DNA from: [Mycobacterium] nativiensis
Lineage (GTDB): Bacteria > Actinomycetota > Actinomycetes > Mycobacteriales > Mycobacteriaceae
Length of the DNA: 29,050 bases
Reading direction: 5' to 3'
Assembly: GCF_020172685.1 (NCBI RefSeq)
Contig: NZ_CP083986.1
Location: forward strand, 3,349,973 to 3,379,022
The notes under the pieces are model-generated. The model saw nothing but the letters and a program-made list of their open reading frames with translations, searched no databases and was not told the DNA's origin. Shown here in pieces: positions 1-29,050 of this stretch; the first letter of the stretch is position 1; each line of letters opens with the position of its first letter. Position numbers and translations under genes: made by a program.

Positions 1-19
1 AGATGTGTATAAGAGACAG
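1..19 (+). other. Tn5 mosaic end (library adapter remnant)
   Basis: The first 19 bases, AGATGTGTATAAGAGACAG, are identical to the hyperactive Tn5 mosaic end present in tagmentation (Nextera-type) adapters. Its position at the extreme window edge, with no transposase or second end nearby, points to untrimmed adapter at a contig end, not a resident transposon. Genomic sequence should be taken to start at base 20. Confidence 0.95.
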
Positions 20-44
20 CCCCCACCTGAGCCGGCTCGCCACG

Positions 45-50
45 TACCGT
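45..50 (+). promoter_or_regulatory. Candidate ectA -10 box, leaderless start
   Basis: TACCGT (TAnnnT pattern) lies seven bases before the ectA ATG, the spacing expected if transcription starts at the A of the start codon. Leaderless mRNAs are common in mycobacteria. No convincing -35 is seen, and the upstream DNA is cut off by the adapter. GGTGAG directly before the ATG could instead act as a weak ribosome binding site. Confidence 0.35.
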
Positions 51-57
51 CGGTGAG

Positions 58-564
58 ATGACCGACTCGGCCGAATTTCAATTGCGCACACCGACAGTGA
101 CCGACGGCCAGGCCATGTGGCAGATGGCTGTCGACAGCGCCACCCTCGACGTCAACTCGCCCTATGCCTATCTGCTGTGGTGCCGCGACTTCGCCCCCAC
201 CTCGGTGATCGCCGAGGTCAACGGCGTCGCGGCCGGCTTCGTGACCGGTTACCGCCGTCCGGATCAGTCGGAGACTCTGATGATCTGGCAGGTGGCGGTC
301 AATACCGCCCACCGAGGGGCGGGCTTGGCGGGCCGGATGCTCGATCATCTGGCGGCTGCACTACTGACCGACGGGGTTACCCATGTTGAGACGTCAATCA
401 CACCTGACAATGACGCGAGCCGGCGACTCTTCGCCGCTTTCGCCCGTCGGTGGGATACCGCCCTGGCCTGCTCGGAGCTGTTCGGGGCCGAATTGTTCCC
501 CGATTCTCACTTGGCCGAAAACCTGTTTCGTATCGGCCCGCTGCGGGTAGAAGAAGCGCGGTAG
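58..564 (+). CDS. ectA: L-2,4-diaminobutyrate N-acetyltransferase EctA
   Basis: A 168-aa GNAT-fold acetyltransferase. It acetylates L-2,4-diaminobutyrate with acetyl-CoA to give N-gamma-acetyldiaminobutyrate, the second step of ectoine synthesis in the cytoplasm. The N-terminal third carries the EctA signature LDVNSPYAYLLWCRDF (about residues 30-45), and the acetyl-CoA loop follows at HRGAGLAGRML (about residues 85-95). Length and motifs are normal for the family, and the context (ectB, ectC and ectD downstream on the same strand) confirms the call. The ATG at 58 fits both the protein N-terminus and a leaderless promoter box. Oddly, ectA is separated from ectB by 193 nt, whereas ectABC are usually tightly packed. 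Confidence 0.95.
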   Translation: MTDSAEFQLRTPTVTDGQAMWQMAVDSATLDVNSPYAYLLWCRDFAPTSVIAEVNGVAAGFVTGYRRPDQSETLMIWQVAVNTAHRGAGLAGRMLDHLAAALLTDGVTHVETSITPDNDASRRLFAAFARRWDTALACSELFGAELFPDSHLAENLFRIGPLRVEEAR

Positions 565-580
565 ACACGGCATGGCGAGG

Positions 581-609
581 TTGAGATAACAAATCGGTCT
601 CGGTAAGGT
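581..609 (+). promoter_or_regulatory. Candidate ectB promoter in the ectA-ectB gap
   Basis: The 193-nt gap between ectA and ectB (565-757) holds no gene. It contains TTGAGA at 581-586 and TAAGGT at 604-609 with a 17-nt spacer, resembling a SigA promoter. It would give a 5' UTR of about 140 nt before ectB. Just before ectB the gap also has a short tandem TTCCG (about 719-728) and a strong ribosome binding site, GGAGGA. No clear terminator is visible. Confidence 0.3.
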
Positions 610-757
610 CACGACCGCGCAAACGTGAGCCTCGGCGGACCTATGTCGGGGGCATCCCGAGCGGGGTGGTGGGTCGAGCGGAGATCACCCGCGACACCAG
701 TTAGAACTCGACCTGTCGTTCCGTTCCGTTGTATTTGACCGACGGACGGAGGAAACC

Positions 758-2035
758 ATGACTATTTTTGAAACCCTTGAATCCGAAGTGCGGAGCTATT
801 GCCGGTCCTGGCCGGTGACATTCGACCGGGCCAGCGGTTCCCGGATGTGGGACGTCGCCGGCAAGGAGTACGTGGACTTCTTCGCCGGCGCCGGCGCCCT
901 GAACTACGGCCACAACCATCCGGACCTGCGGGCACCGCTGCTGGACTACCTGAGCTCAGACCGGGTGGTGCACAGCCTCGACATGAACACCGTGGCCAAA
1001 GGCCAATTCCTGGAACGGTTCCAGGAGGTGATCCTCAAGCCGCGCGGGCTGAACTACAAGGTCCAGTTCCCCGGACCCACCGGCACCAACGCGGTGGAAT
1101 CGGCACTGAAGCTGGCCCGCAAGATCACCGGGCGCGAGAGCATCATCAGCTTCACCAACGCATTTCACGGCATGACGCTGGGATCGCTGAGCGTCACGGG
1201 CAATTCGATGAAACGCGGCGGCGCCGGAATTCCGCTGGTGCACGCCACGCCGATGCCCTACGACAACTACCTCGACGGTGTCACCCCCGACTTCATCTGG
1301 TTCGAACGACTGCTGCAGGACAGCGGCAGTGGTCTCAACGAGCCGGCCGCGGTGATCGTCGAGACGGTGCAGGGTGAAGGCGGGATAAATGTGGCCCGGC
1401 TGGAATGGCTGCACGGGCTGGCCGAACTCTGCAAACGTAACGACCTGCTGCTGATCGTGGACGACGTGCAGATGGGCTGCGGGCGCACCGGGCCATTCTT
1501 CAGCTTCGAGGCGGCCGACATCGTCCCGGACATCGTCTGCCTGTCCAAATCCATCAGCGGCTACGGGCTTCCGTTGGCTCTGACGTTGTTCAAGCCCGAA
1601 CTCGATGTGTGGGAACCCGGCGAGCACAACGGCACCTTCCGCGGCCAGAACCCGTCGTTCGTCACCGCCACCGCGGCGTTGAACTTCTGGACCGACAACC
1701 TGCTGGAGAAGCAGGTGCTCCGCAAGGGCGAGCAGATCGAACAGGCACTGGGCGAAGTGATCGAGCCCTTCGAGGGGGTCAAGACCCGTGGCCGCGGACT
1801 GATCCAGGGTGTGGCATTCGACCAACCCGAGCTGGCCAGTGCCGTACAGAAGGAAGCGTTCGAACGCGGCCTGCTGCTGGAGACCTCAGGACCGGAAGGC
1901 GAGGTGGTGAAGTTGATGCCACCGCTGGTGATCAACGACGACGATCTGGCCGAGGGCCTGACGATCGCAGCCGAATCGATCGAGGCAGTCGCCTCCCGGG
2001 AACTTGTCGGCACTAGCTCAGGAGTCAATCGATGA
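758..2035 (+). CDS. ectB: L-2,4-diaminobutyrate transaminase EctB
   Basis: A 425-aa class III (PLP-dependent) aminotransferase that converts aspartate-4-semialdehyde and glutamate to L-2,4-diaminobutyrate and 2-oxoglutarate, the committing step of ectoine synthesis. Visible features are the [21 protein letters not shown] phosphate-binding region (residues 106-126), the cofactor Asp in [12 protein letters not shown] (Asp235) and the Schiff-base Lys in LSKSISGYG (Lys264). Length is typical for EctB. The ATG at 758 is preceded by GGAGGA with 5-6 nt spacing, so the start is secure. The stop overlaps the ectC start (ATGA), implying coupled translation with ectC. Confidence 0.96.
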
Positions 2036-2439
2036 TCGTCCGTACCCTCGCCGAGATCAAGGGCACCGACCGCGACGTCCAAGCCAAGACCTGGAACAGT
2101 CAGCGGCTGCTGCTGGCCCGGGACGGTCAGCGCTTCTCCCTGCACGAGACGATCCTCTACGCGGGCACCGAGACCTCGATGTGGTACGCCAACCACGTCG
2201 AGGCGGTGTACTGCGTCGGCGGCGAGGGTGAGTTGATCAACGATGAGACCGGGGAGGTACACCCACTGAGCAACGGCACTATGTACCTGCTGGACGGCCA
2301 TGAGCATCACCGGGTTTCGGCCCACACCGACCTGCGCATGGTGTGCGTGTTCGACCCGCCGGTCACCGGGCAGGAAGTGCACGATGAGACCGGTGCCTAC
2401 CCTCTGCTGATCGAGGAGCCCCAGAAGGCGGCGCCGTGA
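2032..2439 (+). CDS. ectC: L-ectoine synthase EctC
   Basis: A 135-aa single-domain cupin. It cyclises N-gamma-acetyl-L-2,4-diaminobutyrate by water elimination to ectoine, a compatible solute that protects against osmotic and heat stress. The three metal ligands known from studied EctC enzymes fall at exactly the expected positions: Glu57 (NHVEAVY), Tyr85 (GTMYLLDG) and His93 (HEHHRV). Full length and intact. It starts inside the ectB stop (ATGA) and ends inside the ectD start (GTGA), so ectBCD is one translationally coupled unit. Confidence 0.97.
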
Positions 2440-3326
2440 CGACTGCGGTAACCGATCACTACCCCACCCGGAACGATGTCGCCATCGGCATCGAACCGCG
2501 CCCAGACCCGGTGGTCTGGACCCCCGAGGGCCACGGCGGCCCGTTGGGGTCCGGCGCCGTCGGCCGCTTCGACGCCGACGGCTTCCTGGCGATTGATGCG
2601 CTGGTGGACGCCGACGTGGTCGCCGACCTGCGCAACGAACTGGACAATCTGCGCGCCGACTCGGCACTGGCTGCCGACGAGCGCTCGATCTGCGAGCGGG
2701 ACAGTGGGCAGATCCGGTCGATCTTCGAGGTGCACCGGATCAGCCCGGCGTTCGCCGCGCTGGTAGCAGACCCGCGCCTGGTCGGCCCGGCCCGCCAACT
2801 GCTGGGCTCGGATGTGTACGTGCACCAGAGCAGGGTCAACTTCAAACCGGGCTTCAACGGCCGGGAGTTCTACTGGCACTCCGATTTCGAGACCTGGCAC
2901 GCCGAAGACGGCATGCCCAGCCCTCGGGCGGTCAGCGTCTCGGTGGCACTCACCGAGAACTTGGACAGCAACGGTTCGCTGATGATCATGCCCGGCTCGC
3001 ATCGCTGGTTCGTGTCGTGCCCGGGCCAGACCCCGCCGGATCACTACCGCTCGTCCTTGAAGCAACAGGAGATCGGCACCCCCGATGACGACAGCCTGAT
3101 CTGGCTGGCCGACCAGCACGGTATCCGCCAGATCACCGGCCCGGCCGGTTCCGCGGTGTTCTTCGACAGCAACTGCATGCACGGATCGAGCAGCAACATC
3201 ACGCCCTATCCGCGCTCGAACGTGTTCATCGTCTACAACAGCGTGGAGAACACCCTGGTGGAGCCCTTCGGCGCCGACGGTCCACGGCCGACGTTCATCG
3301 CCAGCCGCACCTTCGATCCGGTGTAG
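2436..3326 (+). CDS. ectD: Ectoine 5-hydroxylase EctD
   Basis: A 296-aa Fe(II)/2-oxoglutarate-dependent dioxygenase of the PhyH superfamily that hydroxylates ectoine to (4S,5S)-5-hydroxyectoine. The facial triad is visible: His148 and Asp150 in [10 protein letters not shown], and His249 in [10 protein letters not shown]. The family signature between them ([20 protein letters not shown]) is intact, and Arg260 (PYPRSN) probably binds 2-oxoglutarate. The GTG start overlaps the ectC stop by 4 nt. Its presence means that the cell should make hydroxyectoine as well as ectoine. A further gene follows 26 nt downstream. Confidence 0.96.
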
Positions 3327-3352
3327 GCCCTCCTCGGCCGGAAGGGGTTGAT

Positions 3353-3844
3353 GTGGCACGTTTTCTGTCCATCACGCTGACCAGTCGTGGTGTGTCGTGT
3401 CGAGCGCGGCTTCTCGATGATGCGGCCCCCAGGACCTGCGCCCTGGTCTGGGATGCGTTGCCGGTGGCGGGTCAGGCGTACCACGGCAAGTACGCCCGCA
3501 ACGAGGTCTACACGCTGCTGCCGCCGTTGGGCGCACCCGGTCGGGAGAACTCTACGGTGACGCCGATCCCCGGCGACGTCTGCTTCTTCGCCTTCGGCGC
3601 CGGTGAGATCGGCAATCCCGCGTACGGCTATGACGGAGGTGCACAGGCGAATTCACCGACGGGCGCCACCGATCTAGCGATCTTCTACGGCCGCAACAAC
3701 CTGTTGCTCAACGGCGACGTCGGGTGGGTGCCCGGCAACGTGTTCGCGACGATCGAAGACGGCCTGACCGAGATGGCAGCCGCCTGCAATGATCTGTGGA
3801 TGGCCGGTGCGATCGGCGAGAAGCTGGCTTTCGAGCGGGCTTAG
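3353..3844 (+). CDS. DUF3830 family protein (cyclophilin-like fold)
   Basis: A 163-aa protein that I assign to DUF3830 from its N-terminal hydrophobic strand, the PVAGQAYHGKYARNEVYTLLPPLG segment (about residues 37-60) and the acidic EIGNPAYGYDGGAQANSP loop. A structure of an Arthrobacter member shows a cyclophilin-like barrel, but no activity is established. The start is GTG at 3353 after AAGGGG. An out-of-frame ATG overlaps it at 3351. The gene follows ectD by 26 nt on the same strand, so it is probably transcribed with ectBCD. Its TAG overlaps the TAA of the convergent amidase gene in the four bases TTAG. It may belong functionally with the amidase/isomerase module, not with ectoine synthesis. 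Confidence 0.75.
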   Translation: MARFLSITLTSRGVSCRARLLDDAAPRTCALVWDALPVAGQAYHGKYARNEVYTLLPPLGAPGRENSTVTPIPGDVCFFAFGAGEIGNPAYGYDGGAQANSPTGATDLAIFYGRNNLLLNGDVGWVPGNVFATIEDGLTEMAAACNDLWMAGAIGEKLAFERA

Positions 3845-5211
3845 CTCAGAACCCTTTCGGCGAACAGGCCGGCCGCCAGCACCAGATCATCACTGTGCCG
3901 CGGGCCGACGATCTGCATGCCGATCGGAAGCCCGTCGGCGGTGGTACCGACCGGGATGCTCAGCGCCGGTTGCTGAGTCATGTTGAACGGGTAGGTGAAC
4001 GGCGTCCACTGGGCCCACCACCGCATGCCGGAGTCGACCGGGACGTCATGGCCGGCAGAGAATGCCGGGATGGGTGTGGTGGGTGTGATCAGTAGGTTGT
4101 GGCGTTCGTGGAACCGCCCCATGATCAATCCCAGATCGACACAGGTCTGGCGGGCGGCCAGATAATCGACCGCCGAAACGGTCAGGCCCCGCTCCCACAT
4201 GTCGGCGAGTCCGGGATCGACGAGCCCCCGGTCCTGCTCGTGACCGCGGAGGCTGCCTGCCGCGCCGGTCGCCCACAGCACCTCGAACGCGTCGATCGGA
4301 TCGGAGAAGCCGGGATCGGCCGGCACGACGTTCAGCCCCGCGTCAGCCAACGCCTGGACCGCAGCGGCGACCGCGGCCTCGATCTGCGGGTCGACGTCGA
4401 CGTAGCCCAGGGTCGGCGAGTAGGCGACATCCAGACCGATCACCTCGCGCCGGGCTTCGCCGCGGTAGGTGGTCAGCATCGCCGGCAGCGACGTCGGGTC
4501 GCGGTAGTCGGGCAGCGCGATGATGTCCATCAGCACCGCGGCATCCTCGACGGTTCGGGTGATCGGCCCCGCATGCGCCAGCGGACCGAACGGGCTGATC
4601 GGATGCATCGGGACCCGTCCGTGGGTGGGTTTGAAGCCGACCACCCCGCAGAAGCTGGCCGGGATACGGATGCTTCCTCCCCCGTCGGTGCCGATCGCCA
4701 CGGGCGCCATACCGGAGGCGACCGCGGCGGCACTGCCGCCCGAGGAACCACCGGCGGTGCGGGCGGTATTGGTGGGGTTACAGGTGATGCCGGTCCGCGG
4801 ACTGTCGGTGACGCCCTTCCACGCCAGTTCCGGAGTGGTGGTCTTACCCAGCAGCACCATGCCGTCGTCGCGCATCTTGCCCACCGCCGGGCTGTCGTCA
4901 GGCCATGGGCCGGTGGGATCGGCCAGCAGCGATCCCCGCAGGGTGGGCCAACCGGCGGTGCGGAACACATCTTTGACGGCGACCGGCACCCCGTCGAGAA
5001 GTCCCTTGGTGTAGTTGCCACTCCATCGGGCCTCGGACTTGCGCGCCGCAGACAGGGCGGCGCCCTCGTCGACCAGGCAGAAGGCGTTGACGTCGCTGTC
5101 GCGTGCGGTGATCGCCGAGAGCGCGGCCGCGGTCGCCTCGACCGGAGACAGCTCGCCGGAGGTGTAGGCGGCGACCAGTTGCAGGGCTGTCAGTTCGGTG
5201 GGGTCAGTCAT
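3841..5211 (-). CDS. Amidase signature family hydrolase
   Basis: A 456-aa amidase signature enzyme, a hydrolase of amide C-N bonds using a Ser-cisSer-Lys triad. The Lys is in VAVKDVF (about residue 75). The Gly/Ser-rich signature TAGGSSGGSAAAVASG (about residues 145-160) and DGGGSIRIPASFCGVVGFKP (about 169-188) hold the two Ser residues. Overall similarity is to GatA/AtzE-like amidases, but there is no gatB/gatC here, so a tRNA amidotransferase role is unlikely. The ATG at 5211 is chosen because GGAGG lies 8-9 nt upstream; a longer upstream reading frame would run into the preceding gene. It lies 13 nt downstream of the dehydrogenase gene in the same transcript. Substrate unknown. Confidence 0.88.
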   Translation of the reverse strand: MTDPTELTALQLVAAYTSGELSPVEATAAALSAITARDSDVNAFCLVDEGAALSAARKSEARWSGNYTKGLLDGVPVAVKDVFRTAGWPTLRGSLLADPTGPWPDDSPAVGKMRDDGMVLLGKTTTPELAWKGVTDSPRTGITCNPTNTARTAGGSSGGSAAAVASGMAPVAIGTDGGGSIRIPASFCGVVGFKPTHGRVPMHPISPFGPLAHAGPITRTVEDAAVLMDIIALPDYRDPTSLPAMLTTYRGEARREVIGLDVAYSPTLGYVDVDPQIEAAVAAAVQALADAGLNVVPADPGFSDPIDAFEVLWATGAAGSLRGHEQDRGLVDPGLADMWERGLTVSAVDYLAARQTCVDLGLIMGRFHERHNLLITPTTPIPAFSAGHDVPVDSGMRWWAQWTPFTYPFNMTQQPALSIPVGTTADGLPIGMQIVGPRHSDDLVLAAGLFAERVLS

Positions 5212-5224
5212 GTGACGCGCCTCC

Positions 5225-6190
5225 TCAACCGGATCCGCTCGTCGCCGAGGCGCGGCGCTTGTCGACCACGTTGCGCAGCGGCTCGCCGCACATGTACCGC
5301 CGGAAGTTAGTAATGAACTGCTCCTGCAACGTGTTTCGCCAACCCTTGATGTCACCGCTGTTGTGCGGGGTCAGGCGCACGTTGGGCGCGGTCCACAGCG
5401 GATGATTCGTCGGCAGCGGTTCGGGATCGACGACGTCGAGGGCTGCGCCCGCCAGTGCGCCGTTACGCAGCGCAGACACCAGCGCATCGGTGTCCACCAG
5501 CTCGCCACGGCCGACGTTGATCAGTCGCGCGGTCGGTCGCATCGCGGCCAGCACGCCGGCGTCGATCATGCCCCGGGTCTGCGACGTCAGTGGTGCGGCC
5601 AGCACCACATAGTCGGCGTCGGCGACCGCGGCGAGCAGATCGGTGGTGACGACGCCGAGATCGGGATCGTTGCGCGCTGAGCGCCCCACCCCGTGTACTG
5701 ACATCCCGACCGCGCGCAGCAACCGCGCGATGGCCCGGCCGACCGGTCCGGGCCCGACGATGGTGACCGTCGCACCGGCGATCGGCTCGGTGTCGAAATG
5801 CTGCCACCGCCCGACGCACTGGGCATCCCAGGATCGCCGGAAGTCCTTGGCGAAGGCCAGGATCTGCCCCAGCACGTACTCACCGATGGGCTCCTCGAAG
5901 ATGCCGCGGGAATTGGTGACGACGACGTCACTGGCAATCAGCTGGTCGAACATGACCGCGTCCACCCCGATCGCGGCGACCTGAACCCACCGCAGCGCAT
6001 CAGCGGCCGGCCACACCGATTCCAGTGCGCCAGAGGAGAAGTCGTAGAGGAACAGCACGTCGGTACCGCCGATCGCCGCCGCCAGCTGCGATGACGGAAC
6101 CATCCGCAGCTCCGCGTCTGCACTGATCGAATCGAGTCGAGCGGGAACCGACTCGCCGTGCTGGACAGTCACCACCGGACGCGCGTCCAC
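5225..6190 (-). CDS. D-2-hydroxyacid dehydrogenase (NAD-binding)
   Basis: A 321-aa member of the D-isomer-specific 2-hydroxyacid dehydrogenase family, which interconverts 2-oxoacids and D-2-hydroxyacids with NAD(P)H. It has the dinucleotide loop GPGPVGRAIARLL, the substrate Arg in NVGRGELVDTDAL, the Glu in DVVDPEPLP and the catalytic His in LTPHNSGD, all in the usual order. The frame is open well upstream, but GTG at 6190 gives a normal family length and lies 7 nt after a -10 box (TACCGT at 6202-6197) with TTGACA 17 nt further up, so a leaderless start is likely. GTG codons at 6175 and 6172 are alternatives. First gene of a two-gene operon with the amidase, divergent from the isomerase genes. 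Confidence 0.85.
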   Translation of the reverse strand: MDARPVVTVQHGESVPARLDSISADAELRMVPSSQLAAAIGGTDVLFLYDFSSGALESVWPAADALRWVQVAAIGVDAVMFDQLIASDVVVTNSRGIFEEPIGEYVLGQILAFAKDFRRSWDAQCVGRWQHFDTEPIAGATVTIVGPGPVGRAIARLLRAVGMSVHGVGRSARNDPDLGVVTTDLLAAVADADYVVLAAPLTSQTRGMIDAGVLAAMRPTARLINVGRGELVDTDALVSALRNGALAGAALDVVDPEPLPTNHPLWTAPNVRLTPHNSGDIKGWRNTLQEQFITNFRRYMCGEPLRNVVDKRRASATSGSG

Positions 6191-6191
6191 A

Positions 6192-6219
6192 TTGACACGG
6201 TAAAAACGGATCGTATGAT
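6192..6219 (+). promoter_or_regulatory. SigA-type promoter of the isomerase-gntR operon
   Basis: TTGACA (6192-6197), a 16-nt spacer and TATGAT (6214-6219) form a near-consensus promoter reading rightwards. Transcription would begin near 6226, about 45 nt before the ATG at 6272. This supports that ATG over the upstream in-frame ATG codons, one of which (6215) lies within the -10 itself. Confidence 0.7.
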
Positions 6220-6225
6220 TGTCAA
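6197..6225 (-). promoter_or_regulatory. SigA-type promoter of the dehydrogenase-amidase operon
   Basis: On the - strand TTGACA occupies 6225-6220 and TACCGT 6202-6197, with a 17-nt spacer. The expected start point coincides with the GTG at 6190, giving a leaderless mRNA. This promoter is almost superimposed on the opposite one, so the two are likely to compete or be jointly repressed. Confidence 0.6.
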
Positions 6226-6230
6226 CAATC
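6217..6230. promoter_or_regulatory. 14-bp palindrome, probable GntR/FCD operator
   Basis: GATTGTCAACAATC is a perfect inverted repeat with 6-bp arms around a CA centre. The GT-nn-AC core resembles operators of FadR-subgroup (FCD) GntR regulators. It overlaps the -10 of the rightward promoter and the -35 of the leftward promoter, and a GntR/FCD gene is the last gene of the rightward operon, so autoregulated control of both transcripts is the simplest reading. Confidence 0.65.
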
Positions 6231-6271
6231 CAGGGCTGGCCTGGGGGTGGAACGTCAGTGTGGGGAAACCC

Positions 6272-7039
6272 ATGGATCTGTCCCTGTTTCCAGAGTTGCC
6301 GGACTTCGACGGGCCGGTCGAACAGCGCGATGTCGGCATCATCGCGCCCTTCGATCTGGCGATCGAGCGCGAGCTGTGGCGCTGGATTCCCGCCGAGGTC
6401 ACCCTGCACCTGGCCCGCACCCACTACGAGCCGGTGCCGGTGAGCCGGGTGATGGCCGAACTCGTATCCGACACCGGCCACCTGCAGGCCGCCACCCGAG
6501 ACGTGCTGCACGTCGAGCCGGAGGTGGTCGCCTACCTGTGCTCATCGGGCAGTTTCATCCACGGCGTCGAATACGAAAAGACCCTGGTCGCCGCCATCGA
6601 ATCCGCCGGCGCCAAAGCCGCGGTCACCACCTCGGGGGCACTGGCCGAAGCGCTGATCGCGCTGAACATCTCCCGGGTGTGCGTGCTCACCCCCTACGAC
6701 GAGGAACTCACCGATCTGCTGGGGGTGTTCTTGAATCAGCTCGGAGTGACCGTGCTGCACTCGGACTATCTGGGCCTGGGCGGCGGCATCTGGAAGGTCA
6801 ACTATCGCACCGTGGCCGAACGGATCCTCGCCGCCGACCGGCCGGACGCCCAGGCGATCTTCGTCAGCTGCACCAACCTGCGCACCTACGACATCATCGC
6901 CCCGCTGGAACAGATGCTCGGCAAGCCGATCCTGACCGCTAACCAACTGACCATGTGGGCATGCCTGGGCCGGATGCGGCTGCCGATGATGGGACCGGGC
7001 CATTGGCTGCGGGATGTCTTCACCGGAGCGCCCCAATGA
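6272..7039 (+). CDS. Asp/Glu racemase superfamily protein A (maleate isomerase-like)
   Basis: A 255-aa protein of the aspartate/glutamate/hydantoin racemase superfamily, closest in pattern to maleate cis-trans isomerase and arylmalonate decarboxylase; EutA proteins of some ectoine catabolic clusters are related. Both cysteine sites of isomerases are present: AYLCSSGSF in the first half and FVSCTNLRT in the second, so a two-cysteine mechanism is possible. The start at 6272 is chosen from the promoter just upstream; GTGGGGA lies shortly before it. The stop overlaps the next gene (ATGA), which encodes a paralogue. Substrate not determinable. Members of this superfamily racemise, isomerise or decarboxylate dicarboxylates. 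Confidence 0.8.
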   Translation: MDLSLFPELPDFDGPVEQRDVGIIAPFDLAIERELWRWIPAEVTLHLARTHYEPVPVSRVMAELVSDTGHLQAATRDVLHVEPEVVAYLCSSGSFIHGVEYEKTLVAAIESAGAKAAVTTSGALAEALIALNISRVCVLTPYDEELTDLLGVFLNQLGVTVLHSDYLGLGGGIWKVNYRTVAERILAADRPDAQAIFVSCTNLRTYDIIAPLEQMLGKPILTANQLTMWACLGRMRLPMMGPGHWLRDVFTGAPQ

Positions 7040-7755
7040 GCGGCGCCGGCTGCGTAGGTTTCATCTACCCCGACCACGCAGCCGAATCCGACTACCCGCA
7101 GGCCGGGCGACTGCTGGGGGTGGAGTTGCCCGTAGCGCACATCTACGGCACCGATCTGCACGCCGTGCCGGAACTGATGGATCTGGGCAACCCCGCCAAG
7201 CTTGCCGACGGCGCCGCATTGCTGGCACCGCACCGGCCGGCCGCGGTGGTCTGGGCGTGCACGTCGGGCAGCTTCGTGTTCGGACCGCAGGGCGCCGCCG
7301 AACAGGTCGAGCAGCTGGCCGCGACAGCCGGTGTGCCCGCATCGAGCACGTCGTTCGCCTTCGTGCACGCCCTCGCCGCGTTCGGCTGCCTACACGTCGC
7401 GGTCGCCGCCAGCTACCCGCGCGACATCGCCGAACTGTTCGCGACTTTCCTTGCCGCCCACGGTGTCACCGTCGAAGCCATGGGAGACGCCGGGATCCCC
7501 ACCGCCGCTGAGGTGGGCCGCCTCACCCCGAGACAGGTCCGGGAGCTGGCGCTGCGCAATGACACGCCGACCGCGGAGGCGCTGCTGATTCCGGACACCG
7601 CCATGCATACCGTCGGCCAGGTCGACCAGCTCGAGCGCCTGCTCGGCAAACCGGTGCTGACCGCCAACACCGTGACGGTGTGGGAAGGTTTGCGTATCGC
7701 CGGAATCGTGCGGCGGACAACCGGGTTGGGCGCACTGTTCGAGGACGGGCGATGA
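7036..7755 (+). CDS. Asp/Glu racemase superfamily protein B (paralogue)
   Basis: A 239-aa paralogue of the preceding protein. The two align over the first active-site region (WACTSGSFVFGP against YLCSSGSFIHGV) and over the C-terminal part (LLGKPVLTANTVTVWEGL against MLGKPILTANQLTMWACL). The first Cys is kept, but the second is replaced: PDTAMHT stands where protein A has SCTNLRT, so Cys becomes Asp. It therefore cannot use the standard two-cysteine racemase/isomerase mechanism alone. It could be a one-cysteine enzyme, or a partner subunit of protein A. It starts in the stop of gene A and its own stop overlaps the gntR start (ATGA). Confidence 0.78.
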   Translation: MSGAGCVGFIYPDHAAESDYPQAGRLLGVELPVAHIYGTDLHAVPELMDLGNPAKLADGAALLAPHRPAAVVWACTSGSFVFGPQGAAEQVEQLAATAGVPASSTSFAFVHALAAFGCLHVAVAASYPRDIAELFATFLAAHGVTVEAMGDAGIPTAAEVGRLTPRQVRELALRNDTPTAEALLIPDTAMHTVGQVDQLERLLGKPVLTANTVTVWEGLRIAGIVRRTTGLGALFEDGR

Positions 7756-8450
7756 CACTCTCGCAGGACACCGAGTTCGAGCCGTTGGCCAGACCGTCGA
7801 CGCCGGAGCTGATCGCCGAGCGACTTCGGTACGCGATCACCCGCGGCCGACTGGCCCCCGGCCGCCAGCTCGGCGAGGCCCACCTGGCCGCGCAGTTCGA
7901 GGTGTCCCGGGGCACGCTGCGCGAGGCGATGCAGCGCCTTGTGGCCGAGGGCCTGCTGCGTAGCGAACGCAACCGCGGGATCTTCGTCGTCGAACTCACC
8001 GATGACGATGTGCGCGATGTCTACCAGGCACGCAAGACCATCGAACGGGCCGCCGTCACCGAGGTGCTGCGCAGTGACCCCGGCGCCGCCGCGACCAGGC
8101 TGCGCATTCCGGTCGAGGCGATGCGCACCGCCGCGGTCGAACGCGACCTCACCGCGATGGCCGACGCTGACCAGGAGTTCCACGAAGTGCTGGTGGAATG
8201 CGCGGGCAGCCCACGCCTGCACCGGGCGATGCGGACCCTGCTGTCGGAAACGCGCATTCTGCTCGGCGAACTCGAAGAGGTCTACTCCGACCTTCGCGAG
8301 CAGGTCACCGAACATGTTGTGCTGCGTAAGGCGATCGGGACCGGCGACGAGAGCGTCGCGGTCCGATTGATCGAGGAACACATGGACGACGCGGTGCACC
8401 GGCTGCTGGCGCGCCGAGCGTTGGCTGGGCCGGTGGCTGCGCAGCCCTGA
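7752..8450 (+). CDS. GntR family regulator, FCD (FadR) subgroup
   Basis: A 232-aa transcription factor. The N-terminal winged helix-turn-helix (about residues 18-85) has the motif EAHLAAQFEVSRGTLREAMQRLVAEGLL. The C-terminal all-helical FCD ligand domain (about 95-220) has metal/effector-site residues in FHEVLVECAG, EQVTEHVVLRKAI and EEHMDDAVHRL. FCD regulators usually sense organic acids and are displaced from DNA by the pathway substrate. Its place as last gene of the isomerase operon (4-nt overlap) and the palindrome at 6217-6230 make it the likely regulator of this module. The stop directly abuts the stop of the convergent IclR gene. Confidence 0.9.
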   Translation: MTLSQDTEFEPLARPSTPELIAERLRYAITRGRLAPGRQLGEAHLAAQFEVSRGTLREAMQRLVAEGLLRSERNRGIFVVELTDDDVRDVYQARKTIERAAVTEVLRSDPGAAATRLRIPVEAMRTAAVERDLTAMADADQEFHEVLVECAGSPRLHRAMRTLLSETRILLGELEEVYSDLREQVTEHVVLRKAIGTGDESVAVRLIEEHMDDAVHRLLARRALAGPVAAQP

Positions 8451-9269
8451 CTAGCCGATCTGGTCACCGATCTCCTTGGCGGCCTCGACCAGCAGAGCCG
8501 CCACCGCCCGGTACTGCGAACTGCTCAGTCGGTGAATCGGCGCAGCCGCATTCAGCGCCAGCAGCACGCCGGGTGCGTGCGTGGGAATGGGAACCGCGAC
8601 CGAGGCGACTCCGTCCTCACTCCCCTCCCGGTTCACCGCGTAGCCCTGTTGCCGGATGGAACTCAGCTCCAGTTGCAGCCCGGTCCTGGTACCGACCGAA
8701 TGCGCCGTAACTCGCTCGAGTTCCTCATCTGGGTACAGATGGGCGATGTCGGCATCAGACAACCGCGCCAGCAGTGCCTTGCCGGTCGAGGTGCAATGCG
8801 CTGGCATGGTGCGTCCGAGCCGTGATGCGACCCGAACGGCGGTCGGCCCCTCGGCGGCCGCGATGAAACGAACGTTGGTGCCCTCGAGAATCCCGAGATG
8901 AACTGATTCCCTGAGGCGTTCACTGAGGCGCAGCAGGACCGGCTTTACCGCACCCTCGATGTCGATGCGGTTCAACACCGAAAACCCCACGCCCATCAGC
9001 GCGGGCCCAGGGTAATACGCCTTGGACACCGGATCCTGACGCACGAAGCCCCGAAACTGCAGCATCGCCAACAGACGATGGGCCGTCGACGATGCGACGT
9101 CCAAGTGCTTCGCCGCGTCCGTCAGTCGGATTCGCGGCTGCTCTCCCAGCAGCAGGATGAGCCGCAGTGCCCTGTCCACCGACCCGATCGGATACTGCGG
9201 CACCACCGAGTCCGGTGCCGCGGGGCCAGCAGCGTCGCTCACCGGCGCCAGAGGCGTATCGCTCTGCAT
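8451..9269 (-). CDS. IclR family regulator of the aromatic operon
   Basis: A 272-aa IclR-type regulator. The N-terminal helix-turn-helix (about residues 28-90) includes RLTDAAKHLDVASSTAHRLLAMLQFRGFV. The C-terminal effector domain has typical elements TSTGKALLARLSD and QGYAVNREGSEDGVASVAVPI. IclR proteins (PcaR, PcaU, CatR) commonly control protocatechuate and aromatic acid pathways, and this gene diverges from such an operon. I prefer ATG at 9269: TAGTAT (9282-9277) lies 7 nt upstream, as for a leaderless start. GTG at 9287 would add six residues. Whether it activates or represses cannot be read from the sequence. Confidence 0.9.
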   Translation of the reverse strand: MQSDTPLAPVSDAAGPAAPDSVVPQYPIGSVDRALRLILLLGEQPRIRLTDAAKHLDVASSTAHRLLAMLQFRGFVRQDPVSKAYYPGPALMGVGFSVLNRIDIEGAVKPVLLRLSERLRESVHLGILEGTNVRFIAAAEGPTAVRVASRLGRTMPAHCTSTGKALLARLSDADIAHLYPDEELERVTAHSVGTRTGLQLELSSIRQQGYAVNREGSEDGVASVAVPIPTHAPGVLLALNAAAPIHRLSSSQYRAVAALLVEAAKEIGDQIG

Positions 9270-9326
9270 ACCAGAGATACTACCCACGACGGCCGAACCC
9301 CGTTGCTCTGAGGAGCAGAACCCAAT

Positions 9327-9343
9327 CGGGATATTTTATCCCG
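9327..9343. promoter_or_regulatory. 17-bp palindrome, candidate IclR operator
   Basis: CGGGATA-TTT-TATCCCG is a perfect inverted repeat with 7-bp arms in the 219-nt space between the IclR gene and the dioxygenase operon. Its size and location suit an IclR dimer site. The AT-rich centre stands out from the GC-rich surroundings. The rest of the space shows no other gene. Confidence 0.55.
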
Positions 9344-9362
9344 TTCTAGCAGGTCACAAGGT

Positions 9363-9395
9363 GTCAACGCGTCGAGCCGCCCCGACGTCGTTGAC
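9363..9395. promoter_or_regulatory. Second nested inverted repeat in the same control region
   Basis: GTCAACG (9363-9369) and CGTTGAC (9389-9395) form a 7-bp inverted repeat enclosing a smaller GTCG/CGAC repeat (9371-9374 / 9383-9386). It may be a second regulator site, or a hairpin in the leader of the aromatic operon. No convincing -35/-10 pair for that operon was identified. Confidence 0.3.
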
Positions 9396-9488
9396 CTTCC
9401 AACCGTCCCCCTGGCAGAGTTTTCGTCACAACCCACAGGATTTTTCTGCACAACAGATATTGCAAGCCCCCAGACTGGAGCCGCCTCA

Positions 9489-10928
9489 ATGAGTGATCAC
9501 CGCCAAGTCCTCGACGACGTCCGGCGGGGAATGATCCCAGCGCACATCTACAACGACGCCGAAATCTTCGACCTGGAAAGGGAGCGGCTCTTCCGCCGCG
9601 CCTGGATGTTCGTGGCGCATGAGTCGGAGATCCCCCAAGGCGGCGACTACGTAGTGCGACGCCTGCTCAACGACTCCTTCATCATCGCGCGCGACTCCAA
9701 GGGCGACGTGCGGGCCATGTTCAACATGTGCCTGCATCGTGGGATGCAGGTATGCCGCGCCGAGATGGGCAACGCCTCCAATTTCCGGTGCCCCTACCAC
9801 GGCTGGTCGTATCGCAATGACGGGCGCATCACCGGCCTGCCCTTCCATCAAGAGGCCTACGGCGGCGAGGCCGGTTTCTCCAAGCGAGGCCAGACGCTGT
9901 TGCCGGCGCCGAATCTGGCCAGTTACAACGGGCTGATCTTCATCAGCCTTGACCCGCAAGCTCCCCCGCTCGAGGAGTTTCTCGGCGACTTCAAGTTCTA
10001 TCTGGACTTCTACACCAAGCAGAGCCGCAGCGGTCTGGAGGTACGCGGCCCACAACGGTGGCGCATCAAAGCGAACTGGAAGATCGGCGTCGAGAACTTT
10101 GCCGGCGACATGTACCACACCCCGCATACCCACGCCTCGGTCGTCGACATCGGGCTGTTCCGCGAGCCGAAGGCGCAGAAACGCAAAGACGGTGCGACGT
10201 ATTGGGCGACGTGCGGAGGAGGCACCACCTACAAGCTGCCGCCGGGCACCTTTGAGGAACGGATGCGCTATGTCGGCTACCCCGAGGAAATGGTCCGGCG
10301 GATCAGGGAAGTGTGGTCGCCCGACCATCAGCGCGTGGTCAGCGACGACGGTTTCATGATCTCGGCAGCATCGTTGTTTCCCAACATGAGCCTGGTGCAC
10401 AACTGGCCGAAGATCCAGGACAGCGAAGATGTGTTGCCGTTCATATCGATTCGGACCTGGCAGCCGATCAGCGAGCACGAAACCGAGGTGTATTCGTGGT
10501 TTGCGGTCGACGCGGCCGCTCCCGAGCAGTTCAAGAAGGACTCCTACAAGGCCTATCTGATGTGCTTCGGCTCCACGGGCATGTTCGAACAGGATGACGT
10601 GGAGAACTGGGTCTCGCTGACCAATACCGCTGCCGGATCCATGGCCCGGCAATTACTGCTCAACGGCCGGATGGGCCTTCTCGCCGACGACACCCCGGTG
10701 GTCAATGCGTTGCCGCCCGAGCAGTTCCATGGGCCGGGCACCGCTCAAGTCGGCTATAACGAGAACAATCAGCGGGAAATTCTTCGGATGTGGGCCGATC
10801 ACCTCCAAATGCCTCCGGTAGCGACCAGCACCGCGGCAATGGGCACACAGCGCGAGGGAATCACCCCCCTGGTGCAGACCAACGGCACATCGGCATGCGA
10901 GGCGGCCCACGAGGAGGCCCAGGTATGA
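9489..10928 (+). CDS. Rieske ring-hydroxylating dioxygenase, alpha subunit
   Basis: A 479-aa catalytic subunit of an aromatic-ring dioxygenase that adds O2 to an aromatic acid to give a cis-dihydrodiol. The Rieske [2Fe-2S] ligands are Cys81 and His83 (CLHRG) and Cys101 and His104 (CPYHGW). The catalytic mononuclear iron site follows the pattern GDMYHTPHTH (Asp207, His210, His215). The ATG has GGAG 8 nt upstream. It is first in an 11-gene operon that leads to protocatechuate breakdown. With a diol dehydrogenase and a decarboxylase downstream, a phthalate-type substrate (as in PhtAa) is the best guess, but the substrate is inferred from context only. Confidence 0.92.
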   Translation: MSDHRQVLDDVRRGMIPAHIYNDAEIFDLERERLFRRAWMFVAHESEIPQGGDYVVRRLLNDSFIIARDSKGDVRAMFNMCLHRGMQVCRAEMGNASNFRCPYHGWSYRNDGRITGLPFHQEAYGGEAGFSKRGQTLLPAPNLASYNGLIFISLDPQAPPLEEFLGDFKFYLDFYTKQSRSGLEVRGPQRWRIKANWKIGVENFAGDMYHTPHTHASVVDIGLFREPKAQKRKDGATYWATCGGGTTYKLPPGTFEERMRYVGYPEEMVRRIREVWSPDHQRVVSDDGFMISAASLFPNMSLVHNWPKIQDSEDVLPFISIRTWQPISEHETEVYSWFAVDAAAPEQFKKDSYKAYLMCFGSTGMFEQDDVENWVSLTNTAAGSMARQLLLNGRMGLLADDTPVVNALPPEQFHGPGTAQVGYNENNQREILRMWADHLQMPPVATSTAAMGTQREGITPLVQTNGTSACEAAHEEAQV

Positions 10929-11551
10929 CATCGACCGAACCAAGCGCGCGGGCCGGCTTCCCCCGGCCCAGCGGTGCGGGCCATCCCTGGGAGCTCGCAG
11001 TCCTGGGAGCTCAGGCACCCAAGCAAGTCCGCACCGGCAATCCGTTGCCGTTCAACGACATCCGACACCTGCAGGCACATCAGTTCTTGGTCGATGAAGC
11101 CTACCTGCTCGACGCACAGCAGTACACCGAGTGGCTCGACACGCTGACCGAGGACATCCACTACTTCATGCCCGTTCGGGTGACCACAGCCTCAGGCGCC
11201 GGATTCGACACTTCTCCCGGCATGGCGCATTTCGATGAGAACAAGTACTCCCTGAACAGACGCGTCGCGCGCTTTGCGACCGAACACGCCTGGACCGAGG
11301 ATCCGCCGTCACGGCTGCGCCATCACATCACCAACGTGCGCACCTTTGCCTGCGACGACGACGCACACCTCATCGTCGAGTCGGCCGAATTGCTGTTCCG
11401 CAGCCGCGGCGATGTCAACGAGGCTGCGCTGATCTCCTGCGGCCGAGAAGACCTGTTGCGCCGGTGTGATCAGCAATGGAAGTTGGCGCGCCGCACGATC
11501 TATCTCGACGAGTCGGTCCTGCGCATGCAGAATCTGGCGGTGTTCCTGTGA
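10925..11551 (+). CDS. Ring-hydroxylating dioxygenase, beta subunit
   Basis: A 208-aa small subunit of the same dioxygenase, of the SnoaL/NTF2-like cone fold. It has the family pattern of an early helix region (FLVDEAYLLDAQQYTEWLDTL, about residues 58-78), then EDIHYFMPVR, and ends RRTIYLDESVLRMQNLAVFL, typical of beta-subunit C-termini. It has a structural role in the alpha3beta3 hexamer. The first 40 residues are Pro/Gly/Ala-rich and look disordered. ATG overlaps the alpha stop (ATGA) and the stop overlaps the next GTG (GTGA). Confidence 0.92.
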   Translation: MTSTEPSARAGFPRPSGAGHPWELAVLGAQAPKQVRTGNPLPFNDIRHLQAHQFLVDEAYLLDAQQYTEWLDTLTEDIHYFMPVRVTTASGAGFDTSPGMAHFDENKYSLNRRVARFATEHAWTEDPPSRLRHHITNVRTFACDDDAHLIVESAELLFRSRGDVNEAALISCGREDLLRRCDQQWKLARRTIYLDESVLRMQNLAVFL

Positions 11552-11808
11552 GCGAACTCGAAGACCTGGTCGCCCGTTCGGTGGGCGAAACCATCACTGT
11601 TGCCAACGAGTTCACCGAAATAACCGTGCGCCGGGTCGACACCCGCAACGGGTCGCGGCTGCTGATCACGTCACCGAAGTCGGGACAGTGGATCAGTCTC
11701 GACGCCCTGGAAATTGAAGCGTTGACGTGGCAGAACTCCTACACCCTGGCCGCGATGGTCGGCAAAATGCACGAACCGCTCCTCTCCGACGACAGTGAGC
11801 TGCCATGA
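11548..11808 (+). CDS. Small conserved-context protein of unknown function
   Basis: An 86-aa acidic protein that I cannot assign to a characterised family. It has no signal peptide, no cysteines and no transmembrane segment. It looks like a small beta-rich domain (ITVANEFTEITVRRVDTRNG, then SRLLITSPKSGQWISLD) followed by a short helix (EIEALTWQNSYTLAAMVGKM). It is certainly coding: GTG overlaps the beta-subunit stop, and its own stop overlaps the dehydrogenase ATG. The place between dioxygenase subunits and diol dehydrogenase suggests an accessory role. I vaguely recall such short proteins being auto-labelled dihydrodiol dehydrogenase, but it lacks any nucleotide-binding motif and is far too short for that. 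It is not a ferredoxin, having no Cys ligands. Confidence 0.8.
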   Translation: MSELEDLVARSVGETITVANEFTEITVRRVDTRNGSRLLITSPKSGQWISLDALEIEALTWQNSYTLAAMVGKMHEPLLSDDSELP

Positions 11809-12605
11809 CGGGATGGCTCGAGGGAAAACGGGCGCTGGTCGTGGGCGCCGGTTCGGGCATAGGCCGAGCAGTCGTCGACGCCTATCTCGAAGAGGGCGCC
11901 CAGGTCGCGGTATTGGAACGCGATCAGTCGAAGTGCGCGGCCCTGCAGACGCAATTGCCGGAGCTTCCGGTGACCCAGGGAGATGCGACCACGGCCGAAG
12001 CCAACGAGCGCGCCGTCGCAGCAGCCGTAGCGGCTTTCGGCGGCCTGGACACCTTGGTCACCTGCGTCGGGATCTTCGATTTCTACAAGGGAATCACCGA
12101 CATCTCGACCGAAGAGCTGGCACCGGCATTCGACGAGATGTTCACAACGAATGTGTTGAGTCATCTGCAGTCGGTGAAGGCCGCCGTCCCGGCCCTTGCG
12201 GCCCAGGAAGGGTCGTCGATCGTCCTCACCGAGTCTGCCTCGTCGTTCTATCCGGGCCGCGGGGGCGTGCTCTACGTCGCGTCGAAGTTCGCCGTGCGCG
12301 GCCTGGTCACCACCCTCGCCTACGAACTCGCCCCGCACATCCGGGTCAACGGCGTCGCACCGGGCGGAACGCTGAACACCGACCTGCGCGGTTTGAAGAA
12401 CCTGTCGCTCGACCATATCCGCCTGGACGACACCCCCAACCGTGCACGCGATCTCGTGGCACGCACCCCCCTCAATGTCGCACTCACTCCGCAGGACCAC
12501 GCCTGGAGCTACGTCTTTTTGGCATCAGAGAGGTCTCGCGGTATCACCGGCGGAAGCACGCATCCCGACGGCGGATTCGGAATGGGTTCAGGGGCTAACA
12601 CGTGA
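11805..12605 (+). CDS. cis-Dihydrodiol dehydrogenase (SDR family)
   Basis: A 266-aa short-chain dehydrogenase/reductase. It has the NAD-binding GAGSGIG loop at 14-20 and the catalytic Ser144, Tyr157 and Lys161 (ESASSFYPGRGGVLYVASK). The SSFYPGRGG stretch resembles BphB-type 2,3-dihydrodiol dehydrogenases more than generic SDRs. It would oxidise the cis-dihydrodiol made by the upstream dioxygenase to a catechol with reduction of NAD+. Full length; ATG within the preceding stop and stop within the following GTG (GTGA). Confidence 0.88.
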   Translation: MTGWLEGKRALVVGAGSGIGRAVVDAYLEEGAQVAVLERDQSKCAALQTQLPELPVTQGDATTAEANERAVAAAVAAFGGLDTLVTCVGIFDFYKGITDISTEELAPAFDEMFTTNVLSHLQSVKAAVPALAAQEGSSIVLTESASSFYPGRGGVLYVASKFAVRGLVTTLAYELAPHIRVNGVAPGGTLNTDLRGLKNLSLDHIRLDDTPNRARDLVARTPLNVALTPQDHAWSYVFLASERSRGITGGSTHPDGGFGMGSGANT

Positions 12606-13330
12606 ACACCGACGAGCTGGCGCCGTTGCGGATGGAGGTTGCGCAGGCCTGCCGAGTCGCCGCGGCTCGCGGCCTGGTCGACGGGATTCTCGGACACATC
12701 AGTGCCCGCATCGACCAAGAGCACCTCCTCATCAGGTGTCGCAGCGAGTCCGACAAGGGTGTGGCGTTCACTCGTCCCGACGACGTTCGGCTGATCCGCT
12801 TTGACGGAACACCGGGCAGGGCTGGGGAATTGGACGGATATCGGGTACCCAACGAGTTGCCGATTCACGTCGAGACGCTGCTGGCACGTCCCGAGTGCCG
12901 GGCAGTGGCCCATCTGCATCCGGCGGCCGTCGTGGCTGCCGACCTCGCAGGTATCACCATTGAACCCGTCTACGGCGCCTTCGACATCCCCGGCGCATGG
13001 CTCGCGCGCCGGGGCGTTCCGGTCTACCAGCGGGCGGTGCTGATTCGCACCGCGGAACTCGGCAAAGAGATGGTCGCCGCCATGGGAGACAAGCCGGTGG
13101 TGATCTGTCGCGGCCATGGAATCACCAGTGCCGCTGCCACGGTGCCCCAGGCTGTGCTGCAGGCCATCAGCTTGGACCAGTTGGCTTCGATGTCGCTCCG
13201 GATCCGTTCCGCGGGCGGCACGTTACGCCCGATCGAGGAATCAGATTGGGCGGACCTGCCCGACCTCGGTCCGGCATTCACCGCGGACGCCGCCTGGCGC
13301 CATGAAGTCGCCCGGTTGGAGCAGCCATGA
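12602..13330 (+). CDS. Class II aldolase/adducin-type decarboxylase (3,4-dihydroxyphthalate decarboxylase-like)
   Basis: A 242-aa class II aldolase/adducin domain protein. Metal-binding histidines are His104 and His106 (VAHLHPAAVV) and probably His172 (CRGHGI). Class II aldolase-fold decarboxylases such as PhtC remove CO2 from dihydroxyphthalate to give protocatechuate. The flanking genes (diol dehydrogenase before, protocatechuate 3,4-dioxygenase after) place this protein at exactly that step, so decarboxylation is more likely than aldol cleavage. GTG start in a 4-nt overlap; the stop overlaps pcaH (ATGA). Exact substrate (3,4- or 4,5-dihydroxyphthalate, or another isomer) is inferred. Confidence 0.78.
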   Translation: MNTDELAPLRMEVAQACRVAAARGLVDGILGHISARIDQEHLLIRCRSESDKGVAFTRPDDVRLIRFDGTPGRAGELDGYRVPNELPIHVETLLARPECRAVAHLHPAAVVAADLAGITIEPVYGAFDIPGAWLARRGVPVYQRAVLIRTAELGKEMVAAMGDKPVVICRGHGITSAAATVPQAVLQAISLDQLASMSLRIRSAGGTLRPIEESDWADLPDLGPAFTADAAWRHEVARLEQP

Positions 13331-14073
13331 GCGGGCAGGCGGAGATCAGCGCAGAGATCGCGGCGATCCAGGCCGAGTACGCGCGCGCCGGCATCGAGGA
13401 AAGCCAACCCAAGCTGGACTATCCGCCGTACCGCAGCAGCGTGCTTCGCCATCCCAAAAGTGCACTGCAGCTCGTGGACCCAGAGTCCGTCGAGTTACTC
13501 GCGCCCTGTTTCGGCCAGGGCGATGTCGGCGCAGCCGACGCCGATCTGACGGTCCAGCATGCGGGTCCACCGATCGGCGAGCGCACCGTGGTGACCGGGC
13601 GCATCCTCGACGGTGATGGCAGGCCCGTGCGCCGGCAACTCGTCGAGATCTGGCAGGCCAACGCCAGCGGGCGCTACATCCACCAGGGGGATCAGCATCC
13701 CGCACCGTTGGACCCCAATTTCACCGGAGCGGGCCGTTGCCTCACCGACGACAACGGGTTCTACCGGTTCACCACGATCAAACCCGGCCCGTACCCCTGG
13801 CGTAACCACCACAATGCGTGGCGTCCTGCGCATATCCACTTCTCCTTGTTCGGCAGTGATTTCACGCAGCGGATGATCACGCAGATGTACTTTCCCGGCG
13901 ACCCACTGCTCGCGTTGGACCCGATCTACCAGTCGATCACCGACCAGAAGGCCCGTGACCGGCTCGTCGGCGTTTACGACCACGCCATCACCAGCCACGA
14001 ATGGGCCACCGGTTACCGGTGGAACGTCGTGCTCACCGGCCCGGCCGCCACGCCGTTCGAGGAGCCGCGATGA
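13327..14073 (+). CDS. pcaH: Protocatechuate 3,4-dioxygenase beta subunit
   Basis: A 248-aa intradiol dioxygenase subunit that carries the Fe(III) site. Ligands are Tyr117 (GRYIH), Tyr156 (PGPYPWRN), His169 and His171 (PAHIHFS). The 39/13/2 spacing is the same as in the known Pseudomonas enzyme (Tyr408, Tyr447, His460, His462). With PcaG it opens the ring of protocatechuate to 3-carboxy-cis,cis-muconate. Length is normal. Both ends overlap neighbouring genes by 4 nt. Confidence 0.95.
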   Translation: MSGQAEISAEIAAIQAEYARAGIEESQPKLDYPPYRSSVLRHPKSALQLVDPESVELLAPCFGQGDVGAADADLTVQHAGPPIGERTVVTGRILDGDGRPVRRQLVEIWQANASGRYIHQGDQHPAPLDPNFTGAGRCLTDDNGFYRFTTIKPGPYPWRNHHNAWRPAHIHFSLFGSDFTQRMITQMYFPGDPLLALDPIYQSITDQKARDRLVGVYDHAITSHEWATGYRWNVVLTGPAATPFEEPR

Positions 14074-14618
14074 CTAGGCTCACGGCCACGCCCGGGCAGA
14101 CCATCGGCCCCTTCTTCGGCTACGCGTTGCCGTTCGACCACGGCAACGAACTCGTGCCCCCTGGCTCGCCCGGTGCCATCGCCCTGCACGGCACCGTCAT
14201 CGACGGCGCCGGGGCTCCGGTTCCCGATGCGCTGCTGGAGATCTGGCAGGCAGATGCGGACGGTTCCGTGTCGACCTCCAGTTCACTTCGCCGCGACGGC
14301 GACACCTTCACCGGGTGGGGACGCGCCGCGACAGATGCCGATGGCCACTACTGCTTCACGACGGTGAGACCCGGGGCACCCCAAGAGTCGACGCCATTCA
14401 TCGCCGTCGCCGTGTTTGCGCGGGGCCTGCTGAACCGGCTGTTCACCCGTGCCTATCTGCCCGGTGATCAACTGCACGCAGACCGACTGTTGAACTCCGT
14501 GGCGGTTGACCGTCGTCATACGCTCATCGCGGTGCCCGACGAGCATGGCTTTCGATTCGACATCAGGCTGCAGGGCGCCGACGAGACGGTATTCCTGCGC
14601 TATCGGGGGCAACCATGA
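14070..14618 (+). CDS. pcaG: Protocatechuate 3,4-dioxygenase alpha subunit
   Basis: A 182-aa intradiol-dioxygenase-like subunit without the complete iron ligand set, as expected for the alpha chain. It starts with the typical TPGQTIGPFFGYALPF segment and shares with PcaH the LLEIWQADADG motif, in place of PcaH's LVEIWQANASG. The alpha chain shapes the substrate pocket. ATG at 14070 lies in the pcaH stop; the longer open frame upstream overlaps pcaH and is not used. Confidence 0.94.
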   Translation: MTRLTATPGQTIGPFFGYALPFDHGNELVPPGSPGAIALHGTVIDGAGAPVPDALLEIWQADADGSVSTSSSLRRDGDTFTGWGRAATDADGHYCFTTVRPGAPQESTPFIAVAVFARGLLNRLFTRAYLPGDQLHADRLLNSVAVDRRHTLIAVPDEHGFRFDIRLQGADETVFLRYRGQP

Positions 14619-15814
14619 CCGACTTGTTGTGGCCCGGCGACCACCGGGCAGGACAGATCTTCAGCGACGCGGCGTATCTGGCTGCGATGGTGCGGGTTGA
14701 AAACGCTTGGCTGGGTGTGCTTGTCGACGCTGGGATCGCGCCGGCGTCGGCGCGGGCCGACCTGACCGCGGTGATCTCGGCCACCGACGTGGAAGCGGTG
14801 GCCGTGGCGGCCGAGGCAACCGGCAACCCGGTGCCCGGCCTGGTCGAACTACTCCGGGAACGCACCGGCGGCGAACCGGCACACTGGGTGCACCGCGGCC
14901 TGACCAGCCAGGACGTCGTCGACACCGCACTGATGCTCTGCGTGCGCGACGCGCTGGATCGAATTCGCGGCGAAGTCACCACGCAGGTACGCACATTGGC
15001 CGCGCGGGCCGAAACCCACCGTGACAGCCCCATGCTGGCCCGTACGCTGACCCAGCCCGCATTGCCGTCAACGGTCGGTATGAAGTTCGCGAACTGGCTT
15101 GCCGGGATCCTCGACGGTGCCGACTCAGTCGCGGCGCTGCCGGCGTTCCCGGCACAGGCCGGCGGTGCCGCCGGAACGATGGCCGCCGCCACTGAACTGA
15201 CCGGCTCGCCGACCGATGCCATTGCCCTGTCCGGGCGGCTGGCCACGGCGCTCGGTCTCGCCGACAGCCCGCCATGGCATACCACCCGGTCGGTGATAAC
15301 CCGCGTGGGCGACACGTTGGTGACGTGTTGCGACGCCTGGGCCCACATCGCCAATGATGTCGCGGCGAGCAGCAGGCCCGAGATCGGCGAGCTGGCCGAG
15401 GGTCGAGGCGGTGGTTCATCGACCATGCCGCACAAGAACAATCCGGTGTTGTGCGTACTGATCCGCCGCGCCGCACTGGTGGCACCGTCGCTGGCCGCCG
15501 CCTTGCACGCCGCGTCGGCCGCCGGTGTCGATGAGCGCTCCGACGGCGGCTGGCACGCCGAATGGGCCGCCCTGCGGACCCTGTCCCGGTACGCCGTAGT
15601 AGCGGCGGCACAGACGACCGAGCTGCTCGCCGGGCTGATCATCGACACCGATCGTGCCGCGGCGAACCTGGCCGCCGCCGGCGACCTGCTCGGGGAGCAG
15701 CGGGCGATGGCTCAGTTGGCCGGGCGTACCGCTCGACGCGACTACACCGGCGCGGCAGGCCATCTCATCGACGCCGTATTGCAGCGCGCGCACCACTTCA
15801 CGGAGGCGACATGA
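14615..15814 (+). CDS. pcaB: 3-Carboxy-cis,cis-muconate cycloisomerase
   Basis: A 399-aa member of the fumarase/aspartase superfamily, cyclising 3-carboxy-cis,cis-muconate to 4-carboxymuconolactone. The superfamily signature GGSSTMPHKNNPVLC is at about residues 266-280, and HRGLTSQDVVDTALML is the second conserved region (about 91-106). The protein is somewhat shorter than the roughly 450 residues of proteobacterial PcaB. ATG in the pcaG stop and stop in the pcaL ATG. Confidence 0.93.
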   Translation: MTDLLWPGDHRAGQIFSDAAYLAAMVRVENAWLGVLVDAGIAPASARADLTAVISATDVEAVAVAAEATGNPVPGLVELLRERTGGEPAHWVHRGLTSQDVVDTALMLCVRDALDRIRGEVTTQVRTLAARAETHRDSPMLARTLTQPALPSTVGMKFANWLAGILDGADSVAALPAFPAQAGGAAGTMAAATELTGSPTDAIALSGRLATALGLADSPPWHTTRSVITRVGDTLVTCCDAWAHIANDVAASSRPEIGELAEGRGGGSSTMPHKNNPVLCVLIRRAALVAPSLAAALHAASAAGVDERSDGGWHAEWAALRTLSRYAVVAAAQTTELLAGLIIDTDRAAANLAAAGDLLGEQRAMAQLAGRTARRDYTGAAGHLIDAVLQRAHHFTEAT

Positions 15815-16968
15815 GCGTGCCGCGGCTTGCCGGCACCGACTTCGGCGGGCCGCAGGACGCCGACCTGCTGATCCTCGGGCCATCCCTGGGTACCTCGGCA
15901 ACCGCACTCTGGGGCCCGGCCGCGCAGCAACTCGCCGAGCATCTGCGCGTCGTCGCGTGGGACCTGCCCGGCCACGGCCGCACTCCGGCAGCCCCGTTCC
16001 GGATACCGGACCTGTCGGCCGGGGTGCTGGCCCTGGTCGACGACATCGCGCCGAAGTCCGCGTTCCACTACGCCGGTGACTCCATCGGTGGCGCAGTCGG
16101 TCTGCAGCTGATGCTCGATGCCCCCGCGCGGTTGTCGAGCGCCACACTGATCTGCACCGGCGCCGCCATCGGACGGGCCGAGGATTGGGCCACCCGCGCC
16201 ACCACCGTGCGCGCATCGGGCACCGGCGCGGTCGTCGAGGCGTCCCTGCAGCGCTGGTTCGCCGCCGGCTTCACCGACCGTCGGCCCGAGCTCGTCGCCG
16301 CGCTGGTGGACGCGCTGCGCCTCACCGACGACGAATCCTATGCCCAGGCATGTGAGGCGCTGGCCGATTTCGATGTCACCGAACGCCTGGCGCAGATCAC
16401 CGCACCCGTGTTGGCCATTGCGGGCTCCGACGACGTCGCCACTCCCCCGGAGTCGCTGGGGCGTATCGCTTCCGGTGTCAGGCACGGCCGACTGGTGGTG
16501 CTCGACGGCGTTGGCCACCTGGCACCCGTCGAGGCGACCGAGGCGACCGTCAACCTGATTCTCAACCATCTGTTGGTTCGGGATCCGGTCTACGCCGCGG
16601 GCATGTCGGTGCGTCGGGACGTCCTCGGCGACGCGCACGTCGACCGTGCGATCGCGCACACCACCGAGTTCACCGCCGACTTTCAGGACCTGATCACTCG
16701 CTACGCGTGGGGCAGCATCTGGACCCGTGACGGCCTGGACCGACGCAGCCGTTCGATCGTCACCCTGACCGCCCTGGTGGCTCGGGGACACCACGAGGAG
16801 TTGGCCATGCATCTGCGCGCGGCGCGGCGCAACGGCCTGTCCAACGACGAGATCAAGGAGGTGTTGTTGCAGACCGCCATCTATTGCGGTGTACCCGACG
16901 CCAATACCGCGTTCCGGATCGCCGCGCAGGTTCTCGCCGATTACGACAGCACGGAGGGAGGCCGGTGA
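15811..16968 (+). CDS. pcaL: Fused 3-oxoadipate enol-lactonase/4-carboxymuconolactone decarboxylase
   Basis: A 385-aa natural fusion. Residues 1 to about 255 are an alpha/beta hydrolase (PcaD) with nucleophile Ser91 in GDSIGG, acid at Asp207/208 and His236 in GVGHLAP. Residues about 258-385 are a carboxymuconolactone decarboxylase domain (PcaC) with the RRSRSIVTLTALVARGHHEE segment. Together they take 4-carboxymuconolactone through the enol-lactone to 3-oxoadipate. The same fusion is known as PcaL in Rhodococcus and Streptomyces, so it is normal for Actinobacteria. ATG at 15811 is in the pcaB stop; the frame extends further upstream only as overlap with pcaB. Confidence 0.93.
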   Translation: MSVPRLAGTDFGGPQDADLLILGPSLGTSATALWGPAAQQLAEHLRVVAWDLPGHGRTPAAPFRIPDLSAGVLALVDDIAPKSAFHYAGDSIGGAVGLQLMLDAPARLSSATLICTGAAIGRAEDWATRATTVRASGTGAVVEASLQRWFAAGFTDRRPELVAALVDALRLTDDESYAQACEALADFDVTERLAQITAPVLAIAGSDDVATPPESLGRIASGVRHGRLVVLDGVGHLAPVEATEATVNLILNHLLVRDPVYAAGMSVRRDVLGDAHVDRAIAHTTEFTADFQDLITRYAWGSIWTRDGLDRRSRSIVTLTALVARGHHEELAMHLRAARRNGLSNDEIKEVLLQTAIYCGVPDANTAFRIAAQVLADYDSTEGGR

Positions 16969-17633
16969 GTCGCGCCGCGATCTGCGCCACCGCTGCCGAG
17001 GCGGTATCCGGAATCAACGACGGCTCAACGATTTTGGTGGGTGGATTCGGCATGGCCGGCCTGCCCGCCGCACTGATCGACGCACTGATCGCCCAAGGAG
17101 CTCGCGAGCTGACCATCGTCAGCAACAACGCCGGCACTGCTGACACCGGACTGGCGGCACTGCTGGCCGCCGGCCAAGTCCGCAAGGTGATCTGTTCGTT
17201 TCCTCGCCAGTCCGATTCCTATGTGTTCGACGGCCTGTACCGCGCGGGCAAGGTCGCCCTGGAACTGGTACCGCAGGGCAACCTCGCCGAACGCATACGC
17301 GCGGCCGGTGCGGGTATCGGGGCGTTCTACTGCCCCACCGGCGTCGGCACTCTGCTCACCGAGGGCAAAGAGATCCGGACCATCAACGGCCGCGATTACG
17401 CACTGGAGTACCCGATCCACGGGGACGTCGCGCTGATCCGCGCCTATGCCGCGGATCGATCGGGAAACCTGGTGTATCGCAAGACCGCCCGCAACTTCGG
17501 ACCAGTCATGGCGACCGCTGCCGCGCTGACGATCGCTGAGGTCTCCCGCGTCGTCGATACCGGGCAGCTGGATCCCGAAGGGATCGTCACACCGGGAATC
17601 TACGTCGATCGGATTCTGGAGACGAACGCGTGA
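16965..17633 (+). CDS. pcaI: 3-Oxoadipate CoA-transferase subunit A
   Basis: A 222-aa family I CoA-transferase alpha subunit. It has the N-terminal glycine-rich GSTILVGGFGMAGLPAALI segment (about residues 21-39) and the GxGxFYxPTGVGT motif (GIGAFYCPTGVGTLL). With PcaJ it transfers CoA from succinyl-CoA to 3-oxoadipate. The GTG start overlaps the pcaL stop (GTGA); an upstream open frame belongs to the pcaL overlap. Acetate/acetoacetate CoA-transferases look alike, but the operon fixes the assignment. Confidence 0.92.
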   Translation: MSRAAICATAAEAVSGINDGSTILVGGFGMAGLPAALIDALIAQGARELTIVSNNAGTADTGLAALLAAGQVRKVICSFPRQSDSYVFDGLYRAGKVALELVPQGNLAERIRAAGAGIGAFYCPTGVGTLLTEGKEIRTINGRDYALEYPIHGDVALIRAYAADRSGNLVYRKTARNFGPVMATAAALTIAEVSRVVDTGQLDPEGIVTPGIYVDRILETNA

Positions 17634-18304
17634 CGTCATTTCCCCCGAAGGCGACCGAGCACGTTGGTCGCGGCCCCCTGACCCGCGATGAACTTGCCGC
17701 AGTGATCGCCCGCGACATCCCTGCGGGCTCGTACGTGAATCTCGGTATCGGGCAGCCCACGCTGGTCGCGGATCATCTGTCACCCGATGACGCGGTGATA
17801 CTGCACACCGAGAACGGCATGCTCGGCATGGGACCCGCCGCGGGTAGCGAGGACATCGACCCCGACCTCACCAATGCCGGCAAGATTCCGGTCACCGAGA
17901 TGCCCGGGGCCTCGTATTTCCATCACGCCGACTCCTTCGCGATGATGCGCGGAGGCCATCTCGATGTGTGCGTGCTCGGAGCATTACAGGTCAGTCAGCA
18001 TGGCGACCTGGCCAACTGGCACACCGGGGAACCGGGCGCGATCCCGGCCGTCGGTGGCGCAATGGACCTGGCGATCGGAGCCAAGAACGTGTTCGTGATG
18101 ATGGACCTGTTCAGCAAGGACGGCGCTGCCAAACTGGTTGCGTCATGCACCTACCCGCTGACCGGTCAGCGTTGCGTCAGCCGGGTCTATACCGACTACG
18201 CGGCCATGGACATCGACACGGTCACGGGAACCATCCGGGTCCGTGAAACCTTCGGCATCACCACCGCTGACCTCGCCGCGCGCTTGCCCGTCGAGCTCAG
18301 CTAG
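17630..18304 (+). CDS. pcaJ: 3-Oxoadipate CoA-transferase subunit B
   Basis: A 224-aa beta subunit. The active-site Glu, which forms the glutamyl-CoA thioester, is in HTENGMLGMGP (about residue 60), and YVNLGIGQPTLVADHL precedes it. GTG start overlaps the pcaI stop. It is the last gene of the operon. The stop lies only 3 nt from the stop of convergent leuB, leaving no space for a dedicated terminator. The thiolase gene (pcaF) that would finish the pathway does not follow. Confidence 0.92.
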   Translation: MTSFPPKATEHVGRGPLTRDELAAVIARDIPAGSYVNLGIGQPTLVADHLSPDDAVILHTENGMLGMGPAAGSEDIDPDLTNAGKIPVTEMPGASYFHHADSFAMMRGGHLDVCVLGALQVSQHGDLANWHTGEPGAIPAVGGAMDLAIGAKNVFVMMDLFSKDGAAKLVASCTYPLTGQRCVSRVYTDYAAMDIDTVTGTIRVRETFGITTADLAARLPVELS

Positions 18305-18307
18305 AAG

Positions 18308-19333
18308 CTACCGCCTGGAGAGCAGGCCCAAAATCCGATCGCCGGTGGCGGCCGTGGAAAGCTTCTGCCCGCCGCGGGTGGCCAGGTGCTGCTCGACGGC
18401 CGCGTCGACCCGGGCTGCGGCTTCGTGCTCACCAATGTGGTTGAGCAACATGGCCACCGACGTCACCGCCGCGGTGGGGTCGGCAATACCCTGCCCGGCA
18501 ATGTCGGGCGCACTGCCGTGCACCGGCTCGAACATCGACGGGTTGGTTCCGGTGGCGTCGATGTTGCCGCTGGCCGCCAGCCCGATCCCGCCGCAGACCG
18601 CGCCGGCCAGGTCGGTGATAATGTCGCCGAACAGGTTGTCACTGACGATCACATCGAACCGACCGGGGTCGGTGACCATGTAGATGGTGGCGGCGTCGAC
18701 ATGGGTGTACGCGGTCTCGACGTCCGGGTACTCCTTGCCGATCTCGGCCACCGTCCGCGTCCACAGCGAACCGGCGTAGGCCAGCACATTGTTCTTGTGC
18801 ACCAGGGTCAGATGCTTGCGGCGGGCGCGAGCCTTCTCGAAGGCGAACCGGACCACCCGGGCCACCCCGAACGCGGTGTTGACGCTGACCTCGGTGGCCA
18901 CCTCGTGCTCGGTGCCGACCCGCAGCGCCCCGCCGTTGCCGGTGTAGGGACCCTCGGTGCCTTCGCGCACCACCAGGAAGTCGATCTCGGGCGGATCGGC
19001 CAGCGGGCTGGCCACCCCTGGGTACAGCCGGCTCGGCCGCAGGTTGACGTGGTGGTCCAGCGCGAACCGGGCGTGCAGCAACAGGCCACGCTCCAGCAGA
19101 CCCGACGGCACCGACGGATCACCGATCGCGCCGAGCAGGATCACGTCGTGGCCGCGGATCTCTTCCAGCACCGAGTCCGGCAGGACCTCGCCGGTGGCGT
19201 GATAGCGCTTGGCACCCAAGTCGTATTCGGTCTTCTCGGTGCCCGGCAGCACGGCGTCGAGAACCTTGACGGCTTCGGTGATGACCTCCGGGCCGATGCC
19301 GTCGCCGGGGATGACCGCGAGTTTCAGGCTCAT
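18308..19333 (-). CDS. leuB: 3-Isopropylmalate dehydrogenase
   Basis: A 341-aa isocitrate/isopropylmalate dehydrogenase family enzyme that oxidises and decarboxylates 3-isopropylmalate in leucine synthesis. Recognisable are [13 protein letters not shown] at the N-terminus, the [27 protein letters not shown] substrate region in short form, the [15 protein letters not shown] metal-binding stretch and [17 protein letters not shown] near the C-terminus. The ATG overlaps the serA stop (ATGA), so serA-leuB is coupled as in M. tuberculosis (Rv2996c-Rv2995c). It marks the edge of the conserved block; downstream is the aromatic operon. Confidence 0.96.
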
Positions 19334-20916
19334 GCCAGGTCGACCTCTTCAATCTTGTTGGCGTTGACCGCTGCGCTGATCGCCGACTTCACATCGGAGG
19401 GCACCGGGCGGTCGACCCGCAGCAGAACCGTCGCGCCAGGGCCTTCGGCGTCTTGCGACAGCTGCGCGGCATGGATGTTGATGGCTGCCGATCCCAACAG
19501 GGTGCCGATCTTGCCCAGCGCGCCGGGCTGGTCGGAGTAGTTGATGATCAGGTTGACACCCTCGGCCCGCAGGTCGAAGTTGCGGCCGTTGATGGTGACG
19601 ATCTTCTCCACCTGCTGCGGGCCGGACAAGGTGCCGGCCACCGTCGCCGCTGAGCCGTCGGCGGTGACGGCCTTGAGCTCGACGACGCTGCGGTGGTTGG
19701 GACTTTCGGTGGCGGTGCCGATCTCGGCCTCCACTCCGCGATCGGCGGCCAGGGCCGGCGCGTTGACGAAGGTCACCGGGTCTTCGATGATCGCCGAGAA
19801 CAGTCCGCGCAGAGCCGAAAGCCGCAGTATCGCAACGTCTTCTGCGGCGAGCTCACCGCGCACCTGCACCGACAGCGAGACCGGCAGCCCGTCGGAGAGC
19901 ACGCCGGCCAGCAGACCGAGCTTGCGCACCAGGTCCAGCCACGGCGCGACTTCCTCGTTGACGGCGCCGCCGCCCACGTTGACCGCGTCGGGAACGAATT
20001 CGCCGGCCAGCGCCAGCTTCACACTCTTGGCGACGTCGGTACCGGCCCGGTCCTGCGCCTCGGCGGTGGAGGCGCCCAGGTGCGGGGTCACCACGACCTG
20101 CGGCAGGTCGAACAGCGGCGAGTCGGTGCACGGCTCGGTGGCGAACACGTCCAGGCCGGCGCCGCGAACATGTCCGCTGGTGATGGCCTCGGCCAGGGCG
20201 GCCTCGTCGATCAGCCCGCCGCGGGCGGCGTTGACGATGATCACCCCCGGCTTGGTCTTGGCCAGCGCCTCCTTGCCGATCAGCCCGGCAGTCTCCGGCG
20301 TCTTGGGCAGGTGCACCGAGATGAAGTCGGCACGGCCCAGCAGGTCGTCCAGGCTCAGCAGCTCGATGCCCAGCTGGGCGGCACGCGCGGCCGACACGTA
20401 GGGGTCGTAGGCGACGATGTGGGCGCCGAAGGCGGCCAGCCGCGCCGCGACCAGCTGCCCGATGCGGCCCAGGCCGACCACCCCGACGGTGTGGTCGAAG
20501 ATCTCGGTGCCGGAGAACGACGAGCGCTTCCACTCGCGACCGTGCAGTGAGGCGTCGGCCGCCGGTATCTGGCGGGCGGCGGCCAGCATCAGTGCGATCG
20601 CGTGTTCGGCGGCGCTGTGGATGTTGGAGGTCGGGGCGTTGACCACCAGCACCCCGCGCGCGGTGGCGGCGTCGACGTCGACGTTGTCCAGGCCGACCCC
20701 GGCGCGAGCCACGATCTTGAGCTTGGTGCCGGCCGCTAGCACCTCGGCGTCGACGGTGGTGGCCGATCGCACCAGCAGCGCGTCGGCTTCCGGAACCGCA
20801 GCCAGGAGCTTTTCGCGGTCCGGGCCGTCCACCCAGCGCACTTCGACCTGGTCGCCGAGGGCGGCGACGGTGGATTGGGCGAGCTTGTCAGCGATCAAAA
20901 CCACGGGCAGAGTCAC
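19330..20916 (-). CDS. serA: D-3-phosphoglycerate dehydrogenase
   Basis: A 528-aa enzyme of the long (type I) class, the first step of serine synthesis. The N-terminal NAD domain carries [11 protein letters not shown], the substrate Arg in [10 protein letters not shown], Glu in FATEPC and His in TPHLGAST. It is followed by the ASB domain (about residues 315-445) and a C-terminal ACT domain (about 455-528) that binds serine for feedback control. The length equals that of M. tuberculosis SerA1 (Rv2996c). The start is GTG at 20916. Confidence 0.96.
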
Positions 20917-20922
20917 CCGAAC

Positions 20923-20928
20923 AGCGTA
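20923..20928 (-). promoter_or_regulatory. Candidate serA -10 box, leaderless start
   Basis: TACGCT on the - strand lies 6 nt before the serA GTG, which would put the transcript start on the start codon. There is no Shine-Dalgarno sequence before this GTG, which supports a leaderless mRNA. No clear -35 is seen. Confidence 0.35.
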
Positions 20929-20984
20929 GTGGTCGGTCGCAAGCGCGGCGGAGCCGGGCGCTGGGGCGCGGCCCGCGGCCCTGC

Positions 20985-22454
20985 TCAGGCCCGAGCGACG
21001 AGCCGCGGCACGGTCGGCTCACCCGGTGTCAGGCGTGTCGAGCGGAATTGCGCCTTGATCCCCTCGACCCAGCGTCGACACCGGTCGGTGAGCCGGTAGT
21101 CCTTGGTCTGCAGATGCCCGCGGGTGACCAGTACCCCGAGCTCGGCGCCCTTACAGCGCACATCCCCGGGCGCCGCGATGCGCATGTAGAAGGCCTCCGA
21201 CTCGTCCATCAGCGACGCCCAGTCGTTGGCCGGGCGGGCAAAGCCGACCCGACCGTCGTCGTCCAGGCGCCAGATCCCGGTACGCGGGGTGGCAGTCATC
21301 AACTCGACGCGCGGCGAGGTCTCCCAGATCATCAGCTGACTCCAGACGTCGTCATCGCCGTAACCTCGCTCCCAGCGCGCGTTGAGCTCATCGACGTCGA
21401 GCTCGTAGTCCACGTCCAGGTACTCCAGCAGGTGGAACAGGAACAACGGAACGTCGGCGTAGGCCTCGGTGGTCAGATTCGTCATGGGACTGACTCCGCT
21501 CAGGCGCGGATTCACCTCGCCGAGGTACAGCTCATCGGAATCCAGGTCGTGCAGCAGATCCACCTCGAAGTAACCGCGGTAGCCCTCGCGATGCAGCCGG
21601 TCGCCGAGCTTGCGCACCATGGTGCGCGCGGTGTGTGTCTGTGTCGGCGTGAGAACGCCGCGCCACACGTCGTTGCCGCACCAGCCGCCCTTGTACGGAG
21701 TCAGCTCGGGGTAGCCGACCAGGCTCGACATGGCGGGGCCGACGACGGTACCGTGGCGGGTCACTACGCCCTCCAGACACACCTCGACATTGCGGATGCG
21801 CTTCATCACCTTGAGCTCCTGGCCGGCCAGGTCGCCGGCGTGCCGGTCCCAGTCGCGTTGGCCCTTCAGGAAATACGTCGTCGTGCCGGCATCTCCGTAG
21901 GCGGACTGGACGACGAGGTTCTCCCCCAGCCCGCCGCCGTGAGCGAGTGCCGACAGCTCGTCGTAGGAGCCCGCCCGCCCGATCACATTCGGCACGCTCG
22001 ATACCCCCGCCTTCTGGGCCAAGCGGGTCATGACGATCTTGGAGCCCAGCCGATGGCGTAGCTCGGCCGGTGGCTGCATGACGCCGAGCCCGACCTCGTG
22101 GGCGAACGCGTGGGTTGCCTCATCGAGCATGACGAAGCAGGCCTGGCCGCCGGGCCCGCGGCGCTCGATGAACTCCAGCGTCTCGGGGTCGCGCAGCAGG
22201 TAGTTGCAGACGTCTTCCATGGAGTCGAAATCCATGCGGTTGCGCCGCCGCGGTACGAACACCCGCGGATGTTCGCCCTCGAACGAGTCGAAGTAGGTCA
22301 GGTAGAAGAAGTTTCGTACCCAGCGATCAATGCCGAGCAGGTTGAACGGCGTCGGCGAGATGAAGTACAGCGGGACGGTGTTGGTGTGAAAGAACGCCCG
22401 GATGTCCGAGAGGCCGTGCAGCGGGCGGCGCGGTTCCATCCCACAAGTGTGCAT
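20985..22454 (-). CDS. ATP-grasp domain protein of unknown substrate
   Basis: A 489-aa ATP-grasp superfamily protein (carbamoyl-phosphate synthase/biotin carboxylase type). A preATP-grasp region occupies about residues 1-130. The nucleotide Lys is in RLGSKIVMTRLAQKAG, ENLVVQSAYGDAGTTTYFLKG forms the second ATP-binding strand, and the Mg-binding Glu/Asn/Arg set is in YLGEVNPRLSGVSP. ATP-grasp enzymes ligate carboxylates to amines or thiols through acyl phosphates. No biotin-carrier or carboxyltransferase gene is nearby, so carboxylase is unlikely. ATG at 22454 or ATG at 22439 (five codons later) could start it; neither has a good ribosome binding site. M. tuberculosis has other genes at this place. 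Confidence 0.8.
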   Translation of the reverse strand: MHTCGMEPRRPLHGLSDIRAFFHTNTVPLYFISPTPFNLLGIDRWVRNFFYLTYFDSFEGEHPRVFVPRRRNRMDFDSMEDVCNYLLRDPETLEFIERRGPGGQACFVMLDEATHAFAHEVGLGVMQPPAELRHRLGSKIVMTRLAQKAGVSSVPNVIGRAGSYDELSALAHGGGLGENLVVQSAYGDAGTTTYFLKGQRDWDRHAGDLAGQELKVMKRIRNVEVCLEGVVTRHGTVVGPAMSSLVGYPELTPYKGGWCGNDVWRGVLTPTQTHTARTMVRKLGDRLHREGYRGYFEVDLLHDLDSDELYLGEVNPRLSGVSPMTNLTTEAYADVPLFLFHLLEYLDVDYELDVDELNARWERGYGDDDVWSQLMIWETSPRVELMTATPRTGIWRLDDDGRVGFARPANDWASLMDESEAFYMRIAAPGDVRCKGAELGVLVTRGHLQTKDYRLTDRCRRWVEGIKAQFRSTRLTPGEPTVPRLVARA

Positions 22455-22468
22455 CGGCCGAAGCCGCC

Positions 22469-22535
22469 CCGCCGAGCGTGCGCATTTGGACGCCAGTTAT
22501 GGCGTGTCGGCGTACAAGGGGCGCACGCTCGGCGG
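22469..22535. repeat. 67-bp nested palindrome between ilvC and the ATP-grasp gene
   Basis: Perfect 15-bp arms CCGCCGAGCGTGCGC (22469-22483) and GCGCACGCTCGGCGG (22521-22535) flank a 37-nt loop. The loop contains a second hairpin, ACGCCA-gtta-TGGCGT (22490-22505). It fills most of the 102-nt intergenic space. It lies downstream of ilvC and upstream of the ATP-grasp gene. It may be a transcription terminator for ilvBNC, or one copy of a dispersed palindromic (REP/MITE-like) repeat. There is no U-tract after either arm. Confidence 0.7.
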
Positions 22536-22556
22536 AAGGGGAACGCAGGAAGGGAG

Positions 22557-23582
<1,026 letters not shown>

Positions 23583-23612
23583 TTACTATCTCTACTGGCT
23601 ATTTCTGGGGGA

Positions 23613-24125
23613 CTATTTGGCCGTGCCGATGCCGCGCGGGCCGCGCGACAACGATACGAGACCGGATTGGACGATCTCGCGGATGCCATAGGGCTCGAGC
23701 ACCCGCAGCAACGCCTCGAACTTGGCCGGGGTGCCGGTGGCCTCGACGATCAGCGACTCCGGCGAAACGTCGATCACCCTGGCGCGGAACAGGTTCACCG
23801 CCTCGACGATCTGCCCGCGGGTGCCGGCGTCGGCGCGGACCTTGATCAAGGCGATCTCGCGGGCCACCGAATTGTCGTCTTCCTGCTCGACGATCTTGAT
23901 GACGTTGATCAGCTTGTTGAGCTGCTTGGTGATCTGCTCGAGCGGGGTGTCTTCCACCGAGACGACGATCGTCATCCGGGACATGTTCTTGGTCTCGGTA
24001 GCGCCGACGGCCAGCGACTCGATGTTGAAGCCGCGCCGCGAGAACAGCGCCGCGACCCTGGCCAGCACGCCGGGCTTGTCTTCGACCAGCACCGACAGGG
24101 TGTGTGTCTTCCAGCCGGTGGTCAT
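23613..24125 (-). CDS. ilvN: Acetolactate synthase small (regulatory) subunit
   Basis: A 170-aa regulatory subunit. The N-terminal ACT domain (about residues 7-82) begins HTLSVLVEDKPGVLARVAALFSRRGFNIE; it binds valine or other branched-chain amino acids for feedback inhibition and activates the IlvB catalytic subunit. The C-terminal domain ends EPYGIREIVQSGLVSLSRG. The ATG at 24125 shares one base with the ilvB stop (TGATG), so translation is coupled. The open frame extends further upstream inside ilvB but matches no IlvN sequence there. Confidence 0.96.
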   Translation of the reverse strand: MTTGWKTHTLSVLVEDKPGVLARVAALFSRRGFNIESLAVGATETKNMSRMTIVVSVEDTPLEQITKQLNKLINVIKIVEQEDDNSVAREIALIKVRADAGTRGQIVEAVNLFRARVIDVSPESLIVEATGTPAKFEALLRVLEPYGIREIVQSGLVSLSRGPRGIGTAK

Positions 24126-25969
24126 CAGGCGTGTCCTTCGTTGTCGTCGTCGTCGAACAGCGGCCGAATACCGCGGGCGGCCTGGATCTCGTCGTTGCTG
24201 GTGCCGGCGGCCACCATCGGCCACACCTGGGCATCCGCGCCGACGATGAAGTCGATCACCACCGGCCGGTCAGTGACCGCCCGGGCCGCCTTGATCACGT
24301 CTTCGACGTCTTCTTCACGCTCGCAACGCAATCCGACACAGCCGAGCGCCTCGGCCAGCATCACGAAATCGGGGATGCGGTGCGAGTGGGTGGCCAGGTC
24401 GGTCTGGCTGTAGCGCTCCCCGTAGAACAGGGTCTGCCACTGGCGCACCATGCCCAGGTTGCCGTTGTTGATCAACGCCACCTTGATCGGGACGCCCTCG
24501 ATAGCGCAGGTGGCCAACTCCTGGTTGGTCATCTGGAAGCAGCCGTCGCCGTCGATCGCCCACACCTCGGCGTCCGGGCGGCCCATCTTGGCGCCCATCG
24601 CCGCCGGGATCGCGAAGCCCATGGTGCCCAGCCCCCCGGAGTTCAGCCAGGTGCGCGGCTTCTCGTACTTGACGAACTGCGCGGCCCACATCTGGTGCTG
24701 GCCCACGCCGGCGACATAGATCGCATCGGGTCCGGCGATCTGGCCCAGCTTCTCGATGACGAACTCCGGGCCGAGGCTGCCGTCGCTCTGCGGGCCGTAG
24801 CTCAGCGGATAGGTGGTGCGCACGTCGTCGAGGTAGGCCCACCAGTCGTCCAGCGGCAGGTTGACCTCTTCGTTGCGCAGCGCGGCAATCAGCTCCACGA
24901 TGACCGCCTTGACGTCACCGACGATCGGCACGTCGGCGTGCCGGTTCTTGCCGATCTCGGCCGGGTCGATGTCGGCGTGAATCACCTTGGCGTCCGGGGC
25001 GAATGAGTCCAGCTGGCCGGTGACCCGGTCGTCGAACCGAGCACCGAGGGTGATCAGCAGATCCGAGCGCTGCAGACCGGCCACCGCCGACACCGCGCCG
25101 TGCATACCGGGCATGCCCAGATGCTGGCGGTGGCTGTCGGGGAAGGCGCCACGCGCCATCAGCGTGGTGACCACCGGGATGCCGGTCAGCTCGGCCAGCT
25201 CACGCAGCTCCGCGCAGGCATCGCCGCGGATCACCCCGCCACCGACGTAGAGGACGGGACGGCGCGCCGCCGCGATCAGCTTGGCGGCCTCGCGGACCTG
25301 CCGGTTGTGCGGCTTGGTGGTGGGCTTGTAGCCGGGCAGGTCCAGCCGCGGCGGCCAGGCGAAGGTGCACTGACCCTGCAGCACGTCCTTGGGGATATCA
25401 ACGAGAACCGCTCCAGGCCGTCCGCTTGCCGCGATGTGGAACGCCTCGGCCAGCGCCCGCGGGATGTCGTCGCCATTGCGGACCAGGAAATTGTGCTTGG
25501 TGATCGGCATGGTGATGCCGGAGATGTCGGCCTCCTGGAAGGCGTCGGTGCCGATCAGCGCCCGCCCGACCTGTCCGGTGATGGCGACCACCGGGATGGA
25601 GTCCATCTGTGCGTCGGCCAGCGGCGTCACGAGGTTGGTGGCGCCGGGACCCGAGGTGGCCATGCACACCCCGACTCGGCCGGTGGCGTGCGCGTAGCCG
25701 CTGGCGGCGTGCCCGGCACCCTGCTCGTGGCGAACCAGCACGTGGCGCAGCTTCTTTGAGTCGTACAGCGGGTCATAGACCGGCAGCACGGCGCCACCCG
25801 GGATGCCGAAGATGACGTCGACGTCGAGTTCCTCGAGCGACCGGATCACCGACTGGGCGCCGGTCATCTGCTCGGGTGGGATGCGGGTGGCAGGGGTCTT
25901 CGCCGCCGCGCCGTTGGCCGACTCCTGCGCTGCCGACCGCTCCGGCGGTCGCGTTGTGGGTGCGCTCAC
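24125..25969 (-). CDS. ilvB: Acetolactate synthase large (catalytic) subunit
   Basis: A 614-aa thiamine-diphosphate enzyme (ilvB1 type) that condenses two pyruvates to acetolactate, or pyruvate and 2-oxobutyrate to acetohydroxybutyrate. The catalytic Glu is in [13 protein letters not shown], the FAD-binding central domain includes [19 protein letters not shown], and the ThDP/Mg motif is [15 protein letters not shown] followed by [12 protein letters not shown]. The N-terminal 45 residues are low-complexity and variable. GTG at 25969 is chosen: AGAGGAAA is just upstream and the N-terminus MSAPT is as in M. tuberculosis; an ATG 45 nt earlier lies in the attenuator region. Confidence 0.96.
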
Positions 25970-26012
25970 GGTTTCCTCTTCAATTGCTCTGATGCTCTGG
26001 GCTGGTGGCAAC

Positions 26013-26049
26013 AAAAAACCCCCGCCAGCTCAGCTGCTGCACGAGGGTT
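26013..26049 (-). terminator. ilvB attenuator terminator hairpin
   Basis: On the - strand AACCCTCG (26049-26042) pairs with CGGGGGTT (26024-26017, one G-U), closing an inner CAGC/GCTG stem, and the hairpin runs directly into six T (26018-26013). This is a classical intrinsic terminator located between the leader peptide and the ilvB start, 44 nt before the GTG. Confidence 0.85.
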
Positions 26050-26089
26050 GCGCGTTGGTGGTTGAAAGTTCAGGCAACAACCAACGCGC
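26050..26089 (-). promoter_or_regulatory. ilvB leader hairpin covering the Leu-Val-Val codons
   Basis: CCAACGCGC/GCGCGTTGG arms (26081-26089 / 26050-26058) plus one further A-T pair, a G/A mismatch and GTTG/CAAC (26061-26064 / 26075-26078) form a roughly 14-bp stem with a 10-nt loop. Its 5' arm on the transcript is the Ala-Leu-Val-Val coding part of the leader peptide, so ribosome stalling there would prevent it from forming and should alter the downstream terminator. The exact antiterminator pairing was not resolved. Confidence 0.7.
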
Positions 26090-26120
26090 AGGGGGCTACT
26101 ACGAGCATGCCGTTGTCCAT
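26070..26120 (-). CDS. ilv leader peptide (attenuation)
   Basis: A 16-aa reading frame, MDNGMLVVAPCALVVA, ends in TGA inside the leader hairpin. It holds Leu-Val-Val twice; the second set (TTG GTT GTT) uses a non-preferred Leu codon for a high-GC genome, as expected for a stalling site. Shortage of charged Leu/Val tRNA would stall the ribosome and permit ilvB transcription. Attenuation of ilvBNC by such a peptide is established in Corynebacterium glutamicum. GGAGGG lies too far upstream to serve; the ATG is 8 nt after a -10 box, so translation is probably near-leaderless. An internal ATG gives a shorter 12-aa version. Confidence 0.75.
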   Translation of the reverse strand: MDNGMLVVAPCALVVA

Positions 26121-26128
26121 AGCCGAAG

Positions 26129-26158
26129 ACGGTAGTCCCTCCACCGACCGGGCGTCAA
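26129..26158 (-). promoter_or_regulatory. ilvBNC promoter
   Basis: TTGACG (26158-26153) and TACCGT (26134-26129) with an 18-nt spacer form a SigA-like promoter whose start would fall within a base or two of the leader-peptide ATG (26120). The -35 is inside the loop and arm of the palindrome at 26140-26174. Confidence 0.6.
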
Positions 26159-26174
26159 ATGCCCGGTCGGTGGA
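26140..26174. repeat. 14-bp-arm palindrome over the ilvB promoter
   Basis: A perfect inverted repeat, TCCACCGACCGGGC (26140-26153) and GCCCGGTCGGTGGA (26161-26174), encloses a 7-nt loop. It begins 14 nt after the stop of the PF10118 gene, so as RNA it is a strong terminator hairpin for the tetR-PF10118 operon (without a U-tract). As DNA it covers the -35 and spacer of the ilvB promoter and could be an operator. Confidence 0.75.
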
Positions 26175-26187
26175 CCCGCTGGACATG

Positions 26188-27054
26188 TCAGTGCAGATGA
26201 TCGACCAGCGTTCCCTGCTCGCCGAACAGTGTCGCCTCCCAACGCTCCAACAGCTCGGTGTTGTCGTGATCGTCGGGATGGAAGCCGGGCTCGATGTAGT
26301 CGCCCAGCCGACGGAAGACCGCTCGGGTCAAGAACGGCGAACGCCGAAGGGCCGCGAAGCTGCGAACCACCCGCACCGGGTTGTAGGCGGCCCGATCGCG
26401 GAACAACGAGAAGATGGTGTTCAGCAAAACCGCGAAGGGGAAGCTGAATCGGATGATCCGCATGGTCCGGATGCGCCGGGTCTCGTCACCGCCGACGGCA
26501 CGGTAGACGTCGAACGCCACCGAGCGGTGCTCGGATTCCTCGATGGCATGCCACAACAGCATGGACCGCACCTCCGAGTCGCCCAGCAGGGCCTGCGCCC
26601 GCTCGTCGGCGAGCAGCGTCTCGGCAAAAACGGCGGTGAAGTGTTCAAGTGCGGCGGTGATGGCCAGGCAGGTCAGCGGCGAGAACCGGCGCTCGGTCGC
26701 CTTCAGGCGCCGATGCACCAACCGGTCGATCCTTCCGGTCGGGTAGCCCATCTCCTGCAGGCGCTCATTGAGCGCGCGGTGCTCGCGGCCGTGAGTCACC
26801 TCTTGGCCGATGAACCCCTTGACCTGATCTTTCAGGTCGGGGTCGGCGATCTGGTCGGCGTAGCGACGCACCGAACGAATGAAGAAGTCCTCGCCCTCGG
26901 GAAACACCGCCGACAGGTGCGCGATCATGTGGCTCATCACCAGGTCGCGCTGCACGAAGTGGCGCTCCAACCCGGCCACCGGGTAGTTGAATCGGATGCG
27001 ACGCGGCTGCACCGCCGGCGGTACGGAGTGAAAGCCGTTTTCGTTCGCGGTCAT
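26188..27054 (-). CDS. PF10118 family metal-dependent hydrolase-like protein
   Basis: A 288-aa protein that I assign to the PF10118 (COG3687) predicted metal-dependent hydrolase family. Helical throughout, it has metal-site patterns GQEVTHGREHRALNERL (about residues 83-99), LEHFTAVFAETLL and HAIEESEHRSVAFDVY (about 160-175). These ExxH-type pairs resemble ferritin-like di-iron proteins more than classical hydrolases. No substrate is known to me. The ATG at 27054 overlaps the tetR stop (ATGA), so the regulator and this protein are coupled and probably linked in function. An open frame continues further upstream but only inside tetR. Confidence 0.8.
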   Translation of the reverse strand: MTANENGFHSVPPAVQPRRIRFNYPVAGLERHFVQRDLVMSHMIAHLSAVFPEGEDFFIRSVRRYADQIADPDLKDQVKGFIGQEVTHGREHRALNERLQEMGYPTGRIDRLVHRRLKATERRFSPLTCLAITAALEHFTAVFAETLLADERAQALLGDSEVRSMLLWHAIEESEHRSVAFDVYRAVGGDETRRIRTMRIIRFSFPFAVLLNTIFSLFRDRAAYNPVRVVRSFAALRRSPFLTRAVFRRLGDYIEPGFHPDDHDNTELLERWEATLFGEQGTLVDHLH

Positions 27055-27713
27055 TGCGTTCCCTCTTGTTGTTGGTCTGCTGGTGGGTCGGGGAAGCCCG
27101 CCTGCAGCGGCCGGGCCAGGATCTTGAAGGCGGCGAGAATGTCGTCGGCGGCCAACGGCTCGTAACCGTCGATCGAGCGGGACAGTGCCAGGCCGTTCAT
27201 CAGCGCGAAGGCCATCTGTGGGCCGAGTCGCGAGGGCGGCGTGTCCGCGTCGGCAGGACCATCCGGGCCCAGCAAGTCGGCATAGACCCGGTCGCAGGCC
27301 TCCGCGAACCGCCGATCTGTCTCGATGACCGCGGGCGCCAACTCCGCGTCGGTGCGCGCCGCCACCCACAGTTCGTGCATTGCGGTGAAAGTCGGGCCCG
27401 AGAACATCGACCACAACAGGTCGATCGCTTCGTCGAGTTTGTCGGCGGCGGGATCCAGCCCCGCCATCAACACCTCGAACTCCTCGATGCGGCGGTTGAG
27501 CGCGAATTCGACGGCTGCGGTCAGGAGCCCGATCTTCGACGGGAAGTGACCTTGCAGTGCGCCCACCGACACTCCGGCTCGACGCGCCACCTCGGTGGTC
27601 GTGGTCCCCTTGAAACCGACCTCGTCCAGGGCTTCAAGCGTCGCGTCCAGCAGCGCATGCCGGGTCTCCGCGGTGCGTTCCGCCTGGGTTCGGCGGGGCT
27701 TTGTCGACGCCAT
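27051..27713 (-). CDS. TetR family regulator
   Basis: A 220-aa TetR-type repressor. The N-terminal helix-turn-helix covers about residues 14-60 (ALLDATLEALDEVGFKGTTT, then VARRAGVSVGALQGHFPSKIGLL). The C-terminal ligand domain is helical with LWSMFSGPTFTAMHELWVAARTD. It probably controls itself and the PF10118 gene through the palindrome 14 nt upstream of its ATG. The ligand is unknown; regulators paired with this family are often lipid- or alkane-related in mycobacteria, but nothing here proves that. The last residues are Gln/Pro-rich. Confidence 0.9.
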   Translation of the reverse strand: MASTKPRRTQAERTAETRHALLDATLEALDEVGFKGTTTTEVARRAGVSVGALQGHFPSKIGLLTAAVEFALNRRIEEFEVLMAGLDPAADKLDEAIDLLWSMFSGPTFTAMHELWVAARTDAELAPAVIETDRRFAEACDRVYADLLGPDGPADADTPPSRLGPQMAFALMNGLALSRSIDGYEPLAADDILAAFKILARPLQAGFPDPPADQQQEGTQ

Positions 27714-27727
27714 GCCCCCATGCTGTC

Positions 27728-27744
27728 CTACTTAAAATAAGTAG
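27728..27744. promoter_or_regulatory. 17-bp palindrome, probable TetR operator
   Basis: CTACTTA-AAA-TAAGTAG is a perfect inverted repeat with 7-bp arms in an AT-rich island (27728-27762) between tetR and the divergent PH-domain gene. On the - strand TTGACT precedes it and TATTTT lies within it, so binding would cover the tetR promoter. The 105-nt space (27714-27818) holds no further gene. Confidence 0.7.
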
Positions 27745-27818
27745 TCAATATTTATTTTTTCTCCGGCGCCCACTCTGCCCGCCCGCACCGCCGGTTCCAG
27801 CGGTGACATCATGCGGAG

Positions 27819-28208
27819 GTGACGTCGCCCTCCACCGACCCCGAACCGTTGGTGATCCGAATCTCGCCGATGGCCCACTTCGCGGTCGGCTTCTTGGCTC
27901 TGGGCCTGCTGATTCCGGTGTTGACCTGGCCGCTCACCGCGCCGCTGCTGGCGATACCGCTGCTGCTGTCAGCACAGATCGCACGGTGGCGCACCGTCGC
28001 CGACACGCAACAGGTCACCGTGCGGACCCTGTTCTCCAGCCGCTCGGTGCCCTGGGACGCGATCGACGGGCTGGGGTTCAGCCGGGGGTCGTGGGCGCGG
28101 GCCCACCTCAACGACGGTGAGCAACTGCGACTGCCGGCGGTCAGCTTCGCGACGCTGCCGCTGCTCACCGAGGCCAGCGGCGGACGCGTGCCCAACCCGT
28201 ATCGCTGA
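27819..28208 (+). CDS. cfp6: PH-domain membrane protein, CFP-6-like
   Basis: A 129-aa protein matching the M. tuberculosis low-molecular-weight antigen CFP-6 (Rv3004) in sequence (MAHFAVGF, SRGSWARAHL in place of HRGSWARATL, and the end TEASGGRVPNPYR) and in position next to ilvB. A hydrophobic stretch at about residues 20-50 probably forms two membrane helices, and the rest is a bacterial PH-like domain. Function unknown. I give the GTG at 27819; an ATG at 27870 would yield 112 residues, the size of CFP-6. The longer form includes VIRISP, which looks like part of the domain. It is divergent from tetR. Confidence 0.82.
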   Translation: MTSPSTDPEPLVIRISPMAHFAVGFLALGLLIPVLTWPLTAPLLAIPLLLSAQIARWRTVADTQQVTVRTLFSSRSVPWDAIDGLGFSRGSWARAHLNDGEQLRLPAVSFATLPLLTEASGGRVPNPYR

Positions 28209-28261
28209 TCGGCATGAGGCGGTCCCAGCCTCTCCTCCGCCGAGCCCCGCTGAACCGCCGG

Positions 28262-28972
28262 TCAGCCGAGCGGGTTCGCCCCGTTGAGGAACACCCACAT
28301 CGCCACACCGCCGGCGATCCCGAGCAGCAGTGCCGCAACGGATCCGATGAACGGGCGCCGGGCCCAGCCGCGGTCACCGTCGAGCCCGTACCGGCCGGGG
28401 CCGACCAGCACGATCGCCACCGCCACCACGATCAGCATGATGTGGAACTCGTGGCCGTCCGGCAGGAAGATCTCGAAGCGTCCCTGGCTGTGCGACGAGA
28501 CGCCGGCCAGTACGCCGTTGATCAGGTAGGCCAGCGCGCCGGCAGCGGCCAAGGGCGTGAAAAGCCCGAGTACGAGCAGCAGGCCGGCGGCGATCTGCCC
28601 ACCTCCGGCGGCATAGGTCAGGATGTCGGCGTGCTGGTAACCGGCGGCCGAGATCGAACCCTGGAACCCGGTCAGACCCTGACCGCCCCACCATCCGAAC
28701 AGTTGGCGCAGTCCGTGGGCCACCAGCAGCACACCCAGACCCAGGCGCAGGATCAACAGGCCCAGGTCCTGGGTGCCGCGCCGGTCCACGGCGCGGAACG
28801 GCTCGTCGGCATCCGAGGCTCCGCCGACGACGCCGGGCACACGGCCACCGGCGGGTTGCGGTTCGGCGTACGGCAACGGGTGGTAGTCGCCGCCGATGCC
28901 GCGCGCACCGGTCGGGGCGTAGGGCGGGATGGCAGCAGTTTCGAAATCACCGGTGTAGGTCGGTGATGGCAT
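28262..28972 (-). CDS. DoxX family membrane protein (Rv3005c-like)
   Basis: A 236-aa protein with a Pro/Gly-rich, probably disordered N-terminus of about 68 residues, then a DoxX domain with four transmembrane segments (about 69-90, 118-136, 138-158 and 175-190) and a final helix near 210-230. Typical elements are LILRLGLGVLLVAHGLRQLFGWWGG in two pieces and GGGQIAAGLLLVLGLFTPLAA. The M. tuberculosis counterpart Rv3005c has been described in a membrane oxidoreductase complex with SodA and SseA. ATG at 28972 has GGAGGA 6 nt upstream. The remaining 78 bases to the window end show no gene. Confidence 0.88.
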   Translation of the reverse strand: MPSPTYTGDFETAAIPPYAPTGARGIGGDYHPLPYAEPQPAGGRVPGVVGGASDADEPFRAVDRRGTQDLGLLILRLGLGVLLVAHGLRQLFGWWGGQGLTGFQGSISAAGYQHADILTYAAGGGQIAAGLLLVLGLFTPLAAAGALAYLINGVLAGVSSHSQGRFEIFLPDGHEFHIMLIVVAVAIVLVGPGRYGLDGDRGWARRPFIGSVAALLLGIAGGVAMWVFLNGANPLG

Positions 28973-29050
28973 GTCGTCCTCCGGATCTACCAGACGTGCC
29001 GACTTGGGACGTCCTTTACCTGCGTCGGCGGTCCCACCCGGCCTGCGCCC

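Follow-up and report, generated by a model that had tools for sequence, protein, structure and literature searches.

Ectoines are common bacterial stress protectants that are made by many actinobacteria, and EutD is the usual genomic marker of their breakdown. The Proteobacterial genes for ectoine and 5-hydroxyectoine use are described as ehuABCD or uehABC-eutABCDE-atf-ssd and as DoeABCD. EutABC has been reported to be necessary for 5-hydroxyectoine use, its exact steps being given as uncertain (PMC8739950). For Gram-positive bacteria, a 2026 survey presents, in its main text, putative ectoine clusters whose catabolic role was inferred from gene context and which include the phylum of the module analysed here; eutE is reported absent among the Bacillaceae examined (PMC13188858). 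Those clusters were found from EutD and EutB seeds, unlike the present module, and the main text of the survey never uses the terms amidase, DUF, hydroxyacid or maleate; some of its clusters may possibly overlap with EutD-bearing members of the module. The first-pass annotation had matched the module to no described pathway, and a literature search likewise found no paper on the cluster.

The module lies in a stretch of 29,050 nucleotides from [Mycobacterium] nativiensis (the window), in which we distinguish the following features:

58..564, + strand: ectA-like acetyltransferase (GNAT; Pfam), with orthologues in homologous loci L021, L059, L060 and L061
758..2035, + strand: ectB, class III aminotransferase (PF00202), 88-93% identity in L021, L059, L060 and L061
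2032..2439, + strand: ectC, ectoine synthase (PF06339, 185 bits)
2436..3326, + strand: ectD, ectoine 5-hydroxylase (TIGR02408, 423 bits, over the curated cut-off of 336.5)
3353..3844, + strand: DUF3830 protein of cyclophilin-like fold (PF12903, 213 bits, cut-off 26)
3841..5211, - strand: amidase-signature amidase (PF01425; NCBIfam NF004815, 702 bits, cut-off 506)
5225..6190, - strand: D-2-hydroxyacid dehydrogenase, HADH (PF02826, 2-Hacid_dh_C, 174 bits)
6218..6229, no strand: palindrome ATTGTCAACAAT, predicted FCD-GntR operator in the divergent HADH/amd1 gap, with conserved core TTGTNNACAA
6272..7039, + strand: amd1, EutA/maleate isomerase-like enzyme with both cysteines, C90 and C200 (PF17645; TIGR02990, 98.7 bits, cut-off 318)
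7036..7755, + strand: amd2, AMDase/EutA-like enzyme with C75 and with Asp187 replacing the second cysteine (PF17645; model; Foldseek)
7752..8450, + strand: gntR, FCD-family GntR regulator (PF00392 and PF07729; FCD and GntR domains 75 and 68 bits)

All six families that the first-pass annotation had named in 3353-8450 (DUF3830, amidase, HADH, two EutA/AMDase-like enzymes and FCD-GntR) were recovered by profile search. Gene starts in this interval were refined from the sequence, the GTG start of HADH being a best guess. The sequence bears out the 4-nt overlaps described earlier, which join amd1 to amd2, amd2 to gntR and the convergent ends of DUF3830 and the amidase, and likewise the divergent control region between HADH and amd1, which holds one perfect palindrome. 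The reported contact with the ectoine operon is also genuine: ectABCD truly adjoins the module, ectD scores over its TIGR02408 cut-off, and DUF3830 begins 26 nt past ectD on the same strand. In the window, no gene for an importer was noticed next to the module. The IclR gene (8451-9287) looks like the regulator of the downstream aromatic genes and not like a member of the module.

Judging from sequence comparison, we propose that an FCD-GntR controls a catabolic regulon with this module at its core, and that the regulon serves the breakdown of ectoine or, most probably, of 5-hydroxyectoine, a reading to which we give a probability of roughly 0.8. Counted for (hydroxy)ectoine catabolism were the co-occurrence with EctD, the Ehu and DoeA-like genes in homologous clusters, the shared palindrome and the conserved active-site residues; counted against it were the lack of DoeA and DoeB matches in the genome itself, hydrolase candidates that are not universal, a genus (g87) without the palindrome, the lower EctD frequency outside the order, the window having no transporter beside the module, and DoeA-like scores under the cut-off.

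The composition of the module was compared across the order in 78 loci around amd2, each up to 20 kb long, collected under identity thresholds and with the window left out. gntR is present in all 78, HADH in 77, the amidase in 74, amd1 in 71 and DUF3830 in 62; the complete six-gene set occurs in 56 of the 78 loci and at least five genes in 73, an arrangement far beyond chance. The first-pass annotation had staked its module on DUF3830 and the amidase travelling with the isomerase-like enzymes in other genomes, and this co-conservation is what the search across genomes returned. Within the genus, DUF3830 was detected in 8 of the first 60 genomes (G000-G059), the same 8 being listed with amd2 if all 60 are assumed to lie within the 198 genus genomes searched for amd2. 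The six genes stand as a co-conserved unit, drawn too small, since a class III aminotransferase, an SSADH-type dehydrogenase and a tartrate-dehydrogenase-like enzyme accompany them in many relatives; in the clade of the window, ectABCD occupies the place of these three genes. The comparison also upheld the earlier view that the module is catabolic, has its own GntR and combines hydrolase with 2-hydroxyacid/dicarboxylate-type chemistry.

DUF3830 is absent genome-wide in three order-level carriers (G399, G418, G422) and in six genus g87 carriers with reduced clusters, and neither the amidase nor amd1 was found in the order-level loci of G084, G093, G102 and G294, so that neither hydrolase candidate is universal. 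The motifs of amd2 are altered in 4 of 10 genus g87 loci (L140-L149). Fourteen amd2 sequences compared within the genus fall into three groups with 53-72% identity between groups, which indicates that several lineages share the pattern of EctD and module. In plasmid records, the DUF3830 search gave one distant match only. The amd2 search matched 377 records, none of which reaches 60% identity; the best 40 show about 30-32% identity and are mostly named EutA where annotated. These searches of annotated plasmids thus yielded no homologous module. Recent local duplication was rejected as the origin of a second module copy, because the upstream copy shares 95-96% (DUF3830) and 94-97% (amidase) with L021/L059, and the window copy only 86-90%.

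Taken alone, the palindrome of the window is unremarkable, with one site found against 0.17 expected at up to one mismatch, and with such a site present in 17 of 100 shuffles; its conservation is remarkable. The core TTGTNNACAA is found in every divergent HADH/amd1 gap (76/76 named, 52/52 order-level) and in every divergent SSADH/aminotransferase gap (54/54 named, 50/50 order-level). Across 184 loci (3.58 Mb, with some species represented twice) the core has 388 copies, where base composition predicts about 6 and the next-best of 32 control half-sites reaches 26; 377 of the 388 sites are near the start of a module gene. Perfect 12-mers ATTGTNNACAAT precede ehuB (L139, L158), doeA (L158) and a ProP-like transporter gene (L139, L151), and perfect 12-mers also stand at the start of a BCCT gene in L152 and L154. 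The ten genus g87 loci contain no palindrome at up to one mismatch. We predict, from this pattern of sites, that the FCD-GntR binds the palindrome.

Importers of the Ehu type are encoded in several homologous clusters. Scores over the curated equivalog cut-offs were obtained in L148 for EhuB (277 bits), EhuC (223), EhuD (279) and EhuA (357), in L139 for EhuA (376) and EhuB (267) and in L158 for EhuB (264); Ehu-like sets were also matched in L140-L147 and L149. A tight cluster amd1-doeA-PLP protein-M20 deacylase occurs in L020, L158 and L243, and the DoeA-like proteins from the L020, L158 and L172 clusters score 389-419 bits, under the TIGR02993 cut-off of 613.

In the order (397 genomes), EctD is present in 77 of 79 amd2 carriers versus 37 of 318 other genomes, and in the genus in 38 of 39 carriers versus 31 of 159 others, the Fisher values of both comparisons taking no account of phylogeny. 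In the order, EctD was called at E <= 1e-60, and 76 of the 77 EctD-bearing order carriers also exceed the curated cut-off. Among carriers from other orders or classes the figure is only 13 of 18. The association is mostly unlinked: apart from the window, just 5 of the 78 order loci fetched include ectD, and adjacency to ect genes was set aside as a general rule. EctD without ectABC stands beside the module in Rhodococcus (L063, L064, L067 and L089; two of these proteins, when scored, gave 419 and 413 bits against 336.5) and in G411 (422 bits). Of the eight amd2 carriers found without EctD, seven encode a transporter of osmolyte type within or next to the module (Ehu in G181 and G454; BCCT in G509, G604 and G709; ProP-like in G540 and G915), and the transporter match in the eighth, G063, reaches 36% only. 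All but one (G002) of the 55 ectC genomes in the genus also have EctD, so that the genus does not distinguish ectoine from 5-hydroxyectoine, and ectC-only genomes were set aside as a separator; we infer that 5-hydroxyectoine, rather than ectoine, is the substrate.

The same counts bear on two other readings. The module might degrade an unrelated small amide or hydroxy-dicarboxylate, the link with EctD reflecting free-living, desiccation-exposed, large-genome lifestyles. The family names suit such generic chemistry, ect genes are missing next to the module in most carriers, several carriers are without DUF3830 or without EctD, and the EctD counts are uncorrected for genome size; nevertheless, the near-constant EctD of carriers in order and genus extends across several module lineages, and curated EhuABCD and DoeA-like genes sit within the clusters and behind the same palindrome, so we regard this explanation as improbable. 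Nicotinate/maleamate, hydantoin and mandelamide-type pathways were rejected as analogies for which no neighbour gene spoke. Alternatively, the module could tailor or protect the solute in a biosynthetic or osmotic role, with no degradation, as the position of DUF3830 just behind ectD in the window and the solitary EctD of Rhodococcus would allow. Its own GntR and palindrome, the import transporters, the SSADH, the aminotransferase and the dehydrogenases are however of a catabolic type, and several carriers do without EctD, which makes such a role highly improbable.

The enzymes of the proposed ectoine regulon keep their active-site residues. K80, S156 and S180 of the amidase, which we take to be the Lys-Ser-Ser triad of the amidase signature family, are kept in at least 95% of 169 sequences; no solved structure matched the amidase at E <= 1e-50. 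R230, E259 and H278 of HADH (numbering of the 323-aa reading), presumably the Arg-Glu-His catalytic residues of D-2-hydroxyacid dehydrogenases, are kept in at least 95% of 174 sequences, as are C90 and C200 of amd1 in at least 95% of 153. DUF3830 matches the solved Arthrobacter homologue 3kop at 227 bits, with about 61% identity over the whole protein and the same cyclophilin-like fold, the name of 3kop reflecting fold only; in Foldseek comparison of the DUF3830 AlphaFold model (pLDDT 92), the fold matches that come next are KslB and McbB (E from about 3e-6), Pictet-Spenglerases and so ring-forming enzymes. AlphaFold models served fold comparison only.

The EutA-like twins amd1 and amd2 match PF17645 (Amdase) at 81 and 80 bits and score 98.7 and 103.1 bits with the EutA equivalog TIGR02990 (cut-off 318), and are thus related to EutA and outside the equivalog. 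The amd2 model (pLDDT 93) matches arylmalonate decarboxylase (AMDase) and maleate isomerase in Foldseek. Although amd2 is a fold and sequence relative of AMDase, it has Asp at the position of AMDase Cys188 and Cys at that of Gly74, and it scores 79 bits with NF052327 (AMDase), under the cut-off of 225. With a cysteine at 74 and none at 188, amd2 has the pattern of the engineered AMDase mutant Gly74Cys/Cys188Ser, 3ixl, which is the best sequence match of the amd2 profile and the second in the fold search.

The absence of EutD/DoeA and EutE/DoeB noted earlier was borne out, searches of the genome itself yielding nothing for DoeA at E <= 1e-20 or for DoeB at E <= 1e-10. Most carriers tested likewise yielded no EutD/EutE route: among 40 of the 79 order carriers, 35 gave no DoeA match (E <= 1e-20), and DoeB gave 1 weak match only (E <= 1e-10). 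Near the module, tblastn matched neither EutB nor EutC at E <= 1e-12 in relatives' loci over 5 kb. The first-pass annotation had used the missing EutD and EutE as an argument against an ectoine role, an argument that did not survive, since the EctD co-occurrence, the EhuABCD and DoeA-like genes and the shared operator point to ectoine. It is conceivable, if somewhat unlikely, that the module does only the Proteobacterial job of EutABC, processing of the 5-hydroxyl, with ring opening and deacetylation left to unlinked, strongly diverged enzymes, and that only the hydroxyl branch is new. The steadiest partners of amd2 are indeed GntR and HADH, not the hydrolases; EutABC, the exact steps of which are given as uncertain, is reported to be needed for 5-hydroxyectoine use (PMC8739950); and where a cluster contains a DoeA-like gene together with an M20 deacylase, it retains the amidase and amd1, which may therefore do different work. 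Against this stand the amidase and DUF3830 in 74 and 62 of the same 78 loci and the many carriers unmatched by DoeA.

Our working hypothesis for the regulon is that cells recycle solute made by EctABCD or, in relatives, imported by Ehu, BCCT or ProP-like transporters. DUF3830 and/or the amidase would open the ring of the cyclic amidine and split off the acetyl group, leaving hydroxy-DABA. A GABA-transaminase-like class III aminotransferase and an SSADH-type dehydrogenase, encoded beside the module in relatives, would then convert the 4-amino end to a carboxylate, EctB running backwards being a possible substitute, and yield a C4 dicarboxylate of the 3-hydroxyaspartate or tartrate type that retains the hydroxyl. 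Finally, amd1 (Cys/Cys) and amd2 (Cys/Asp) may determine the configuration of the acidic carbon, and the product may be oxidised and decarboxylated by HADH together with the tartrate-dehydrogenase-like enzyme. GntR would repress from ATTGTNNACAAT until an intermediate accumulates. We infer this assignment of enzymes to steps, including the ring opener and the step order; the joint reading, in which the hydroxyl is kept and not removed and the Cys/Cys and Cys/Asp pair, HADH and the tartrate-dehydrogenase-like enzyme act via 3-hydroxyaspartate/tartrate-type acids, is tentative and, taken whole, rather doubtful.

If the regulon is as we propose, EutD-based genome searches would mostly miss it, and the 2026 survey, which was seeded with EutD and EutB, probably did (PMC13188858). 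DUF3830 and the EutA-like twins would gain a testable substrate, and the module would offer a natural comparison for the EutABC steps in 5-hydroxyectoine use, which PMC8739950 gives as uncertain. With synthesis and breakdown genes side by side, one would also have to ask what keeps producers from futile cycling.

Compared with the Proteobacterial cluster, the module is alike in having an EutA-like enzyme and a GntR-superfamily regulator. Many of its members further share the class III aminotransferase and the SSADH-type dehydrogenase, several share the EhuABCD importer, and four (G033, G181, G379 and G915) share a DoeA-like hydrolase. It is unlike the Proteobacterial cluster in that DoeB, EutB and EutC were not found in the loci searched and DoeA is mostly absent; instead, it has twin EutA-like enzymes, DUF3830, an amidase, HADH and a tartrate-dehydrogenase-like gene, and its regulator is an FCD-type GntR, whereas that of the Proteobacterial cluster is the MocR-type EnuR.

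Profile searches of the window recovered, each at its place, all six families that the first-pass annotation had grouped as an unassigned catabolic module, and its 4-nt overlaps and divergent control region, the latter being the gap between HADH and amd1, were borne out as well:

3353..3844, plus strand: DUF3830, 26 nt after ectD and on its strand
3841..5211, minus strand: amidase
5225..6190, minus strand: HADH, D-2-hydroxyacid dehydrogenase, start codon tentative
6272..7039, plus strand: amd1, EutA/arylmalonate decarboxylase (AMDase)-like
7036..7755, plus strand: amd2, EutA/AMDase-like, 4-nt overlap with amd1
7752..8450, plus strand: gntR, FCD-type regulator, 4-nt overlap with amd2
from 8451: IclR gene, similar to BhcR- and PcaR/PcaU-type regulators, under their cut-offs

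The module is directly preceded by ectABCD, whose ectD scores above the TIGR02408 cut-off. The IclR gene adjoins a protocatechuate-pathway gene set and was counted outside the module. Taken with that gene, the aromatic (protocatechuate branch) set spans 8451-18301 and holds Rieske dioxygenase alpha and beta subunits, an SDR, a class II aldolase, two protocatechuate-dioxygenase-type subunits, a lyase, a hydrolase/CMD fusion and two CoA-transferase subunits.

The same genome carries a near-complete second copy directly upstream of the window's ectA (L015:13757-19144), consisting of an ectC end fragment followed by ectD, DUF3830, amidase, HADH, amd1 and amd2, with 81-93% protein identity to the window copy. 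Its similarity to the L021 and L059 copies, from two relatives, exceeds that of the window copy, so the two copies look like xenologs and not like products of a fresh duplication.

Proteins of the amd2 type occur in 79/397 genomes of the order (E <= 1e-60), in 39/198 of the genus and in 24/396 sampled from the phylum (E <= 1e-50), the order and phylum samples overlapping. The best 80 of at least 540 named loci belong to Mycobacterium, Mycolicibacter, Mycobacteroides, Rhodococcus, Nocardia, Amycolatopsis and related genera; the window amd2 is 82-88% identical to the nearest of these 80, by which measure the source organism resembles the Mycolicibacter (M. terrae) group. Neighbors were counted around amd2 at set identity thresholds, the order-level loci spanning up to 20 kb and the 79th of them, which is the window itself, being left out.

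Genes found around amd2 (78 order-level loci; best 80 of at least 540 named loci; 18 loci from other orders or classes)
gntR: 78; 80; 8
HADH: 77; 79; 14
amidase: 74; 78; 12
amd1: 71; 77; 12
DUF3830: 62; 67; 11
class III aminotransferase: 57; 63; 3
SSADH-type dehydrogenase (SSADH): 53; 56; 1

A tartrate-dehydrogenase-like gene was added in 33 of the order-level and 44 of the best 80 named loci, one member scoring above the TIGR02089 cut-off (485 vs 470 bits). A common long form has the gene order tartrate dehydrogenase, SSADH, aminotransferase, DUF3830, amidase, HADH, amd1, amd2 and gntR; in the window's clade (L021, L059-L061), ectABCD takes the place of the first three. In some clusters, from Amycolatopsis and others (L121, L125, L126, L127, L196, L222), the aminotransferase/DUF3830 part is followed by genes for a GlcD-like FAD enzyme and for a TPP enzyme; the TPP enzyme of L126 scored as NF005760, acetolactate synthase by name.

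The first-pass annotation had staked its module on co-conservation of DUF3830 and the amidase with the twin EutA-like enzymes. Among G000-G059, the genomes with DUF3830 (G000, G011, G018, G021, G022, G033, G049 and G050) are the amd2 carriers listed there, in a listing that gives non-carriers only in part, and these families are therefore co-conserved. The parts least often missing are amd2, HADH and GntR. Of 14 order-level carriers whose locus lacks DUF3830, 11 encode it elsewhere in the genome, and it is absent genome-wide from three (G399, G418, G422) and from six genomes of g87, one genus of carriers; amidase and amd1 were not found, at the thresholds set, in the loci of G084, G093, G102 and G294. 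In six g87 loci (L140, L141, L145, L146, L147, L149), Ehu-like genes (Ehu, ectoine importer) adjoin a reduced module consisting of amd2, alone or with HADH, and the genomes lack DUF3830. Altered amd2 motifs occur in L140, L141, L146 and L147, which gives the impression of a pathway in decay.

The ectoine 5-hydroxylase EctD (TIGR02408) was found in 114/397 order genomes at E <= 1e-60, 111 of them above the cut-off. It accompanies amd2 in 77/79 order carriers (76 above the cut-off) vs 37/318 non-carriers, and in 38/39 carriers vs 31/159 non-carriers of the genus (Fisher 9e-51 and 1.6e-20, respectively, with genomes treated as independent, which they are not). Two observations favor a real link: ectD mostly lies outside the locus (inside the fetched locus in only 5/78 order loci, plus the window), and amd2 from 14 sequences of the genus forms three groups that are only 53-72% identical to one another. 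EctD is also present in 13/18 carriers from other orders or classes, ten of them belonging to one genus. In 40 of the 79 order carriers, searches matched EctD in 39, DoeA in five (only one above 40% identity) and DoeB in one, weakly. Within the genus, ectC occurs in 55/156 genomes, all of which except G002 have EctD, so that ectC does not separate ectoine from 5-hydroxyectoine there.

Catabolic and transport genes of relatives were sought by tblastn with annotated Rhizobium etli ehu/eut genes. EhuABCD-like sets lie beside amd2 in L139, L158 and ten g87 loci (L140-L149; genomes of 6-10 Mb), with partial sets in L135, L153 and L182; among those scored, all four subunits in L148, EhuA and EhuB in L139 and EhuB in L158 passed curated equivalog cut-offs. 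DoeA-like proteins (43-45% identity) occur in clusters of G033, G181, G379 and G915, and the three scored have ectoine hydrolase as best family, yet fall under its cut-off. The order amd1, doeA, PLP protein, M20 deacylase recurs with small gaps in L020, L158 and L243, amd2 itself lying ~37 kb away in G033 (L020). No match to eutB, eutC or doeB was obtained in the loci of >5 kb searched. EctD stands beside gntR in the Rhodococcus loci L063, L064, L067 and L089 (two scored, both above the cut-off) and in G411. In these Rhodococcus loci and in L175 the EctD gene next to gntR stands alone. Two genes further along in the Rhodococcus loci, and also nearby in L175, is an MFS gene of the Cmx/CmrA exporter type by similarity, its L064 member scoring under the cut-off of that family. 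Of the eight amd2 carriers in which EctD was not found, seven encode an osmolyte-type transporter within the module or next to it: Ehu in G181 and G454, BCCT in G509, G604 and G709, and ProP-like in G540 and G915; in the eighth, G063, the transporter match is only 36%. The BCCT protein of L152 exceeds its subfamily cut-off (510 vs 408), the other two matching it at 70 and 90%, and the ProP-like proteins scored fall under the ProP equivalog cut-off. One distant actinobacterial family has a glutamate-dehydrogenase-like gene within the module (L150, L151, L152, L154; under the cut-off in L154, which was scored), and L151 encodes a distant DoeA_2-like M24 protein, 28% identical to DoeA.

A third link to ectoine is a shared palindrome. 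Across 184 loci (3.58 Mb, with some genomes represented by both a named and a G locus), TTGTNNACAA was counted 388 times, vs ~6 expected from base composition and vs 26 for the next best of 32 control half-sites (median 5), and 377 of the 388 occurrences are close to a module gene start. It is present in every HADH/amd1 divergent gap found (76/76 named, 52/52 order) and in every SSADH/aminotransferase gap found (54/54 named, 50/50 order). The window has one perfect 12-mer, at 6218-6229, and none before ectA or ectD; the second copy has the same palindrome at L015:17674. Perfect 12-mers also lie upstream of ehuB (L139, L158), doeA (L158) and the ProP-like transporter gene (L139, L151), at the BCCT gene start (L152, L154) and just before the glutamate-dehydrogenase-like gene (L151, L154), and are absent from the ten g87 loci and from the divergent gap of L150. 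The palindrome fits the general shape of FCD/FadR operators; based on this shape and on the constant presence of GntR, we predict that GntR itself binds it as its operator.

The first-pass annotation had regarded a plain ectoine catabolic role as unsupported, given the absence of EutD/DoeA and EutE/DoeB. The gene set is real and widely conserved, and it most plausibly constitutes a regulon for (hydroxy)ectoine catabolism in actinobacteria; we put the probability that it breaks down ectoine or 5-hydroxyectoine at about 0.8. After hydrolysis by DUF3830/amidase, transamination and then oxidation would yield a hydroxy C4 dicarboxylate, whose stereochemistry amd1/amd2 may adjust and which HADH and the tartrate-dehydrogenase-like enzyme would oxidize. 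A fixed hydrolase role is disfavored because DUF3830 (three order carriers, six g87 genomes) and the amidase (four loci) can be missing. Catalytic residues are conserved in the amidase and HADH. Many charged or polar residues of DUF3830 are invariant in 19 sequences (H44, R49, E51, E65, D75, D107, R114, D122), a pattern as expected of an enzyme; its solved relative, 3kop, is named by fold alone, and the structural model (pLDDT 92) suggests the Pictet-Spenglerases KslB and McbB and the atypical cyclophilin TM1367 as next nearest. Both cysteines are kept in amd1 (C90 and C200 in >=95% of 153 sequences), whereas amd2 retains the first, with Asp in place of the second (C75 and D187 in >=95% of 181 sequences; motif counts 169/180 and 176/180). 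Among solved structures, AMDase is the closest to amd2, whose top sequence match is the AMDase mutant Gly74Cys/Cys188Ser (3ixl), which amd2 naturally resembles; this mutant reportedly has inverted stereochemistry.

In the literature searched, which covered few subscription papers and no bioRxiv preprints, neither DUF3830 nor the combination of ectoine, maleate isomerase and amidase is mentioned. Putative Gram-positive clusters, found with EutD and EutB as seeds, are reported in PMC13188858, whose main text uses none of the terms amidase, DUF, hydroxyacid and maleate. In the other sources, M. smegmatis ehu genes (PMC11001197, PMC10454040) and ect regulation by GlnR (PMC10704036) are mentioned, MocR-type EutR regulons are described in Proteobacteria (PMC5320631), EutA belongs to the same superfamily as AMDase (PMC4996985), and EutD/EutE form the catalytic core, with EutABC required for 5-hydroxyectoine by uncertain steps (PMC5924519, PMC8739950). 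By its membership, our gene set falls outside the EutDE-type cluster, and it probably acts on the same class of substrates.
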